NCBI RefSeq assembly: GCF_014803405.1
Contig: NZ_JACYFG010000040.1
Coordinates: 1 to 64,000, forward strand
DNA: 64,000 nt
Direction of reading: 5' to 3'
Source: Pelagicoccus enzymogenes
GTDB lineage: Bacteria; Verrucomicrobiota; Verrucomicrobiia; Opitutales; Opitutaceae
A program made the position numbers and the translations under genes. Positions 1-64,000 of the stretch are shown one piece after another. How positions within the stretch are numbered: position 1 is the stretch's first letter; every line of letters begins with the position of its first letter. Under the pieces are notes generated by a model, which was not told the origin of the DNA, did no database searches, and worked only from the letters and a program-made list of their open reading frames with translations.

Positions 1-30
1 CCTTGTAGGTTCCCCACCATTGATTTCCAG

Positions 31-212
31 CTTTTTGAGCCCTTCCGAGAATGAGTCCATAACTCGTCGGAGGAAGGGCTCGAAAAGCCCTCTGCAAATG
101 GCATTTTCAGAGGATGCCAGGATCGTTCGAACCGGCGGCCACCGGTCCGAACGCGTTTCGAGTGAGATCAATCTGCGTCCGGAGCCCTCATTGAGCGAGC
201 TCAGCGCTGAGC
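31..212 (+). ncRNA. Candidate IS110 bridge-RNA region
   Basis: Three stem-loops can be drawn upstream of the transposase. The arms at 31-46 and 72-87 pair over 16 bases with one mismatch. The arms at 124-135 and 142-153 pair over 12 bases with one mismatch around a six-base loop. 199-212 is a perfect 14-base palindrome. IS110-group elements encode a bridge RNA in this position that pairs with donor and target DNA. Assignment here is an inference from position and foldability; the exact RNA ends are unknown. Confidence 0.4.
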
Positions 213-307
213 AGCGATCCCTCGAAGCGACCTGGCTTGGATATCAAACAGTTGAAAGAGCCCGTCATCAAAGACGCGAGCTCACCTCTACAAGACAGAT
301 ACAAGCC

Positions 308-1240
308 ATGAATCCCACCGAATACGACATTATCGCAATCGACATATCGAAAGATACACTTGAAGCGCTCAGCGACAAGCGAAGTTTCAGCGTATCCAAC
401 AAAGCAGACGCCCTTAGCGAGCTGACCGACCACATCGCCACCTTCAAGACGCCCTTGGCCGTCTTCGAGGCGACCGGCGGATACGAGCGAATCCTCATGC
501 AGCAACTCCTCGCCAAGGGCCTCCCCTTCGCCAGGGTCAACCCGGCTCGAGTGCGACACTACGCCAAGAGCGAGGGGGTCAAGGCAAAGACCGACCCCAT
601 CGACGCGCGCATGATTCGCAACTTCGCGAAAGAGAAGAACATACGACCCCAAACGCCTCCCTGCGAAAAACGCCAGCAGCTCGCCGCCCTGCTCGACCGC
701 AGAAGCCATCTGAGCGAACAGCTAAGCCGCGAGAAAAACCGGCGGCAAAACAGCGATCCTCTCATCCACCCATCCATCGAGCGCATGATCGCGATCGTGC
801 AGAACGAGCTTGAGACGATCGAAGAGGACATCAGGGAGCTCGTCCAAAGCGACGCGAAGATGCGCTCCCAGCAAGGCATCGCCCTCTCGGTCTGCGGCGT
901 GGGCGAAGTCACGGCTTGGACCCTGCTCGCGCACCTCAGCGAGATCGAGTCCCTCAACAGGAACCAGATCGTCGCCTTGGCTGGAATCGCCCCCTTCAAC
1001 GACGACAGCGGAAAGACCAAGAAGAAAAGACGCATCCAAGAGGGTAGAGCCAAAGTCAGACGGTGCCTCTACATGGCGACCAAAACTGCTGCGGTGCACA
1101 ACGAAGTGATAAGACCTTACGTCCAGAAGCTCAGGGACAAGGGCAAGCCGTACAAGTGCGCCATCGTCGCTGGAATGAGGAAGATGCTCATACACATACA
1201 AAGCCTGTTCAAAAAACTTAACTTACAGCTTGCTCAGTGA
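308..1240 (+). CDS. IS110-family transposase (DEDD recombinase)
   Basis: This 310-residue protein catalyses movement of the element. The RuvC-like N-terminal domain shows the acidic residues D12 (AIDISK), E54 (FEATGGYE) and D96/D99 (TDPIDAR). The C-terminal Transposase_20 domain has the VCGVG helix-hairpin-helix-like motif and the GIAPFNDDSGK segment that holds the proposed catalytic serine, near residue 234. I chose the ATG at 308 because the protein family begins there; an in-frame extension up to base 20 has no family similarity and overlaps the structured leader. The gene looks intact, so the copy may be active. Confidence 0.93.
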   Translation: MNPTEYDIIAIDISKDTLEALSDKRSFSVSNKADALSELTDHIATFKTPLAVFEATGGYERILMQQLLAKGLPFARVNPARVRHYAKSEGVKAKTDPIDARMIRNFAKEKNIRPQTPPCEKRQQLAALLDRRSHLSEQLSREKNRRQNSDPLIHPSIERMIAIVQNELETIEEDIRELVQSDAKMRSQQGIALSVCGVGEVTAWTLLAHLSEIESLNRNQIVALAGIAPFNDDSGKTKKKRRIQEGRAKVRRCLYMATKTAAVHNEVIRPYVQKLRDKGKPYKCAIVAGMRKMLIHIQSLFKKLNLQLAQ

Positions 1241-1252
1241 CACAGTTGCTCA

Positions 1253-1295
1253 GCGGTTAAAAAAACTTTGCGTCCTCCGCGCTCTTCGCGGTTAA
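1253..1295 (+). repeat. Degenerate 9-base-period leader repeat, copy 1
   Basis: A 43-base stretch just before the wzi-like gene is nearly identical to 3946-3988 just before the wza-like gene. It contains three 9-base units of the form CTYYGCGNN, then TTAA. A related copy lies at 3855-3888. Function unknown; it may be a mobile intergenic repeat or a shared leader. Confidence 0.7.
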
Positions 1296-1308
1296 GAAAA
1301 GCCTTCAC

Positions 1309-2829
1309 ATGCAAAAGCTCCTTCCACTCTTCGCCATCACCCTCGCCACTAACGCATTCGCCTCCCCCCGCATCGAGTCGGATTCCATCACGAGCCGGCA
1401 CGACATGCAGCTACTGCGCGACAACGGGGCCATCGAGAGCGCGGTGCTAACGTGGCCCTGGCCCCTCGGACGAGACGCCCTCGGCGATCATCAATCGGCA
1501 ATCGGTGATCTCGAATCGATGGCTTTCCCGCTGTCTCGGATGGAATCAGTCTACTCGGAAGCAAGCGAGTTGGGCTTTCGCCCCACCAAAACCTCGCTTT
1601 CCCTCGCGTCTGATACGCTCCCTTTCCGGTCCTTCGGCTCCCAGCCACGCGAGCAGTTCGAAGCCTCGCTGTCGCAGTCCTGGCTGAGCGAGTGGTTCGC
1701 AGGGAACGTCAGCCTCACTTACGCGGACAATCCCCTTGACGGCGACGAGTTCCGACTCGACGGGACCTATCTGGCAATGGCATTGGGCAACTGGTCTTTC
1801 GGCATCGACCAAGTCGACCGTTGGTGGGGCCCGGGCTGGGACGGTTCGCTCATTCTCTCGAACAACGCTCGCCCCGTCCCCGCCCTCTCACTCACGCGCA
1901 TATCGCCGGACGCCTTTGAAAACAAGTGGCTTCGTTGGATCGGTCCCTGGACCTTCACCACCTTCATGGGGCAGCTCGACAACGACGAAGGCGAGCGGCC
2001 TGGATCGGATGCTCGGCTCTTCGGCATGCGCATCGACTTCACCCCCTTCGGCTGGGAAAACCTCGATATCGGACTCAGCCGCACCGCTCAATGGGCTGGG
2101 GATGGGCGTCCTGGAGATTTGGATACGTTCTGGCGTCTTCTCATCGGAGAAGACAATCGCGTCAATGGAGTCACTTTCGAGAACGAGCCCGGCAACCAAT
2201 TGGCGGGCATCGACTATCGTTTGAGAATCCCTGGGTGGAACCTCGCCCAGTACGCCCAACTCACCGGCGAAGACGAGGAAACTTACCTGCCCGACGCCAA
2301 CATGTTGCTGGCCGGCCTCGAAACCTGGGGTGAGCTAGAATCAACGAACGCAACCTGGCGCGCCTACTTCGAATGGGCCGATACCCGAGCCGGATACTTG
2401 AGGCGCGATCCGCGCCCTGATCGCGATTTTAACACCGCCTACAACCACGGCATCTACCGCTCCGGCTACCGCCGCAAGGGAAGAGCCATCGGCCACGCCA
2501 TGGACGGCGACGGCGTCATGCGCTCCATCGGCGGCTTCATCGTGCAGGAAAACGGCAATCTCTGGGGAGCTAAGTACCGCAACTACTCCCTCAACCGCGA
2601 CGGCCGCGGCCCTCACTCCATCACCATCGATCCAGTTGAAGGAAGCTCGATCGAAGTGTTCGCGGAACTAAATGACCTCACCTTTCTACCTTTCGTCAGC
2701 GATCAGCGATCAGCCATTAGCCATCCGAAGCTCACCTTCGGAATCCACTACATCGACGAAGAGAATCAGGTTACGGGCGAGAGCGATTCCGATCTCGGAG
2801 GACATGTGTCGATCGTCACAAGTTTTTAG
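1309..2829 (+). CDS. wzi: Capsule assembly Wzi-family outer-membrane protein
   Basis: The 506-residue product begins with a signal peptide (about residues 1-18) and matches the Wzi/capsule-assembly beta-barrel family. The best landmark is the FGIDQVDRWWGPGWDGSL segment near residue 163, with its Trp-rich WWGPG motif and the following SNNARPVPALSLTR. Wzi proteins anchor or arrange capsular polysaccharide at the cell surface, which agrees with the Wza- and Wzz-like genes downstream. Two short stretches, about residues 61-72 (HQSAIGDLES) and 464-472 (SDQRSAISH), look like translated repeat DNA inserted in frame. The gene ends in an AT-rich region with no clear terminator. Confidence 0.85.
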   Translation: MQKLLPLFAITLATNAFASPRIESDSITSRHDMQLLRDNGAIESAVLTWPWPLGRDALGDHQSAIGDLESMAFPLSRMESVYSEASELGFRPTKTSLSLASDTLPFRSFGSQPREQFEASLSQSWLSEWFAGNVSLTYADNPLDGDEFRLDGTYLAMALGNWSFGIDQVDRWWGPGWDGSLILSNNARPVPALSLTRISPDAFENKWLRWIGPWTFTTFMGQLDNDEGERPGSDARLFGMRIDFTPFGWENLDIGLSRTAQWAGDGRPGDLDTFWRLLIGEDNRVNGVTFENEPGNQLAGIDYRLRIPGWNLAQYAQLTGEDEETYLPDANMLLAGLETWGELESTNATWRAYFEWADTRAGYLRRDPRPDRDFNTAYNHGIYRSGYRRKGRAIGHAMDGDGVMRSIGGFIVQENGNLWGAKYRNYSLNRDGRGPHSITIDPVEGSSIEVFAELNDLTFLPFVSDQRSAISHPKLTFGIHYIDEENQVTGESDSDLGGHVSIVTSF

Positions 2830-3017
2830 TTCGACTGTCGCCGAAATTGAAAACTGCAGATTTCGCATAGAAGATTAAGCAACCGCCGAGGACGCTAAGC
2901 TCGCGGGGAGCGATTGAATGGTTCTAGCAGACAAAAGGAGCAGCAGTTCAGACCAGGAGCAAACTAACGAACGACCCAAAACTTGACCGCCACCCATATT
3001 CCCATACACTCACCCAT

Positions 3018-3260
3018 ATGAAAACGACGATCGAACTTCCCGACGAACTACTAGCGGAAGCCAAGGCCGTGGCTCTGAAGCGAAAAACCACGCTTAAGGA
3101 AATAATCACCAAGGCCTTGCAGAGGGAAATCTCACCTTCAGCCAATGTCGACGACGACCTGTTCAAACTGGATGAATCGGGCCTACCCTACCTTCCAAAG
3201 CGAAATACCAAAGTAACGAACCACATCGTAGCCGAGCTGCTCGAAGAGGACTGTTTCTAG
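3018..3260 (+). CDS. VapB-like antitoxin
   Basis: This 80-residue protein opens with MKTTIELPDELLAEAKAVA, the ribbon-helix-helix start typical of VapB antitoxins (DUF2191-like), followed by a KRKTTLKEII helix. The C-terminal third is acidic (DDDLFKLDESG) and would wrap the toxin. It ends 6 bases before the PIN-domain gene, so the two form a type II toxin-antitoxin operon that normally represses itself through the antitoxin. The pair sits between two polysaccharide genes, downstream of the IS110 element. Confidence 0.85.
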   Translation: MKTTIELPDELLAEAKAVALKRKTTLKEIITKALQREISPSANVDDDLFKLDESGLPYLPKRNTKVTNHIVAELLEEDCF

Positions 3261-3266
3261 TTTCTC

Positions 3267-3695
3267 ATGGTCCATCTCCTAGACGTCAACGTCATGATCG
3301 CGCTCGTCGACCAGGACCATACCCACCACAAGAAAGTGAAATCTTGGTTCAAGCATAACCAAAGCTCAGGATGGGCCACCTGCCCTCTGACTGAGAATGG
3401 ATTCATTCGAATCCTATCGAATCCGAAATATCCGGGGAACGCGGGCAATGCACAACAAATCACTCGTCTGCTTCGAATCCTAAAATCCAACCCCGGTCAC
3501 CAATTTTGGTGCGATAAAATCTCGTTCACCGACTTTCGAGGGTTCCAGCTTAACGGCACTGCAACCCACAAAGCAATTACCGACTTTTACCTGTTGGCCC
3601 TCAGCACCCTATACCAAGGCAAACTCGCCACGCTCGACCAACGCATCGATTCAAGTCAAGTAAACGGCGGAGAGGCAGCCCTTGCGCAAATTTAA
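3267..3695 (+). CDS. VapC-like PIN-domain toxin ribonuclease
   Basis: The 142-residue protein has a PIN fold with all four expected metal-binding acids: D6 (LLDVNV), E43 (LTENGF), D106 (ITDFYLLAL) and D124 (ATLDQRI). VapC toxins are Mg-dependent ribonucleases that cut tRNA or rRNA when freed from antitoxin; the specific target cannot be read from sequence. Its start lies 6 bases after the vapB stop, consistent with translational coupling. All catalytic residues are present, so it should be functional. Confidence 0.9.
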   Translation: MVHLLDVNVMIALVDQDHTHHKKVKSWFKHNQSSGWATCPLTENGFIRILSNPKYPGNAGNAQQITRLLRILKSNPGHQFWCDKISFTDFRGFQLNGTATHKAITDFYLLALSTLYQGKLATLDQRIDSSQVNGGEAALAQI

Positions 3696-3854
3696 TACTT
3701 AAACGCCCTTCAACGATCCCCTGCACGGTCGAGGGGCTTCACTAGAGGACGCGGTACCAAGTGCCCCGCACGACAATTGAGAAGCAAGGCGACGAAACAT
3801 TCGCAGAGAAAAGAGACTTCATTCCCAATGTCTAACTGAATCAAGAACCTCCAA

Positions 3855-3988
3855 ACTCCGCGCTCTCAGCGACCTCCGCGGTTAAAAAGAGAAGCCTTTG
3901 GCGAAATTTAGCGTCTTTGCTACGCCATCTCCGCAGTGCTCCGTCGCGGTAAAAAAAACTTTGCGTCCTCCGCGATCTTAGCGGTTAA
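3855..3988 (+). repeat. Cluster of degenerate 9-base-period repeats before wza
   Basis: The 308-base gap before the exporter gene holds no ORF worth calling. It carries at least two copies of the CTYYGCGNN-type repeat ending in GGTTAA: 3855-3888, and 3946-3988 (near-identical to 1253-1295). Between them is a more decayed stretch of the same composition. The last copy ends 15 bases before the ATG of the next gene. Confidence 0.65.
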
Positions 3989-4003
3989 CCTTCACCCTTT
4001 CCC

Positions 4004-6484
4004 ATGAAGTTGCTCAATCCACTCCTTTTACTCGCCCTCGCCTTCTGCGCGGCAACCGCCTCGCAGGCGCAAACGCTCTCCGCCGAACAGCAGGCCAAGC
4101 TCAATTCCCTCCCTGCTCCCCTGCGAGCCCAAGCCATGGACGAGCTGCGCAAGTACCAAGCTCAGCAATCCAGCAGCAATGCAAGCCAAGCCTTGGAAAC
4201 GCCAGAGGTCGTCAAGAAGAACGACGCAAAACCCAAAGAGGGAGACGAACAAGTAGAGGAGGAATTCGACGCGGCCGACAAGCTCGCCGACGAAGAAGAA
4301 AAGAGCGAAGCCAAAGTCGTAAAAACTGAGCTCAAGCAATTCGGCTACGACCTTTTCGAAGGCTCTCCCACCACCTTTGCCCCCGTCACCGAAATCCCCG
4401 TCCCCGTCGACTACGTTATTGGCCCAGGCGACCAGGTCCGCATCCAATTTTTCGGTAAACAATCCGCCTCCTACGATCTCTACGTCTCGAGAGACGGCGT
4501 ACTGCAAATCCCCGACCTCGGGCCTATGTCGGTGGCAGGACAGAGCTTCAACGAGCTCAAGACTACCATCATCGAGCGAGTGAAGGAGCAGATGATCGGA
4601 GTAGAGGCCTTTGTCAGTCTCGGCGAACTCCGCTCCATGCGCATCTTCATGTTGGGCGACGTCAACCGCCCCGGTGCCTACACCGTCTCCTCCCTCTCCA
4701 CCATGACCAACGCCCTCTTCGTGAGCGGCGGGATACGCCCCATCGGCTCCCTGCGCAACATCCAGCTCAAGCGGGCGGGCGAAATTGTAGCGACGCTCGA
4801 CCTTTACGAGCTCTTGCTCAACGGCGACACCTCTTCCGACGCTCGCCTGCAACCGGGTGACGTCATCTTCGTACCGCCAGTTGGTACACTGGTCGGCATC
4901 GCTGGCGAAGTGCGACGCCCTGCCATCTACGAAATAAAGGAAGATACTAGCATACAAAGAATCTTCGACATGGCCGGTGGGCTCACCCCCAAGGCCTATC
5001 CCTCCATCTCGCAAATCGAGCGTATTACCCCTAGCGGCCTGAAGGAACTCATCGATATAGACCTAAGCGCTAGCGGACAACGCTCCGGCTTGGTGGAAAA
5101 CGGTGACATCATCCGCATCTTCTCAGCTCTGGACCGCGTAGAAAACTTCGTTCGCCTGCAGGGTGCCGTCGAACGCCCCGGCGACTATGCCTGGAGCGAA
5201 GGGCAAAGGGTTTCTAGCATCATTCCCCACGTAGAGCAGCTGCTTCCCACCGCCGACCTCGACTACGCCTTGGTTGTATCCAGAAACCCAGTTACCGGCG
5301 TCACCACCACACGCTCTTTCAGCCTCGAACAACTCTTCCTGCAAAAAGACAGCAAACACGACCTGCTGCTAGAGCCTAAAGACCGTATCATGATCTTCGA
5401 TGGAACTAAGGAAGAGCGCGATGGCCTCGACCAGGTAGTAGCACGACTGAAAGCCCAGAGCACCAGCGAAAATCCGCAAAAGGTCGTGAGCATCACGGGG
5501 CGCGTGCGTCACCCCGGTGAATACCCGCTCGATCGCTCCATGAATGTCTCCGACCTGGTACGCGCGGCCGGCGGTTTCACAGAAGACGCTTACACCCTGC
5601 AAGCCGAGTTGATCCGCTACCAAGACAACAACAAGACCAACCGCGATTCCCTGCTCATTCCCGTAAGCCTTGCTGGCTCCTTAAGTGACAACGCAGGCCA
5701 GCAAGACATTGCCCTGCAAGAGTTCGACCGATTGAACGTGAAGCGCGTTCCCGAATGGACGGAACATGAAACCGTGATCATCAGCGGTGAAGTAAACTTC
5801 CCGGGAAGCTACGTGATAGAGCGCGGCGAAACCCTTTCTCAAGTAATCGAAAGAGCAGGAGGGCTAACCCGACTCGCCCATCCTGAATCTGCCATTTTTC
5901 TGCGTGAGAGCTTGCGTCTAACCGAAGCGGCCAACCTAGCGAAACTGCGGGAACGCCTCAGCAGCGACATCGCCGCGGCTTCCATCCAAAGCGACGCCAT
6001 TTCCTTAGACGGCGTAGAAACCGCCCAATCCCTCCTCGACCAACTGGAAAACACTCAAGCAGTCGGGCGCCTCGTCATCAACCTTCCCGACATCCTCGAT
6101 GGCTTGGAAGATATCACAGTCATCGATGGCGACGAACTCATCATCAAGCAACGACCCCAAGCCGTTACCATCATCGGCAGTGTCAACTATCCCACCTCCC
6201 ATCTCTACCAAGGCGGCCTCAGTCACATCGACTATATCAATCTTTCTGGCGGACTCACCAAAAAGGCCGACAAGAAACAAATCTATATCGTAAGAGCCAA
6301 TGGCCAGGTCATCACCGAACAAAAATCCCGTTTCTTCCCCAAGGGAGGAACCATCATCGAAGCGGGCGATACGGTAGTGGTGCCGATTGATGTAGACCGC
6401 GTAGCACCGCTCAAGCTCTGGACCACCACCAGCCAAATCTTCTACCAAATCGCCCTCGGCGCCGCCGCCATCAACTCGTTCTAG
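4004..6484 (+). CDS. Wza-like polysaccharide export protein with multiple SLBB domains
   Basis: The 826-residue product has a signal peptide (about 1-22), a charged low-complexity linker (70-105), then a Poly_export domain starting near residue 134 (VDYVIGPGDQVRIQFFG). Several SLBB-type domains follow, recognisable from repeated phrases such as GDVNRPGAYTV (218-228), GEVRRPAIYEI, GAVERPGDYAW, GRVRHPGEYPL, GEVNFPGSYVI and GSVNYPTSHLY. This family forms the outer-membrane/periplasmic channel for exopolysaccharide. At 826 residues it is about twice the length of E. coli Wza because of the extra SLBB copies, as is common in this phylum. No lipobox is evident. It is followed by the chain-length protein once the 6499-6943 cassette is discounted. 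Confidence 0.93.
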   Translation: MKLLNPLLLLALAFCAATASQAQTLSAEQQAKLNSLPAPLRAQAMDELRKYQAQQSSSNASQALETPEVVKKNDAKPKEGDEQVEEEFDAADKLADEEEKSEAKVVKTELKQFGYDLFEGSPTTFAPVTEIPVPVDYVIGPGDQVRIQFFGKQSASYDLYVSRDGVLQIPDLGPMSVAGQSFNELKTTIIERVKEQMIGVEAFVSLGELRSMRIFMLGDVNRPGAYTVSSLSTMTNALFVSGGIRPIGSLRNIQLKRAGEIVATLDLYELLLNGDTSSDARLQPGDVIFVPPVGTLVGIAGEVRRPAIYEIKEDTSIQRIFDMAGGLTPKAYPSISQIERITPSGLKELIDIDLSASGQRSGLVENGDIIRIFSALDRVENFVRLQGAVERPGDYAWSEGQRVSSIIPHVEQLLPTADLDYALVVSRNPVTGVTTTRSFSLEQLFLQKDSKHDLLLEPKDRIMIFDGTKEERDGLDQVVARLKAQSTSENPQKVVSITGRVRHPGEYPLDRSMNVSDLVRAAGGFTEDAYTLQAELIRYQDNNKTNRDSLLIPVSLAGSLSDNAGQQDIALQEFDRLNVKRVPEWTEHETVIISGEVNFPGSYVIERGETLSQVIERAGGLTRLAHPESAIFLRESLRLTEAANLAKLRERLSSDIAAASIQSDAISLDGVETAQSLLDQLENTQAVGRLVINLPDILDGLEDITVIDGDELIIKQRPQAVTIIGSVNYPTSHLYQGGLSHIDYINLSGGLTKKADKKQIYIVRANGQVITEQKSRFFPKGGTIIEAGDTVVVPIDVDRVAPLKLWTTTSQIFYQIALGAAAINSF

Positions 6485-6498
6485 CGACACAGCGTGTC

Positions 6499-6943
6499 GA
6501 TTGAAGATCGTAGATTCTAAATTTAAGATTGATGGCAGCTTACCAATTCTTCGAAGAACTCCCTATTTGGCAGGAAGCAAGAGAACTTGTCCGCCTTATT
6601 TACAAACTCACCAAGCAAGAAGAATTTTCGAAAGACTTCGGCCTAAAAGACCAGATCCAGCGTGCTGGAGTGTCTATTATGACAAACATAGCCGAAGGGT
6701 TTGAGAGACGTACCACAAAAGAATTCCAGCAGTTCCTCAACTACTCGAAAGCAAGTTCAGGCGAGGTACGCTCACTATCGTACGTTTCGTTGGATCAAGC
6801 GTATGTAACCGAGGAGCAATTCAATTCTATTCGCGAATTCACCTTGCAACTATCTAGGTCCATCACCGGATTCGACCGCTACCTCGGCCAGTCGAACCAC
6901 TGATCAGAACCAATTTTCAATCCTCAATTTTAAATCTTCAATC
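6499..6943. repeat. Inverted-repeat-bounded cassette carrying a four-helix-bundle gene
   Basis: The ends read GATTGAAGAT at 6499-6508 and its complement ATCTTCAATC at 6934-6943. Imperfect AT-rich similarity continues inward about 30 bases on both sides (GATTGAAAATTG-like units). The unit fills almost the whole gap between the wza-like stop (6484) and the wzz-like start (6947). This suggests that the small gene and its flanks moved in as one piece; the mechanism is unknown. Confidence 0.5.
6532..6903 (+). CDS. Four-helix bundle protein (23S rRNA intervening-sequence protein family)
   Basis: This 123-residue protein belongs to the S23/IVP-like four-helix bundle family (TIGR02436-type). The diagnostic phrases are FEELPIWQEARELVRLIY, FGLKDQIQRAGVSIMTNIAEGFER and FQQFLNYSKASSGEVRS. 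Members are found in 23S rRNA insertions, next to diversity-generating retroelements, and scattered singly in genomes; their biochemical role is not settled. The ATG at 6532 fits the family start; a TTG three bases upstream is less likely. No reverse transcriptase is nearby, so a retroelement accessory role is not supported here. Confidence 0.88.
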   Translation: MAAYQFFEELPIWQEARELVRLIYKLTKQEEFSKDFGLKDQIQRAGVSIMTNIAEGFERRTTKEFQQFLNYSKASSGEVRSLSYVSLDQAYVTEEQFNSIREFTLQLSRSITGFDRYLGQSNH

Positions 6944-6946
6944 GCA

Positions 6947-7885
6947 ATGAACGAAGTGAATCCACCAACTCCTCCACCGTATCCACAATACCCTTACCCG
7001 CCAGAAGAAGACGAGCTCTCCTTGATCGACCTCTGGAATATCGTCTGGAAGCGAAAATGGCCTTGGCTGACCTTTGGTCCCCTCTTCGCAGTGCTCGGTA
7101 TTTTCTACGCCCTAAAGCAGCCAGAAATTTATCGCGGCGAAGCCACCCTGGTACCCAACTCCGAAGAACAAGGCGGCGGTGGACTGGCCGCCCTCGCCGG
7201 ACAATTCGGAGGCCTGGCGTCCATGGCAGGCATCAATATCGGCGGAGGCGGATCCACAGAGACTGCGATCGCCACTTTAAGATCACGCCATTTCCTCATG
7301 CCCTTCATCGAAAGCGAAGCAGCGCAAAAAGCGATATTTGCCGACGAATGGGACGAGGAATCGAAGTCATGGACCGTATCCAAAGAGCGGAGACAGGAAG
7401 ACAATCGGCCTACGAAGCTCGAAACCTACGAGCGATTCACCAAGGAGTGCCTCAACGTCTCGGAAGACAAAAAGACTGGCATCGTAACCCTTGCCGTAGA
7501 ACTGCAAGATCCGGAGCTGGCAGCCGCATGGACTAACCAACTGGCGGACCACCTCAACGCTCACCTGCGCGAGCAGGCCAAACTCGAAGCAGAAAAGAAC
7601 CTCGAGTATCTAAACAAACAGATCACTGAAACCCGCGTACTGGAAATTAAGGAGTCGCTCTACGGCCTGATCGAAAGCCAAACCAAAAACGCCATGCTGG
7701 CCAACGCGAAGGAGGACTACGCCTTCAAGGTCATCGACCCTGCGGTCACCCCAGAAGAACGGGTACGTCCCAAGCGGGCCCTCATCGTCGTCGCCTCTGG
7801 AATGCTAGGTGGATTTTTCGGCCTCTTCCTCTGCTTCGTACTGCATTTTGTACAAACGGCTAAGCGGCAGGAATCCAAAGCCTGA
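6947..7885 (+). CDS. Wzz/GumC-like chain-length determinant, no kinase domain
   Basis: The 312-residue protein has a proline-rich cytoplasmic start (PPTPPPYPQYPYPP), a Wzz domain with the first membrane helix near residues 36-56, a glycine-rich stretch (about 77-102), a helical periplasmic region, and a second membrane helix near 275-298 preceded by the conserved proline/arginine stretch PEERVRPKRALIVV. Wzz proteins set polymer length together with Wza and the polymerase. The tail ends soon after the second helix without a Walker-type tyrosine-kinase domain, so any BY-kinase would have to be encoded elsewhere. It starts 3 bases after the inverted-repeat cassette. Confidence 0.88.
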   Translation: MNEVNPPTPPPYPQYPYPPEEDELSLIDLWNIVWKRKWPWLTFGPLFAVLGIFYALKQPEIYRGEATLVPNSEEQGGGGLAALAGQFGGLASMAGINIGGGGSTETAIATLRSRHFLMPFIESEAAQKAIFADEWDEESKSWTVSKERRQEDNRPTKLETYERFTKECLNVSEDKKTGIVTLAVELQDPELAAAWTNQLADHLNAHLREQAKLEAEKNLEYLNKQITETRVLEIKESLYGLIESQTKNAMLANAKEDYAFKVIDPAVTPEERVRPKRALIVVASGMLGGFFGLFLCFVLHFVQTAKRQESKA

Positions 7886-7906
7886 GAGGTCAAGTTTATA
7901 GCCAAT

Positions 7907-8063
7907 AGTGGCGGGAGCATCTTGCTCCCGAATTAACCAACTTCATACGCGACCTAGAAGGTCCCGCCACTCTGCCTATGGTGGCGGGAGCATCCTGCTC
8001 CCGATTCAACCGAATGCATTCGCACATTCAGCAATAAGGCTCGCTCGGAGATCGAGCCCTACC
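7907..8063. repeat. REP-like palindromes (GGGAGCA/TGCTCCC pair and GGCTCG hairpin)
   Basis: Two direct copies of a 23-base unit (7908-7930 and 7981-8003) each fold into a GGGAGCA-TGCTCCC hairpin; a third partial, inverted unit lies at 7960-7970. A separate hairpin with GGCTCG/CGAGCC arms spans about 8037-8058. The stretch separates two convergent genes and contains no ORF. Confidence 0.65.
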
Positions 8064-8089
8064 TTGCAACCACCAGAGCAAAGGTTCCT

Positions 8090-9385
8090 TTACTTATTTC
8101 GCCTACGGTGCACGAGCAGCCTCAGCTGCTCTCGACCCCAGAAAACAGGCCCAATAACTAAATAGAGAAAACTCAGAGATCGCGGCAACTTGACCTTCTC
8201 GTAGGCGGGCGGCCAAACGAGCAAGGTTGAAATATGCCGCAGCTTTTCTCCAAATCCTCCATGCAGCGTCAACAACACCCAGGAGCGGCGCACCATGTTG
8301 GAAAACGTTCCTGAATACTCATCTTCAGCCAATAGCTGCTGCAGACATAAAGAGCTGGCTAAGAAAGGTGATTTTTCAGCACGGCTGGCCTTCCGATCTG
8401 ATCCACCCCTCGTGGTGCCTAAGCTCCACTCTAGCGACTTCAACAAGGATCGAACGAGCTCCACCACACGCGAAGGCGGTCTACGATCTTCGCTTCTTAA
8501 TTCCGGTGGCCGCAATGAAGTGACACTCGCACGAGATTGTAATTCAGCCCCCCGCCCTACAGCGCAAAAAGAGGAAGAGGCAGCATGAGCTACGGACCTG
8601 CCAGATCCCGCTTCCCTGATGAGTTTCACATCTAGAAGCCATTTCAATCGGTTCCAGCAATGGGAAGCCCCATGCATTGCTAGATAACCAATCAGGTGCC
8701 CCTCACCCAGCGTACTTACCTCCTCGCCCGAAACAGCAACTCTTTGCTTCGAAGCAAAGAGTTGCTCGATCGGAGTATTGATTAAGACATCATTTCTCGA
8801 AAGCCGCCAGTGAAGCTCCACCCCCATTCCATCCTTAGTGAGGTGAACATGATACAATCGCGTCCAAATGGGATCTTTGAGAGGTTGGGATGCTATTCCG
8901 AGGAGGTCCTGCTGCTTGAAGCCTATACTCGAAAGAACCCGAATCGCATCAGGAATGTCGCTCGACCGCACCAGCATATCCAAATCGTTACAATGCCGCT
9001 GTGTAGGGTCTCCGTACAGCAATTGGCTCAGCACCGGGCCTTTGAGAGCGATAAAATCGACTTCCTCTTGTCGCAAGGCTTTGCTGATCCTCAGAAACTC
9101 AGCCAGCAACGCAAGCTGGCGGAGCTGCAGTCGCCGCGCTGTTGTATCCAACTCGACTCGCAACTTTGGGGAAAGGCGTTCCCACAGCCCCATTCGCTTG
9201 AGCGCCGCGCAAAATACTACATGCACGCGGTGCCGAGCCAGTAGCCCCTTTAGCTTCGCCTCGTCGATACCTCCAAAATCGAAATCCCCCGGTCCACCGT
9301 GGCCATGTCGTGTCCCCGCACCAAATCCGAGCGTTAGCGCGATAAATCGAAACTCCGCAGGCAGCTCGCTTCGATCGACTCCCAC
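8090..9385 (-). CDS. Nucleotidyltransferase-family protein (PF14907-like)
   Basis: The 431-residue protein has the fold signature FIALKGPVLSQLLYGDPTQR followed by the metal-binding NDLDMLV motif, then VELHWRL, typical of the Nucleotidyltransf_5-like family. Members occur in exopolysaccharide loci and also in lasso-peptide clusters next to HPr-like kinases, where one has been linked to tailoring of a phosphorylated peptide (family knowledge). Here it lies 15 bases downstream of the sugar-nucleotide dehydratase gene on the same strand, so the two are probably co-transcribed, and it is 2.5 kb from the lasso genes. Which pathway it serves is open. The C-terminal half is poorly conserved by eye. 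Confidence 0.78.
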   Translation of the reverse strand: MGVDRSELPAEFRFIALTLGFGAGTRHGHGGPGDFDFGGIDEAKLKGLLARHRVHVVFCAALKRMGLWERLSPKLRVELDTTARRLQLRQLALLAEFLRISKALRQEEVDFIALKGPVLSQLLYGDPTQRHCNDLDMLVRSSDIPDAIRVLSSIGFKQQDLLGIASQPLKDPIWTRLYHVHLTKDGMGVELHWRLSRNDVLINTPIEQLFASKQRVAVSGEEVSTLGEGHLIGYLAMHGASHCWNRLKWLLDVKLIREAGSGRSVAHAASSSFCAVGRGAELQSRASVTSLRPPELRSEDRRPPSRVVELVRSLLKSLEWSLGTTRGGSDRKASRAEKSPFLASSLCLQQLLAEDEYSGTFSNMVRRSWVLLTLHGGFGEKLRHISTLLVWPPAYEKVKLPRSLSFLYLVIGPVFWGREQLRLLVHRRRNK

Positions 9386-9400
9386 TACTTAACAGTCGAC

Positions 9401-11383
9401 CTATGCCGAATTCCCCTTGAAGGAAACCAGCTTGTCGCCGTTCAAGCTGGCCCCATCCTTTCGATACGCCGAACCTACTTCCGCATGCGAGGGAGCCCAA
9501 GTCGGGGCGGAGTAATCAGGCACATACTCAGGAACAAAACTGTGCAGCTTGCGCTTCAGGGCATTGTAGTCAGAGGAGCGGAGCAATGGAGAGAGTTCCT
9601 TGAGGAATTTTCGGACCTCTGCCTCGTTGGACTTACGCCCCGTAAAGCGGAACACCTTCTTGTTTTCCGTTAGCTCCAAGGTTTCCTGGCCATGCTGCAG
9701 CTCCTCGTAGAGCTTTTCGCCAGGGCGCAGGCCCGAGAAAACGATGTCGATGTCCTCTCCTTCGCGCAAGCCGCTCAACTTGATCATCTGCTTGGCGAGA
9801 TCGTAAATCTTCATGGGCTCGCCCATATCCAACACAAAAATCTCTCCCCCCTCCGCGTCGACCGAGCACTCGAGCACCAAGCCAACAGCTTCCGGAACCG
9901 TCATGAAATAACGAGTGATCTCAGGATGCGTTACGGTAATCGGACCGCCTTCTTCGATTTGACGCTTGAAAGTCGGAATCACGCTGCCTGAAGAGCCTAA
10001 CACGTTTCCAAAACGCACCGCAACGAATTGCGGAATGCGAGTGGAATCTTGCAACGACTGCAGGAAGATCTCCGCCAATCGCTTGGAGACCCCCATCACG
10101 TTGGTCGGGTTGACCGCCTTGTCGGTGGAGATGAATACAAAACGCTCCACCTCGTACTTGATAGCCAGATCGGCGAGCAAGGCAGTACCCAAGGTATTGT
10201 TGCGAATCGCCTCACCCGGCTGGTGTTCCATCATGGGAACATGCTTGTGGGCAGCCGCATGGAAGATGACATCCGGCAGGAACCCACCCATCAAAAAGTC
10301 CATGCGAGCTTCGTCCGTGATATCACCAATGAAGGCGTGGGAGGCGACGTCGGGGAACTCAGACTTCAGCTTCTGTTCCGTCTGAAAGAGCAGGTATTCC
10401 GCACGCTCGACCATTAACACCATGCTGGGATTACACTGGGCTATCTGGCGACAGAGCTCGCCTCCGATGGTCCCGCCCGCTCCGGTGACCATAACCACCT
10501 TCCCAGACAACTCACCAATGACTTTCTTGGAGTGGAGTTTGATAGAACGGCGTCCGAGCAGGTCGTCTATTTTGACAGGGCGAAGCTTGTCCACTCGCTT
10601 GCGACCTGAAGCCAGGTCTTCCCAGGAGGGTACGATCTCCACCTTCATGGAAAGCTTGCTGGCCTCCTCAGTGATCTCCCGAATCTTGGAGGGGCTGGCA
10701 GCGGGCATGGCCACGATCAGCTTGGTCGCTCCACAGCCCATATTGGTATCGCAGGCCTTGGAAATCGAGCTGTAGACTTTGAGCCCGTGAACGTTCTTGT
10801 CCCACTTGAAAGGATCGTCGTCAATGAAGGCCACCGGCGTGAGGGGACGATGTCGCTTGCCCATCAGATCAGCTGCCAAGGCTGCGCCGGTGTGACCCGC
10901 TCCATAAATGACAACCCGATGCTGGTCGCTAGGATCGGACAACACCCGAACGCCTGTACGTTTTTCGCGATAAATACGGAGGGATGTGCGAAAAACGCAG
11001 AGGAGGCTTACCGAGATAAAATAGTCGAGGATGATAGCGGCCTTGGAATGAAGGATGCCGAATTGGGTGTAGAACGAAGCGATGAAAAATAATACGCTTG
11101 GGACACCGAAAGCAGCTCCCACCCGGTAAACGTCCGGCAAACGGAAAAAGGTCAGCAGACCACGATACTGACCAAAAAAGTAGAGGGAAACCAGCTTGAT
11201 GGGAATCAACCAAAAAACCGTGGCCCAAAGCATGCCTGCCGTTGCATCTGAGATCGTGAAGTCATCCCTGAACTCAAACGCGAGTGTGAGGCTCGCCACG
11301 CAGATGAGCGAATAAATCGCACTGAGCAGCGTTAGACGACTCAACTTATGGACCCGCATATTGAAATTGGTTTTCATCGGCAT
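9401..11383 (-). CDS. FlaA1/WbpM/CapD-type membrane-bound nucleoside-diphosphate-sugar dehydratase
   Basis: The 660-residue protein has four N-terminal membrane helices (to about residue 130), a first Rossmann segment (VVIYGAGHTGAAL, near 158), then a catalytic SDR domain beginning VMVTGAGGTIGGELCRQI near 297, with AAAHKHVPMME and FISTDKAVNPTNVMGVSKR. In this long WbpM class the usual tyrosine of YxxxK is replaced by methionine (VMGVSK here), and UDP-GlcNAc 4,6-dehydration is the normal reaction. It makes deoxy-amino-sugar precursors for surface polysaccharide. It is the first gene of a short minus-strand unit with the nucleotidyltransferase. Confidence 0.93.
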   Translation of the reverse strand: MPMKTNFNMRVHKLSRLTLLSAIYSLICVASLTLAFEFRDDFTISDATAGMLWATVFWLIPIKLVSLYFFGQYRGLLTFFRLPDVYRVGAAFGVPSVLFFIASFYTQFGILHSKAAIILDYFISVSLLCVFRTSLRIYREKRTGVRVLSDPSDQHRVVIYGAGHTGAALAADLMGKRHRPLTPVAFIDDDPFKWDKNVHGLKVYSSISKACDTNMGCGATKLIVAMPAASPSKIREITEEASKLSMKVEIVPSWEDLASGRKRVDKLRPVKIDDLLGRRSIKLHSKKVIGELSGKVVMVTGAGGTIGGELCRQIAQCNPSMVLMVERAEYLLFQTEQKLKSEFPDVASHAFIGDITDEARMDFLMGGFLPDVIFHAAAHKHVPMMEHQPGEAIRNNTLGTALLADLAIKYEVERFVFISTDKAVNPTNVMGVSKRLAEIFLQSLQDSTRIPQFVAVRFGNVLGSSGSVIPTFKRQIEEGGPITVTHPEITRYFMTVPEAVGLVLECSVDAEGGEIFVLDMGEPMKIYDLAKQMIKLSGLREGEDIDIVFSGLRPGEKLYEELQHGQETLELTENKKVFRFTGRKSNEAEVRKFLKELSPLLRSSDYNALKRKLHSFVPEYVPDYSAPTWAPSHAEVGSAYRKDGASLNGDKLVSFKGNSA

Positions 11384-11507
11384 GAGGAGGCAGTGCGTGG
11401 ATAGAACGCGAATCTTTGATCGCGAGCCTAAAAAGACAAAGAGGAGTCGAGATTCGCAACCTTGAGGATTTCTACGTAGATACGAATGTCAGTCACACGT
11501 GGGATTC

Positions 11508-11530
11508 AAAAAAAAGCAAGCCATTTGCTT
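11508..11530 (-). terminator. Possible weak terminator downstream of the lasso B2 gene
   Basis: Read on the minus strand, AAGCAA and TTGCTT arms flank a four-base loop and run into eight T residues. It would end B2 transcripts before the dehydratase gene. The stem is short. The rest of the 460-base gap 11384-11843 shows no gene or repeat I can support. Confidence 0.35.
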
Positions 11531-11843
11531 CGTTTTGATTGCAGATGTAGGCCCAAAACAACACCCGTCGAAATCATCCCCATCCGAGTAGGATAAAGGC
11601 CTTTAGGGGGTCACACTTACCATGATTACTCCTCATCTCAGCCAATCCCAACCATGAGCGCGATCGCTGGTGGCACAGGAGCCGCACCGTAGCCGTTTCG
11701 CATCTAGACTTGGATCGAATAGCCCAGCCCCACGAACTGCATGGCCCGTTTTTGGAAAAAAAATGGCATGGCGATACGTAGCAGGCGAATCTGCCTCCAC
11801 CTCTGAATTGAACCTCTAAGACTTCCCCAAAGAGAGCTGAGGA

Positions 11844-12368
11844 CTACAGCAGCACAACTTCGATTCTCCGCTCAGCCCCATAAGGCTCGATCCGGATACA
11901 AGCAGAACCAAAGGTCGCAAGCTCCTTGAAACCAAGTTCAGAAGCCTTCCCTCCCGTGATAGGATTTCCCAGCGATGCGGTCCAAGCGTGCGCTCGCACC
12001 TTGCCGATTTCATCCTCTCTCACCCCTATGCCTACAAAAAGAGGCAGAGATCTCCTCCAAAACAGGAAACTGGCCGCCAAGGCTTGATGCAGGCAAAGAA
12101 ATCGACAAGGGAGCAACTCAGAAGCCTGGGCGATTCTTACGGCTATTCCACGCGTCAAGCGGGGGTCATAGAAACTGAGTCCGCACCGGCCCGTCCCAAG
12201 GGTTCGTAGGACGAAAAAAGGCAGTGAAACTGGCGAAAAACGAACAAGCAGCTTGGCCGCTAGTAGCGCTAAGCAAACCTCCATCCCCTCCAACGTTGTG
12301 TCGCTTCTCACGAACTTCCTCTTGCAAAGAAACCGAACCAGCCTTGAACAAATAACAGTCACTTTCAT
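11844..12368 (-). CDS. Lasso peptide leader peptidase B2 (transglutaminase-like cysteine protease)
   Basis: The 174-residue product matches the PF13471 transglutaminase-like family used as B2 proteins in lasso-peptide pathways. The helix-rich N-terminus leads to the catalytic block RFLCLHQALAASFLFWRRS with candidate nucleophile C92, then GIGVREDEIGKVRAHAW with candidate catalytic H127. The usual third acidic residue is not obvious after HAW (NPITGG follows). B2 proteins cut the leader off the precursor with help from B1. The gene is divergent from the kinase-sulfotransferase-B1-precursor operon, with a 135-base shared upstream region that should hold both promoters. The call depends on family pattern plus context. 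Confidence 0.85.
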   Translation of the reverse strand: MKVTVICSRLVRFLCKRKFVRSDTTLEGMEVCLALLAAKLLVRFSPVSLPFFVLRTLGTGRCGLSFYDPRLTRGIAVRIAQASELLPCRFLCLHQALAASFLFWRRSLPLFVGIGVREDEIGKVRAHAWTASLGNPITGGKASELGFKELATFGSACIRIEPYGAERRIEVVLL

Positions 12369-12503
12369 CCATACGACCTTGGCTCATCTACTCATGGGCA
12401 ATGCAACAGCCTCTTACCTACTAGTTCTATCTGCTCCAGCCAAGGGACTTATGCCTGCAGAGTTTTAAGGCCATCGGCAACAGATTTCGTGCTTCATTCC
12501 TCT

Positions 12504-13418
12504 ATGTCATTCGCCTACAGAGCGTTCGGACTCACCATCCAATCCGAGATCCAACTGCCTCTCCTCCAAAACGACAGCGACAGCCCGGACATCGAAATTC
12601 GTTACGGGAAGTGCCCTCAAAACCTTGGCAAGGCGACCAAACACGGTTTGAAATTCGAAGCGAACTCGGACGAATTCCTCCTGAAAGTCGATGGGTGCGC
12701 CGACTATTATGTGACGGAGGGAAAGAAGGTAACGATACAGCCAAGGGACAAGTCAGAGTCCGCCGAATCAATCGTTTCCCTTCAACTCCTCGGCCCCGTG
12801 ATCGCAGCGTTGCTGTTTCAGAGAGAAGAGTTGTTTTTGCTCCACGCAAGCGTGGTGGCACGGAACGACAAGGCATTTGCGATCGCCGGAAGATCGGGAT
12901 CCGGAAAATCCACCTTGGCCACCGCCTTGCTAGATCTAGGCTTCCAATCTCTGGGCGACGACGTTTGCGCCCTTTCGTTTGACGCTAACGCTCGCCCGTA
13001 CGCCCGCCCCTCCATCCCATCTGCGAAGCTGTGGAAAGATTCCATCGAACTCCTCGGCCTGGAGCCAGAGGGACTGAAACGGATCGCGCCAGCCATCGAA
13101 AAGCTCCACTTCCCCCTCTTCGATCGTTTTTCGCGGGTAGACACCCCTCTTGCTGGGATCTACCTGCTGACAGGAGAACACGGATTGGGTGACATCCTCA
13201 GTCCGCTCTCCGCCATCGAGGGCCTATCGGCGATAAAGGAGCACCAATTCCGTAAGATAATTGCCACGGGGGAATCGCAGCAACGGCATATCTTCAGCAG
13301 AAGCGTGATGCTTGCAAACGCTACGACCATCAAATCCACACACAGAGGCCCCAAAGGCACTACCCTAAAGGAACTCGCGACGCACATCCTGAATGACACC
13401 GAGCGATGGGAAAGATAA
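12504..13418 (+). CDS. HPr-kinase-like protein, probable lasso precursor kinase
   Basis: The 304-residue protein resembles the HprK C-terminal catalytic fold: H114 in LLHASVVA, a P-loop at 129-137 (GRSGSGKST) and the D152-D153 pair in SLGDDVCAL. The N-terminal phrase YRAFGLTIQSEIQLP is typical of the lasso-associated kinase group rather than true HPr kinases, which carry a different N-terminal domain. In the paeninodin pathway a homologous kinase phosphorylates the C-terminal serine of the precursor; the precursor here also ends in Ser. I prefer the ATG at 12504; a GTG at 12489 adds five residues. It overlaps the next gene by 13 bases. Confidence 0.85.
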   Translation: MSFAYRAFGLTIQSEIQLPLLQNDSDSPDIEIRYGKCPQNLGKATKHGLKFEANSDEFLLKVDGCADYYVTEGKKVTIQPRDKSESAESIVSLQLLGPVIAALLFQREELFLLHASVVARNDKAFAIAGRSGSGKSTLATALLDLGFQSLGDDVCALSFDANARPYARPSIPSAKLWKDSIELLGLEPEGLKRIAPAIEKLHFPLFDRFSRVDTPLAGIYLLTGEHGLGDILSPLSAIEGLSAIKEHQFRKIIATGESQQRHIFSRSVMLANATTIKSTHRGPKGTTLKELATHILNDTERWER

Positions 13419-14260
13419 CTTGGATCGCATCCTATCCGAAATCAGGGAATACTTGGTTACGCACGTTTCTAGCAACCCTTGGCACCTCCGGGAGCGACAC
13501 CAAATTTGACAGACTCCAGTCAATACCAAGCGCCACATCGAGAATGCGCCTCGAAAAAGTGATGGGATTGGACACAAGCTGGATGCGGCTGAATGAAACA
13601 GAGGCGATACTTCCCGACTTTTTCAATCACTTGGCGGCCAAAACCGAGGGAACTCTCTTTTTCAAAACGCATCACGCTTTCTTGACCAACCAGAGCGGAG
13701 ACTGGATCCTTCCACAGGAGGCGACACAAAAAGCGCTTTATCTGGTGCGAAACCCAATGGACGTCGCTGTTTCCTTCTCCTACCACAATGGGCACGAAGA
13801 CTTCGACAGAACTATCGATCTGCTAGCCGACCGCGACGCCACCCTAGCCCATCAAACCGACCGATTCACTCATCAGCTCCCGCATAGAATCAGCAGTTGG
13901 AGTAACCATGTTGCAACCTGGCGAAACTCACCGATAAGGCCCTTAATCGTCCGCTACGAAGACTTGCTGGCCGAACCTTTCAAGTGTTTCGCCAATATAA
14001 CAGAGTACCTCGAAATAAGCGCCACGACGACAACTCTCGCTAACGCGATTGAACGCTGTCGATTCGAGAAACTGAAACAGGTTGAAGAGGAGGTCGGATT
14101 CCACGAACGTCCCCCAAGCTCGAGAGCATTTTTCCGAAGTGGGAAATCTGGCGACTGGAGGAACCATCTATCCGCCAATCAAGTCAGCCGCATTGTAGAC
14201 GCGCACCATATCCAAATGCAAAAGCTCGGTTACCTTGACGCACTCGGGAACCCTCGATAA
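13406..14260 (+). CDS. PAPS-dependent sulfotransferase in the lasso operon
   Basis: The 284-residue protein has the complete sulfotransferase pattern: the 5'-phosphosulfate loop YPKSGNTWLR at residues 10-19, the KTHH segment at 87-90, the 3'-phosphate motif LVRNPMDVAVS (113-123), and the C-terminal FFRSGKSGDWRNHL loop that closes over PAPS. It would transfer sulfate from PAPS to a hydroxyl or amine. It overlaps the kinase gene and lies directly before the B1 gene, so it is very probably co-transcribed with the precursor. Sulfotransferases have been noticed near some lasso clusters, but the substrate here is unknown; the predicted core has no tyrosine. Confidence 0.9.
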   Translation: MGKITWIASYPKSGNTWLRTFLATLGTSGSDTKFDRLQSIPSATSRMRLEKVMGLDTSWMRLNETEAILPDFFNHLAAKTEGTLFFKTHHAFLTNQSGDWILPQEATQKALYLVRNPMDVAVSFSYHNGHEDFDRTIDLLADRDATLAHQTDRFTHQLPHRISSWSNHVATWRNSPIRPLIVRYEDLLAEPFKCFANITEYLEISATTTTLANAIERCRFEKLKQVEEEVGFHERPPSSRAFFRSGKSGDWRNHLSANQVSRIVDAHHIQMQKLGYLDALGNPR

Positions 14261-14283
14261 GCACAGGGTCAACAAAATAGCAG

Positions 14284-14568
14284 ATGCCGCTCCCCATGCA
14301 CTTTCAAAGATCGAAGGAAAACGTTTCATGCAAACTCGAAGACGACACCGTCGTTCTCGACCCCAAAACCGGAGCCTACTTCAGATTAAACTCCGTAGGT
14401 GCCCGCATCTGGACCCTTATCGATCAACCTGCGGATCTCTCAACCATAGTCGAGACCCTCCAAGGCGAGTACGAAATCACGCGAGACAGATGCGAGCATG
14501 AATCCCTCGCATTCCTAGAAATGCTAAAAGAAAAAGGGCTGCTTGCATCCGATGCGTCATCAACTTAA
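14284..14568 (+). CDS. PqqD-like lasso B1 / RiPP recognition element protein
   Basis: The 94-residue protein is a stand-alone PqqD-family winged-helix domain. The core signature is LEDDTVVLDPKTGAYFRLNSVGARIWTLID, followed by helices ending LEMLKEKGLL. B1 proteins bind the leader peptide through a beta-strand groove and present it to B2 and C. The gene starts 23 bases after the sulfotransferase stop and ends 11 bases before the precursor start, consistent with one transcript. Size and pattern agree with B1 proteins of split-B lasso systems. Confidence 0.88.
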   Translation: MPLPMHFQRSKENVSCKLEDDTVVLDPKTGAYFRLNSVGARIWTLIDQPADLSTIVETLQGEYEITRDRCEHESLAFLEMLKEKGLLASDASST

Positions 14569-14579
14569 AGAAGCTGACC

Positions 14580-14732
14580 ATGGCAAATTCCAACCACTCA
14601 GACCCAGTCGAAGAATCCACTGCTCCCTCGAAGAAAACTTGGACCAGTCCCGTCTGCGAGGATCTCGATGATATCAAGATCGAGGGCGGAGGCATCCCAG
14701 GCGGTCCTGAGGATACGACTTTTACGTCTTAA
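14580..14732 (+). CDS. Putative lasso peptide precursor (50 residues)
   Basis: This short gene follows the B1 gene by 11 bases. The leader carries KKTWTSP (residues 18-24) and then L29, a match to the aromatic-xxP...L pattern that B1 proteins recognise. The last 15 residues, GGGIPGGPEDTTFTS, are a plausible core: Gly36 could close a nine-member ring onto Glu44 (position 9), leaving DTTFTS as tail. A start at Gly37 or Gly38 would use E8/D9 or E7/D8 instead. The customary Thr at leader position -2 is Ile34 in the preferred register. The terminal Ser50 suits the neighbouring kinase. The stop lies 1 base from the convergent cyclase stop. Confidence 0.75.
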   Translation: MANSNHSDPVEESTAPSKKTWTSPVCEDLDDIKIEGGGIPGGPEDTTFTS

Positions 14733-14733
14733 T

Positions 14734-16611
14734 TCAGGCCCTAGCATACCTTCGAAGCATCACGCTTATACCGAGCGACTGCATAAAACGGTACCGTCCG
14801 ACAGGGTCCAAATCCTCTAGGCCCAGTGCCGCCTCACGAAATTCGGTCAGGTTTAACCAAGATAAATCGATCCCAGATTTCTCCAAGTCGCGCACGTAAT
14901 TGCGGACCTCTCGCCCAGAACTTCGAAAATAATCCGCGACCCAAGGAATAGCAGGAACTTGCTTCAACTCTCCCCAGCGGATGCGACTGGGAAGTTCAGG
15001 CATCGCTTTCCGCAGCGGATACCTGCCAAACCCATCCCTTCGCAGCAAGCGGAGGGGGAGTTTCATGCAGAATTCCATGAGAGTTCGGTCCAACATCGGA
15101 TAGCGAACCTCGATTCCAAATCGAGACGCAACCTCGCAACTTCCAGGCAGTCGACCACTCGCAAGAAAACCTTCGCTCACGCCGAAGATCCGCTTGCCAC
15201 TGAAGTCGAGAGAGGCGTAGTAGCTTGAAGACTCCTCCAGCAGCTCGGTCACGATGTCTTTGGACAGGATAGAATCCGACAAGAATTGATTCCCTCCAAG
15301 TAAATAATTGGATCTCGACCGTCGCTTGAAAGAGGACAAAGGCATCAGGGAGGAGGCCAGCCGTGCCAATCGTTGCCGTGTACTTGTCAAACGACTGTCG
15401 AGCATTAGCTCCCTCGCAAATCGGATCCAATCGCCGCTTCGGAACCAGTCTCGATAAATCAAGGCATTCGCGGTACTGACCAGGTCGTCGCCCCCGGCGC
15501 CCGAGAGCAGGCAATGAATGCCCGCCGCGCCTGCTTTTTCGTACAAGGCTCGAGAGTAGACGCCCCACTGGTTCCATAGACCACCGCCCATTCCACTACT
15601 GGAAGCAGAAAGGAAGTCGATAAAGCCGCCTCCGTCCTGATGAATTTGGCAGGGAGAGGGGATCCCAAAATGGCGAACGTTGGATTCGACTAGCTCGAAT
15701 TCCCGACCGTAATCGCCCGCTCTCTCAGAGCTCCTTTCTGACAACACATGAGAGTAAGAATGGACCTGTTTCGGAGAAAATCCACAGGCGATCGCAGCGG
15801 CGACAATTGATGAACTATCCAAACCTGCGCTCAACTCAAAGCCAGTCCGATCCGCTCTCCCCAGCCTCAGTTTGACCGAGCTAAGAAAACGCTCCCGGAA
15901 CCCTTCTAGGCAGTCAGAATCAGAGAGCGATGAGTCTTCCCCCGGCTCGAGCTGCCAATAGCGGCTCTTGTGAACGCGACCATCCGAAAAACGGACGATC
16001 GAGGCAGGGGGGACCTGGGCCACACCCACGCAGGCTGTCAGCTCCAAGCTTTTCGGCCCGTAACAGCGCGTGGAGCTGGCGGCCAACCACCTCGGATCCA
16101 GCTCGAAAGTGCCGCGCCTTTGACCGACGAGCTCTTCAAAGCTGCTCCCAAACAACAGCGTCTCCCCATCGATCGAGTAAAATAAGCTCTTGGCACCCAC
16201 CACATCCCGCACCAGCAAAACCTGGTTCTCGAGATGATCGACAATGCAAAACGCGAAATCCCCCAAAATCCGGTGGGCAAACAGGTCCCCCCACTTCCGA
16301 TAGGCCATCCAGACGAGTTCACAATCCTCGACTGGTTTCTCTCTCTTCGAGCAAACCAGCAGCTCTTCCAGTTCCCTTCGATTATCGATTCTGCCCCCCC
16401 CTACGACGATCCAATCGACATCAAAAGTTGAACGCTCACGCCCAAAGGCGAGTCCAGTCGAGGTTCCTGAAAAACGGCAGCTCACACCTTCGCTTCGAAA
16501 CCAAGAACGCCCCACATCAAACTCGATTTCGGGCGCGGGTTCCATGTGCTTCCGCAATAGCCCGAGCTGAACGCTTCCCCCAAAGCCTATCATCACGGGT
16601 GAGCAAGCCAT
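14734..16611 (-). CDS. Lasso peptide cyclase C (asparagine-synthetase-like)
   Basis: The 625-residue protein has an N-terminal glutaminase-like domain with RDVVGAKSLFYSIDG and a C-terminal asparagine-synthetase ATP-pyrophosphatase domain whose PP-loop reads ELSAGLDSSSIVAAA (about residues 258-272). Later blocks include LLSGAGGDDL and EVRYPMLDRTLMEFC. In lasso pathways this enzyme adenylates an Asp/Glu side chain and joins it to the freed N-terminus. It is convergent with the precursor gene and has its own upstream region. An ordinary asparagine synthetase is possible from sequence alone, but the neighbours make a RiPP cyclase much more likely. Confidence 0.87.
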   Translation of the reverse strand: MACSPVMIGFGGSVQLGLLRKHMEPAPEIEFDVGRSWFRSEGVSCRFSGTSTGLAFGRERSTFDVDWIVVGGGRIDNRRELEELLVCSKREKPVEDCELVWMAYRKWGDLFAHRILGDFAFCIVDHLENQVLLVRDVVGAKSLFYSIDGETLLFGSSFEELVGQRRGTFELDPRWLAASSTRCYGPKSLELTACVGVAQVPPASIVRFSDGRVHKSRYWQLEPGEDSSLSDSDCLEGFRERFLSSVKLRLGRADRTGFELSAGLDSSSIVAAAIACGFSPKQVHSYSHVLSERSSERAGDYGREFELVESNVRHFGIPSPCQIHQDGGGFIDFLSASSSGMGGGLWNQWGVYSRALYEKAGAAGIHCLLSGAGGDDLVSTANALIYRDWFRSGDWIRFARELMLDSRLTSTRQRLARLASSLMPLSSFKRRSRSNYLLGGNQFLSDSILSKDIVTELLEESSSYYASLDFSGKRIFGVSEGFLASGRLPGSCEVASRFGIEVRYPMLDRTLMEFCMKLPLRLLRRDGFGRYPLRKAMPELPSRIRWGELKQVPAIPWVADYFRSSGREVRNYVRDLEKSGIDLSWLNLTEFREAALGLEDLDPVGRYRFMQSLGISVMLRRYARA

Positions 16612-16642
16612 GAATAACCCCGCAACTGAGCCAAGCTGAGCG

Positions 16643-16679
16643 ACAAAAAAAGCATGCCTTCAAAGGCATGCTTTTTTGT
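16643..16679. terminator. Bidirectional intrinsic terminator
   Basis: A nearly perfect inverted repeat has AGCATGCCTT and AAGGCATGCT arms around a two-base loop, with A-tracts on the left and T-tracts on the right, so it can act on either strand. It ends the CTERM-protein gene (stop at 16699, minus strand) and insulates it from the cyclase gene start at 16611. Confidence 0.85.
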
Positions 16680-16698
16680 TTGAAAGTAAAGAGGCGAG

Positions 16699-17355
16699 TT
16701 AACGCAAACGGGAACGGCGAGCAAACACGAGAAGGCCTGCGATAGAAAGACCCAGCATGCCAGCGGTCGCGCCAGCATCTGGAACAACGTTCGCTCCGAG
16801 GTAGGCAGTCGCAAGTTTCACCGAAGTGTTTTGATCCAAGTAGGTCTCGTCCAGTCGGACTACCCAGCTTACCATTCCGTCCGTTTCGATATCGACCTCA
16901 AGCTGAGCTTTGAGAGTCGCAAAGTCAGAAGTCTGGAAGGATATCTCGAACAAGCCTAGATCCGGCTCGACTGCGTCACCAGTTGTGGAGAACACCGGAC
17001 CGCCAACAACGAGGTTGTTGAGGTAAGACCCAATGTTGAATTCAGCTCTGTTCACCGCCACTTGGGCATCTCCCACGAAATCGCGGAAGATAAAGCCAAC
17101 AATAGCTTCAGAAACATCCGTGCCCACGTTGTAACCGTCTCTGTTGTAGGCGTCATTGTCGCCCTTGATGCCATTGCCGCCGGTGACGAGATTGAAGACG
17201 CCTCGGGCTTCCAGATCATTGAGACTCAGCGTCTCGTTTTGAAAAATGATGTGACGGTACTGCGCTTCCTTTAAGGTGATTGCGGATGCACTACCCGCGA
17301 AGGACGAAAGCGAGGCCGCGACCGCAAATAGCGAGATGAATAGTTTAGATTTCAT
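16699..17355 (-). CDS. VPDSG/PEP-CTERM-type sorted exported protein
   Basis: The 218-residue protein has a signal peptide (MKSKLFISLFAVAASLSSFAG...SASA, about 1-25) and a C-terminal sorting signal: VPDAG, a hydrophobic helix (TAGMLGLSIAGLLVFA), then RRSRLR. This tripartite tail is the PEP-CTERM layout in its verrucomicrobial VPDSG variant, processed by an exosortase and often linked to exopolysaccharide. No exosortase gene is in the window. The middle region has no domain I recognise. I chose the ATG at 17355 because it directly precedes the signal peptide; the in-frame extension upstream has no export signal. Confidence 0.8.
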   Translation of the reverse strand: MKSKLFISLFAVAASLSSFAGSASAITLKEAQYRHIIFQNETLSLNDLEARGVFNLVTGGNGIKGDNDAYNRDGYNVGTDVSEAIVGFIFRDFVGDAQVAVNRAEFNIGSYLNNLVVGGPVFSTTGDAVEPDLGLFEISFQTSDFATLKAQLEVDIETDGMVSWVVRLDETYLDQNTSVKLATAYLGANVVPDAGATAGMLGLSIAGLLVFARRSRLR

Positions 17356-17462
17356 GATGATGTTGTTTGGGTTTCGCAGTGGGATCTGCTGGATGAGAAA
17401 ACAATCGCTCAAAAAAACTCCCTCAGCAAGCAACTCACCTTCAATAACTTATCTCTCAGCTT

Positions 17463-17485
17463 CCCCCTGATAGGGGTGATAGGGG
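17463..17485. promoter_or_regulatory. Paired palindromic motif upstream of the CTERM gene
   Basis: A near-palindrome CCCTGATAGGGG (17465-17476) is followed directly by a second GTGATAGGGG half. The complement, CCCCTATCAGGG, recurs at 17703-17714, 227 bases away. The spacing suggests a binding site for a regulator acting on the CTERM gene, about 110 bases upstream of its start. The regulator is unknown. Confidence 0.35.
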
Positions 17486-17702
17486 CCCATTGTGCCATTC
17501 CTCTAGGGCACATGAGGAGCAGCGCTCAACGATTTCGTAAAAGGCGTGTTAACTACCGGCTTTTACATTCCTTTAACCGCCATTTTTCAGGATTCTTTAC
17601 ACTTTGCGGCGTAGATCCCTCGCAATCTAAGGGATCAACGCAAGGCCTCGTTCCTACCAAAAACACAATCGCTTGATTACGAAATACTTAACAGCAAAAC
17701 AA

Positions 17703-17714
17703 CCCCTATCAGGG
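17703..17714. promoter_or_regulatory. Second copy of the CCCCTATCAGGG palindrome
   Basis: This is a 12-base copy, in reverse orientation, of the motif at 17465-17476, in the 438-base gap between the CTERM gene and ilvA. Nothing else in this gap could be assigned. Confidence 0.3.
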
Positions 17715-17793
17715 AAACCCTCACAAAGGCATTTTTAAAGCTCAGCCGACCTATCCCCCGATCGACGATCCCGCTTTCGCGATCGGCAATCCT

Positions 17794-19332
17794 TTACACG
17801 ATTCGCCTCAGGGCATCCGCCGAGATTTCCTTCGCGTAGCGCAGCACTGTGTCACGTTCCAGCACAGCCTCGCAAAACGCTGAGCGAGCCGCCTCGTTGG
17901 CGAAGTCGAAACCGATCAGGGCCCGCCCCACTCGCTCGCCGGTGTAGTTGTAATTGAAGTAGACGATACTGGCATCTTGGCAGTTGTTGCCCAAGAACTC
18001 CTTCAAGGCTCCCGGGCGCTCCGGAAACTCGATGCGGATGAAAAGCGGCCTCACCAGCATCGAGGCATCGTAGTGGATGATGCGAAACTCCACGTCTTCC
18101 TGGCCGGTCGCGTCCTCGTAGGGAATCCCTAGCCCCTGCAGGCTTTGCTCGAACAAGGCCAACACCTGCGGCATGGCGTCTACCCCGATCACCGGCTTAG
18201 CGGAACGCCCCTGTACTGCACCGTGCTGAAACTCCACGATGTTCACCCCCTCCGGAAAAGTCTCCAAAAGCGAAAGCAAAGCGCCCGGTCGTTCCTCGAT
18301 CTCAAAGCGATAGTACTTGCGATGAGCCGAGCCGATCCCCGCGTGGCGAACGATCCAGGACAGCTGCCCGAAGTCCATGTTGCCGCCGCACATGATGGTC
18401 AGCACTCGCTTGCCGCGACAGCGCTCCCGCTCCTTCATCCAAGCCGCTAGGCCCATGGCCCCCGCCGGTTCCGGGATCGCCCGCAAGCGCTCCCATAGCA
18501 GCTGCACTGCGGCGCACACCTCGGCATTCGTCACCGTCACGAATCGGTCCATCAGCTTCGCGCAAAACTGGCTCGTCAAATCGCCCGCTCGCTTGACCGC
18601 GGTGCCGTCGCAAAAAACGTCCAAGTAATCGAGCGTCACGGGACTGCCGTTTTTCACCGCGGCCGCCATCGACGCCTGATCCACGCCCTCCACTCCCACG
18701 ACCTCGATCTCCGGATAGTAGCGCTTGAGCCAGCAGGCCACCCCCGCGGCCATGCCGCCGCCACCGATCTGAAGGTAGACCACGTCAAAGGCTCCAACTC
18801 CCGCCATCACGATCTCGTCGGCCATGGTTCCCTGGCCCGCGATCACCGCCATGTCGTCGTAGGGGTGCACGAAGGTCTGGCCCGTTTCCGCAGCCAGAGC
18901 CTTGGCCGCAGCGGAGGCCGCATCGTAGGCGTCCCCTTCCAGAATCACCTTCACTGCCGCGCCGCCGATAGACTTCACCGCCTCCTGCTTCATCAGCGGA
19001 GTCGAGCGCGGCATGTAGATCGTGGCCGTCGTTCCCAGCTTGCGGGCCGCCAGGGCAACGCCCTGGGCATGATTGCCAGCCGAGGCGCAAACGACGCCCC
19101 GCTCCCGCTCTTCATCGCTCAGCAGCTTCATGCGGTTGTAGGCCCCCCGCCATTTATAGGCGTGGATGGGCGAGGTATCCTCCCGCTTTACGTAGACTTC
19201 CTCGTCGGTGCCGAGCTCCAGCTTTTCCAAGGGCGTCGCGCCCGCCGCTTCGTAAACCCGGCGGCGAGCCGCCAGAGTCTCGTTGAACAAGACTTCCAAA
19301 TCCGCTTCGCTCACGAGTAAAAGGCTCCCCAT
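17794..19332 (-). CDS. ilvA: Threonine ammonia-lyase (threonine dehydratase), biosynthetic
   Basis: The 512-residue PLP enzyme deaminates threonine to 2-oxobutanoate, the first committed step of isoleucine synthesis. The PLP lysine is K60 in SPIHAYKWRGAYN; the SAGNHAQGVA phosphate loop and the glycine-rich QIGGGGMAAG loop are intact. The C-terminus carries two ACT-like regulatory domains (YYRFEIEERPGALLSLLE and LFIRIEFPERPGALKEFL), which give isoleucine/valine control in this family. I use the ATG at 19332; one at 19362 adds ten unconserved residues. Its start overlaps the end of a small membrane-protein ORF on the same strand. Confidence 0.95.
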   Translation of the reverse strand: MGSLLLVSEADLEVLFNETLAARRRVYEAAGATPLEKLELGTDEEVYVKREDTSPIHAYKWRGAYNRMKLLSDEERERGVVCASAGNHAQGVALAARKLGTTATIYMPRSTPLMKQEAVKSIGGAAVKVILEGDAYDAASAAAKALAAETGQTFVHPYDDMAVIAGQGTMADEIVMAGVGAFDVVYLQIGGGGMAAGVACWLKRYYPEIEVVGVEGVDQASMAAAVKNGSPVTLDYLDVFCDGTAVKRAGDLTSQFCAKLMDRFVTVTNAEVCAAVQLLWERLRAIPEPAGAMGLAAWMKERERCRGKRVLTIMCGGNMDFGQLSWIVRHAGIGSAHRKYYRFEIEERPGALLSLLETFPEGVNIVEFQHGAVQGRSAKPVIGVDAMPQVLALFEQSLQGLGIPYEDATGQEDVEFRIIHYDASMLVRPLFIRIEFPERPGALKEFLGNNCQDASIVYFNYNYTGERVGRALIGFDFANEAARSAFCEAVLERDTVLRYAKEISADALRRIV

Positions 19333-19490
19333 AGGCTCATGAAGAGGACCGTGCCGATCCAAGCCGACCCAACCGCAAGCGGTCCCAGCTCAGGCATGCC
19401 AAACCACAAAACCACGGAAAACCCAGTCGCTACCGCGACCGGCAAATAGATTGTACGAACCTTGCTCGGTTCCTTCGGTTCCTCGTCCAT
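19311..19490 (-). CDS. Small hypothetical membrane protein overlapping ilvA
   Basis: The 59-residue ORF (MDEEPKEPSKVRTIYLPVAV...) has a charged N-terminus and two hydrophobic segments (about 13-32 and 36-55). Its end overlaps the ilvA start by 22 bases, an arrangement often seen for translationally coupled genes. I do not recognise a family. It may be real, but codon evidence is limited at this length. Confidence 0.4.
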   Translation of the reverse strand: MDEEPKEPSKVRTIYLPVAVATGFSVVLWFGMPELGPLAVGSAWIGTVLFMSLWGAFYS

Positions 19491-19562
19491 GTGAGGCAAC
19501 CTAGAACGCCCCATCAGAAATCCAATGCCAAAAATGGGAGAGGCGTAGACTACCTGACGAGA

Positions 19563-19629
19563 TGGTGGGACGTCCGTTCCGTGGACGTCATCTTTCGCTC
19601 CACGCGCCCGCGGAGCGGTCGCGCCACCT
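19563..19629. repeat. REP-like inverted pair (GGTGGGACGTCCG... type)
   Basis: GGTGGGACGTCCGTTCCGTG begins at 19564 and a related unit lies in inverted orientation ending near 19629 (...GGAGCGGTCGCGCCACC). Similar units occur at 47701, 53288 and 54395. The gap between ilvA and the S4 gene has no other content. Confidence 0.55.
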
Positions 19630-19664
19630 TCCGCCAGCCCAGCGCCCCAATCGCAATGCGGTCA

Positions 19665-20054
19665 TCAATCACCGAACAGGCGATCCATATCCCGGCGCTC
19701 CCGCTTGGTCGGCCGGCCCGTTCCAGCCGCTCGCTTGAGCACCGTTTGAGCCAGCGTCTCCCTCCTCACCTCCAAACGCTCCGGCGGCGTGAGGTCCTCC
19801 ACGAAATTGGCCACCACCTTGGCTCCCACCCGCTTGAGCAAGAGCCCGACCACGCGGTACTCGCGCAGGACGCCGTCCTTCATGACCTCGATCGTCTCGC
19901 CTACCCGCACCGGACGCGAAGGCTTCACGTTTTCGCCGCCGATTTCCACCTTGCCCCCCTTGCAAGCCTCCGCCGCATCGCCCCGCGTCTTGAACACTCG
20001 CGCCGCCCAAAGCCAGCGATCGACGCGCACCTTTTCTAGATCCTTCGCTTCCAA
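19665..20054 (-). CDS. hslR: S4-domain RNA-binding protein, Hsp15-like
   Basis: The 129-residue protein opens with the S4 RNA-binding fold VRVDRWLWAARVFKTRGDAAEACKGGKVEIGG and continues NVKPSRPVRVGETIEV, closely matching Hsp15/HslR. Hsp15 binds stalled 50S subunits carrying nascent chain-tRNA and helps recycle them after heat shock. The basic C-terminal tail (AAGTGRPTKRERRDMDRL) is also typical. The gene is divergent from rodA. Confidence 0.9.
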   Translation of the reverse strand: MEAKDLEKVRVDRWLWAARVFKTRGDAAEACKGGKVEIGGENVKPSRPVRVGETIEVMKDGVLREYRVVGLLLKRVGAKVVANFVEDLTPPERLEVRRETLAQTVLKRAAGTGRPTKRERRDMDRLFGD

Positions 20055-20208
20055 GCCTTTTAGATAGAAAACAAATCCCCGCCCTCGCCACTCTTTTTCC
20101 TTCCCATTTCCGCCGGCCCAATACCAATCTCGGAGCCGCAGAGGACAGACCCGGCTACGCCAGTCCGATTCACCGCAATCTCCTCGCTACTCACCATTCC
20201 CTTCCGCC

Positions 20209-21411
20209 TTGCTCCCATCGTCCAACAAGCATCACCATCCACGGGTCGACCTGATCAATCCGATCTGCATGCTGTTGCTCGCCTGCATCGGCATCCTGTT
20301 CATATACAGCGCCCAGTCCGCGCGCGGCGGCAGCGAGTGGTTCAGCCAAATCGCTTGGCTCTTCATCGGCATGAGCCTCTACACGGGCGTCTCCCTGACC
20401 AACTACGCCCTCTTCATGAAGTACAGCCACTGGATCTGGCTGCTGGCAGTGGTGATGCTCGTCATGGTCAAGTGGAGCCCCCTCGGCGTTTCCCGCTACG
20501 GGGCGGAGCGTTGGCTCAACCTCGGATTCTACACCTTCCAACCCGTCGAAATCGCCAAGCTGGCGGGCATCGTCATCAGCGCCAGCATCCTCACCCGATC
20601 GGAAGTCGGCGACATCAAGGATTCCGTCCAAGTGCTTGCTAAAATGGCGCTTGCGATTTTGGTGCCGTTTCTATTGATCTTGGCTCAGCCTGACCTCGGG
20701 TCCTCCTTGGTCATCCCCATTTTCGTGTTCGCCCAACTCTACGCCTCCAACCTTTCCAAACGTTTTTTCACCACCGCCATCGTTCTCTTCGTGGCCTTGG
20801 TGGGAGCCATTTTAATCGATAACCACAACTACGTTAAATTTTTAGACGAAAACGGCATCGACCCTCAAAACGTCAATGGCCGCTACCAGGAAACCACCTG
20901 GTTCCCCCTCAAAGACTACCAACGCAACCGCATTTTAACCTTCGTAAACCCCGACAAGGCCGACCCCCGTGGCACCGGCTGGAATCGGGAACAATCCATC
21001 ATTTCAGTCGCCTCGGGCGGCCTGTTTGGCAAAGGCGTCAAGCAGGGCTCCCAGGCCCAACTCGGCTACCTGCCCCGGTCGGTAGCCCATAACGACTTCA
21101 TCTTCTCCGTCATCGCGGAAGAAGCCGGCTTTATTGGAAGCGCAGTCGTGATCAGCCTCTTCGGAATAATTCTAGCAAACAGCCTGCGCATCGCCGGCCA
21201 AGCAAAGGACCGCTTCGGTACCTTGCTGGTGCTCGGCGTCGTCGCCCTGTTCTCCGTACACGTCTTCGTGAACATCGCTATGACTATTGGCCTGATGCCG
21301 ATCACAGGATTGCCGCTCCCCTTCTTAAGTCATGGAGGCACCTTCATGGTGAGCTGCTGCATCCTCCTGGGACTGGTTCAAAGCGTCTATCGCTATCGAA
21401 AGGATTTCTAA
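20209..21411 (+). CDS. rodA: RodA-type SEDS peptidoglycan glycosyltransferase
   Basis: The 400-residue polytopic protein belongs to the SEDS family (RodA/FtsW), which polymerises lipid II during cell elongation together with a class B PBP. Landmarks include GAERWLNLGFYTFQPVEIAKLA, the LILAQPDLGSSLV stretch, the extracellular loop with HNDFIFSVIAEEAGFIGS, and MPITGLPLPFLSHGGT. The linked RNase E/G gene downstream is a common RodA-neighbour arrangement. The start appears to be a TTG at 20209; the first internal ATG would cut into the first membrane helix. Confidence 0.92.
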   Translation: MLPSSNKHHHPRVDLINPICMLLLACIGILFIYSAQSARGGSEWFSQIAWLFIGMSLYTGVSLTNYALFMKYSHWIWLLAVVMLVMVKWSPLGVSRYGAERWLNLGFYTFQPVEIAKLAGIVISASILTRSEVGDIKDSVQVLAKMALAILVPFLLILAQPDLGSSLVIPIFVFAQLYASNLSKRFFTTAIVLFVALVGAILIDNHNYVKFLDENGIDPQNVNGRYQETTWFPLKDYQRNRILTFVNPDKADPRGTGWNREQSIISVASGGLFGKGVKQGSQAQLGYLPRSVAHNDFIFSVIAEEAGFIGSAVVISLFGIILANSLRIAGQAKDRFGTLLVLGVVALFSVHVFVNIAMTIGLMPITGLPLPFLSHGGTFMVSCCILLGLVQSVYRYRKDF

Positions 21412-21531
21412 GTCTGCCCTAAACAGCCGACGCGCCCAACGCCTTCGAGAAATACCATCCAATCAGGAACAGAAACCGCCGCCGCTCCCCATTCAGGACG
21501 CCCCCTGCAGAAACACAGGAAACGCGCCCAA

Positions 21532-23280
21532 ATGAGCGAAAAAGAAACACCACAAAACCAAGCATCAGACCAAGCCAACAAACTAGACGAAGAGCTTCGT
21601 AACCCACCCAAGCCCCAAACCGGCACCCGTGTCGACCAGGATAAGCTCAGAGCGGAAGCGAACCAGCGAGCCAAGAAACGGCCGCTCATGACCAAGATCA
21701 TCGAGAAGTTCAAGGGCGAGAAAAAGCCCTACCGCGAACTCATCATCAACTCCGAGCCACTCGAAATCCGAGTCGGCTCCCTCGTCGACGGCATCCTCGA
21801 CAAGTTCGACATCGAGCGCCGGCACTCCGCCCAGCGCATCGTCGGCGGCATCTTCAAAGGCCGCATCAAAAACCTCGACCCCGGCCTCAAAGCCGCCTTC
21901 GTCGACATCGGCATGCCCAAGAACGCCTTCCTGCACTACTGGGACATCCAGCCCCAGGAAGCCGACTCCTCCATCGAGGTCGTCCGCGTCAACTCCTCCA
22001 AGAAAAAGAAGAAACAGGCCAAGATCCCTCTCAAGGAGATCCCCAACCACTACCCCATCGGCACCGAGATCGTCATCCAGATCACCAAGGGACCGATCGG
22101 CACCAAGGGGCCTCGCTCCACTACCAACCTTTCCATTCCCGGACGCTTCATCGTACTCGTTCCCAACTCCGACCAGTGCGGCATCTCCCGTAAGATCGAG
22201 GACAACAAGGAACGGGCCCGCCTTAAGAAAATCATCCGCGACCTCACCATCCCGGAAGGCATGGGCATCATCGTGCGCACCGCCGGCGAAGGCAAAAAGG
22301 CCCGCTACTTCGTGCGCGACCTGCACATCCTGCTGCAGACCTGGGAAAAGATCCAAAAGAAAATGGACTCCGCCCGGGCCCCAGCCTGCCTCTACAAGGA
22401 GCCAGACCTCGCCGAGCGCACCGTGCGCGACTTCCTCACCGAAGACATCGACCGCGTGCTCATCGACAACGCCGAGGACCACGAGCGCATCTCCGAGACC
22501 GTCGCCCAGATCTCCAAGCGATCCACCTCCAAGATCCAGCTCTACCAGGATTCCATCCCCATCTTCGAGCGCTACAACATCGAGAAGCAGATCGAGCAAA
22601 CCTTCCAGCGACAGGTTCCCCTCCCCTCCGGAGGCGCCATCGTCATCGAAGAGACCGAGGCCCTCATCGCCATCGACGTCAACACCGGCTCCCACAAGAA
22701 TAAGGGCAACGAGAACGACACCATCTTCCAGGTGAACTGCGAAGCGGCCGAAGAAGTCGCCCGCCAGATTCGCCTGCGCAACATCGGCGGCCTCATCATC
22801 ATCGACTTCATCGACATGAAGCAGCGCCGCCACCGCAACGCCATCCTCTCCCGCATGAGGGACGCCATGTCGCACGACAAGGCCAAGACCCACATCCTGC
22901 CCATCTCGCCGCTCGGCATCATGCAAATGACCCGCCAGCGCATGCAGGAGTCCGTCTCCTCCGGCCTCTACACCGACTGCCCCTACTGCCGCGGCAAGGG
23001 CATCGTCAAATCCGGCACCACCGTCTCCGTGGAACTGCAACGCAAGCTCTCCGGCATCATCCGCCGCGCTCGCAACCGCACTCCCGACCTCGAGAAGCCC
23101 ATCAAGCTACGCATCCTGGTCAACCCGTCCATCATCGACCGCCTGCGCGAAGAGGACGCTGACCTGCTCATCAGCCTCGAGAAAGACTACAACGCCCAGC
23201 TCACCTTCCGAGCCGACCCCAACTTCCACGTCGAGAACTACCGCGTCATCGACGTCGAGACCGGCGCCGCCTACGGCTAA
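21532..23280 (+). CDS. rng: Ribonuclease E/G family endoribonuclease
   Basis: The 582-residue protein contains an interrupted S1 domain (about 85-230), the 5'-sensor region, a DNase I-like catalytic domain with acidic residues in AIDVNTG (near 380) and IIIDFIDM (near 423), and the Zn-link CPYCRGKG near 483. It lacks the long disordered scaffold of E. coli RNase E, so it is nearer RNase G. A basic N-terminal extension (about 60-65 residues before [13 protein letters not shown]) is an addition relative to the enterobacterial enzyme. Role: mRNA decay and rRNA maturation. Confidence 0.94.
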
Positions 23281-23308
23281 GTGTAGGAGCGTGCTTGCAC
23301 GCGATTCC
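23281..23308. repeat. REP-like hairpin directly after the RNase gene
   Basis: GTAGGAGCGTGCTTGCACGC folds into a GCGTGC/GCACGC hairpin followed by GATTCC. It starts at the base after the RNase stop codon and has the same layout as the classical pseudomonad REP. It belongs to the family also seen at 38015, 43485 and 49660. Confidence 0.65.
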
Positions 23309-23339
23309 AACCCGATAAACCCTTACCCACCCCAAATCC

Positions 23340-23373
23340 AACAGCCCGGCCGCGAAAGCAGCCGGGCTGTTTT
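23340..23373 (+). terminator. Intrinsic terminator of the rodA-rng unit
   Basis: A ten-base perfect stem (ACAGCCCGGC/GCCGGGCTGT) around a ten-base loop is followed by TTTTG. It lies 60 bases after the RNase stop. Confidence 0.88.
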
Positions 23374-23385
23374 GCTCCCAATCTG

Positions 23386-23458
23386 GAGGGACGGCTTCCA
23401 CGCCGTCCGCATTGCAGGCTTCCGCAAGGTGCGGGCTTCCACGCCGTCCGCATTGCAG
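23386..23458. repeat. Direct repeat of a GGACGGCTTCCACGCCGTCC-type palindrome
   Basis: Two nearly identical units of about 25 bases (23393-23417 and 23433-23458) each read GGCTTCCACGCCGTCCGCATTGCAG. The first forms a GGACGGC/GCCGTCC hairpin. Both end in the GCATTGCAG connector shared with other repeat families here. The 358-base gap has no gene other than the start of the hemerythrin. Confidence 0.6.
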
Positions 23459-23638
23459 CCCTGCCTACCACCCCAGCTACACAAAAAAAGCGCAACGTTA
23501 TGTTTTATTTGCGCACCTCGCGTATCAACTCTCCCTAACGCCCCCCACAACCCCCTCTAATACTTCCTCCCAAATCCCATCCTCCCATTGCCAGCCACGC
23601 CAGGTCAGGCGAGACTTCATCCGTTCCGGAGGACGTTC

Positions 23639-24070
23639 ATGGCTATCGAATGGAGAAAGAATTTCGCTACCAATGACCCCCATATCGACGAACAGCACCA
23701 GCAGATCTTTCGCTTCGCCAACAAGCTCGAAACGATAGCTCAGCAAGCGGACGTCGATACGAGGGAGGTCGACCATTTGCTCAGTTTCCTGGAAACCTAC
23801 ATCCAGAACCACTTCCGCTACGAGGAAGCCTGCATGCTCAAGCGGCGCTGTCCCGTCGCCCAAAAGAACCGCTCCGAGCACGTCGCCTTCAAGGCCTTCC
23901 TCACCCGGAACGTCGAAGCCTACCGCCATAACGGCTATTCCCAGCAATGGGCCCAACAACTCTTCGAGAAACTCGAGAACTGGCTCTCCAACCACATTTG
24001 CCGCGTCGACGTGAAACTGCGCGACCACCCGGAAAAGACCACCGCTTCCTCTTCCGCCGCCAACCGCTAG
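23639..24070 (+). CDS. Bacteriohemerythrin with one substituted iron ligand
   Basis: The 143-residue protein is a single hemerythrin domain. Expected di-iron ligands are visible at H20 (IDEQHQQIF), H58 and E62 (NHFRYEEACM), H81 (SEHVAF), H119 and D124 (NHICRVD). The HxxxH pair that normally precedes H81 reads N77-R-S-E-H81, so one canonical histidine is Asn. Hemerythrins bind O2 or act as O2 sensors; loss of one ligand could change redox behaviour. A strong GGAGG precedes the ATG at 23639, which decides the start over an in-frame codon further upstream. Confidence 0.88.
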   Translation: MAIEWRKNFATNDPHIDEQHQQIFRFANKLETIAQQADVDTREVDHLLSFLETYIQNHFRYEEACMLKRRCPVAQKNRSEHVAFKAFLTRNVEAYRHNGYSQQWAQQLFEKLENWLSNHICRVDVKLRDHPEKTTASSSAANR

Positions 24071-24234
24071 CGCCCTCCACTTAGAGGCACGCTCGAGCAG
24101 CCAAGCGTTCCCCTCTCTCCTGATACCCCTCGAGCCTCCCGCCCGCTCAACGGTTAGACAAGTTTGCATGAGTTCCCACCAGCCATTCGTCTGGCAATTG
24201 GTTGAAACCTCACAACACTCACTTGCCTACACCA

Positions 24235-25659
24235 ATGAAGTTGAACGCCCCCTTACTCCTCCTCCCCCTCGCCACGCTCGCAGCTTCGCTTGACGCCCAA
24301 AACCGCATCGGTTCCGGCGATGTCAGCGAACTCTTCAAGACCTACTGCGCCACCTGCCACGGCGAAAACCTGCGCGGCGGACAAGGCAGTTCCCTCGTCG
24401 ACGACGTCTGGGCCCACGGCAGCAGCGACGCCGACCTCGCCCGCGTCATCGCCGAAGGCATTCCCGACACGGAGATGATCCCTTGGAAGCACTCTCTCTC
24501 GGACGAGCAAATCCGCGCCCTCGTCATCTACATTCGCGAGCAAGGCCAAATCGCCGCCCGGGCCGACCTCCCCGAAGACGCCTTCAAGCCGAAGAACGGC
24601 ATCTTCACTTCGGAAAAGCACTCTTTCACCCTCGAGAAAGTCGGCGAAGGCGACGGCATCCTTTGGGGAATGGAATTCCTCCCCGACAATTCACTGCTCG
24701 TCACTCAACGCGACGGAACGCTCTGGCACTTCCAAGACGGAAAACGTACCGCCATCGAGGGAATCCCAGCAGTGCGGGCCCAAGGCCAAGGCGGGCTTAT
24801 GGAAGTGCGCATCCATCCAGACTACGATAAAAACGGCTGGGTCTACCTCGGCTACTCGGAGTCGCTCGATGGCGGCGAAACCGGAAACACCGCCATCGCC
24901 CGCGGCCGCATCGTCGACGGAGCCTGGACCGACCATCAGCAAATCTACTCCGCCGACCCCAAGTTCCACACCAGCCGCGGTCACCACTTCGGCACTCGTA
25001 TCGTCTTCCAAGACGGCTACCTCTTCTTCGGCATCGGCGATCGCGGCCAGCAAGACCAAGCCCAAGACCTCGACCGCCCGAACGGCAAGATCCATCGCCT
25101 TCACGACGACGGACGTATACCCGCCGACAATCCCTTCGCCAACACTCCCGGCGCCTTGCCCACCATCTGGTCTTACGGACACCGCAATCCACAAGGCCTC
25201 GCCACCCACCCCGAAACCGGACAACTCTGGGAAGTCGAGCACGGCCCTCGCGGGGGCGACGAAGTCAACCTCGTACAGCCAGGCAAAAACTACGGTTGGC
25301 CGGTCATCACCTACGGAATGAACTACAACGGCAGCCCTATCACCGGCATCACCGCCAAAGAAGGCATGGAGCAACCCAAGCACTACTGGACTCCCTCCAT
25401 CGCCATTTGCGGTTCAGAGTTCTATACCGGCGACAAATTCCCGGCTTGGAAAAACAACCTCTTCGTCTCCGGCATGGCCTCCCAAGAGCTGCATCGCCTC
25501 ACCATCGAGGGCGATAAAGTTGTGGCCGACGAAATCGTATTCAAAGATCAAGGACGCATCCGCGACGTCTACAGCGGCCCCGACGGCTACCTCTACGTCC
25601 TGCTCACCCAGCAGTCCCCTCGCGTCGGCGCCATCTACCGCTTGGATCCAAGCTCGTAG
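24235..25659 (+). CDS. Secreted PQQ-type sugar dehydrogenase (GSDH/Hhip fold) with N-terminal cytochrome c
   Basis: The 474-residue protein has a signal peptide, a cytochrome c domain with C38-A-T-C41-H42 and a downstream Met in DTEMIPW, then a six-bladed GSDH-type propeller beginning GEGDGILWGMEFLPDNSLLVTQRDGTLW. Typical blade phrases include GHHFGTRIVF, GDRGQQDQAQDLDRPNGKIHRL and WSYGHRNPQGLATHPETGQLWEVEHGPRGGDE. Members oxidise aldoses in the periplasm and pass electrons to cytochrome c; the fused cytochrome here would receive them directly. The ATG at 24235 gives a clean signal peptide. The stop codon lies inside a REP-like repeat. Confidence 0.9.
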   Translation: MKLNAPLLLLPLATLAASLDAQNRIGSGDVSELFKTYCATCHGENLRGGQGSSLVDDVWAHGSSDADLARVIAEGIPDTEMIPWKHSLSDEQIRALVIYIREQGQIAARADLPEDAFKPKNGIFTSEKHSFTLEKVGEGDGILWGMEFLPDNSLLVTQRDGTLWHFQDGKRTAIEGIPAVRAQGQGGLMEVRIHPDYDKNGWVYLGYSESLDGGETGNTAIARGRIVDGAWTDHQQIYSADPKFHTSRGHHFGTRIVFQDGYLFFGIGDRGQQDQAQDLDRPNGKIHRLHDDGRIPADNPFANTPGALPTIWSYGHRNPQGLATHPETGQLWEVEHGPRGGDEVNLVQPGKNYGWPVITYGMNYNGSPITGITAKEGMEQPKHYWTPSIAICGSEFYTGDKFPAWKNNLFVSGMASQELHRLTIEGDKVVADEIVFKDQGRIRDVYSGPDGYLYVLLTQQSPRVGAIYRLDPSS

Positions 25660-25963
25660 CGCGGTGCTTCAGCCCGCGACCGCATTGCAAGATCCCGTAG
25701 GGCGCGGGCTTTATTGCCCATCCCGCAGCAGACTCAAGTTACTGCTGAAGCACGGACGACACGGAGGTCGCCCCTCCATTTTGCTCATCCTGGAGGAACC
25801 GGTTAACGTGCCGCAACGCTCGGCACTACCCGGTCCGCAGCAATGCAATTTCCCCTCAAAAAAAGGTTCATCCCCTTTTGAGTGGATCCTGATTTCACAG
25901 TGGGAAGTGCCCTTGTGGCACGATCGATCCTGCCCAATCGCGGCACAAGGCCGCTTCCCACAG
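25656..25963. repeat. Block of REP/BIME-like palindromes between gsdh and ECF41 genes
   Basis: Starting in the last codon of the upstream gene, GTAGCGCGGTGCTTCAGC leads to the connector GCATTGCAAGATCC and further hairpin arms up to about 25775. A second, inverted pair spans 25899-25963, with AGTGGGAAGTGCCCTTGTGG on the left and its relative in complement on the right. The 408-base gap otherwise carries only the ECF promoter at its right end. Confidence 0.65.
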
Positions 25964-26030
25964 TTGGACCGAATACATAGCCAGCAATTTCCACGGTCTT
26001 TGGTGCTGAACCAAAAAAACGGCCCCTCCC

Positions 26031-26057
26031 TGTCACATCCGCGTTCCCCATCTCGTC
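26031..26057 (+). promoter_or_regulatory. ECF41-type promoter
   Basis: TGTCACA (26031-26037) and CGTC (26054-26057) are separated by exactly 16 bases. This equals the published ECF41 promoter form, TGTCACA-N16-CGTC. It lies just before the start of the AhpD-like gene of the ECF41 operon, which is the usual autoregulated target. The 5' untranslated leader would be very short. Confidence 0.8.
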
Positions 26058-26067
26058 ATCCTCAGTG

Positions 26068-26607
26068 ATGACAACTGAAACCACACAAACCACCGATCCC
26101 AAACAGGCGGCTCTCAGCCAAATAGAAGCCTTCGAGGCCGCCTACGGCTACGACGCCACCTATATGAAAGCCATGCTCGAACACGCCCCCGAGGCACTCG
26201 AGGTTTTCAATGGCTTCGTCCCCATGGCAGGGCACCGGGAGCACGCCCCGCTCGAAGTCTACTTCGCCGCCAAGCTCACCGCTTACCGCATCGCCGATTG
26301 CGGCCCCTGCCTCCAGCTCGCAGTGCGCATGGCTCAGGAAGCCGGAGTTTCCGATGCTCTCATCAGAGCCCTCGTTTTCGATAAGGGCGAGCTATCCGAA
26401 CTGCTAGCGCGAACCCGCGACTTCACCCGCGCCTGTCTCGCCAACCAGCCCGATTGCGAATCCCTCCGCACCGAGCTAAGCTGGGAACTTGGCCCCGCAG
26501 CCATGAGCGAGCTCGCCCTCGCCATCGCCGCCGCCCAAGTTTTTCCCGTGGTCAAACGAGCAACCGGCTACTATCAATCCTGCTCGCTTGTAACGCTTGA
26601 AGTTTGA
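26068..26607 (+). CDS. AhpD/carboxymuconolactone-decarboxylase-like protein (ECF41 partner)
   Basis: The 179-residue protein is an all-helical AhpD-like domain with the C-x-x-C pair in RIADCGPCLQLAVRMAQEAGV. AhpD relatives reduce peroxides through this pair; the substrate of ECF41-linked members is not known. It ends 2 bases before the sigma-factor ATG, and ECF41 sigma genes are characteristically linked to this family. The start is the ATG at 26068, next to a GTG at 26065. Confidence 0.85.
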   Translation: MTTETTQTTDPKQAALSQIEAFEAAYGYDATYMKAMLEHAPEALEVFNGFVPMAGHREHAPLEVYFAAKLTAYRIADCGPCLQLAVRMAQEAGVSDALIRALVFDKGELSELLARTRDFTRACLANQPDCESLRTELSWELGPAAMSELALAIAAAQVFPVVKRATGYYQSCSLVTLEV

Positions 26608-26609
26608 CC

Positions 26610-27509
26610 ATGCCAGCCGACTCCTACGACGCCACCATCGAGGCCCATCGATCCAATTTGGAAGGCCTCGCCTACCGAATGTTGGGCAGCTGGGCCGACG
26701 CCCAAGACATCGCCCAAGAAACCTTGGTCAAATGGCACAGGCTCGCGGAGTCGGTTCGCTCCACCATTCGCGAGCCCCTCGCCTGGTTGCATACGGTAGC
26801 GAGCCGGCTCTCCCTCGACCGGCTCAAGTCCGCCCAGCGACGCCGCGAAAGCTACGTCGGCCCTTGGCTTCCCGAACCCCTGCTCACGACCGACGAAACT
26901 CCAGCCGAAGCCGCCAGTATCGACGATTCAATTACGCTCGCCCTTCTCCACGCCATGGAACGGCTCAGCCCTAGCGAACGCGCCGCCTTCATCCTGCACG
27001 ACGTCTTCGACTACTCCTTCAAGGCCGTCGCCGACATCCTGCAAAAAGAACCCGCCACCTGCCGCCAGCTCGCCTCCCGAGCCCGCAAGTCCATCCGTTC
27101 CCAACGCCCCGCCAAATCCCCCGTCGACCCAAATTCCCATCAACGCCTGCTCGCCGCATTCCTGCAAGCCGCCTCCCAAGGCGACGCCCAAACCCTCGAG
27201 CAACTCCTCGCCGCCGACGCCATCCTCTACTCCGACGGCGGCGCCAAAGCCAAGGCCGTTCGCAAGCCCCTGCGCAGCCGCGAACTCATCGTCCGCCTGC
27301 ATGTCGGCCTCGCCCGCAAAGCCCAAAAAAGCGGCCAACAAAACACCGTGCGCTTCACCCAGCTCAACCAGCAGCCCGCCGCCCTCGTCTACACCGACGG
27401 CTTCCTTTCCTCCGTATTCAGTATCGAAATACAAGACGGAAAGATCCAAACCCTCTACATGCAGCGCAACCCCGACAAGCTCCGCCACCTAAGTAGCGCT
27501 GTGCTTTAG
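26610..27509 (+). CDS. ECF41-group RNA polymerase sigma factor with SnoaL-like C-terminal domain
   Basis: The 299-residue protein has sigma region 2 (AYRMLGSWADAQDIAQETLVKWHRL), region 4 (LSPSERAAFILHDVFDYSFKAVADIL) and a C-terminal NTF2/SnoaL-like domain that modulates activity in cis. It shows the ECF41 landmarks WLPEPLL in the linker, DGGAKAKAVRKPL and the terminal NPDKLRHL. No anti-sigma factor is expected in this group. Its last five residues (SSAVL) and stop codon are encoded by a REP-like repeat. The AhpD-like gene upstream and the promoter at 26031-26057 make an autoregulated unit. Confidence 0.93.
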   Translation: MPADSYDATIEAHRSNLEGLAYRMLGSWADAQDIAQETLVKWHRLAESVRSTIREPLAWLHTVASRLSLDRLKSAQRRRESYVGPWLPEPLLTTDETPAEAASIDDSITLALLHAMERLSPSERAAFILHDVFDYSFKAVADILQKEPATCRQLASRARKSIRSQRPAKSPVDPNSHQRLLAAFLQAASQGDAQTLEQLLAADAILYSDGGAKAKAVRKPLRSRELIVRLHVGLARKAQKSGQQNTVRFTQLNQQPAALVYTDGFLSSVFSIEIQDGKIQTLYMQRNPDKLRHLSSAVL

Positions 27510-27650
27510 CAAGCGGCCGCATTGCAGGATCCCCTTCTCCTGTAGGGCTGTCGCTCGTTCCAAACCTTGAGCCCTGACGAAAGGCGACACGCCGCGTCTG
27601 TGTAATCCTGCACCGCGGTGCGGCGCAAGCCCCTCCCGCATCGCAACAAC
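27493..27650. repeat. REP-like palindromes overlapping the sigma-factor stop
   Basis: GTAGCGCTGTGCTTTAGC begins at 27493, inside the coding region, and continues through GCGGCCGCATTGCAGGATCC. Hairpin-rich sequence with GCACCGCGGTGCGG near 27610-27623 follows. The 182-base gap to the next gene has nothing else. Confidence 0.65.
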
Positions 27651-27691
27651 CCGCCCCATCCATTCGTTGTAGGCCTTGACGCCTCAACGAA

Positions 27692-28735
27692 ATGCAAATC
27701 GGAATAGACAGCTTCGTAGCCACGGACGCCGATCCCCAGACCGGCAAAACCGTGAGCCCTCGCCAACGCGTAGCGGATCTCTTGGAAGAGATCGAGCTCG
27801 CCGACCAAGTAGGACTGGACGTGTTCGGGATCGGCGAACACCACCGCGAAGAGTACCTCGACTCCGCGCCCGCCGTACTTCTATCTGCCGCCGCAGCCCG
27901 CACCCAAAACATTACGCTCACCAGCGCCGTTACCGTTCTCAGCGCCGCAGATCCCGTACGCGTCTTCCAACAGTTCGCCACTCTCGACCTCGTCTCGCAA
28001 GGCCGGGCCGAGATGGTGGTGGGACGGGGATCCTTCATCGAATCCTTTCCCCTTTTCGGTCTCGATCTCGAAGACTACGACGAGCTCTTCATCGAGAAGC
28101 TCGCCTTGCTTCTCGAACTTCGCGACAACATTTACGTCAACTGGAACGGCAAACACCGCCCCGCCCTCACCGGCCAGGGCGTATTCCCTCGTCCCCTGCA
28201 AGCCCCTCTTCCCGTTTGGCTCGGGGTAGGCGGCACCCCCCAGTCATTCGCCCGCGCCGGACGACTAGGACTGCCGCTCATGGTCGCCATCATCGGAGGC
28301 GAGCCCCATCGCTTCCGTCCGCTCATTGACCTCTACCGTCAAGCCGGCAAAGATGCCGGACACGATCCGGCAACGCTCAAGGTCGGTCTGCACTGCCTTG
28401 GCTACGCCGCTGAAACCGATAGCGAGGCCGCTGACGATTTCTTTCCTGGATACGCTCAAGCCTTCACCGCCATCGGCAAGGAGCGTGGTTGGCCTCCCGT
28501 CACTCGCTCCCAGTTCGACGCCCTCTTAGGCCCCACCGGGGCCCTGCACGTAGGCTCTCCAGAAACCGTAGTCGAAAAAGTACTACGCCAAAATCAGGAG
28601 CTCGGAGGAATCGATCGATTCAGCTTCCAAATGTCAGTCGCCTCCTTGCCGCACGCAAAACTCATGAAAGCCATCGAACTGCTCGGCACTGAAGTTGCCC
28701 CCGCCATTCGCAAGGAACTTGCTACCGCCCCTTAA
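27692..28735 (+). CDS. LLM-class flavin-dependent oxidoreductase
   Basis: The 347-residue protein is a luciferase-like monooxygenase-fold enzyme using FMNH2/F420-type cofactors. Markers are [60 protein letters not shown] and [32 protein letters not shown]. The substrate cannot be inferred. It is immediately downstream of the ECF41 gene and followed by an FMN reductase-like gene that could supply reduced flavin. No second ECF41-type promoter was found in front of it. Confidence 0.9.
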
Positions 28736-28800
28736 GCTGTGCACTATCGAAACAGTTCCAAACCTGACACCACAGAATCCAGCAAAACGAACGAAACGTT

Positions 28801-29328
28801 ATGAAAATCCTCTCATTCGGAGCCTCTACCAGCTCGACTTCCATCAATCGCCAATTCGCTCGCTACGCCGCAGGCTTGATCCCAAACGCAAGCATCACGG
28901 ACCTCGACCTGAGCGATTATGACCTTCCCATCTACAGCTCCGACGAAGAGGAAGCCAACGGTATCCCAGCCGCCGCAAAGGCATTTCTCGCGGAAATCAA
29001 GTCGCACGACGCTCTCGTCGTTTCCCTCGCCGAACACAACGGCTCCTACAGCGCTGCCTTCAAAAATCTCTACGACTGGGCTTCCCGCGCCGAAAACAAA
29101 GTGTGGGCCGGCAAGCCCATGCTGCTGCTCTCCACCTCCCCCGGCGGACGCGGCGGCGCCACCGTGCTCGCGACCGCCAAGGAAACCTTCCCGCGTATGG
29201 GGGCCGACTTGAAGGCTAGCTTCAGCCTCGCCAGCTTCTACGACGCCTTCGACAGCGAGAAAGGGGTCACCGACTCCATGCAACTCGAGCTGCTGCGCAA
29301 CGCCGCCGCTCAACTCGCAGCAAGCTGA
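28801..29328 (+). CDS. NAD(P)H-dependent FMN reductase family protein
   Basis: The 175-residue flavodoxin-like protein starts MKILSFGASTSSTSINRQFARY, the phosphate loop for FMN, with EHNGSYSAAFKNLYDWASR and LLSTSPGGRGGATVL typical of the NADPH-dependent FMN reductase family. It probably delivers reduced FMN to a partner such as the LLM enzyme just upstream (inference from order and strand). Confidence 0.9.
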   Translation: MKILSFGASTSSTSINRQFARYAAGLIPNASITDLDLSDYDLPIYSSDEEEANGIPAAAKAFLAEIKSHDALVVSLAEHNGSYSAAFKNLYDWASRAENKVWAGKPMLLLSTSPGGRGGATVLATAKETFPRMGADLKASFSLASFYDAFDSEKGVTDSMQLELLRNAAAQLAAS

Positions 29329-29366
29329 CCCCGCTTCGCCCCCCTCCATCGCCCACACTCCCTCGT

Positions 29367-30167
29367 ATGCAAATCCCCAACTCCCTGCAACGGGCCCTCG
29401 CGCTCTCGTTGGCCATCGGCTTAACTTCCCTGCTCTCAGCCCAAAAGTACGATTTCGAAACGCTCGACGGGGAAACCATCAAAGCCGATCTCATCGGCGT
29501 CTACAACGGCATCGTGTTCTTGGAAAAAAAGCCGGGGGCAACCCAGTTCATCAACTATCACGGACTCGCGCCGGAGAGCCAGAAAGTCGCTCTGGAGTGG
29601 ATCAAGACGCGAATTGCCGCCGCTGGAGATCCACCGGTCGCGGCGAAAGACAGCGACTCCAAGCTCACCCAGTTCCTCGTCAAAAGCCTAGTGACCAACA
29701 AGGACGGCAAGCTCGAAGCCTACGCTTTCGAAGACAAAGCCGAACCGGAATTCTACGCCTTCTACTACTCCGCCCACTGGTGCGGGCCCTGTCGCCGCTT
29801 CACCCCGAAACTGAGGGCCTTCTACAAAGCCATGCGCCTCTTGGGTCACGACAACTTTGAAGTCGTTTTCGTGAGCAGCGACACCAGCGAAAAGATGATG
29901 CAGCGCTACATGGAGGAAGACCAAATGCCTTGGGTTGGCGTCAAGTACTCCAAAAAGTCAAACTCGAGAGTTTCCAGATACGCCGGAAACGGCATCCCCT
30001 GCTTGGTCGTCACCGACCGCCACGGCAGGCTTCTCTACCATTCGTATCAAAACGGTGAATACATTGGACCAAGCGTTCCGCTCACCCATTTGGAAAACCT
30101 TCTTAACTATACCGCCAAGCTCGAAGCGATGAAGCCAGCAAACGAACAGCCCGAAGATCGAAGCTAG
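29367..30167 (+). CDS. Exported thioredoxin-fold protein (nucleoredoxin-like)
   Basis: The 266-residue product has a signal peptide (about 1-25), an N-terminal region with an SHD1-like look (YDFETLDGETIKADLIGVYNG), and a thioredoxin-fold domain with active site WCGPC in YYSAHWCGPCRRFTPKLRAFY. VFVSSDTSEKMMQRYMEEDQMPWVGVKY and the cis-proline segment GIPCLVV follow. It should act as a periplasmic disulfide reductase or oxidant; the partner is unknown. It reads into the MFS gene with only 25 bases between. Confidence 0.85.
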   Translation: MQIPNSLQRALALSLAIGLTSLLSAQKYDFETLDGETIKADLIGVYNGIVFLEKKPGATQFINYHGLAPESQKVALEWIKTRIAAAGDPPVAAKDSDSKLTQFLVKSLVTNKDGKLEAYAFEDKAEPEFYAFYYSAHWCGPCRRFTPKLRAFYKAMRLLGHDNFEVVFVSSDTSEKMMQRYMEEDQMPWVGVKYSKKSNSRVSRYAGNGIPCLVVTDRHGRLLYHSYQNGEYIGPSVPLTHLENLLNYTAKLEAMKPANEQPEDRS

Positions 30168-30192
30168 AAACGCCACCCCGCACACCGACGAC

Positions 30193-31497
30193 ATGCCAAG
30201 CAATTCCTTGGGAGAACTCTACGACCGCGTCAACGGCGAGGAAGAAACCCGCCTTTGCAAGGACATCCCCGAAGCCGCCTGCAAGCACCTGCCGCGAAAC
30301 TACTTCGCTTACCTTGCCTCAAACGTCATCAGCAAATTGGCCGACGAACTGAGCAGCGCCCGGCTCGTGTTGCCTTGGCTCTTCAGCTCTCTCGGAGCGC
30401 CCATCGGCCTGGTAGGCTTCATCGTCCCCCTGCGAGAAGCAGGAGTTCTCATCCCTCAGCTCTTCGTATCCGAATACTTGAGACGCAAGGAAAAGCGAAA
30501 AGAAGCGTGGCTCGCGGGAGCAGCCTTTTCTGGGCTTTGCCTTTTGCTCATCGGAAGCATCACGCCCTTCCTCGGCAGCACCCTCGCTGGATACGTCACC
30601 CTCTTTCTTCTGCTCGCCTACAGTCTCGGCCGCGGCATCTGCTCCGTTTCCGCCAAAGACGTCATCGGGAAAACCGTATCCAAGAAACGGAGAGGCACAC
30701 TCATGGGCTACAGCGCCGGACTCTCCAGCGCCCTCGTACTCTTCGTCGGTCTCTGGCTTACCTTCGCCTTGGAGGACGGCGGCGATTCGCTGCCTTTCAT
30801 TCTACTCCTCGCAGCCGGACTGCTCTGGTTCCTGTCCGTCTATTGCTTTTCCCGCATCGTCGAGGAGCCAGGAGCGACCGAAGGCGCCCGCAGCCCTATC
30901 GCCGCGATTCGCGAAAACATCGGCTTGCTCACCGACGACCCGGACTTCCGCCGCTACCTTATCGTGCGGGCTCTCCTGCTAAGCGTCGCCTTGGCGCCTC
31001 CTTTCTACGCCCTCATGGCGAAAGAGGGCAACGACACTGCCAGCACCCTCGGCTGGCTCATCGTAGCGGGAGGTATCGCCGGCAGTATCGGCGGACCGAT
31101 CTGGGGACGTTTCGCCGACCTCTCCAGCCGCATGACGATGTCCCTCGCTTCCCTCGCTTGCGGGATTTTCGGCATCGGCATCGCCGTCGTACAGCATTTC
31201 GGCGACAGCCGTTGGCTCGAATCCTCCATCGCCCAAGGCTTCCTCTTTTTCGTCGTCAGCGTCTTCTACGCCGGAGTGCGGCTCGGACGCAAAGCCTACC
31301 TCGTCGACATGGTGAGCGGCGACAAGTCAGGATACGTCGCCGTCGGCAACACGCTCATCGGTATCGCCCTGCTGGTGATGGGCAGCCTAGGCTTCCTCGC
31401 CCAATTCCTCGGTCCTAGCGGCACTATCGGCGTGCTCGGACTCATTTCCGTGGGAGCGTCCCTCGCCGCCTGGCGACTCCGCGAAGTCAGCGGCTGA
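30193..31497 (+). CDS. MFS transporter
   Basis: The 434-residue polytopic protein has about twelve hydrophobic segments, with a basic loop (EYLRRKEKRKEAW) after the second and an MFS-like GRGICSVSAKDVIGKTVSKKRRG loop between helices four and five. The second half shows PPFYALMAKEGNDTASTLGWLIVAGGIAGSIGGPIWGRFADLSSR. The substrate is not predictable. The N-terminal 40 residues are hydrophilic. Confidence 0.85.
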   Translation: MPSNSLGELYDRVNGEEETRLCKDIPEAACKHLPRNYFAYLASNVISKLADELSSARLVLPWLFSSLGAPIGLVGFIVPLREAGVLIPQLFVSEYLRRKEKRKEAWLAGAAFSGLCLLLIGSITPFLGSTLAGYVTLFLLLAYSLGRGICSVSAKDVIGKTVSKKRRGTLMGYSAGLSSALVLFVGLWLTFALEDGGDSLPFILLLAAGLLWFLSVYCFSRIVEEPGATEGARSPIAAIRENIGLLTDDPDFRRYLIVRALLLSVALAPPFYALMAKEGNDTASTLGWLIVAGGIAGSIGGPIWGRFADLSSRMTMSLASLACGIFGIGIAVVQHFGDSRWLESSIAQGFLFFVVSVFYAGVRLGRKAYLVDMVSGDKSGYVAVGNTLIGIALLVMGSLGFLAQFLGPSGTIGVLGLISVGASLAAWRLREVSG

Positions 31498-31504
31498 AGC
31501 TCCC

Positions 31505-31530
31505 CTGTGGAAAGCGGCCTTGCCCCGCCA
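31505..31530. repeat. REP-like unit (GGAAAGCGGCCTTG type)
   Basis: TGTGGAAAGCGGCCTTGCCC lies just after the MFS stop and matches the dispersed family at 38015, 43485 and 49660, with a decayed right arm. Confidence 0.5.
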
Positions 31531-31619
31531 ACGGCAAAGCTGAAGACAGGGGCCCCGCCGGCTCACTGAATCAGCCCACCCCTGCAGTCGCATCCCCCTG
31601 CCCAATCGTGCAACTGCAA

Positions 31620-31669
31620 TGAATGAACGTTCATTTTTGGTTGACTAGAGAAAAATGAATGACCATTCA
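31620..31669 (+). promoter_or_regulatory. Tandem TetR-type operators of the efflux operon
   Basis: AATGAACGTTCATT (31622-31635) is a perfect 14-base palindrome. TGAATGACCATTCA (31656-31669) is a second, related site 34 bases further on. A TTGACT hexamer (31641-31646) sits between them, so repressor binding would block a promoter. The natural candidate repressor is the TetR protein encoded at the end of this operon. Confidence 0.65.
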
Positions 31670-31690
31670 CTCACAAAAAAAAACGAAGCC

Positions 31691-32824
31691 ATGAAACCTC
31701 TATTCCAGCGAAGCGCTCCCATCCTTCTAATTTCCGCAATCCTCGTAGGCTGCAGCCAAGAGCAGGCAGCGCCCCAGGCCGGTCCGGCTCCCACCGTCAC
31801 GGTGGCCGCCATCCAGACTGAGCCGGTTACCCTTCAGCGGGAGCTTCCGGGACGAGCGGTCCCCTACCTCGTGGCCGAAGTACGGCCTCAGGTGAACGGC
31901 ATCGTAGCGGAGCGCCTCTTCCAGGAGGGCGGAACCGTGGAGGCGGGCCAAGCGCTCTACCAGCTGGACGACGCCATGTACCGGGCCAATACCAACATCG
32001 CCGAGGCCACCCTGCAAAACGCCCAGGCCGCCCTCGCCCTGGCCCGCACCGAAGCCAAGCGCAGCTCCGAACTGTTCGCCGCCAAAGCCATCAGCGCCCA
32101 AGAGTACGACAATTCTCAATCCAAGCTGCAACAGGCCGAAGCCCAAGCCAAGCTTGCCGCCGCCAGCTTGGAAAGCTCTCGAATCACTCTCGCCTACAGC
32201 CGCATCACCTCTCCGATCAGCGGCCAAATCGGACGTTCCGCCGTCACCAAGGGCGCCCTCGTCACCGCTAACCAGAGCGCCGCCCTCGCCACCGTCCAGC
32301 AACTCGACCCCGTCTACGTCGACTTCACCCAGTCCAGCAACGAGCTGATCCAGCTCCGCCGGGCCCTCTCCAGCGGCGACTTGCAAGCCGTCGACCTGCC
32401 CGTGCAAATCCTGCTCGAAAACGGAACTCCCTACGAGCATCCGGGAAAAATCGCCTTCTCCGAAACCACCGTGGACCCGAGCACCGGCAGCTTCACCTTG
32501 CGGGTGGAGGTTCCCAATCCCGACCACCTCATCCTCCCGGGCATGTACCTGCGAGGACGGGTAGGCGAGGGCCTGCGCCAGAACGGTATCCTCGTGCCGC
32601 AAAAGGCGGTCGCCCGTACCTTCGACGGCAGCACTTCCGTAAAAGTCGTGGCTCAGGACGGCACCGTGGAAACGCGCAAGGTCACGCTCGGCCAAGCCGT
32701 CGGCAACCGCTGGGTGGTGGAGAGCGGACTCTCTGCGGGCGACCGTGTAGTGACCGTTGGACTACAAAAGGCCATCCCCGGATCCAAGGTCCAAATCAGC
32801 GCCACAGAAAACGCCCAGCCCTAA
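31691..32824 (+). CDS. RND efflux periplasmic adaptor lipoprotein (MexA/AcrA-like)
   Basis: The 377-residue membrane-fusion protein has a lipoprotein signal (ISAILVGC with the lipidated Cys), a biotinyl-lipoyl-like region (VRPQVNGIVAERLFQEGGTVEAGQALYQLDDAMY), an alpha-hairpin (about residues 90-150), then ITSPISGQIGRSAVTKGALV and a beta-barrel. It bridges the inner-membrane pump and the outer-membrane channel. I chose the ATG at 31691 because the upstream ATG at 31655 lies in the operator. First gene of a four-gene operon with pump, channel and repressor. Confidence 0.93.
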   Translation: MKPLFQRSAPILLISAILVGCSQEQAAPQAGPAPTVTVAAIQTEPVTLQRELPGRAVPYLVAEVRPQVNGIVAERLFQEGGTVEAGQALYQLDDAMYRANTNIAEATLQNAQAALALARTEAKRSSELFAAKAISAQEYDNSQSKLQQAEAQAKLAAASLESSRITLAYSRITSPISGQIGRSAVTKGALVTANQSAALATVQQLDPVYVDFTQSSNELIQLRRALSSGDLQAVDLPVQILLENGTPYEHPGKIAFSETTVDPSTGSFTLRVEVPNPDHLILPGMYLRGRVGEGLRQNGILVPQKAVARTFDGSTSVKVVAQDGTVETRKVTLGQAVGNRWVVESGLSAGDRVVTVGLQKAIPGSKVQISATENAQP

Positions 32825-32863
32825 GCAAGGCCTCGCCAAATCATCTTTTAACGCACCATAGCC

Positions 32864-35800
32864 ATGGCACGATTCTTCATAGACCGACCCATCTTCTCAT
32901 GGGTGATCGCCCTTTCCATCATGATCGCGGGAGCTCTCAGCATGACGCAGCTGCCCATCTCCCGCTATCCGACCGTGGCCCCGCCATCGGTCGCCATCAC
33001 TGCCGTCTACCCGGGAGCCTCCGCTCAGGTCGTGGAAAATTCCGTGACCCAGATCATCGAGCAAAGCCTCACCGGCCTCGACGGACTCATCTACCTCTCC
33101 GCCACTTCCGACTCCTCGGGCGCCTCGCAAATCACTGCCACCTTCGCCACCGGTACGGATCCTGACCTCGCTCAAGTCCAGGTGCAGAACAAGATCCAGT
33201 CGGCCACCGCCCTGCTGCCCAGTCAAGTGCAGCAGCAAGGCGTCACCGTATCCAAATCGGGCGAAGGCTTCCTCATGGTCATCGGTTTCGTATCGGAGGA
33301 CGGCAGCATGGGCCGCGTCGATATCGCCGACTACCTGGTAGCCAACGTGGCTGACCAAATCGCTCGCGTGGACGGAGTCGGCGGCACGCGTGTATTCGGA
33401 GGACAATACGCCATGCGCATCTGGCTCGATCCCAATACGCTGCACTCCTACCAGCTCTCCGTCTCCGACATCACATCCGCCGTTCAAGGCCAAAACCAGC
33501 AAGTATCCATCGGGCAAGTCGGTGGGGCTCCCGCAGAAGAAGGCCAGCAAATCAACTTCACCATCAACACGCGAGGCCGCCTGCAAACCGCCGAGGAATT
33601 TTCCGATATCGTGATTCGCAGCAACCCGGACGGCTCGCTGCTCCGACTCGGAGAAGTCGCCCGCGTCGAGCTGGGCTCAGAGCAATACGGATTGGAAACG
33701 CACTACAACGGGCAAATGGCGGGCGGCATGGCCGTCACCCTCGCCTCCGGAGCCAACGCCCTCGAAACCGCAGCAGCGGTCAAGGAGCTGCTCGACGAGA
33801 TCGCCCCCTTCCTGCCCGAAGGACTGAAAGCGGAAATCCCCTTCGACAATACGCCCTTCGTGGAAGTGGCCATCCAAGGCGTGGTAACTACCTTGCTGGA
33901 GGCCGTAGTGCTGGTCTTCATCGTCATGTTCCTCTTCCTGCAAAACTGGCGAGCGACCCTCATTCCCACCATCGCCATTCCCGTCGTATTGCTGGGAACC
34001 TTCGGCGTATTGGCTGTATTCGGATTTTCGATAAACATGCTTACTATGTTCGCCATGGTCCTCGCCATCGGCCTCCTCGTGGACGACGCCATCGTGGTCG
34101 TGGAAAACGTGGAACGCCTCATGAGCGAGGAAGGGCTCAGCCCCAAGGAAGCCGCTCGCAAGTCGATGGACCAGATCACCGGAGCCCTCGTAGGCATCGG
34201 TGTCGTGCTCTCCGCCGTCTTCGTGCCAATGGCCTTCCTCGGCGGCGCCACCGGAGTGATCTACCAGCAGTTCTCCATCACCATCGTATCGGCGATGACC
34301 CTTTCCGTGATCGTCGCCATCGTCTTCACGCCCGCCCTCTGCGCCACCATGCTGAAGCCGATCCAAAAAGGTCACCACATTAAGGATACAGGATTCTTCG
34401 GCTGGTTCAACCGTACCTTCGACCGCGCCAACGACCGCTACCAAAGCGTCGTCAAAGGCATCATCGGATTTCGCAAGAGCTTCTTCGCCGCCTTCCTCGT
34501 CATCGTCGGCCTCATGGTCTTGCTCTTCCTGAAGCTCCCGACCGGCTTCCTTCCGAACGAGGACCAAGGCTCCATCTACGCCCAAATCATCGGCCCAGTA
34601 GGCGCGACCAAAGAACACACCATGGAGGTCATCGAACAGGTCGAAGACTACTTGCTCAACGAAGAAGCAGGAGTCATCTCCGACGCCTTTACGGTGCAAG
34701 GCTTCAGCTTCGCCGGCTCTGGCCAAGCAAACGGCATGGCCTTCATCAGCATGACCGACTGGAGCGAACGGCCAAATCCAGAGCAAAGCGCCCAAGCCTT
34801 GGCCAACCGAGCTAACGCCGCTTTCAGCAAGATCGAAGGCGCCACCATCTTTGCCTTTGCTCCGCCGCCGATCACGGAGCTCGGCAACTCCGCTGGCTTC
34901 ACCTTCTACCTGAAGGACAACGGCAGCCAAGGGCACGAAGCCCTTATCGCCGCTCGCAACCAACTACTCGGCCTCGCCGCCCAAAACCCGAAGCTTACCC
35001 GCGTACGTCCCAACGGACTGGAAGACGCCCCCCAGTTGAAGGTGCTTATCGACAACGCCAAGGCTGCCGCCCACGGCCTCTCCATACGAGACATCAATAC
35101 CACCTTGGGCGTGGCCTGGGGTGGACTCTATATCGACGACTTCATCGACCGCGGCCGCGTCAAGCGCGTCTATCTTCAGTCGGAAGCGGAATACCGGATG
35201 CAACCAGAGGACTTCGAAAAGTGGTCCGTGCCCAACAACCAAGGCGAGATGGTTCCTTTCTCCGCTTTCGGTACCACCGAGTGGGACTACGGTTCGCCAC
35301 GGTTGGAACGCTACAACGGCGTATCTGCCGTTCAAATACAAGGCGAAGGAGCCAGCGGCACTAGCTCCGGCGACGCCATGCTGGAAATTGAGAAGCTGGT
35401 CGAGCAGTTGCCCGACGGTTTCGGCATCGAGTGGACCGCTTCCTCCTATCAAGAACGCCAAGCAGGCAATCAGACCACCCTATTGTACGCGCTCTCGCTG
35501 CTCATGGTATTTCTCGCCCTCGCCGCCCTCTATGAGAGCTGGTCCATTCCGACCGCCGTGCTGCTCGCCGCACCGCTGGGCATCGTGGGAGCCGTATTGG
35601 CAAATATGTTACGCGGCTTCGAGCGCGACGTCTATTTCCAGGTCGCCATGCTCACCACCGTCGGTCTGACCAGCAAGAACGCCATCCTTATCGTCGAGTT
35701 CGCCAAGATCAACTTGGAGAACGGGATGAAGCTTATGGAAGCGACCTTGCACGCAGTTAAGGACCGTCTGCGCCCGATTCTCATGACCTCTCTCGCCTTC

Positions 35801-35986
35801 GGCCTCGGCGTCGTTCCGCTCGCCATTGCTAGCGGCGCCGGGTCCGGGGCCCAGCAAGCCATCGGCACCGGCGTACTCGGCGGCATGCTGGTCGGCACCT
35901 TCCTGGGAATCTTCTTCGTCCCCCTCTTCTTTTTCCTGATCGAACGCCTCTTCATCCGCAAGAAAGGACACCAGAGCCATGCGTAA
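32864..35986 (+). CDS. RND multidrug efflux pump subunit (HAE1, AcrB/MexB-like)
   Basis: The 1040-residue inner-membrane transporter has the full RND architecture: MARFFIDRPIFSWVIALSI at the start, the proton-relay aspartate pair near 407-408 in LLVDDAIVVVENVER, and the repeat halves around residues 330-500 and 860-1030. Length and start match the hydrophobe/amphiphile efflux-1 family. It exports drugs, detergents or metabolites using the proton gradient. Its end overlaps the next gene by 8 bases. Confidence 0.95.
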   Translation: MARFFIDRPIFSWVIALSIMIAGALSMTQLPISRYPTVAPPSVAITAVYPGASAQVVENSVTQIIEQSLTGLDGLIYLSATSDSSGASQITATFATGTDPDLAQVQVQNKIQSATALLPSQVQQQGVTVSKSGEGFLMVIGFVSEDGSMGRVDIADYLVANVADQIARVDGVGGTRVFGGQYAMRIWLDPNTLHSYQLSVSDITSAVQGQNQQVSIGQVGGAPAEEGQQINFTINTRGRLQTAEEFSDIVIRSNPDGSLLRLGEVARVELGSEQYGLETHYNGQMAGGMAVTLASGANALETAAAVKELLDEIAPFLPEGLKAEIPFDNTPFVEVAIQGVVTTLLEAVVLVFIVMFLFLQNWRATLIPTIAIPVVLLGTFGVLAVFGFSINMLTMFAMVLAIGLLVDDAIVVVENVERLMSEEGLSPKEAARKSMDQITGALVGIGVVLSAVFVPMAFLGGATGVIYQQFSITIVSAMTLSVIVAIVFTPALCATMLKPIQKGHHIKDTGFFGWFNRTFDRANDRYQSVVKGIIGFRKSFFAAFLVIVGLMVLLFLKLPTGFLPNEDQGSIYAQIIGPVGATKEHTMEVIEQVEDYLLNEEAGVISDAFTVQGFSFAGSGQANGMAFISMTDWSERPNPEQSAQALANRANAAFSKIEGATIFAFAPPPITELGNSAGFTFYLKDNGSQGHEALIAARNQLLGLAAQNPKLTRVRPNGLEDAPQLKVLIDNAKAAAHGLSIRDINTTLGVAWGGLYIDDFIDRGRVKRVYLQSEAEYRMQPEDFEKWSVPNNQGEMVPFSAFGTTEWDYGSPRLERYNGVSAVQIQGEGASGTSSGDAMLEIEKLVEQLPDGFGIEWTASSYQERQAGNQTTLLYALSLLMVFLALAALYESWSIPTAVLLAAPLGIVGAVLANMLRGFERDVYFQVAMLTTVGLTSKNAILIVEFAKINLENGMKLMEATLHAVKDRLRPILMTSLAFGLGVVPLAIASGAGSGAQQAIGTGVLGGMLVGTFLGIFFVPLFFFLIERLFIRKKGHQSHA

Positions 35987-37400
35987 GCTTAACACTCTCC
36001 TACCTGCCGTCGCCGCAGCCTTCAGCCTCGCTGGCTGCGCTTCGCTCCAGACTCCGATTCCCGAGCCCGATGCCAACATCGGGGACTCGTGGCCAACCGG
36101 CATAACAAACTCAACGCCAGTCGAGCAGGCAGAAAACGCCTTCGGCACGCTTGCAGCGACCGATATCGGCTGGCGCAATTTCTTCGTGGACCCGCGTCTC
36201 GAAACCTTGATCGAACGGGCCATCGCCAATAACCGCGACCTGCGAATCGCTACCCTCAACGTTGATCGAGCCCGGGCCGTCTACCGTATCCAAAAATCGG
36301 ATCGGCTCCCCTCCGTCAACGCCAACGCCAGCCTGACCCGCTCCGGCGGCGACTCGGTCACCGAAGTGGAACGCTACCAAGCCGACCTTGGTCTGGCCCA
36401 GTACGAGATCGACCTCTTCGGCCGCGTCAAAAGCCTTAGCGAAAACGCCCTCCAGCAATACTTCGCTACCGAGCAAGCTCAGCGCAGCGTCCAGCTCAGC
36501 CTCGTAGCCGAGGTCGCCAACGCCTACCTGACGCTTTCCGCCGACCTCGAGCTCCAACGCATCGCCACCGCCACCTTGCAAAGCTACCAGGAGCAACTGG
36601 AAATCTCACGCCGCGGCAACGAGCTCGGCAGCGTATCCAACCTGGAGCTCAGCCAAGTCCGTACTCTCCTGGCCAGCGCCAAGGCGGAACTCGCCTTCTA
36701 CGAGGGTCAAATCGCCCAAGACCGCTCCGCCCTCGCCCTGCTGGTCGGTGGGCCGCTGGAAGCCGAACTCCTGCCCGAACGCTTCGATCCGCAGCTCAGC
36801 GGATTGGCCCCGCTGCCCGCTGGACTGCCCTCGGAAACCCTTTTCCAGCGCCCCGACCTCCAGCAAAAAGAGCATGAGCTCGCTGCTGCCCAAGCCAACC
36901 TCGCCGCCGCTCGGGCAGCCTTCTTCCCGCGCATCACGCTGACGGGTTCGGTAGGGAGCGCCAGCGGCGAGCTGTCGGAACTATTTGGAGACAACACCGG
37001 CGTCTGGAGCTTCATGCCGCAAGTCAACCTACCCATTTTCCAAGCCGGCAGGCTGAAGGCCAACCGCGACACCGCCGCACTCGCCCGCGATATCACCCTC
37101 GCCGACTACGAAAAGACCATCCAAGCCAGCTTCAAGGAGGTATCCGACGCCCTCGCTCTCAGCTCCACCCTAGCCCAACGCCGCCAAGCCGTCGAGGAGC
37201 TGGTGGAGGCCGCCAGCGAAACGCAAAGCCTCTCCCAGGAACGCTACCAAGCGGGCCGCGACAGTTATCTGACCTTGCTCGACGCCCAACGCACCCTCTA
37301 CAGTGCCCGACAATCCCTCGTCCAGTCTCTCCTCAGCGAGCAAAGCAACCGCATCGCTTTGTACAAAGCCCTCGGAGGCGGCTGGAATGAAGAGTCATGA
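35979..37400 (+). CDS. Outer-membrane efflux lipoprotein (NodT/OprM family)
   Basis: The 473-residue protein has a lipobox (SLAGCASLQTPIPEPD), WRNFFVDPRLETLIERAIANNRDLRIA, and the tandem OEP repeats typical of TolC-like trimeric channels. LFGRVKSLSENAL and FPRITLTGSVGSASGELSELF are family landmarks. It completes the tripartite pump with the two preceding genes and overlaps both the pump gene (8 bases) and the regulator gene (4 bases). Confidence 0.93.
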   Translation: MRKLNTLLPAVAAAFSLAGCASLQTPIPEPDANIGDSWPTGITNSTPVEQAENAFGTLAATDIGWRNFFVDPRLETLIERAIANNRDLRIATLNVDRARAVYRIQKSDRLPSVNANASLTRSGGDSVTEVERYQADLGLAQYEIDLFGRVKSLSENALQQYFATEQAQRSVQLSLVAEVANAYLTLSADLELQRIATATLQSYQEQLEISRRGNELGSVSNLELSQVRTLLASAKAELAFYEGQIAQDRSALALLVGGPLEAELLPERFDPQLSGLAPLPAGLPSETLFQRPDLQQKEHELAAAQANLAAARAAFFPRITLTGSVGSASGELSELFGDNTGVWSFMPQVNLPIFQAGRLKANRDTAALARDITLADYEKTIQASFKEVSDALALSSTLAQRRQAVEELVEAASETQSLSQERYQAGRDSYLTLLDAQRTLYSARQSLVQSLLSEQSNRIALYKALGGGWNEES

Positions 37401-38005
37401 AATCCTCCGAGAAAGATAGTCCCCGATCCCCTGAGCACGCCGAGGCCCAGCGCAACCGCATCCTCGACGCCGCGGAAGCCTGCTTCATCCAGCACGGCTT
37501 CCACGCCGCCAGCATGGCCCGCGTGGCCGAGACCGCCGGCATCAGCCAAGGCCTCGCCTACCGCTACTTCAAGAGCAAGAGCGCCATCATCCTCGCCATC
37601 ATCGAACGCCAACTCTCCCAGCGCCATTCGCTCACCGAAGACTCCGACACCGCCGAAGCCTATATCAACAAGCTTTTGGAACTCATCCAGGAATGGGGAA
37701 AAGAAGGGAGCTCCAAGATCAACCCGATCCTCTTCATCGAGATGTGCTCCGAAGCGTCCCGCGACCCCGACATCCATGCCGCCTTGACCCGCGCCGACTC
37801 CACCTACCGCGAGGAGTTCAAAAAGTGGATGGCCCTCATCGCCAAGAAATCCGGAACCAGCATTTCGGACGAAGAAATGAACCGACGCTTCTACGCCCTG
37901 CAATGCATGGTCGAAGGCTCAGCCATGCTCACCACCCGTCAGTCGCAAACCGAGGAAAACAACGCCTACCTGCGCACTATTCTCCGCAGCATCGTCTCCC
38001 CGTAA
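37397..38005 (+). CDS. TetR/AcrR-family transcriptional regulator of the efflux operon
   Basis: The 202-residue protein has an N-terminal TetR helix-turn-helix (ILDAAEACFIQHGFHAASMARVA, then ISQGLAYRYFKSKSAII) and a helical ligand-binding C-terminus. It starts inside an ATGA overlap with the channel gene, so it is translationally coupled as the last gene of the operon. It most likely represses the operon through the palindromes at 31620-31669 (inference from site type and linkage). Confidence 0.92.
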   Translation: MKSSEKDSPRSPEHAEAQRNRILDAAEACFIQHGFHAASMARVAETAGISQGLAYRYFKSKSAIILAIIERQLSQRHSLTEDSDTAEAYINKLLELIQEWGKEGSSKINPILFIEMCSEASRDPDIHAALTRADSTYREEFKKWMALIAKKSGTSISDEEMNRRFYALQCMVEGSAMLTTRQSQTEENNAYLRTILRSIVSP

Positions 38006-38014
38006 AGCAACCTT

Positions 38015-38043
38015 CCGTGGGAAGCGGCCTTGTGCCGTGATTC
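38015..38043. repeat. REP-like unit (GTGGGAAGCGGCCTTG type)
   Basis: GTGGGAAGCGGCCTTGTGCC continues into GTGATTCG; same family as 25899, 43485 and 49660. It fills the convergent gap between the regulator and the GH5 gene. Confidence 0.65.
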
Positions 38044-38091
38044 GAACCGTAACCCATCGCGTGACAAGCACGCTCCCACACGCTGAACCCG

Positions 38092-39159
38092 TCACCGATT
38101 CAGCTCTTCCATCTTCTTTTTGAAGAATGCCCCTTGCCGCGTGGGCGTGTAGTCCTCGTCCGAATACAGTTGGGGCGACCAGCGGTAGTCGAAAACCCAA
38201 GCGGTCCAAGAGATCCCCTTTTCCTCGAAGTAACCGATCAAGGCTTCGCCGTAAACCTCGTCCCCAATCACCGGCACATGGGCGCCCGGTCCATCTTCAG
38301 ACATGAAGCCGAATTCCGTGCAAACCATGGGGAAGCGATCCGCCATGAAGCCCCAATCCCGCTCCCAATGCTCTATCCAAGGGGCCGGACGCTTTTGCGG
38401 GTACGGATGGGAAACATAGGCCACGCCGGGAAAGTCGATCGGGTCGTTCTTGGCCATCGACAAGTCGTAGCCCCAATTGAAGCCGGCCACCAGGGGAATA
38501 GACGTTTCGTCGATGGCCCGGATCATGGAAATCAGCTCCTCGATGTACTCCTTGTACTCGGACCACGGCAGCCGCCCCATCTTGCCGCCGCGGTTGGTCG
38601 GCTCGTTCCAAAGCTCGTAGCAGGCCACCGTGCTGTTGCCCGCATAGCGCTGGGCGATGGTGTACCAGAAGCGAAAGGTCTCGCCCCGCGAAGTCTCGTA
38701 GATGTCGCGATGGAATACTTCCGTCAGCGGGTTCCCGATGGTGTGCCAATCGATGATCACGTACATGCCCAGCTCGCCGCTCCAGCGCACCGCGTCGTCC
38801 AGAGCCTGCAGGTACCAGTCCTTGCCCATCTGCCGCCACCAAAGCGGATGCACCGCCACCCGAACCACGTTCGCGTTCCACGAGGCCGCCGCCTCGAAAT
38901 AGGAGCGGTCCCACTGTCCCCTTCGTTCCAGCTCCGCAGGATCCACCGTCGCCACGCCCCGCAAGATCACCGTTTCCCCATCCGGATCCACGAAGCGGTT
39001 CCCTTCGACCGAAATCTTCGGCAAAGCGGCGACATCGCCCAAGGCCACCTGCCCGTCGCTGAATGTCGTTTCCGCAAAAAGGAAAACAGGAGCCAGGCCG
39101 GCAACTAAGAAAGTCGTCCAAGAGACGAACCGTTTGGGTAAGCTAAGCGCAGATTTCAT
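38092..39159 (-). CDS. Secreted GH5-family glycoside hydrolase (cellulase-like)
   Basis: The 355-residue protein has a signal peptide (about 1-28) and a TIM-barrel GH5 (clan GH-A) domain. The acid/base is the Glu in CYELWNEPTN (near 185) and the nucleophile the Glu in VCTEFGF (near 280). Also typical are NRFVDPDGETVILRGVA, NVVRVAVHP and MYVIIDWH. It would cleave a beta-1,4-linked glucan or mannan; the exact substrate is not readable. The ATG at 39159 gives a better signal peptide than the upstream one at 39213. Confidence 0.88.
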   Translation of the reverse strand: MKSALSLPKRFVSWTTFLVAGLAPVFLFAETTFSDGQVALGDVAALPKISVEGNRFVDPDGETVILRGVATVDPAELERRGQWDRSYFEAAASWNANVVRVAVHPLWWRQMGKDWYLQALDDAVRWSGELGMYVIIDWHTIGNPLTEVFHRDIYETSRGETFRFWYTIAQRYAGNSTVACYELWNEPTNRGGKMGRLPWSEYKEYIEELISMIRAIDETSIPLVAGFNWGYDLSMAKNDPIDFPGVAYVSHPYPQKRPAPWIEHWERDWGFMADRFPMVCTEFGFMSEDGPGAHVPVIGDEVYGEALIGYFEEKGISWTAWVFDYRWSPQLYSDEDYTPTRQGAFFKKKMEELNR

Positions 39160-39282
39160 AGGATTCAGGGGACGTTTTCGCACGAGAAAGCAAAACGAAG
39201 GGCCGACACGCAACCCTCTGCTTACTTATCCAAAAGAGTTCGGAAGGCACCCAGCGAATCGAATGCAAGCGCTGGCTTAGCC

Positions 39283-40203
39283 TTAGCGAAGGCCTTGCAA
39301 CACCTCCTCTAGGCTGGGAAAACTGCTCTGGGCCCCCGGCCGCTTCACCGCCATCGAAGCAGCCGAACAAGCAAAGCGGGCCGCTTCCACCGGAACAACG
39401 CCACGCGACAAGGCTGCAGCAAAAGCTCCATTGAAGCAATCTCCCGCGCCCGTCGAGTCCACAGCTTTTACGCTCGCTGCAAAGATGCGCTCGTAGCCGT
39501 TTTCCTCTACCAAAACGGCCCCTCGGGCCCCGAGCTTGGCGAGCACCTTGCCCACGCCGAACGTCAAGAGCGAGCGGGCCGCCTGCACGATCTCCGCTTC
39601 GCTCGATTCCTCGCCCAAGGATTCTCCCGACAAGACCGAAAGTTCGCTTAGGTTCGGAGTCAGGTAGTCCACCTTTCTCAAAATCGCATCCTCCAAACGT
39701 CTCGCAGGCGCTGGATCCAATAGGGTGATGCAGCCTGCCAGCCGGGCAAGGTCCAGTCCCATGGCAACCGTTTCCAAAGGGGTCTCCAGCTGGAAAAGGG
39801 CAAGCTTCGCGCCTTCGAAAAAAGCGACATCCTTTTCCAGCTCGGCTGGCGAATACGCTCCATTGGCCCCAGGCACTACTACGATCCGATTTTCCCCGCT
39901 GTCCTCGACCGTAATGGCTGCCACCCCCGTAGTGACTCCTTCAATACTTGCGACGCCTTCGACTGAAGCGCCCACAGTCACGAGCCCCTCCTTCAGATTG
40001 CGCCCATAGTCGTCGTCCCCTACCCGACCAAGCATCGCCACCTCGCCGCCCAGCCGCGCAGCCGCAAAGGCTTGGTTAGCCCCCTTGCCGCCATTGAATA
40101 CCGCAAAATCGGCGCCTGTCACCGTCTCCCCTCCCTCGGGCGCTCGCTCAGCGCTCACGACGAGATCTGCGTTCAAACTTCCCAGAACTACGATATCAGC
40201 CAT
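39283..40203 (-). CDS. rbsK: Ribokinase
   Basis: The 306-residue PfkB-family kinase has the N-terminal motif GSLNADLVV, the GGKGANQAFAAARLGGEVAMLGRVGDDDYG block and the C-terminal active site DSTGAGDCFNGAFAAAL, whose GAGD forms the anion hole with the catalytic Asp. It phosphorylates D-ribose at C5. It is near a secreted nucleoside hydrolase (42501-43475), which would release ribose from nucleosides, so the two may serve the same scavenging route (inference). Confidence 0.92.
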   Translation of the reverse strand: MADIVVLGSLNADLVVSAERAPEGGETVTGADFAVFNGGKGANQAFAAARLGGEVAMLGRVGDDDYGRNLKEGLVTVGASVEGVASIEGVTTGVAAITVEDSGENRIVVVPGANGAYSPAELEKDVAFFEGAKLALFQLETPLETVAMGLDLARLAGCITLLDPAPARRLEDAILRKVDYLTPNLSELSVLSGESLGEESSEAEIVQAARSLLTFGVGKVLAKLGARGAVLVEENGYERIFAASVKAVDSTGAGDCFNGAFAAALSRGVVPVEAARFACSAASMAVKRPGAQSSFPSLEEVLQGLR

Positions 40204-40370
40204 GAGAATAAACTACCGAGCGAGGCCGGGAAGGAAAAGCTCTTAGATTTCCCCAACTCAACCTTTCGCTTACCTACGCGCGCCCCGTTCTCACATTGAC
40301 GCAAGCCTCAAGCCCAGACAACCTCGAACGCTGCCCCCATCCCCCCAGCTAAACTTGGAAAGCTAACAAT

Positions 40371-42482
40371 ATGAGATACCTTCCCCTTCTCGTTGCGATT
40401 TCTATTCTTGGCGTAATCAACGTCGGTGCCACGGAAGTCACCCTCGCGAGCTACAACATTCGCCTCGATTTGCAAAGCGACGGCCCCAACCGCTGGGACG
40501 GACGCAAGATCCAGCTCGCCAGCCAAGTGAAGTCCTTTTCCCCCGACATCCTCGGCATCCAAGAGGGCCTGTCCCATCAAATCGAATACCTCGAACGAAC
40601 GCTGGAGGGCTACTCTTACATCGGCGTGGGACGCGACGACGGTGTTCGAGAGGGCGAGTTCAGCGCGATCTTCTACCGGCCTGCCAATACCGAAGTCATC
40701 GCTTCGAATACCTTTTGGCTGTCCGATTCGCCCGAATCGCCCTCCTACGGATGGGGCGCCCACTACCGCCGCATCTGTACCTATGGGCACTTCCGCGACC
40801 GAGCCTCCGGTTCCACGTATTGGGTTTTCAATACGCACTTCGACCACGAAGTCCCCGCAGCGCGCCTCAACGGCGCCAAGCTTCTTCTCGATCGCATCAA
40901 AGAGCTGGTCGCGCCCACCGAAGACTACTTTCTCATGGGCGACCTCAACGCCACCCCTGAGTCCCCACCCATTCGCCTTATTTCCCAATCCCTGAACGAT
41001 AGTCGCCTGCACGCTAGCGACAACTCCTTCGGAAACGAAGGAACCTTCAACGGCTTCGATCCCAGCGCTCCTGCCGATCGCCGTATCGACTACATCTTCG
41101 CCTCGCCCCGCACGAAGCTATTGTCTAACGCCGTGCACAGCGACCTCATCGGCCAACGCTACCCGTCCGACCACTTCCCCGTGGTGGTCACAGCTAAACT
41201 TGCTCCCTACCTCCCCAACCAGCTTCACGTATCCAAAAACAAGCGACACCTCGTCGACACAAACGAACGCCCCTTCTTTTGGCTCGCCGATACCGCTTGG
41301 GAGCTCTTCCACCGCCTATCCTTGGAGGAAGCCGAACTCTACCTCGACCTTCGCGCAACCCAAGGCTTCAATCTCGTGCAAACCGTCATCCTGGCGGAAC
41401 AGTCCGGACTCACTGTTCCCAATGCGAACGGCGACCTCCCTCTCTTGGACCAAGACCCCACCCGTCCCAACGAAGCCTATTTCCAACACGTCGACAACAT
41501 CATCGCCGCCGCCAACAAACGCGGCATAGTGATCGGACTGCTCCCTACTTGGGGTGACAAGTTCAACCTGAAGTGGGGTGTCGGACCAGAAATCTTCACC
41601 CCTGAAAACGCTGAAACATATGGTCGCTACCTGAGCGAAAGGTACGCAGACGCATCCATCGTCTGGATACTTGGAGGCGACCGCCCCCCCGAGGAGCCCG
41701 AGGATTACGAAATCACGCACGCTATGGCTCGCGGTATCCGTTCCGCAGCAGGAGGCAGACACCTGATCACCTACCATCCGTCGGGAATGAGCAGCTCCTC
41801 GAAGTTCTTTCACGACGCAGAATGGCTCGACTTCAACATGTTCCAAAGCAGCCACGCCTTACTGCACAATCCAAATTTCAAATACATCCAGCGCGACCTC
41901 TCCCTCACGCCGCCAAAACCGACCCTCGATGGCGAGCCGTGCTACGAGTACATTCACGTTGACTTCAAAACCGAGAACCCGCGCTTTACGGACTTCCATA
42001 GCCGACGGGCAGGCTACTGGTCCGTGCTCGCAGGAGCCCTAGGACACACCTACGGGCATAACAGCGTCTGGCAAATGTGGAGACCTGGACTCCACCCAGT
42101 GCTCGGCGCTGACGTACCTTGGAACGAGGCCATCTACTATCCTGGATCCTACCAAGCCGGCCATATGCGAAAGGCCTTCGAATCCTTCCGCTGGCAAGAC
42201 CTTCGTCCCGCTACGGAGTTGTTGCTCGACCCGCCCGTTTCCGTAGAGGAACACATCAGTATTGCAGCCGATGCAGACAAAGACCTCATCGTGGCCTACA
42301 TCCCGAACGGCCAAGAACTCGCCATCGAATCCGCAGCCCTCGCTTCGACTAAAACTGCTCGCTGGTTCAATCCACGCGACGGCAATTCCATTCCTTTCAG
42401 CCTACCCGAAGACGGACGCTTCGATCCTCCGGGAGACGAGGCCCCAGCCAACGACTGGCTCCTCATCCTTTCTGGAAAATAA
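40371..42482 (+). CDS. Secreted fusion: endonuclease/exonuclease/phosphatase domain plus DUF4038 glycosidase-like domain
   Basis: The 703-residue protein has a signal peptide (1-21), an EEP domain (about 22-275) with ASYNIRLD, GIQEGL, the metal-binding GDLNATPESPP near 188, RRIDYIFAS and SDHFPVVV near 265, then a DUF4038 TIM-barrel domain from about 292 (FFWLADTAWELFHRL), and a terminal collagen-binding-like domain (about 625-703, with ARWFNPRDG). DUF4038 proteins include GH140-type enzymes acting on apiosyl-containing pectin. The fusion of the two catalytic folds is unusual. Both sets of motifs look intact. It is 18 bases before the nucleoside hydrolase gene. Confidence 0.88.
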   Translation: MRYLPLLVAISILGVINVGATEVTLASYNIRLDLQSDGPNRWDGRKIQLASQVKSFSPDILGIQEGLSHQIEYLERTLEGYSYIGVGRDDGVREGEFSAIFYRPANTEVIASNTFWLSDSPESPSYGWGAHYRRICTYGHFRDRASGSTYWVFNTHFDHEVPAARLNGAKLLLDRIKELVAPTEDYFLMGDLNATPESPPIRLISQSLNDSRLHASDNSFGNEGTFNGFDPSAPADRRIDYIFASPRTKLLSNAVHSDLIGQRYPSDHFPVVVTAKLAPYLPNQLHVSKNKRHLVDTNERPFFWLADTAWELFHRLSLEEAELYLDLRATQGFNLVQTVILAEQSGLTVPNANGDLPLLDQDPTRPNEAYFQHVDNIIAAANKRGIVIGLLPTWGDKFNLKWGVGPEIFTPENAETYGRYLSERYADASIVWILGGDRPPEEPEDYEITHAMARGIRSAAGGRHLITYHPSGMSSSSKFFHDAEWLDFNMFQSSHALLHNPNFKYIQRDLSLTPPKPTLDGEPCYEYIHVDFKTENPRFTDFHSRRAGYWSVLAGALGHTYGHNSVWQMWRPGLHPVLGADVPWNEAIYYPGSYQAGHMRKAFESFRWQDLRPATELLLDPPVSVEEHISIAADADKDLIVAYIPNGQELAIESAALASTKTARWFNPRDGNSIPFSLPEDGRFDPPGDEAPANDWLLILSGK

Positions 42483-42500
42483 CGAAAGACCTGCCCCTGT

Positions 42501-43475
42501 ATGAAACGTACTGCCACCCTCATTGCATTTGCAGCGACCTGCCTCGCTTCCCTCTCTGCCAAGCCCGTTCCCACCATCCTATCCACCGACATCGGTAGTG
42601 ATATTGATGATACATGGGCCCTCGCCCACATCCTGCGCTCTCCTGAGCTCGATCTGAAGATGGTGCTCACCGAAACCGGCGAAGCTCTCTACCGCGGGCA
42701 GGTCACGGGAAAAGTGCTGGAAGCGGCAAATCGCACCGACGTCGAAATCGCTCTCGGCAAAGACTACGGCGTCATGGGCGACCAACACCGCCACCAAGGC
42801 CCTTGGGTTAAAAACTACGATCTGGCAAGCTATCCGGGCACCGTCCACCAAGACGGCATCCAAGCCTTCATAGACTTCGTGAAGGCCACCGACGGTCCCA
42901 TCAACGTCATCGCTATCGGCCCGCCTCCATCTCTTGCAGCAGCATTAAAGCAAGCACCCGAAATCGCTGAAAAATGTCATTTCTACGGCATGCACGGCAG
43001 CTTCGATCTCGGATACGGCGGCAGTCCCCAGATCTCGGCCGAAACCAACGTCCGGGTCGACCCCGATGCCTTCCGCACCGTCATCGCCGCCAAGTGGCTA
43101 TCCAAAACCCTCACGCCTCTGGATACCTGTGGCCTCTTTTATCTCGGGGGAGAAAACTACCACCGCATCTGGAGCGCCACCGACGACGACCTGCTCCGCT
43201 CGGTCATCGAAAACTACTGCGTCTGGGCGCCCCGCGTTCCGTGGATGGAGTGCGAGTTCTTCGCCACCCAATCCTCGACCCTCTTCGACGACATCGCGGT
43301 CTACATGGCTTACGATGGCAGCTTGCTCAACTACGAAGAAATCACCTTCTCTGTCACAGACGATGGATACACCCTCCGCGACCCCGCCGGCCCTTACACC
43401 GCAAAAGTCGCGATCTCCTGGAAAGACATGGAGGCCTGCCAGGACTTCCTGACAAAACGCCTCCTGGGAAACTGA
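42501..43475 (+). CDS. Secreted inosine/uridine-type nucleoside hydrolase
   Basis: The 324-residue protein has a signal peptide (about 1-20) followed by the Ca-binding motif ILSTDIGSDIDDTWALAHIL of nucleoside hydrolases, with IDFVKATDGPINVIAIGPPPSLAAAL as the second landmark. It splits nucleosides into base and ribose outside the cytoplasm. It follows the EEP-DUF4038 gene closely and is probably in the same transcript. A ribokinase gene lies nearby on the opposite strand. Confidence 0.88.
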   Translation: MKRTATLIAFAATCLASLSAKPVPTILSTDIGSDIDDTWALAHILRSPELDLKMVLTETGEALYRGQVTGKVLEAANRTDVEIALGKDYGVMGDQHRHQGPWVKNYDLASYPGTVHQDGIQAFIDFVKATDGPINVIAIGPPPSLAAALKQAPEIAEKCHFYGMHGSFDLGYGGSPQISAETNVRVDPDAFRTVIAAKWLSKTLTPLDTCGLFYLGGENYHRIWSATDDDLLRSVIENYCVWAPRVPWMECEFFATQSSTLFDDIAVYMAYDGSLLNYEEITFSVTDDGYTLRDPAGPYTAKVAISWKDMEACQDFLTKRLLGN

Positions 43476-43484
43476 GGCTCTCGT

Positions 43485-43513
43485 CGTAGGAAGCCGCCTT
43501 GCGCGGCGATTCC
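43485..43513. repeat. REP-like unit (GTAGGAAGCCGCCTTG type)
   Basis: GTAGGAAGCCGCCTTGCGCG followed by GCGATTCC; a GCCGC/GCGGC hairpin of the family also at 23281, 38015 and 49660. Confidence 0.65.
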
Positions 43514-43575
43514 CTTCCTGATAGCCCTATCGATCCCCCGCTTGCAAAAGTCGCTTTTTCAAAGAGGGTAGTTCC

Positions 43576-44526
43576 ATGAAACTACCCCGACCGATATTAC
43601 TTGCCCCACTCATTCTACTCGCCGCCAAGTCGCTGTTTTCCCACGAACACCTCACCATCCAAGAGCAGCTAGGCTACCCCGCCGACGCCAAGCTTCTCAT
43701 CATTCACGCGGACGACCTTGGCGTCGCGCACTCCGAAAACGTAGCGACTTTCCAAGCGATGGAAGAAGGCGTGGTTACGTCCGCGAGCGTGATGATGCCC
43801 ACCCCCTGGGCCAAGGAAGCTGCCCTCTACGCAATCAAGAATCCAGAGGCAGATCTCGGCGTGCACATCACCCTTACCGCCGAATGGGAAACCTTTAAGT
43901 GGGGCCCCATGCTTGGGGCGGACACCGTGCCTTCCCTCGTCGACGCACACGGGCATTTTCATCCCGACGTCGCAACCTTCGCCGCCAAGGCCGACCTCCA
44001 GGAGATAGAAGCCGAGGTCCGTTCCCAAATCGAGGCGGCTCGTGAAGCCGGCATCGAGTTCACCCACCTCGACGGCCACATGGGCAGCATGCTCGCGACC
44101 GACGAAATCGCCCAACTCTACTTTCGCCTCGGCAAAGAGTACGGCGTACCCGTTCGCCTTCACCAACATCACGCCTCTCATTCCGACAACCAAGCGCTGA
44201 AGTCCGCCGTCGTCGATATGCCCGGCAAAGTCACCAGCATTCACGGAGCATCCCCCAACGACTTTCCAGAGGGAATGGCCACTTCCTACAACCAGTACCT
44301 TCGCGAACTCGAGCCCGGCCTGAACCTCCTCGTGCTGCACCTCGGCTTCGATCACGCTGAAATGCAGGCGATCACCGTAAACCATCCGCTTTGGGGCGCC
44401 CGCTGGCGTCAGCTTGACTACGACTGGTCCATGAGCGACGAGGCCAAAGCCATCATCGAAGAAGAGGGAATCATACTCGTCGACTGGCGCCTCGTGAAAG
44501 AAAAGCTCTTCGACAAAGCCTACTAG
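43576..44526 (+). CDS. ChbG/YdjC-family secreted carbohydrate deacetylase
   Basis: The 316-residue protein carries a signal peptide and a YdjC/ChbG domain. Metal ligands are in IIHADDLGVAHSEN and in THLDGHMGS, with LGVHITLTAEWE between them. ChbG relatives remove an acetyl group from chitin oligosaccharides or similar N-acetyl sugars. The exported location differs from the cytoplasmic E. coli enzyme. The substrate is unknown. Confidence 0.85.
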   Translation: MKLPRPILLAPLILLAAKSLFSHEHLTIQEQLGYPADAKLLIIHADDLGVAHSENVATFQAMEEGVVTSASVMMPTPWAKEAALYAIKNPEADLGVHITLTAEWETFKWGPMLGADTVPSLVDAHGHFHPDVATFAAKADLQEIEAEVRSQIEAAREAGIEFTHLDGHMGSMLATDEIAQLYFRLGKEYGVPVRLHQHHASHSDNQALKSAVVDMPGKVTSIHGASPNDFPEGMATSYNQYLRELEPGLNLLVLHLGFDHAEMQAITVNHPLWGARWRQLDYDWSMSDEAKAIIEEEGIILVDWRLVKEKLFDKAY

Positions 44527-44557
44527 GGATTGTCACGGGGCGAATGTCGCATGCGAC

Positions 44558-44658
44558 GTAGCGCTGAGCTTTAGCCAGCGGCCGCAGAGTGCCGAGGCTT
44601 TAAGCCGACACGTTCATAGATCCTGCAGTGCGGTCGCCGGCTAAAGCTCGGCGCTACC
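44558..44658. repeat. BIME-like inverted pair of GTAGCGC REP units
   Basis: GTAGCGCTGAGCTTTAGCCA at 44558 and its complement-type copy (GGCTAAAGCTCGGCGCTACC, ending 44657) enclose about 60 bases that include a reversed GATCCTGCAGTGC connector. The whole unit could form a long hairpin. The remainder of the 388-base gap (to 44914) shows only decayed repeat-like sequence. Confidence 0.7.
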
Positions 44659-44914
44659 TTCGAAGCATGACGCGTCACTGGGCTATGTCAAAAAGGGCCT
44701 ACCTGAAAAATGAGCAGGCACTGCTGGTTGTTGGGCCGTCGCTTGCGACGTGCCGCAAGTCCCGACTCGCTCCTCCTGCAACGCGGCGTGCCGCAAGCGG
44801 CAGCCCTACGTTTCGAAGGTTGCCGCCGAGCTTGATTTGCTGTCGATTTTCAAAAAGCTAGAGCCACCTTTGTTGCGCCAGCCTCGTACTCCGGCGAGGA
44901 TCTACTCCCATCCC

Positions 44915-45205
44915 ATGCTGTACTTCCAAGCCCTCCTACTCGCCCTTTGCATCCAATTGAACCTGCGGTGCAACAACCATTGGCCCGCCGTCATCACATT
45001 CGTTGTAATGAGTTTCCTCGTACAGCTTGCGATCACGCTCAGCCTAGGGCTCAGCTTACTCGCAGTCCTGATCACAACATCCGTCAACTTCGTGTTCGCC
45101 TTTCTCTACTTCTTTTCGCTCGGCCGCACACAAGGCTCATCATACTACTGGCCGATCATGGCCGCTGGACTCGGCCTCTACATCGGAATTTGGTACTTCA
45201 TCTAG
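44915..45205 (+). CDS. Small hypothetical membrane protein
   Basis: The 96-residue ORF from the ATG at 44915 (MLYFQALLLALCIQLNLRC) has three to four hydrophobic segments separated by short loops and ends YWPIMAAGLGLYIGIWYFI. I do not recognise a family. The longer in-frame extension upstream is Arg/Pro-rich and lies in repeat-derived DNA, so I exclude it. Confidence 0.55.
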   Translation: MLYFQALLLALCIQLNLRCNNHWPAVITFVVMSFLVQLAITLSLGLSLLAVLITTSVNFVFAFLYFFSLGRTQGSSYYWPIMAAGLGLYIGIWYFI

Positions 45206-45256
45206 TCTCGGAACTGCCGCCTCCTCCCCAATCGGAACCAGTTCCCCTTGCAGGCT

Positions 45257-46600
45257 CTAAAGTTCCTTCAGCCTGATCCGCCGGTATTCCATTTGACCAC
45301 GGTCCCCTTCCACCCCGATCGATCCCGTATCCGGAACCTGCATACCCGCTTCGAGCACTTCGCCGTTACAAAGACAACGAGCAACCCCGTCACGCACCGT
45401 GATCTCTAGATCATTCCATCCTTGCGGATTGTAGTTCTTGAGATCCTCGTATGGGCCCGCGAGGGCGTAGTCTCGACACTGCAGCTGCGGTCCTCGCACG
45501 TAAACTCCGCTGTCCGCAAAGGGCGACGCCCGAAACTGCATCCGCAATACGAAGTCCTTGGAAAACTGTCGAGTCGTGTGCAGCTGCTGAATTTTGCGAT
45601 AGCTGGAGGGGATGCGAACCACGAGCCGGCCATTGACTGCGGCAAAACGACCGTCAGGACTCTCTGCGAGCCCGTCAAATGCCACTGGCTCCTCAACGAT
45701 CGGCCACTCCGCCGCGCCCTCAGGGTCAGCGGCTTTCCACTTAGCGGCGCTCGCGATATCTTTTTGCGAGGTCACCTCATACCCCCACCCCGTCAGGTCG
45801 TATCCGTTAAACAGATACTCGAATCCTTCCTCGAGAGCAAAGGGTTCCTCTACAGGTAACAGCTCCAAGCCCTCCAGGATCGGACGCAACGCCGCCGCCC
45901 ACTTGGCGTAGCCCGCTTCGTTCAAGTGCAATAGATCGGGAAACAGCTCCGGAATCGCGTCGCCGCTCCCATCGTCGAAAAGCTCAAAGGTATCCAATAC
46001 CAAAACCTGCTCGTTTCCTTTCACCAATTTCCGGTACCGCTCGTTGACCTCCTGGATGAGCTCAGTTGGACGGTTCTTGGAAGCGTGGCTGGGAAATACC
46101 TCGCAAAGGACCACCGGCAACTCGGAATCGTAAGCAGCGATCGCTTCCAGAATCAGCTTCAAATTGCCGGCAATAATCTCAGGGGTGCCATCTTCGTCCA
46201 GGTCGTTGGTCCCAATCAACAGCACGATTCCGCTTGGGGCGAGCGAGAGCACGTCCTCCTCCAGCCGAATCAACACGCCCCGCGTAGTATCTCCGCTGAT
46301 ACCCCGATTCGCCACCTTCATGCCGGGAAAGGCCGCTCCTAAGGCGCCGCCCCAGCCTTGAGTGATCGAGTCTCCTAAAAATACCACCGCGCCGCGATCC
46401 GCCTCCGCCGATTTCGCCCAAGCCGAACGGCGGCCTTCCCACAAATTCCGGAACCACTCGTAGCGCCGGATCGTTCCCTCCCCCGGCAAGCCCTCGTCCG
46501 TTTCCGGAATCGCAAAGGGCGATCGCTCCGTCTCCGCATAGGCGGCGAAGGAAAAACTCAACACAAGGAGGAAACGGAGGCAGCAGTGGGGTACTTTCAT
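45257..46600 (-). CDS. Secreted SGNH/GDSL hydrolase fused to a DUF1080 domain
   Basis: The 447-residue protein has a signal peptide, then an SGNH esterase domain with VVFLGDSITQGWGG (nucleophile Ser), GISGDTTRGV, LLIGTNDLDEDG and the catalytic DLLHLNEAGY, followed from about residue 255 by a DUF1080 concanavalin-like domain (FEYLFNGYDLTGWGYEV ... GWNDLEITVRDG). SGNH enzymes remove acetyl or other ester groups from sugars; DUF1080 domains often act on or bind carbohydrates. The start at 46600 precedes the signal peptide directly. Confidence 0.88.
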   Translation of the reverse strand: MKVPHCCLRFLLVLSFSFAAYAETERSPFAIPETDEGLPGEGTIRRYEWFRNLWEGRRSAWAKSAEADRGAVVFLGDSITQGWGGALGAAFPGMKVANRGISGDTTRGVLIRLEEDVLSLAPSGIVLLIGTNDLDEDGTPEIIAGNLKLILEAIAAYDSELPVVLCEVFPSHASKNRPTELIQEVNERYRKLVKGNEQVLVLDTFELFDDGSGDAIPELFPDLLHLNEAGYAKWAAALRPILEGLELLPVEEPFALEEGFEYLFNGYDLTGWGYEVTSQKDIASAAKWKAADPEGAAEWPIVEEPVAFDGLAESPDGRFAAVNGRLVVRIPSSYRKIQQLHTTRQFSKDFVLRMQFRASPFADSGVYVRGPQLQCRDYALAGPYEDLKNYNPQGWNDLEITVRDGVARCLCNGEVLEAGMQVPDTGSIGVEGDRGQMEYRRIRLKEL

Positions 46601-46727
46601 GGAAGAAGAACCTAGCGGCTCCCGGAAGCAGATCAACCACCCCTTTTAGTAATTCTTATGAGCGAGCACTCGCAACTTGCCTGACTCCCCGACGTCCCGC
46701 TATCAATGGCAACGATCCACTCCCTCC

Positions 46728-47687
46728 ATGGCAGCCTTCCTAAAGCAACTCGTTCGCAACCGACTCATCAGCTCCCTGCTGTGCGTCTCTCTCCTGTGCA
46801 ACGTTGCAGCCCTCGCCCTCCCCTTCATGCGCTTGCGCAAGGGCCTCGACAACGAAGCCTACACGCTCATGCATTCCGTAGAATTGCTCTGGGAAAAAGG
46901 GCTCTACATCCTGTCCCTCCTCGTAATTGCATTTTCAATACTTTTCCCTTTCGCCAAGCTTGGCACTCTCTTCTGGGTCATCGGCAGCGAACCGACTCGA
47001 TCCCGTCACCTCCACTGGCTCCACCAGGTAGAACGCCTCGGCAAATGGTCCATGCTGGACGTTTTCCTCGTCTCCATCATCCTCTCCCTCGCCTCCAAGC
47101 AATTCCTCGTCGGAGCCCAACCGCAGCCCGGCCTCACCTTCTTCATCGCGGCTATCCTCATGAGCATGACCGCAGGGGAGCTCATCTCTCGCAAGGTCAA
47201 TTCCCACTCGCCCGCCAAGACGGGAACCGAGCGACGCCAAGGCGGGATCTTCCTCGCCCTCTCAGGCATCACCCTCGTCGCCGCCCTCGCCTTCCCCTTC
47301 CTGCGCATCGAGGATTGGCTGCTGAAAAATCGGGAGTACAGCATCCTCACGCTCATTCCCGCCCTCTGGGCCCAAGGCGCCTGGCTAGCCTCCCTTATCA
47401 CCGCTTGCTTCCTCGTCGCCACACCCTTGCTGGTCTGGTTCGCTGGCCTTATCGCCTGGAGATCCCAAGCCCACAATCCCATCCCCAGCTATTGGACGCA
47501 GCTCGCCCAACGCTGGAGCATGCTGGACGTCTTCGGCCTCGCCCTCGTCGTTTTCGCCCTTGAGAGCGATCACATCATGCGCACGGAAATCAATTGGGGA
47601 GCCCTTTTCCTCGGCGCCACCCTCGTCCTGCAAATGCTCTTCTCCTTCGCCCTCGAGAAACGCTTGTTCAGCAAATCCGAGGAGTGA
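46728..47687 (+). CDS. PqiA-family (paraquat-inducible A) membrane protein
   Basis: The 319-residue protein contains two PqiA-type halves, each with the GKWSMLDVFLVSIILSLAS-like signature (the second reads AQRWSMLDVFGLALVVFALES). PqiA proteins are inner-membrane partners of MCE-domain lipid-transport proteins; no pqiB is adjacent. I used the ATG at 46728; a TTG at 46677 would add 17 residues without family support. The usual N-terminal zinc-binding Cys motifs are absent. Confidence 0.82.
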   Translation: MAAFLKQLVRNRLISSLLCVSLLCNVAALALPFMRLRKGLDNEAYTLMHSVELLWEKGLYILSLLVIAFSILFPFAKLGTLFWVIGSEPTRSRHLHWLHQVERLGKWSMLDVFLVSIILSLASKQFLVGAQPQPGLTFFIAAILMSMTAGELISRKVNSHSPAKTGTERRQGGIFLALSGITLVAALAFPFLRIEDWLLKNREYSILTLIPALWAQGAWLASLITACFLVATPLLVWFAGLIAWRSQAHNPIPSYWTQLAQRWSMLDVFGLALVVFALESDHIMRTEINWGALFLGATLVLQMLFSFALEKRLFSKSEE

Positions 47688-47700
47688 CAGCAGCTCGCAC

Positions 47701-47740
47701 AGGTGGGACGACCGCTCCGCGGGCGTCGAAACGTCTCGCC
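47701..47740. repeat. REP-like unit (GGTGGGACGACCGCTCCG type)
   Basis: AGGTGGGACGACCGCTCCGC then GGGCGTCGAAACGTC; related to units at 19563, 53288 and 54395. The rest of the 390-base gap to the LysR gene has no convincing gene or site. Confidence 0.5.
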
Positions 47741-48077
47741 CAAACAAAGGAAACCAGTCCCATGAAAACGAACTGCTAAGGAACGAACCTCCCACCTTCG
47801 GAAGATCCGAAGCCAAGCATCGGAAAGCCCGTCTACCCAGATCACCGCAACCGTGGCATACTCGAACGATGCCACCACAACAATCGTCCAACGGAACCCG
47901 CCTTTTCAACGCTCTGAAACAGTTCTTCCTCAGGCTGCACCAGTCCCTGCCCGCCATCTCGCCTTTTCCCGAAAGCGACTCGCAACCCGGGCTCAAACTC
48001 TTCATTCATGGAAACATCGTCACCATAAGAACCAATCACCCAGCCGACAAGGAGCAGTAGTCCGCAAATCCGCCTTC

Positions 48078-48968
48078 ATGGAACTCTACCAACTCAGATC
48101 GTTCGTCGCCGTCGCCGAGGAAGGCACCCTCGCCAAGGCCGCCATGCGGCTGTTCTCCAGCCAGCCTTCCGTCAGTTCCCACATCAAGGCGCTGGAAGAC
48201 GAGCTCGGCATCGCCCTCTTCGAGCGCAGTTCCCGAGGCATGCTGATTACGCCTGACGGCGAGGCCCTGCTGAGCCGCGCCTACGCCATCCTCCAGGAAA
48301 CCGCCGCCCTCAACAAGCTCGCCCGAGACCTCCAGTCCAGCCCCTCCGGCAAGCTCACCATCGGGGTCAACACCGGTTCCGGCGAGCTCCCGCTCGAAAC
48401 CATTGCCCAAACGCTTTCCGAAACCTGCCCCAAGCTTCAGCTCGAATTCCAGCACAGTTCTTCCGGATATATCAAAAAGGGAATCCTCGACGGCGACATC
48501 GACATCGGGTTCTACGAAGGAGAAATCGATTCCCCCAAGATCATCAGCTCCCAGTTTCAAGAAAACGCCATTCTCGTCATCGCGTCTCCAAAATTCAAGG
48601 ACGCGCTGCAAACCACCGACTGGCGCGACCTGCAAACGCTCCCATGGGTTTTCAAGACGCCCGACTGCAGCTACTACCAGCTCATGGATCGCATCGTGAC
48701 AGCCCATGAACTCAATATCGAGCGACGCTATACCATCGACGAGGAAGGGACCTGCCTACGCTTCGTCAAGAATAGCGCCGCCCTCTCCCTCATCGGCGAA
48801 GCCCTCGTGCGCGACGAACTCGCCCGCGGCGAAATCATCGCTTGGGAGGGGTTCCGCTGCCAGCTTCCGCACAGCCTCATCTGCCTCGGCTCCCGCTATC
48901 ACGAGCGCGCCATCCAAGCTTGCTTCGAGGCCTGCGCAAAGTCGCTCCCTCTCTCCAAACCAAAGTAA
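48078..48968 (+). CDS. LysR-family transcriptional regulator
   Basis: The 296-residue protein starts MELYQLRSFVAVAEEGTLAKAAMRLFSSQPSVSSHIKALEDELGIALFERS, the LysR winged helix-turn-helix, and continues with a periplasmic-binding-like effector domain (GKLTIGVNTGSGELP, DIDIGFYEGEI). The effector and targets are unknown; such regulators often act on neighbours, here the beta-propeller gene 40 bases downstream. An in-frame extension upstream to 47853 is not protein-like, so I start at the family position. Confidence 0.93.
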   Translation: MELYQLRSFVAVAEEGTLAKAAMRLFSSQPSVSSHIKALEDELGIALFERSSRGMLITPDGEALLSRAYAILQETAALNKLARDLQSSPSGKLTIGVNTGSGELPLETIAQTLSETCPKLQLEFQHSSSGYIKKGILDGDIDIGFYEGEIDSPKIISSQFQENAILVIASPKFKDALQTTDWRDLQTLPWVFKTPDCSYYQLMDRIVTAHELNIERRYTIDEEGTCLRFVKNSAALSLIGEALVRDELARGEIIAWEGFRCQLPHSLICLGSRYHERAIQACFEACAKSLPLSKPK

Positions 48969-49008
48969 ACGTCGAATCCCTTGCAACCCCCAACCAACCA
49001 CACTCATC

Positions 49009-49647
49009 ATGAATCCGATCAAAGAACTCGCCCGCTATAAAGCTCCTGCCGACCTTCCCCAGTCCCTCGCCTGGGACGGGGAAACACTCTGGCTTGGCTC
49101 CCTCGCCAACAAGCGTATCTACCAAATCGATACGGAAGACTGGTCCGTCAAATACGAGATCGACGCCCCGGGAACGCCTTTCGGCATGGTCTCGGTCGGC
49201 GAGGAGCTCCGCGTGCTCTGCGGCGAGACCGAGGAAGACTTTCGCAATATCCGCCGCCTCATGCCCGGCCACGGCTTCGATACCGTATTCAAGCTACCCT
49301 GCCCCGACGACACTGGCTCGCAGCTGAGCTGGGACGGCAAGATCCTGCACGTCAGCCAGTGGTACAATCAAAAGGTCCTCGCCCTCTCCCCCAACGGCGG
49401 CGTCACCAAAATCTACGAAGCGCCACGCGGGATCTGCGGCCAAGTCATCGTCGGCGACTACATCTACGTCGCCAACACCGCCGAAGAAGAAAACGGCGAC
49501 TACTTCCTCGGCCGCATCCATCGCGAGAGCGGAACCTACGAAGACGTCGCCCTCATACCCTTCCCTGCCCGCGCCCTCGCGCACGACGGCACCGACTTCT
49601 ACTCGAACCACCGAGCCGCTGGCGAAACCGTCCGCTTCACGGTGTAA
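49009..49647 (+). CDS. Hypothetical beta-propeller-like protein
   Basis: The 212-residue protein shows repeated short beta-blade phrases (SLAWDGETLWLGSLANKRIYQID, QLSWDGKILHVSQWYNQKVLAL, ICGQVIVGDYIYVAN), like NHL/SMP-30 or glutamine-cyclotransferase propellers. No signal peptide or catalytic motif is clear, so the function is open. It follows the LysR gene by 40 bases and is likely in the same transcript or under its control. Confidence 0.75.
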   Translation: MNPIKELARYKAPADLPQSLAWDGETLWLGSLANKRIYQIDTEDWSVKYEIDAPGTPFGMVSVGEELRVLCGETEEDFRNIRRLMPGHGFDTVFKLPCPDDTGSQLSWDGKILHVSQWYNQKVLALSPNGGVTKIYEAPRGICGQVIVGDYIYVANTAEEENGDYFLGRIHRESGTYEDVALIPFPARALAHDGTDFYSNHRAAGETVRFTV

Positions 49648-49659
49648 GCCAGCCTCCAA

Positions 49660-49687
49660 CGCGGGAAGCGGCCTTGAGCCGCGATCC
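49660..49687. repeat. REP-like unit (GCGGGAAGCGGCCTTG type)
   Basis: CGCGGGAAGCGGCCTTGAGC followed by CGCGATCC; GCGGC/GCCGC hairpin. It lies just after the propeller gene in a convergent gap. Confidence 0.65.
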
Positions 49688-49796
49688 GTGTGGAGTAGTC
49701 CGCAAAGGTAGGTCTCAATCTCCGAGTGAGCCGCACAGCAAGCTCAACAATTGCGTCGAGCCGCCTCCCACAGACCACTCCTCACCAAAAACGTAT

Positions 49797-50306
49797 TCAA
49801 AGCCCCGCGACAGACGATTGCGACTCGCGGTCCGCGCTACCGTAGTCGACCACCAGGTTTCGGGCAAATCCGTCGAGCGTCGCAGGCTGCAGCCCGTAGA
49901 CCGTGCCAAGGATCGAATCCAAGCGCTCAAGGTAGGAAGAGAGCGCCTCCTCCTTGTCCCAGTTGGCGATGTTGTTGAAGGTGGCCTTGTTGATCGACAC
50001 TTCTACGCGATACCCAGTGCTACCATCTTTACGCGGCACCGGCATCTCATCCTCCACGTGAGAGAGAGGAATCACGCCCCGACCTCCGAAGAATCCGGTC
50101 CGCTTCACTACGTAAAGTTGGGCGGGACCGCCTGGATCGCTGCGAGCCACCCCTACGATCGTGCCCAGTTTAGAGTATCCGCCCGCCCCCACCACTTCGG
50201 CCCCGATGATCGAATTCCTGTCGTTTCCGGCTCCCCACGCCATGCTCGCCATCGCTGCGAAAGCCGTGCCCAAACTTAAAACGCTCCGTGTCCAATTCGT
50301 TTTCAT
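49797..50306 (-). CDS. Secreted PRC-barrel-like protein
   Basis: The 169-residue protein has a signal peptide (MKTNWTRSVLSLGTAFAAMASMAWG) and a region like the PRC barrel (IIGAEVVGAGGYSKLGTIVGVARSDPGGPAQLYVVKRTGFFGGRGVIPL). PRC-barrel domains occur in envelope and RNA-processing contexts; the role here is unknown. The start at 50306 is set by the signal peptide; the longer ORF upstream is Arg/Trp-rich and lacks one. The 299-base gap to the next gene, divergent, holds no feature I can name. Confidence 0.72.
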   Translation of the reverse strand: MKTNWTRSVLSLGTAFAAMASMAWGAGNDRNSIIGAEVVGAGGYSKLGTIVGVARSDPGGPAQLYVVKRTGFFGGRGVIPLSHVEDEMPVPRKDGSTGYRVEVSINKATFNNIANWDKEEALSSYLERLDSILGTVYGLQPATLDGFARNLVVDYGSADRESQSSVAGL

Positions 50307-50605
50307 AATCTGATACCTCCGGGCGGAACGGTTGCTTAAGGCGTGCCAGCGACGCCTCTTCGAAAAGCGTGAAAGCCGCCAAAGCCCTTGCCCATCGCCC
50401 CTTAACGCCCTCGCAAATTTTTCCAAAGATTCCAGCCATAGGGCGCAACCGAGCGTCTTCCTGCATTGCGCACGCCATGGCCCCTGCAACGCCGCAATTT
50501 GCATAAAAGGTGAGAAGCGATGTGCATAATGTGACATTTATACCTCCATCGTTTGACTCGTTCCCAAGTCTGCATGGCTGTTGAGCGAACCCCAAAACCC
50601 AAGAC

Positions 50606-51856
50606 ATGCAAAACACGCTAAAACATTCGCTCACCCGCAGCGGCAAGCTGCTCCGTTCCGCCTTGACCGGCATTGCCGCCGCTGCCGCCCTCGCGGCGAC
50701 ATCCCAAGCGCAAAAGTTCGAAGGTCTCGCCCTCACTCCGCCCATGGGCTGGAATTCCTGGAACACCTTCGAGTCCAACATCAACGAGCAGCTCGTTATC
50801 GACACCGCCGAAGAAATGAAGGCCAACGGCATGCTGGACGCCGGCTACCAGTACATCGTCATCGACGACACTTGGTCCCTGCGCGAGCGCGACGCCGACG
50901 GAAACCTCGTAGCCGACCCCGAGAAATTTCCTTCCGGCATCAAAGCCCTCGCCGACAAGCTCCACGCCATGGGCTTCAAGTTCGGCATCTACGGCGACGC
51001 TGGCAAGACCACCTGCGCCGGCTACCCGGGCAGCCAAGGCCACGAGTACCAAGACGCACGCACCTTCGCCGCCTGGGGCGTCGACTACCTCAAGTACGAC
51101 TGGTGCGCCACCGGCACTCGCGACGCCAAGGAAGCCTACACCACCATGCGCGACGCCCTCCACGCCGCCGGCCGTCCCATCGTCTTCTCCATCTGCGAAT
51201 GGGGCGACAACAAGCCCTGGGAATGGGCCCAGGATATCGGCCACCTCTGGCGCATCTCCGGCGACATCTACGACTGCTGGGACTGCGAATTCAAGTGGTC
51301 CCGCGGCTTCAAGGCCATACTCGACGGCTATCACGACGCCAAGCCCTCCGTCGTAGGACGCGACGGACTCGGCCAGTACGCCGGCCCCGGCGGCTGGAAC
51401 GACGCCGACATGCTCGAAGTCGGCAATCCCGGCCTCACCCTCGCCGAATCCCGTTCGCACTTCACCCTCTGGGCCATGATCTCTTCGCCGCTGATGGCCG
51501 GCAACGACATGCGCGTCGCTACTCCAGAGATCATCGAAATCCTCACCAACAAGGAAATCATCGCCCTCAACCAAGACCCCGACGGCGTGGCCGGCTGGCG
51601 CATCTTCACCGCCCCCGACAAGTACGAGATCTGGGTCAAGCCGCTAAGCGACGGAGACTGGGCCGTTACCGTGCTCAACTCCTCCGAGGAAACCCAAGAC
51701 GTCACCGTCGAGTGGCACCGCATGGAGCAAACCTTCCCCGACGAGTACAGCATCCGCGACCTCTGGGCCGGCAAGGATCTCGGCGACACCCACCAGCCGC
51801 TCAAGGCCACCATCGCCAGCCACGACGTGCTCGCCCTGCGCCTCAGCAAGAAGTAG
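50606..51856 (+). CDS. GH27 alpha-galactosidase / beta-L-arabinopyranosidase, copy 1
   Basis: The 416-residue protein has a signal peptide (to about 35) and a complete GH27 clan GH-D barrel: LTPPMGWNSWNTFESNINEQ, YIVIDDTW, the nucleophile Asp in VDYLKYDWCATG, and the acid/base region GGWNDADMLEVGNPGLT. C-terminal beta-sandwich ends ALRLSKK. GH27 includes alpha-galactosidases and beta-L-arabinopyranosidases; the arabinan genes nearby leave both open. It is followed by a strong terminator and a near-duplicate. Confidence 0.92.
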   Translation: MQNTLKHSLTRSGKLLRSALTGIAAAAALAATSQAQKFEGLALTPPMGWNSWNTFESNINEQLVIDTAEEMKANGMLDAGYQYIVIDDTWSLRERDADGNLVADPEKFPSGIKALADKLHAMGFKFGIYGDAGKTTCAGYPGSQGHEYQDARTFAAWGVDYLKYDWCATGTRDAKEAYTTMRDALHAAGRPIVFSICEWGDNKPWEWAQDIGHLWRISGDIYDCWDCEFKWSRGFKAILDGYHDAKPSVVGRDGLGQYAGPGGWNDADMLEVGNPGLTLAESRSHFTLWAMISSPLMAGNDMRVATPEIIEILTNKEIIALNQDPDGVAGWRIFTAPDKYEIWVKPLSDGDWAVTVLNSSEETQDVTVEWHRMEQTFPDEYSIRDLWAGKDLGDTHQPLKATIASHDVLALRLSKK

Positions 51857-51884
51857 GCTGGGGACCTGCGACCCAACTTTAAGC

Positions 51885-51917
51885 AACGCCCTCTTCGAAC
51901 GAAGGAGGGCGTTTTTT
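51885..51917 (+). terminator. Intrinsic terminator after GH27 copy 1
   Basis: AACGCCCTCTTC and GAAGGAGGGCGTT arms with one bulge, a four-base loop and a run of seven T residues. It separates transcription of the two GH27 genes. Confidence 0.88.
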
Positions 51918-51999
51918 TGTGGGCCCCGATTCGTCATCCTACAATTCGTATTACAAACAGAGCCCCAATTCTGACGAGTAAGGCCAAGATAACTGCAAG

Positions 52000-53274
52000 A
52001 TGATAAAAGCCCGCTTCAAAGTTATGAAAGATACGCCCAATCAAAAAACAAAACCGAAGTTCGCTTCGCTCCGCTCCCTTCTCATCGGCTTCGCCGCCGC
52101 CATAGCCTTGGCCACAACTGCTACGGCCCAAAAGTTCGAAGGTCTCGCCCTCACCCCGCCCATGGGCTGGAATTCATGGAACACCTTCGAGTCCAACATC
52201 AACGAGCAGCTCGTGCTCGACACCGCCGAGGCCATGAAGGCCAACGGCTTGCTCGACGCCGGCTACGAGTACATCGTCATCGACGACTGCTGGTCGATGC
52301 GCGAACGCGACGCCGACGGCAACCTCGTGGCCGACCCGGAGAAATTTCCTTCCGGCATCAAGGCCCTCGCCGACAAGCTGCACGCCATGGGCTTCAAGTT
52401 CGGCATCTACGGCGACGCCGGCAAGACCACCTGCGCCGGCTACCCCGGCAGCCAAGGGCACGAGTACCAGGACGCCCGCACCTTTGCCTCCTGGGGCGTC
52501 GACTACCTCAAGTACGACTGGTGCGCCACCGGCACCCGCGACGCCCAAGAGGCCTACACTACCATGCGCGACGCTCTTTACGCCGCCGGACGGCCCGTTG
52601 TCTTCTCCATCTGCGAATGGGGCCAAAACAAGCCCTGGCTATGGGCCCAAGACGTCGGTCACCTCTGGAGAATGTCCGGCGACATTTACGACTGCTGGGA
52701 CTGCGAACAAGAATGGTCCCGCGGCGTCAAGGTCATCCTCGACCGTTTCCACAATCTCGATCCAGCCCGGGCTGGATACGACGGACTCGGCCAATTCGCC
52801 GGTCCCGGCGGCTGGAACGATCTCGACATGCTGGAGGTCGGCAATCCCGGCCTCACCCTCGCCGAAGCCCGTTCGCACTTCACCCTCTGGTCCATTCTCT
52901 GCTCCCCTCTCATGGCGGGCAACGACATGCGCAGCGTCACCCCTGAGATCGTGGAAATCCTTACCAACAAGGACATCATCGCCCTCAATCAAGACCCCGA
53001 TGGCGTCTCCGGCTGGCGCTACCGCATCGAACCAGGAAAATACGAAACCTTCGTCAAACCGCTCGTAGGGGGGGACTGGGCAGTGGTGGTTCTCAACACC
53101 TCGGACGAAACGCAGGAAGTCGAGGTTGAATGGCACCGTATGGATCGCGCCTTCAGCGGGCGCTACGAAATCCGCGATCTCTGGGCCGGCAAGGACCTCG
53201 GCGATACGGACACAAACCTCAAAGCAAAGATCGGCAGTCACGACGTCGTCGCCCTCCGACTAAGCAAGAAGTAG
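52000..53274 (+). CDS. GH27 alpha-galactosidase / beta-L-arabinopyranosidase, copy 2
   Basis: The 424-residue protein is a tandem paralogue of the preceding gene; about four of five residues match over the mature region, and the DNA is also clearly related. The active-site segments VDYLKYDWCATG and GGWNDLDMLEVGN are conserved. Differences cluster around the substrate-facing stretch (IDDTWSL versus IDDCWSM; FKAILDGYHDAKPSVVG versus VKVILDRFHNLDPARAG), which may change substrate range. The signal peptides differ. An internal ATG at 52024 is an alternative start. Confidence 0.92.
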   Translation: MIKARFKVMKDTPNQKTKPKFASLRSLLIGFAAAIALATTATAQKFEGLALTPPMGWNSWNTFESNINEQLVLDTAEAMKANGLLDAGYEYIVIDDCWSMRERDADGNLVADPEKFPSGIKALADKLHAMGFKFGIYGDAGKTTCAGYPGSQGHEYQDARTFASWGVDYLKYDWCATGTRDAQEAYTTMRDALYAAGRPVVFSICEWGQNKPWLWAQDVGHLWRMSGDIYDCWDCEQEWSRGVKVILDRFHNLDPARAGYDGLGQFAGPGGWNDLDMLEVGNPGLTLAEARSHFTLWSILCSPLMAGNDMRSVTPEIVEILTNKDIIALNQDPDGVSGWRYRIEPGKYETFVKPLVGGDWAVVVLNTSDETQEVEVEWHRMDRAFSGRYEIRDLWAGKDLGDTDTNLKAKIGSHDVVALRLSKK

Positions 53275-53390
53275 CGACAACTCAACGGGTGGGACGGCCG
53301 TGGGCACTTCGCTTTGTCGGCAAGCCTCGGTGCCGCGGGCGGCTGCCAAAAACATCGCCAACGGTGCAAAACTTGATACGTCATCCCCAA

Positions 53391-54206
53391 ATGTGGGAAG
53401 ACGTTTTTGCTAGAGTAGACGGGGGCGCCGACGAGACGCGCCACGACACGAGCTACTACTGGGACAACTCCAAGCGCTCCGAGTCTAACCGCATCAACCT
53501 GCAGCGCACCCTCTCCGGAGAGGGATTCTTCGAAAACGAGACCGGTCGCTACTCCCTCCCGGTCGGAACCCTCATCGCCTTCACCCAAAGGGAGAACTCC
53601 CGCTACGGCTACCCCGCCACCGCCAGCCGGCCCTACCGACTTCGCTACCTCTCCATCGATCCCAGCGCCACCGCCACCCCGCTGTTCAACCGTATCCGGC
53701 GCGACTTCGGTTCCGTGCTCTCCATGCCGGAAGGCACCGAGTCCTGCACCCTCTTCGACGACCTGTTCCACCGCTTCCACGCCCGCAACTTCCTCGACCG
53801 CTACCACGAATCGGAACTGGTAACGCGCTTGCTCACCGCCATCTACCGCCAGCAGGTAAGCGACACCCAGCACAGCGATCCGGTAGAGTACGGCTACCAC
53901 CTGCTGCGCAACCGCTTCACCAGCCCCATCACTCTCAAGGAAGTGGCCGCCACCTGCGGCATCTCCCGCGAACACTTCATTCGCTCCTTTTCCCAACGCT
54001 ACCAGCAAGCTCCCGGAGCCGTGCTGCGGCAGCTTCGCTTACAACACGCCCGGGGCCTCTTGGAGACAACCCACCTCACCCTGGAGCGCATCGCCAGGGC
54101 CAGCGGCTTCTCCTCCTCCAACGTGTTCTGCCGCGCCTTCCGGCAAGCATTCGGCACCACGCCCAGCAAGCACCGGGAAGCCGCAAACCTCAGCGCGAAA
54201 CGCTAG
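53391..54206 (+). CDS. AraC-family transcriptional regulator
   Basis: The 271-residue protein has an N-terminal cupin-like sensing domain and a C-terminal AraC double helix-turn-helix (ITLKEVAATCGISREHFIRSFSQRYQQAPGAVLRQLRLQHARGLLETTHLTLERIARASGFSSSNVFCRAFRQAFGTTPSKHRE). It lies between the GH27 genes and the TonB/GH43 genes and is the obvious candidate regulator of this sugar locus. The start is uncertain: ATG at 53391 is used, but GTG at 53364 would add nine residues. Confidence 0.88.
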   Translation: MWEDVFARVDGGADETRHDTSYYWDNSKRSESNRINLQRTLSGEGFFENETGRYSLPVGTLIAFTQRENSRYGYPATASRPYRLRYLSIDPSATATPLFNRIRRDFGSVLSMPEGTESCTLFDDLFHRFHARNFLDRYHESELVTRLLTAIYRQQVSDTQHSDPVEYGYHLLRNRFTSPITLKEVAATCGISREHFIRSFSQRYQQAPGAVLRQLRLQHARGLLETTHLTLERIARASGFSSSNVFCRAFRQAFGTTPSKHREAANLSAKR

Positions 54207-54247
54207 ACCACGAACTTAGAGGATCGCTCGGTAAGCAAGTCGCAACT

Positions 54248-54428
54248 GGTAGGGCGGTCTGGCCCAGACCGCCGCAACGCAAGATCCGCTCTCCACGGCG
54301 GACTGGGCCAGTCCGCCCTACCTTCGATAATTCGCTACGACAAAAATCGCCAAACGCAGCGGGTGTCGCCTCGGGCCCTGTAAAGGCATCCCAAGGTGGG
54401 GCCGCCGCGGAGCGGACGTTCCACCATC
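54248..54428. repeat. Large BIME-like hairpin plus a GGTGGGGCC-type REP unit
   Basis: GGTAGGGCGGTCTGGCCCAG at 54248 pairs with its complement-type copy ending at 54322 (CTGGGCCAGTCCGCCCTACC), with the connector GCAACGCAAGATCC between. A second palindromic unit spans 54395-54428. The 320-base gap between the AraC and TonB genes holds no ORF. Confidence 0.7.
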
Positions 54429-54462
54429 CGTCCGACGCAATTCCACTGCTTTTGCTGACGAA

Positions 54463-54500
54463 CAAAAAAAAGGCAGGACGCCCCCCCGAGCGTCCTGCCA
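54463..54500 (-). terminator. Intrinsic terminator of the TonB receptor gene
   Basis: On the minus strand a ten-base GGCAGGACGC/GCGTCCTGCC stem is followed by an eight-base T-run (A-run on the plus strand). It lies 27 bases after the receptor stop. Confidence 0.88.
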
Positions 54501-54526
54501 CAGTGTTGTATCGATCAAAATACAAA

Positions 54527-57355
54527 CTAGAAAGAGTAACGTGCACCCACTGAGATGGTGCGGCTGATCAGCCAGTTCCCGAAGTTGTGGGTATCTGGAT
54601 ACTCGTAGTAACTGTGGAACTCTTCGTCCGTGAGGTTCGTCGCGTCGAGCGTCAAGACCATGTTATCCGAGACATTGTAGGAGAACTGCAGGTCCAAGCT
54701 CTGCTGAGCGGTGTTGTAGACGCCCAGAGGATTTGCGAACAGACGAGCCTCGTAGTGGTGTAGGAAATCATCTCTCCAAACATAGGACAGACGAGAGCTG
54801 AAACGCTCCTTTTCATAAGCGAGCACTACACTGTAAGAGGAATCGGATACAGCGAAGAACGGAGTCGTATCGGTACCAACAATCTCGCCTGCATCGTTGG
54901 TGATGGGGATATCCTGAATGGAGTCCAGTGTTGTATAGCTAGCCTGGATACCGAATCCTTCAGCCCAATCGGGAAGGTTTTCGGGAAACCAAACCAAACC
55001 GAACTCCATCCCATCCAGCTCACCGTTGGAGGCATTGTCTGGCTGCGAGAGGATGTAGTCGTACCCTTCGAAGGTGACGCGATTCACGAAGTCAATTACA
55101 AGGCCATCAATCTCGCGCTTGAAAGCAGTGGCGTATACCATGTTCGCGCCCTTGTCGCCGAAGTAGCGCTCGAGCGAGAGGTCATAATTTTTCGACTCGG
55201 TCGGGGCCAGGTTGGGATTACCGCCGGATGCAGTTCCGTATCCAATATTCGTTACGTCTTCAACGTAGGTGATGTTTGGATTCAACGCGCCAAACCCTGG
55301 GTAACGTACCGTTTCCCCGTAGCTCGCTCTGAGGCGGAGGTCCGGAGTGATATCGTAGAGAACAACTGCGTTCGGCAGCAATGAATCACCACTGGTAGAA
55401 GCGGTCGAGGTGATGAAGTCGAGATCACGATCCACCTCTACGTAGCGAACTCCAAATTGGCCGCTGAGAGCCTGGTCGCCAAAGTCGACCATGAAGTCGG
55501 TCTGGAGGTAGGCGGAAAGCGTTTTCTCATCAATTTCGAAGTTTTTGGCGATTGTGATGTCGGAAGATGTCGGGTAACCGTACAAGCCGCGAACCGTATC
55601 TCTTTCGGCGCTCAGGTAATCAGCATTGATAACCATTGCAGAGGCAGGAATATCGGTACGCCCGTCATAGTATCCGGAATTAATATACTGCATTTCCGGA
55701 TAGTTAGCCAACGGCTGGTTCAGATCCGAAACGGCACCACGGTAGTCCGCTTCGGATGCACCACGCATGTCATAACGAAGCCCGAAAGCGATATTCTCGA
55801 AGAATCCATCGTTGAGTTCGTAAACGCCGTCGATCTTGAATTCGGTAGCGTCGCCTTCGTCACGGTCCGCGTTGTCGAAGAAGGGACCGATGTTCCAAAG
55901 CTCAGCCACGGTGAGGTCGCTCTCGTCGATAGGAGTGTCTGGATTGTCGCCGAAGCTGAAGGCAGGAACGCCGCCACCCGCATTGAAATCTACTGTAATG
56001 CTGGGAGGGATACGGTTCGTTTGGATAGCAAGGAAGTCTACCGAAAAATCACTCTTCTGGTGCGAAAGGTCCGCCGTCAGGGAAAGGTTGCTTCCTACCT
56101 GCCACTCGCCGGAGAGAGCGTAGAGGTAGCTGTCGGTCTTCTGTTCAGTACGGTCTCCACTCATGAAGGCGAAAGGATTTCCAACCGTACGTTCCTTGAT
56201 GATATTGGTTCCGGGAATCAGCTCGAAATCGCCTGGATTACCCCACCAGTCCGCAAGGGAGAACATCAGGTTGTTGTTAAAGCTTTCGCGATAACCGTTA
56301 TAGAACGCTTCGAATGTGTAAGTCGAATTGTCGTCCGGAGCGAACTGCAGGGAGAGATTGGCAGCAGGGCGCTCTCGCTTGCCGTAAAAGTCAGCCGAGA
56401 AGACCGCATCACGCGTGAGATAATAGGGAACTTGTTGAGTAGCCCCTCCGCTCACAGGGGTCAAGGGCAAGGTCGCGCCTTCGTTGAAGGGCAAGCCCGC
56501 CTCGAGTCCAGGCTGCCACAGCGGATTTTCGACCGCTGACGGGTGCGTGGTGAACAGGCGCTCGAGAGGTGCGAAGGTGAAGTCCGCAGGAGGGTTTTCA
56601 GTCACGAAAGGAACCATGGCGCCCGACGTTATGCTCTTGTCCGTCCAATTCGACTCCGCGAAGGACACGTTGAACAAAGCGCCAAACTTGCCTCCGTCCG
56701 TTTCCCACACGTTGGAAAACAGGGCGCTTACATTGGGGTCAAATTCGTCCGCGAGCTCGGAGTAAATTCCGCGAGCGGCTATCACCGTCTTCTGACCATC
56801 GAAATTGAAGGGGCGCTGCGTGCGCACGTCGATCACACCCGCGATCCCGTGTTCGATCTGGGATGCTGAACGCGTTTTATAAACGTTCACTCGGTTCACC
56901 AAGGAAGCGGGAATGTCCGCCAAGGCGACGGAACGGCCGGAAGAGGTGAAAATGTTGCGCCCGTTGACCGTAGTGGTAACGTCGTTGAGACCGCGAATAG
57001 TAACCGTGTTCACTTCGCCGCGAGCGCGGTCCGTGGTTTGCACACCTGCTACGCGCTGCAGCGCTTCGACAACGTTGTTGTCCGGGAACTTGCCAATGTC
57101 TTCCGCGACAAGAGCGTCGATCATCTGGCGGTTGTTCTTTTTGATCTCAACGCCAGCCGCAAGGCTGTCACGAATACTGTTTTCCACGACAAAAGCGTCG
57201 AGTTCGAATACCTTGTCGTCATCTTCTTGAGCGAAAGCCTGGCTGGCTCCACCCGAAATCGCCATGAGCATGGCGAGGGAAAGACCGACGGACTTCTTGC
57301 TCTTGGCAGAAAACAGTGGGGCCTTTTCTTCTAGGTTATTAATCTTCGGGGTCAT
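54527..57355 (-). CDS. TonB-dependent outer-membrane receptor
   Basis: The 942-residue protein has a signal peptide, a plug domain (DALVAEDIGKFPDNNVVEALQRVAGVQTTDRARGEVNTVTIRGLND) and a long beta-barrel ending in aromatic F (ISVGARYSF). It matches the oligosaccharide-type TonB receptor group (TIGR01782-like), with PTESKNYDLSLERYF and the final TDEEFHSYYEYPDTHN loops. No STN signalling domain is present. It heads a minus-strand block with two GH43 enzymes and a sugar symporter, so it probably imports arabino-oligosaccharides. Confidence 0.93.
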   Translation of the reverse strand: MTPKINNLEEKAPLFSAKSKKSVGLSLAMLMAISGGASQAFAQEDDDKVFELDAFVVENSIRDSLAAGVEIKKNNRQMIDALVAEDIGKFPDNNVVEALQRVAGVQTTDRARGEVNTVTIRGLNDVTTTVNGRNIFTSSGRSVALADIPASLVNRVNVYKTRSASQIEHGIAGVIDVRTQRPFNFDGQKTVIAARGIYSELADEFDPNVSALFSNVWETDGGKFGALFNVSFAESNWTDKSITSGAMVPFVTENPPADFTFAPLERLFTTHPSAVENPLWQPGLEAGLPFNEGATLPLTPVSGGATQQVPYYLTRDAVFSADFYGKRERPAANLSLQFAPDDNSTYTFEAFYNGYRESFNNNLMFSLADWWGNPGDFELIPGTNIIKERTVGNPFAFMSGDRTEQKTDSYLYALSGEWQVGSNLSLTADLSHQKSDFSVDFLAIQTNRIPPSITVDFNAGGGVPAFSFGDNPDTPIDESDLTVAELWNIGPFFDNADRDEGDATEFKIDGVYELNDGFFENIAFGLRYDMRGASEADYRGAVSDLNQPLANYPEMQYINSGYYDGRTDIPASAMVINADYLSAERDTVRGLYGYPTSSDITIAKNFEIDEKTLSAYLQTDFMVDFGDQALSGQFGVRYVEVDRDLDFITSTASTSGDSLLPNAVVLYDITPDLRLRASYGETVRYPGFGALNPNITYVEDVTNIGYGTASGGNPNLAPTESKNYDLSLERYFGDKGANMVYATAFKREIDGLVIDFVNRVTFEGYDYILSQPDNASNGELDGMEFGLVWFPENLPDWAEGFGIQASYTTLDSIQDIPITNDAGEIVGTDTTPFFAVSDSSYSVVLAYEKERFSSRLSYVWRDDFLHHYEARLFANPLGVYNTAQQSLDLQFSYNVSDNMVLTLDATNLTDEEFHSYYEYPDTHNFGNWLISRTISVGARYSF

Positions 57356-57534
57356 GTTAATATGGTAGTTTTTGGTGTAGCTGATTTAGTCTAAAGAGAA
57401 CTAAAAGGGCATCAGCAGAGGATATCCTCACTAGCCAATGCGCTGTTATCGTCGCGGACCCGCCAAGAAATTTTTGCGATATGCAATTTTTACTATATCC
57501 CTAAATCACTGCCCTGGCGAGCGGGCGGCAAACA

Positions 57535-58587
57535 TTACGGAACGTCCAGGGAAGCGAGCTCCGGCCAGCCGTCTTCCGTCCAGCTGAGAGCCTCTATGTG
57601 GAGCTTGGGCAGCCCACGCTTGGTTTCCCCGTCGTAGCCATGAAAAATGGCGTATTCTTCGCCATCGATATTGGAAATTCCGTTATGCCCGACACCATGC
57701 CAGCGAGCATCGCCTCGCTTGAGAAGGGTGCCTCCCCCCTCAAGCATCGAGCGGCCTTCCCGGTCTAGGTAAGGACCGCGAATGTCCTTCGAGCGGCCGT
57801 AGATCATCTTGTAGGTGCTGTTCTTGCCGCGGCAGCAAAAGTCGACGGAAGCGAAAAGATAGTAGTACGCTCCCTTGCGGTAGATGAACGGGCCTTCGAT
57901 CGCGTCGTTCCCTTCCTGCAAGACCGGAGCGTCACCGACTTCCGAATCCACCCACTGATAACGACGGCTGGCGATAGAAACCGGACTCCCTGCCTCCTGC
58001 TTGAGAGCCGAAAGGTCGTCGGTCAAGGGAGCGAGCTTCAAGCCGCTCCAGAACGAGCCAAAGGCTAGGTAAGGCTGTCCCTCTTCGTCGAAAACCAAGT
58101 TCGGATCGATAGCGTTCCAATCCTGCAAGCCGGGCTCCGAACGAACGACTACGCCGTGGTCCTTCCACTCGAAATCTGGGCTGCTGGAGTCCAGAGTAGC
58201 ATTGCTGGCCAAGCCGATGCAGGAGTCGTTCGAGCCGAAAGTGGAAACTGAATAGTAGAGCAGGTAACGCCCCTCGTGGTAACTGATGTCCGGAGCCCAC
58301 ATGTGTCCGTTAAAGCCGGGTACCGTCTCCTTAGCCCAAGCGGGAACCGGATCGAAAACCGGAGCTTGCATGGTCCAGAGCTCCATGTCTTGCGAGCTCC
58401 AAACAGAGACGCCCGGGCCAGTGGTAAACAGGTAGTAGGTATCCGCCTCCTTGATAAGGACCGGATCATGGGCCACCACATCTTCTCGGGGCACATCGAC
58501 CTTGTTCGATACGACTGCTGGCTCGTCAGCCTGAACTGCGGCAATCACGCTCAGCCCGACTGCCCAACAAATAATCTTTCCCTTCAT
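57535..58587 (-). CDS. GH43 endo-arabinanase-like enzyme
   Basis: The 350-residue secreted protein is a five-bladed GH43 propeller with the catalytic base Asp in VVAHDPVLIKEADTYYLF, the pKa-modulating Asp in DWNAIDPNLVFDEEGQPYLAFG and the acid Glu in AIEGPFIYRKGAYYYLFASVDFCC. The phrase FNGHMWAPDISYHEGRYLLYYSVS and the SFWSG segment are typical of arabinan endo-1,5-alpha-L-arabinosidases. It starts M-K-G-K after a two-residue upstream option. Confidence 0.9.
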   Translation of the reverse strand: MKGKIICWAVGLSVIAAVQADEPAVVSNKVDVPREDVVAHDPVLIKEADTYYLFTTGPGVSVWSSQDMELWTMQAPVFDPVPAWAKETVPGFNGHMWAPDISYHEGRYLLYYSVSTFGSNDSCIGLASNATLDSSSPDFEWKDHGVVVRSEPGLQDWNAIDPNLVFDEEGQPYLAFGSFWSGLKLAPLTDDLSALKQEAGSPVSIASRRYQWVDSEVGDAPVLQEGNDAIEGPFIYRKGAYYYLFASVDFCCRGKNSTYKMIYGRSKDIRGPYLDREGRSMLEGGGTLLKRGDARWHGVGHNGISNIDGEEYAIFHGYDGETKRGLPKLHIEALSWTEDGWPELASLDVP

Positions 58588-58605
58588 GCTCATTTCCTCC
58601 CTTGG

Positions 58606-59550
58606 CTAGGAACCTGGCGTATCGAAAATTGGCATACCGTCCGCTCCCCATTGGAGCTCTTTCACAAAGGTGTGCCGGTTCGGATCCCACAATGGGTCTC
58701 CTTCGATCTCCGTGTATTCTCTTGCGTGATACACGAGCAGGTCCTTCTGACCGTCTTCCGATACGGTAAAGCTGTTATGTCCCGGCCCAAAATGCTTAAG
58801 CTCGGGCCTCGACCCCAAGACCGGCTCCTTGCTCTTGGTCCAGCTGCTAGGATCGAGAAGATCGCTATCCTGGTCCGCGTACAACAGGCCCATCGCATAG
58901 TTTTCGTCCGTCGCGCTAGCCGAGTAGGACAAAAAGACCTTTCCGTTCCGCTTTAGAATAGAGGGGCCTTCATTGACCCAGAACCCTCGAATTTCCCACT
59001 CAAATTCGGGAATGCTCAAGCGCGCCGGCTTCGTTTGAAGCTGCAAGGGCGTATCCATTTTTGCGATATAGAGATTCGAATTTCCTTCGATTCCTATTTC
59101 TTTCTGGGCCCAGACATAAAAGAGATCGTCTCCATGCTCGAAGACGGTCGCATCGAGACAAAACGTATCGATCCCCGTGTCGATTTGCACCGGCTCCGAC
59201 CACTCCCCTTCCAGCGGGTTCGCGGCATCCGTATGAATCGCATACATCCGATGCTGAAAAAGGTCGTATTTGATTTCTCGAGACGGCGCTGCCGCGAAGT
59301 AGATATACCACGCCCCGCGAACATAGTGAATCTCCGGAGCCCAGATTAGGTCCGAAAACGGACCTTCATCCGGCTTCCGCCAAACCGTCACCCGCTCCGC
59401 ATCCGCCAAGCCCGCAATCGTCTTGGAACGACGCAGCTCCAGCCGGTCGTACTCGGGAACCGAAGCCGAAAAATAGTAGTACCCATCGGCAGCCTTTAAA
59501 ATATGCGGATCCGCTCTTTGCTCTATCAAGGGAGTGGGTCGTTCATTCAT
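58606..59550 (-). CDS. GH43-family arabinofuranosidase-like enzyme, probably cytoplasmic
   Basis: The 314-residue protein has no signal peptide. GH43 landmarks are EQRADPHILKAADGYYYFSASVPEYDRLELRRSKTIAGL, IWAPEIHYVRGAWYIYFAA, DATVFEHGDDLFYVWAQK and FWVNEGPSILKRNGKVFLSYSASATDENY with the acid Glu. It resembles enzymes that release arabinose from short arabino-oligosaccharides. Its cytoplasmic location complements the secreted GH43 and the symporter on either side. Nineteen bases separate it from the endo-arabinanase gene. Confidence 0.88.
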   Translation of the reverse strand: MNERPTPLIEQRADPHILKAADGYYYFSASVPEYDRLELRRSKTIAGLADAERVTVWRKPDEGPFSDLIWAPEIHYVRGAWYIYFAAAPSREIKYDLFQHRMYAIHTDAANPLEGEWSEPVQIDTGIDTFCLDATVFEHGDDLFYVWAQKEIGIEGNSNLYIAKMDTPLQLQTKPARLSIPEFEWEIRGFWVNEGPSILKRNGKVFLSYSASATDENYAMGLLYADQDSDLLDPSSWTKSKEPVLGSRPELKHFGPGHNSFTVSEDGQKDLLVYHAREYTEIEGDPLWDPNRHTFVKELQWGADGMPIFDTPGS

Positions 59551-59628
59551 AATCAAAAAAATCTATAGTCATCGAAACAAGGGCCATCGCTCGCAGTCGC
59601 TCCCCTATCCATTTTGTCGATACAGTCG

Positions 59629-60987
59629 CTAGGACTGAACCTCGGCCGGTTTCAAGATCCCGCTGTCGTCCACCATCTCGTGATAGTACTTATCGGTGAT
59701 CTTATACTTGAACATCATCACTCCAAGCAGAGCGTGGAAGCCCCCAGGAATGACCGTCAGCATCAAGGCGATACCGTTGAGAGTGTAGGCCGTTTGCTGC
59801 ACGTCCTTCTCGTAGTTGAAATAGCTGAGCAAGAGCCCGCCAACCAAACCGGCCAAGCCGCCCCCCGCCTTTTGGCAAAAGGAGATCCCTCCGAAGGCCA
59901 AGCCCGAGACGCGCTCACCGTTCTTGACCTGACCGTAGTCGACCGCCTCAGCGATAGCGGACCAGAAAACCGGAGCATGCAAGTCGACCACGAAGCAAAG
60001 GAGGATGTAGAGAGCAAAGGCCAAAACAATATCGTTCGGCGTAACGAAGACATACAGGGCCAAGCTGACCACCCCGGTCAAAATTTGAGACCACCGAAAA
60101 AGAGCGATCTTGCAATAGCGCTTGGTGATCCAAGTGGAGGCCACCATCGAGGCGATCGAAGCCGCTATGCCCGAACTCGTGAACGCCGAGATAACCACTT
60201 CGTCTCCATTGAGAAAATACTTCGCGTAGTACATCGCCACGCTGCCGCGAATCGCATATCCGAGCGTTCCTACAATGCAGGCTCCCGCTAGCACCAGCCA
60301 TTGGTCGTTTTTCAAGAGCAATGAGATCTGCCTTCCGATCGGACGACGATCCGCCACGTACTCCACTCGCTCCCGCGTAGTAAAGAAGCAAAACAGCAAT
60401 AGGAGAACGCCAAGTCCTGACATCAGACCCATCGCCAGCTGGTAACCTTTTCCGAGATCGTCCCCTCCCCAAGCTTTCGCCAGGATCGGTACCGACGCCA
60501 CGATCACCACATTCGCGATCTTGGCAAAAAACATGCGATAGCCATTGGCCGAAAGACGCTCCTGCGGATCCGAGGTCAGCACTCCAATGTAGGAAATGTA
60601 TGGGATGGCGACCCCCGTGAACATCAGGGTAGCCAGCAGATAGGTCGCGTAAGCCCAAACCAGCTTGGCTGCGTAGTCCCAATCCGGAGTAGTGAAAAGC
60701 AGGACCATGGAAACACCATAGGGCACCGCAAGGTAAAGGAAGTAAGGCCGGAAACGTCCCATGCGGGTCGTTACCTTGTCGGTGATCAAGCCCATCATCG
60801 GATCCGTAAACGCATCCACTAAGCGGGCCACCATGAACAAGATCCCCATATGCACCGGATCTAGCCCAAAGATGTCCGTGTAGAAGAAGGACATGAAGAA
60901 GAACAGAGCGGCGACCATCACGTTGATGGACATGTCGCCCGCTCCGAAACCGACCTTTTCCAAGACTGTGAGCTTCTTGGTATTCAT
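59629..60987 (-). CDS. GPH-family (glycoside-pentoside-hexuronide:cation) symporter
   Basis: The 452-residue polytopic protein matches the MelB/XynB-type sugar symporters: VGFGAGDMSINVMVAALFFFMSFFYTDIFGL at the start, RLVDAFTDPMMGLITDKVTTRMGRFRPYFL as the conserved loop, and VDYGQVKNGERVSGLAFGGISFCQKAGGGL. It carries oligosaccharides or pentosides across the inner membrane with a cation. Position in the arabinan locus suggests arabino-oligosaccharides. Confidence 0.92.
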   Translation of the reverse strand: MNTKKLTVLEKVGFGAGDMSINVMVAALFFFMSFFYTDIFGLDPVHMGILFMVARLVDAFTDPMMGLITDKVTTRMGRFRPYFLYLAVPYGVSMVLLFTTPDWDYAAKLVWAYATYLLATLMFTGVAIPYISYIGVLTSDPQERLSANGYRMFFAKIANVVIVASVPILAKAWGGDDLGKGYQLAMGLMSGLGVLLLLFCFFTTRERVEYVADRRPIGRQISLLLKNDQWLVLAGACIVGTLGYAIRGSVAMYYAKYFLNGDEVVISAFTSSGIAASIASMVASTWITKRYCKIALFRWSQILTGVVSLALYVFVTPNDIVLAFALYILLCFVVDLHAPVFWSAIAEAVDYGQVKNGERVSGLAFGGISFCQKAGGGLAGLVGGLLLSYFNYEKDVQQTAYTLNGIALMLTVIPGGFHALLGVMMFKYKITDKYYHEMVDDSGILKPAEVQS

Positions 60988-61182
60988 AGGGCGAAAAGAG
61001 AAGCCTCCTCGGAAGCGATAAACTGAATTGAGGGCATAGTTGACGGGGTTTGAAAGCTTAAGCCCCGCCGCTGCGCAAACCGCAGCCAGACCGAGCTACC
61101 CCTATATGCGCCCCACCGAAGTCAAACCCGCCAAAAAAGTGGCAACAATCAACACGCCATCACGGACCCTTCGCAAATGGAG

Positions 61183-61250
61183 GGACGAGCTCCACCTCGT
61201 CCGTGCTGCAGGATCCCCCCTTTCGCGACACAAGGTCGCTTACACAAGAA
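61183..61250. repeat. REP-like pair with GCTGCAGGATCC connector
   Basis: GGACGAGCTCCACCTCGTCC (palindromic, near 61186) is followed by GTGCTGCAGGATCC, then an inverted unit of the CGCGACACAAGGTCGCTT type ending near 61243. It combines two repeat families in one gap. The rest of the 264-base gap is uninformative. Confidence 0.6.
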
Positions 61251-61251
61251 C

Positions 61252-63429
61252 CTACTCCATTCCTAAAAGCCGGGACGCTTCCCGCATGATCACCCGCGCG
61301 AAGGCCCAGTCGAACCAGAACCCTTGCACCGGGTTGCCGGGGTCGATATTCGTCAAATACTTGCTCTCCACCAACCGAGCAGCCGCCCGGTAGGCAGACT
61401 CCGCCTCCTCCGTCCGCCCCATCTGGTACGATGCCATGGCCAATACGAAGCCAGCCGCCGCGTCGCGAGGCGCGTTCGGGGCGCCGTACGCGAAACAGCG
61501 TTTCGCGTAGGTAGCCGCTTCCGCATAATTGGCTCGCCGATACTCGAAAAGCGCATGGGACATGGACCGCCACGCTGCCTGGAAGTTGTCGCCCGAAGTC
61601 TCTGCAGCGTGTATTGAGGCCTTCGACGCTTCCGCAAAGGGCTCCAGTTGCCGCAGCATCTCCCCGTTGGCCGAAACCAGGAGACTGATCTTCACGATGC
61701 GGTCCGCGAAAGGCATATCCACGCCGGAAAAGCGTTCTACCGCCTCGCGTCGGAAACGGTCGTACTCGTCCAAATCCCCCAGCTCGATGAGCACCGGCCC
61801 CAATTCCAGGTAATCCAAACTGGAGACGTCCGCCCCCTCCAGCTGGTTCACCTTCAGCAAGGTCTTGAAGCGCTCGGCCGCCAAACGCCAACGACCGTTG
61901 ATGGCATGCCACTCGCCCAAGGCTCGGAAAACGGCCGCCCCTTCCATAGTCGCCTCGTTGAGCTCTACGCCCCCCAACAGCACGTCCGCTTCAGCGTACT
62001 CTTCTCGGCTCACCAACATCGCCGCCTCCGTCAACTGCCCACGAAATTCCGCTTCCAGGCGCAAGCGAGCCTGCTGCTGCTCCGCTGCCTCCGCCCGCTG
62101 GCGGGCCTCCCGCTCGCGGATGAGCAACCAAGTGGAAAGCCCCAGTCCAAAAATCAAGGTCAAGGCAACCGCCGTGGAGGCCAGCACCATGCTGCGGTTT
62201 CGCTTCACCATCTTGCGGTAGCGATAGAAAAATCCCGGCGAGTGGGCCGCCACCGGCTCGTCCGCCAAGTACCGCTTGATCTCAGTCGCCAGGGCATCCG
62301 CCGTTTCGTAGCGGCGGCGACGATCCTTCGACATCGCCTTCATCACGATACAGTCAAGATCGCCCTTAAGTCGCGAAACCAAACTCTTAGGCGTCTTGTT
62401 CAAAGACTCCGCAATCGTATTCACCTTCTCACTACTTAGGCTCAGGATGCGAGCCGAAGGGAGCGGCGGATCTTCCTTGCCCACGATGCGACGCAAATCC
62501 GCGATGCCCACGTTGGCCAAGCGATCCTGGTCGAAGGGCTGCACATCGGTCAGCAGCTCATAAAGCAAGACGCCCAGACTGTAGACGTCGCTGCGCGTAT
62601 CCACATCCAAACCTCCCAGCTGCACCTGCTCGGGGCTCATGTAGGACGGCGTGCCGAGCACCTGCTTATCCGGGCCGGAGAAAAGCATCATCTCGCTGAA
62701 CCCCGCCTCGGTCGCGCGGGCGATTCCAAAGTCGATTACCCGCGGCACCGCCCCGCCGTCGTGCTCGCTGACAATGATGTTGGACGGCTTGATGTCGCCA
62801 TGGATGATGCCCTTCTGGTGCGCGTGCTGAATGGCGTGGCACACCTGCATGAAGAGCTTGAGCCGATCGATGATACCTAGGCGATGGGCGCGACAGTAGT
62901 CGGTCAACGCCTCGCCTCGCACGTGCTCCATCACAAAGTACGGCGAGCCGCCCGCGGTCTCGCCCGCATCGAAAACGCGAGCGATATTCGGATGATCCAT
63001 CATGGCCAGAGCCTGACGCTCCGCTTCGAATCGGGAGATCACTCGCTCCGTTTCCATGCCGAGACGGATGATCTTCAAGGCCACCGCCCGGCGCACGGGC
63101 TCTTCCTGCTCGGCTAAGTAAACCACACCGCAGCCGCCGTCGCCCAAGCGCTGCAAAAGCCGGTAGCGGCCGATCTTGACCCCTACTTCCTCCTCCTCGT
63201 CCGGGTCCTTGCGCAGCTTTTCCGCGACTTCCTCGGAATTGATAGCGCGAGCGCTCTCTGCGAAGAAATCGTCCACCTCATCGGTGGTTTCCAGCATCGA
63301 CTTCAAGCGGCGCAACATACCCGGATCGTCCGAGCATTCCGTCTCCAAATACTCACTACGCTCCTGAGCGTCCGCAATGGCGCGGGCGGCATCAAAGATC
63401 TCTTCTTCGCGAGCGGTTTCGGAACTCAT
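61252..63429 (-). CDS. Membrane-anchored Ser/Thr protein kinase with sensory C-terminus
   Basis: The 725-residue protein has an acidic N-terminal region and a Hanks-type kinase domain (about 85-370): glycine loop LGDGGCGVVYLA, AVALKII lysine, IIHGDIKPSNIIV (HGD in place of HRD), VIDFGIA and SYMSPEQ. A single membrane helix lies near 411-433, then an alpha-helical, TPR-like extracytoplasmic region. The gene starts in an ATGA overlap with the sigma-factor gene. Kinases paired with such ECF sigma factors are common in this superphylum and may control them by phosphorylation (inference). Confidence 0.92.
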   Translation of the reverse strand: MSSETAREEEIFDAARAIADAQERSEYLETECSDDPGMLRRLKSMLETTDEVDDFFAESARAINSEEVAEKLRKDPDEEEEVGVKIGRYRLLQRLGDGGCGVVYLAEQEEPVRRAVALKIIRLGMETERVISRFEAERQALAMMDHPNIARVFDAGETAGGSPYFVMEHVRGEALTDYCRAHRLGIIDRLKLFMQVCHAIQHAHQKGIIHGDIKPSNIIVSEHDGGAVPRVIDFGIARATEAGFSEMMLFSGPDKQVLGTPSYMSPEQVQLGGLDVDTRSDVYSLGVLLYELLTDVQPFDQDRLANVGIADLRRIVGKEDPPLPSARILSLSSEKVNTIAESLNKTPKSLVSRLKGDLDCIVMKAMSKDRRRRYETADALATEIKRYLADEPVAAHSPGFFYRYRKMVKRNRSMVLASTAVALTLIFGLGLSTWLLIREREARQRAEAAEQQQARLRLEAEFRGQLTEAAMLVSREEYAEADVLLGGVELNEATMEGAAVFRALGEWHAINGRWRLAAERFKTLLKVNQLEGADVSSLDYLELGPVLIELGDLDEYDRFRREAVERFSGVDMPFADRIVKISLLVSANGEMLRQLEPFAEASKASIHAAETSGDNFQAAWRSMSHALFEYRRANYAEAATYAKRCFAYGAPNAPRDAAAGFVLAMASYQMGRTEEAESAYRAAARLVESKYLTNIDPGNPVQGFWFDWAFARVIMREASRLLGME

Positions 63430-63995
63430 AGAGGCTGGTTTTGCTGCTGCTTGATGGTATCGAGAAGCCATGCCTTGGCAAAGGCCCAACGCCGTTCCAC
63501 CGTGCGTTCGCTGATACGCAACATGTCCGCCACCTCAGCGTTAGTATGGCTCATGAAAAACTTGAGCACGACCACGCGGGCCTGCTCCGGATCCTTTTGC
63601 TTCAGCTTTTCCAGAGCCTCGTCGATCATCAGCACTTTCTCTTCCGGCGTCGCCGTAGCCACGTCGATGCTGGCCAAGTCGACTCGCACCATGTCGCCGC
63701 CTCGCTTGAGGCGAGCTTTCTTGCGGGCGCTTTCAATGAGAATGCGCCGCATGGCTTCGGCTGCCGCCCCGAAAAAGTGGGCCCGGCTTTCCCAACGGAT
63801 TCCCCCCTTGCCCACAACCCGCAGCCAAGCTTCGTGCACCAGAGCGGTCGGCTGCAAGGTGTGCAAGGACGACTCGCGCGCCATGCGTACGCCCGCATGC
63901 TGGCGCAGCTCGTCATAGACCAAGGGCAGCAGCTCTTCGGACGCCCGCTCGTCCCCTGCCTCGATCGCCTGCAGGCAAACCGTAAGATCTGCCAT
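63426..63995 (-). CDS. ECF-type RNA polymerase sigma factor (TIGR02999-like)
   Basis: The 189-residue protein begins with MADLTVCLQAIEAGDERASEELLPLVYDELRQHA and has region 2 (TLQPTALVHEAWLRVVGKGGIRWESRAHFFGAAAEAMRRILIESAR) and region 4 (HTNAEVADMLRISERTVERRWAFAKAWLL), typical of the Planctomycetes/Verrucomicrobia/Acidobacteria ECF group TIGR02999. No anti-sigma gene is seen; the coupled membrane kinase may fill that role. Five bases remain before the window edge, so its promoter is not visible. Confidence 0.93.
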   Translation of the reverse strand: MADLTVCLQAIEAGDERASEELLPLVYDELRQHAGVRMARESSLHTLQPTALVHEAWLRVVGKGGIRWESRAHFFGAAAEAMRRILIESARKKARLKRGGDMVRVDLASIDVATATPEEKVLMIDEALEKLKQKDPEQARVVVLKFFMSHTNAEVADMLRISERTVERRWAFAKAWLLDTIKQQQNQPL

Positions 63996-64000
63996 GTTGG

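Follow-up and report, generated by a model that had tools for sequence, protein, structure and literature searches.

The window, that is, the whole stretch of 64,000 nucleotides analysed here, likely carries a paeninodin-like lasso-peptide gene cluster, which seems to form an exchangeable cassette in the capsule locus of an Opitutaceae-like verrucomicrobium. As judged from the gene content, its product is probably a lasso peptide that bears phosphate and sulfate groups and perhaps a sugar. An earlier note had placed a B2 protein, a kinase, a sulfotransferase, B1, a 50-residue precursor and a cyclase at positions 11844-16611 and had read them as a lasso-type cluster in a verrucomicrobial host. 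All six ORFs were confirmed at this place, and family models, motif spacing, a congener precursor with conserved leader and synteny support that reading. The description of the gene set had to be amended: the genes lie on two strands, with B2 and the cyclase on the minus strand and the other four on the plus strand, and a nucleotidyltransferase gene that probably belongs to the set had been missed (Table). All seven ORFs are open. Promoters are presumably sited in the region between the divergent B2 and kinase genes; no sigma-70-like site was recognised there by consensus, and the yield of promoter and terminator scans was no higher than chance. The GC content of the cassette genes (50-55%) is slightly below or inside the range of their neighbours (54-63%), and their third-position GC is below that of genes further out; both signals are weak.

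Table. Features of the lasso cassette and the adjoining capsule-locus gene in the window
Feature	Position	Strand	Evidence
Nucleotidyltransferase PF14907 (NTP_transf_5), probable tailoring enzyme N	8090..9385	-	152.8 bits, cut-off 31.2
WbpM-like sugar 4,6-dehydratase, capsule-locus backbone, outside lasso set	9401..11383	-	Polysacc_synt_2, 374.6 bits
B2 leader peptidase	11844..12368	-	NF033537, 40.4 bits, cut-off 33
Divergent intergenic region, B2/kinase gene	12369..12488	.	Gene positions
HPr-kinase-like lasso kinase	12489..13418	+	Motif spacing as BsfK; profile search
PAPS-type sulfotransferase	13406..14260	+	Sulfotransfer_1, 102 bits, cut-off 22
B1, RiPP recognition element	14284..14568	+	PqqD, 73.5 bits, Pfam cut-off 23.4
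Precursor leader, 35 aa, WTSP motif, Ile at -2	14580..14684	+	Translation
Predicted core GGGIPGGPEDTTFTS and stop; ring G1-E9, tail DTTFTS, C-terminal Ser	14685..14732	+	Boundary inferred
Lasso cyclase C, asparagine-synthetase-like, convergent with precursor	14734..16611	-	NF033535 best NCBIfam model

The assignment to the lasso class is favoured because B2 exceeds the cut-off of a lasso model, B1 is nearest to lasso B1 structures and a congener precursor combines a conserved leader with a variable core. B2 passes the NCBIfam model lasso_biosyn_B2, matches Transglut_core3 (50 bits, cut-off 26) and is the only protein of the genome with this domain; its Cys and His are kept in the alignment, while the Asp position is unconserved, in its relatives likewise. 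The solved sequences closest to B1, the sole PqqD protein of the genome, are TbiB1, the lasso PqqD chaperone 9x90 and TfuB1. The cyclase matches Asn_synthase (92.2 bits, cut-off 21) and GATase_7 and retains SxGxDS and GGD. The earlier note had named failure of B1, B2 and the cyclase to match lasso HMMs as grounds for refutation. B2 passes its model; B1 and the cyclase have lasso models as their best NCBIfam matches but stay below the cut-offs (67.6 versus 80 bits and 187.5 versus 525 bits, respectively), and the cyclases of two congeners also fall short of the latter cut-off (333.8 and 368.3 bits). Counted against the lasso reading are these two scores, the divergence of B2 (40.4 bits versus 81.8 and 82.3 for the B2 proteins of two congeners), the cyclase loop and the lack of a dedicated exporter among the ORFs scanned. 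The loop reads SAGLDSS, and 12 of 13 other aligned sequences have SGG or TGG in place of its SAG; the cyclase has no Cys2.

The precursor matches no Pfam family. It contains the RRE-binding motif WTSP, and its predicted core, GGGIPGGPE-DTTFTS, begins with Gly and has Glu at position 9. These features are retained in the congener G546, whose precursor (KKAWETPTCSDIDDLKIE) has a similar leader and whose core (GGPAVFITESPTAHVS) shares G1, E9 and the last Ser despite a different sequence. The Thr usually found at position -2 of lasso leaders is replaced by Ile in both precursors; Thr at this position is not strictly defining, since Ile is a validated variant in phosphorylated lasso precursors, a point in favour of the paeninodin-like reading. 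The window precursor shows the paeninodin-like combination of a C-terminal Ser and a WxxP leader, and Tyr is absent from it as well as from the tails of G546 and G545.

Translation of the kinase may start at GTG 12489 or ATG 12504. Its predicted role is supported by the motif H119-G134-G137-G139-K140-S141-D157-D158, the spacing of which is identical to that of the tested lasso kinase BsfK (H148...D187). HPr kinase structures rank first in a profile search, and no Pfam family exceeds its cut-off (Hpr_kinase_C, 14.7 versus 33.3 bits). The ORFs of the kinase and the sulfotransferase overlap by 13 nt. The catalytic and PAPS residues of the sulfotransferase (YPKSGNTW, K87, H89, R115 and S123) are invariant among 30 aligned sequences, and the genome encodes an APS kinase, both of which count in favour of the proposed reading; we take these residues to be the PAPS loop, the catalytic His and the Arg and Ser contacting the 3'-phosphate. 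The nearest solved sequences are Teg14 and Teg12, with StaL lower in the list, and the predicted model (pLDDT 92) has the sulfotransferase fold of Teg12.

The nucleotidyltransferase gene is separated from the rest of the lasso set by the WbpM gene. Its linkage rests on the six genomes in which the WbpM locus occurs within the genus: it is found in all four that bear the lasso set (window included) and in neither of the two that lack it; a further congener, G545, has the lasso set and no nucleotidyltransferase within the 19.9 kb fetched. The window protein holds an extra stretch that is missing from three congeners. The gene probably belongs to the lasso set, judging by this co-occurrence, and up to three tailoring steps are therefore predicted. 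The previous description of the product as doubly tailored is a prediction and perhaps incomplete. For pseudomycoidin, the available text reports that PsmN is required for attachment of a hexose to phospho-Ser (PMC8498205, PMC9266682).

In the proposed pathway, B1 would bind the WxxP leader and deliver the precursor to the kinase, which would phosphorylate the C-terminal Ser15 on the still-linear peptide. The sulfotransferase, made together with the kinase, would transfer the sulfate of PAPS to a hydroxyl of the tail (T11, T12, T14 or S15). B2 would cleave after KIE, the cyclase would link G1 to E9 around the tail and the nucleotidyltransferase may glycosylate the phosphate.

It is highly improbable that the genes belong to a different RiPP class, such as an LPP-type or HPr-rel-A system, although LPP clusters are described as sharing the kinase, the RRE, the nucleotidyltransferase and the capsule-locus setting (PMC13381572, text available in part) and although HprK_rel_A is the top NCBIfam match of the kinase. 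This match (TIGR04352, 40.8 versus 200 bits) and that to PqqD_rel_X (TIGR04353, 25.3 versus 35 bits) are both under cut-off, the cluster encodes a cyclase and, as predicted leader peptidase, a lasso B2, a role that falls to a SipW-like signal peptidase in the LPP family, and the leader motif is WxxP rather than YxxP. Furthermore, B1 scores higher against the lasso chaperone 9x90 (41.5 bits) than against the 'PqqD family protein' 9x8z (28 bits), which we presume to be LppB. Decay of the cluster, with no lasso peptide being made, would fit the divergent B2, the SAGLDS loop, the extra stretch in the nucleotidyltransferase and the failure to find a dedicated exporter; however, the seven open ORFs, the intact catalytic residues of kinase and sulfotransferase and the motifs retained in the cyclase make it quite unlikely.

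Two further alternatives concern the target of the sulfotransferase, whose coupling to the kinase is close: overlaps or gaps within 10 nt were seen in 97 of 105 kinase-to-sulfotransferase pairs, as measured on the longest ORFs. This coupling would suit a sulfotransferase acting on the kinase's own site, either the terminal Ser before phosphorylation or the phosphate itself, and in sulfotransferase-positive precursors no hydroxyl other than the terminal Ser is nearly invariant (72/81, from 66 loci; Ser makes up 9% across the nine preceding positions). The coupling and the fixed terminal Ser are likewise counted in favour of the paeninodin-like reading. The terminal Ser is equally fixed in sulfotransferase-negative precursors (8/8), so it tracks the kinase; these counts rest on a leader score whose training set was WxxP ORFs with a final Ser, although the last residue does not enter the score. 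In 41/107 sulfotransferase-positive and 19/27 sulfotransferase-negative kinase loci, no candidate precursor passed the score limit; up to three candidates were counted per locus and seven duplicate loci were dropped. Another hydroxyl lies within the last eight residues of 74 of the 81 precursors, which argues against the shared site; in seven, the terminal Ser is the sole Ser, Thr or Tyr of that stretch, which speaks for it. We know of no peptide precedent for a phosphate-sulfate anhydride, and modification of the kinase's own site is considered unlikely. Tyr as the sulfated residue was dropped: it occurs within the last eight residues of 41/81 sulfotransferase-positive precursors (34/66 loci) and 1/11 negative ones (Fisher p=0.010), three of which had been added by hand from a search demanding a terminal Ser, and an independent-pairs test on the kinase tree gave four supported pairs with a median p=1. 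Bacterial sulfotransferases can use sugars as substrates, and the surrounding genes, among them those for Wzi, an SLBB export protein, Wzz and WbpM, make up a capsule locus, so the enzyme might act on a capsule sugar, its position between kinase and B1 being accidental. This is very unlikely, as in G550, a congener without the lasso set, the capsule backbone is retained (WbpM 94%) and the stretch gives no match to kinase, sulfotransferase, B1 or cyclase, the closest solved sequences are glycopeptide sulfotransferases and the kinase-sulfotransferase couple is common, whereas few kinase loci have capsule-type ORFs. An HPr-like kinase adjoins the sulfotransferase in 74 of the best 80 relatives listed, a sample biased to sulfotransferase carriers because the loci were gathered from a genome collection with the sulfotransferase alignment as bait, and a cyclase or B2 is also present in 65 of these 80, from eight phyla. 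A WbpM-, SLBB- or Wzz-like ORF occurs in only 8 of 134 kinase loci (window included; fetched stretches, glycosyltransferases left out). A capsule link as a class-wide rule was dropped on the same count and is here limited to the genus.

Within the genus, WbpM is found at 70-94% identity in five congeners, with lasso genes present or absent, and the slot in the capsule locus is empty in two congeners and filled with unrelated cassettes in four (AU p=2e-8). The lasso set seems to be exchanged at this locus, gained in some genomes and lost in others. In agreement with the earlier note, a Pfam scan of 20 window ORFs detected no ABC exporter; the window also encodes an MFS protein (30193) and an RND pump (31655-35986), both at a distance of over 13 kb from the cluster. 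It is tempting to speculate that the cassette is serotype-like and that the resident Wzi/SLBB/Wzz machinery exports the phosphorylated, sulfated and glycosylated peptide together with the capsule or couples it to the capsule. Such a route is doubtful; if true, it would account for the missing exporter, the location of the slot and the unrelated cassettes in sister species.

The paeninodin-like systems of Bacillota and Sphingobium (PadeK, ThcoK, SyanK), as far as their published descriptions are accessible, share discrete B1 and B2 proteins, the cyclase, the HPr-like kinase, the WxxP motif, the terminal Ser and, in Bacilli, the capsule-locus setting; the window differs by Ile instead of Thr at -2, the kinase-coupled sulfotransferase, the lack of a visible exporter gene and the verrucomicrobial host. 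According to the available texts, a putative sulfotransferase or nucleotidyltransferase also occurs in lasso clusters of Firmicutes (Zhu 2016c via PMC8498205), and an HPr kinase and a sulfotransferase occur in those of anaerobes (PMC4289311). These added genes are the same as in the window; however, the sulfotransferase is described at the cluster start there, whereas here it directly follows the kinase in a single row that continues with B1 and the precursor, and WbpM stands between this set and the nucleotidyltransferase. Pseudomycoidin (PsmK, PsmN) shares the kinase and an annotated nucleotidyltransferase, and a sulfotransferase is unmentioned in the accessible text. The bsf system of Bradymonas sediminis shares the kinase motif and Ile at -2 of a phosphorylated lasso precursor, but has a YxxP leader, and the word 'sulfotransferase' does not occur in the available text of the paper; BsfK modifies Ser3, and the choice of site by such kinases can therefore differ. 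Teg12, by the title of its paper, acts on the teicoplanin aglycone. Teg14 and StaL likewise act on glycopeptide aglycones, and none of the three is known to act on a RiPP.

The combination of kinase and sulfotransferase is not rare but widespread among the loci listed, and such genes in lasso clusters, Ile at -2 and the capsule-locus location are each already in print, as the accessible literature attests. New are the occurrence in a verrucomicrobial host, the close coupling of kinase and sulfotransferase genes and the capsule-locus slot with variable content. Kinase-sulfotransferase lasso clusters recur across at least eight phyla, though the accessible part of the open literature yielded no report of a lasso peptide shown to be sulfated. 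The window and its congeners offer small, testable gene sets, and since the congener series holds cases with and without the lasso set at one locus, the role of capsule-locus lasso peptides can be tested by deletion.

All six open reading frames that the earlier note had assigned to a lasso peptide cluster, encoding B2, an HPr-kinase-like kinase, a sulfotransferase, B1, a precursor and a cyclase, were found, and the cluster is real and of the lasso type. The expected match of B1, B2 and the cyclase to lasso profile models was borne out for B2, which exceeds the NCBIfam cut-off (40.4 vs. 33), whereas B1 and the cyclase have a lasso chaperone and a lasso cyclase as their top NCBIfam models, but score below the respective cut-offs (67.6 vs. 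80, and 187.5, far under 525); the cyclases of two congeners also stay below 525 (333.8 and 368.3). B2 additionally matches Transglut_core3 (Pfam, 50 bits, cut-off 26), and B1 matches PqqD (Pfam, 73.5 bits), its closest solved sequences being the lasso B1 proteins TbiB1 and TfuB1 and a lasso PqqD chaperone (9x90). The cyclase contains Asn_synthase and GATase domains (Pfam), lacks a cysteine at position 2 and has a loop reading SAGLDSS. B2 and B1 are the only Transglut_core3 and PqqD matches in the 6.2-Mb genome. Lasso B2 proteins are uncommon: they occur in 15 of the 387 genomes from the phylum and in 14 of the 252 from the family. In two congeners, G546 and G548, a lone lasso B2 gene (locus L044 and L037, respectively) is separated from that genome's kinase-B1-cyclase set by a long distance or lies on a different contig, and the sole B2 match of G546 lies about 99 kb away from the kinase; B2 proteins of this type might therefore act in trans.

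The precursor is predicted to consist of the leader MANSNHSDPVEESTAPSKKTWTSPVCEDLDDIKIE and the core GGGIPGGPEDTTFTS. The G546 precursor, which occupies the same place and ends in KKAWETPTCSDIDDLKIE-GGPAVFITESPTAHVS, has a similar leader and a differing core; G1, E9 and the terminal serine are shared, which suggests cleavage after KIE and a nine-residue ring. Alternatively, the window core may form an eight-residue ring from G2. Position -2 of the leader is isoleucine, where threonine is usual; PMC10368454 describes a validated precursor with Ile(-2) for a phosphorylated lasso peptide.

No lasso-kinase model was found in the profile libraries searched (Pfam, NCBIfam), and the top match of the kinase, HprK_rel_A of NCBIfam, reaches 40.8 bits, with the cut-off at 200. 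Residues H119, G134, G137, G139, K140, S141, D157 and D158 are spaced identically to the eight motif residues of BsfK, the tested lasso kinase of Bradymonas sediminis, as named in PMC10368454, and a profile built from eight kinases retrieves HPr kinase structures as first matches. Paired adjacent kinase genes occur in five lasso loci (L293, L294, L295, L068 and L124), one of each pair adjoining the sulfotransferase gene.

The sulfotransferase reading frame overlaps that of the kinase by 13 nt. Its closest solved sequences are the glycopeptide sulfotransferases Teg14 and Teg12; the fold of its AlphaFold2 model (pLDDT 92) matches cytosolic sulfotransferases and Teg12, and no variation occurs at the PAPS loop, K87, H89, R115 or S123 among 30 aligned related enzymes. 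The genome also encodes an APS kinase for PAPS supply (202.8 bits) and two further Sulfotransfer_1 proteins. Among 66 sulfotransferase-positive loci, 72 of 81 precursors end in serine, compared with 9% serine at the nine preceding positions; since all eight sulfotransferase-negative precursors considered here do so as well, the terminal serine tracks the kinase. Tyrosine near the end was more frequent in sulfotransferase-positive (41/81) than in negative precursors (1/11; Fisher p=0.010), but this association does not survive an independent pairs test. The window core is devoid of tyrosine, so the acceptor would be T11, T12, T14, S15 or the phosphate, most likely a threonine or serine of the tail.

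A scan of a genome collection with the sulfotransferase alignment as bait showed that, in the best 80 of 561 relatives, the kinase adjoins the sulfotransferase in 74 and a cyclase or B2 is located within the fetched flank in 65. The six exceptions comprise two genes less than 900 bp from a contig end (L099, L134), one locus with a weaker kinase match about 2.9 kb away (L132) and three with no kinase found in the fetched flank (L112, L121, L137). The 65 loci belong to Pseudomonadota (27), Bacteroidota (20), Chloroflexota (6), Thermodesulfobacteriota (5), Verrucomicrobiota (3), Acidobacteriota (2), Cyanobacteriota (1) and Actinomycetota (1). In samples that were not chosen by the sulfotransferase, it adjoins the kinase in 12 of 24 non-redundant verrucomicrobial kinase loci including the window, in 10 of 11 fetched loci of the order of Mucilaginibacter rivuli, and in 15 of 29 of the order of Sphingorhabdus soli, the latter being part of at least 84 listed matches and mostly the best ones. 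The kinase precedes the sulfotransferase in 105 of 134 non-redundant kinase loci, and 97 of these 105 pairs overlap or are at most 10 nt apart, although spacing was taken from the longest reading frames, which overstates overlap. PMC4289311 and PMC8498205 describe, respectively, HPr kinase and sulfotransferase in some lasso clusters of anaerobes, and a putative sulfotransferase and nucleotidyltransferase in some of Firmicutes; passages of PMC9266682 contain no word starting with "sulfo" or "sulfat", and searches of open papers gave no title that reports a sulfated or verrucomicrobial lasso peptide. Kinase-sulfotransferase lasso clusters are a known, widespread and little-studied kind, to which the window adds one member.

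Coordinates of features in the window and in fetched lasso loci
Sequence	Positions	Feature	Remark
Window	20-1240	IS110-family transposase	adjoins the capsule locus
Window	6529-6903	23S-rRNA-intervening-sequence-type protein	115.4 bits; within the capsule locus; also in congeners G549 and G548
Window	7876-9401	first gap in DNA alignment to congener G550	
Window	7901-8023	duplicated 50-nt unit carrying palindrome GGCGGGAGCATCYTGCTCCC, copies 82% alike	REP-like; between Wzz and nucleotidyltransferase; no further such unit in the window at <=2 mismatches
Window	8090-9385	nucleotidyltransferase	
Window	about 8400-8600 (minus)	additional in-frame ~40-50 residues of the nucleotidyltransferase	not in three congeners; could be an inserted repeat
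Window	11670-17337	second gap in DNA alignment to G550	
Window	11844-16611	six-gene lasso cluster	
Window	50606-51856 and 52000-53274	neighbouring reading frames encoding closely similar proteins	apparently a glycoside hydrolase gene duplicated in tandem
L061	10102-10735	tandem row of precursor candidates	within one cluster
L294	3144-4552	tandem row of precursor candidates	within one cluster
L071	12647-13925	tandem row of precursor candidates	within one cluster

Eight genomes of the genus were compared, six of which carry a close WbpM orthologue (70-100%). Within the fetched stretches, the capsule-locus backbone around WbpM is kept in the order Wzi, SLBB, Wzz, WbpM, threonine dehydratase, S4, RodA and Rng (Wzi, Wzz and threonine dehydratase by domain match; the names S4, RodA, Rng and HHE assigned by eye). 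WbpM separates lasso genes from a PF14907-like nucleotidyltransferase gene in the window's genome and in congeners G549, G546 and G548, whereas neither is found around WbpM in G550 (WbpM 94%) and G547 (WbpM 70%). The DNA alignment to G550 has two separate gaps, and in the second both genomes have a VPDSG-CTERM-like gene (33% alike), which in the window is next to the cluster. The presence of the nucleotidyltransferase in 4/4 lasso-bearing and 0/2 lasso-less genomes, small numbers, is suggestive and makes it a probable seventh gene of the set. Against this linkage counts congener G545, whose lasso set is located between HHE and Rng orthologues and in which no nucleotidyltransferase was found in the 19.9 kb fetched. 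The doubly tailored product of the earlier note is thereby revised: the lasso-type cluster stands, and up to three tailoring steps are now predicted, as the nucleotidyltransferase joins the kinase and the sulfotransferase.

The lasso genes at this site could have diverged in place or could have been exchanged as cassettes. Backbone proteins of the window and G546 share 68-84% identity (33% for the VPDSG-CTERM gene), whereas identity is only 28-39% for kinase, sulfotransferase, B1, cyclase and nucleotidyltransferase. The same-slot kinases of the window, G546, G548 and G549 are scattered in a tree of 45 kinases: that of G548 pairs with a kinase of another genus (G495; SH-aLRT 100) and that of G549 with the G545 kinase (SH-aLRT 92), the position of the window kinase's own branch being without support. 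A single group of the four was rejected (AU p=2.3e-8); this group was defined by synteny, though a quick tree had been viewed beforehand, and branches are long. Based on these comparisons, we read the pattern as cassettes exchanged at one site rather than diverged in place. Paeninodin-like clusters within capsule loci of Bacilli, of unknown role, are described in PMC13381572. The apparent exchange of lasso cassettes in a capsule locus is the most interesting aspect of this cluster.
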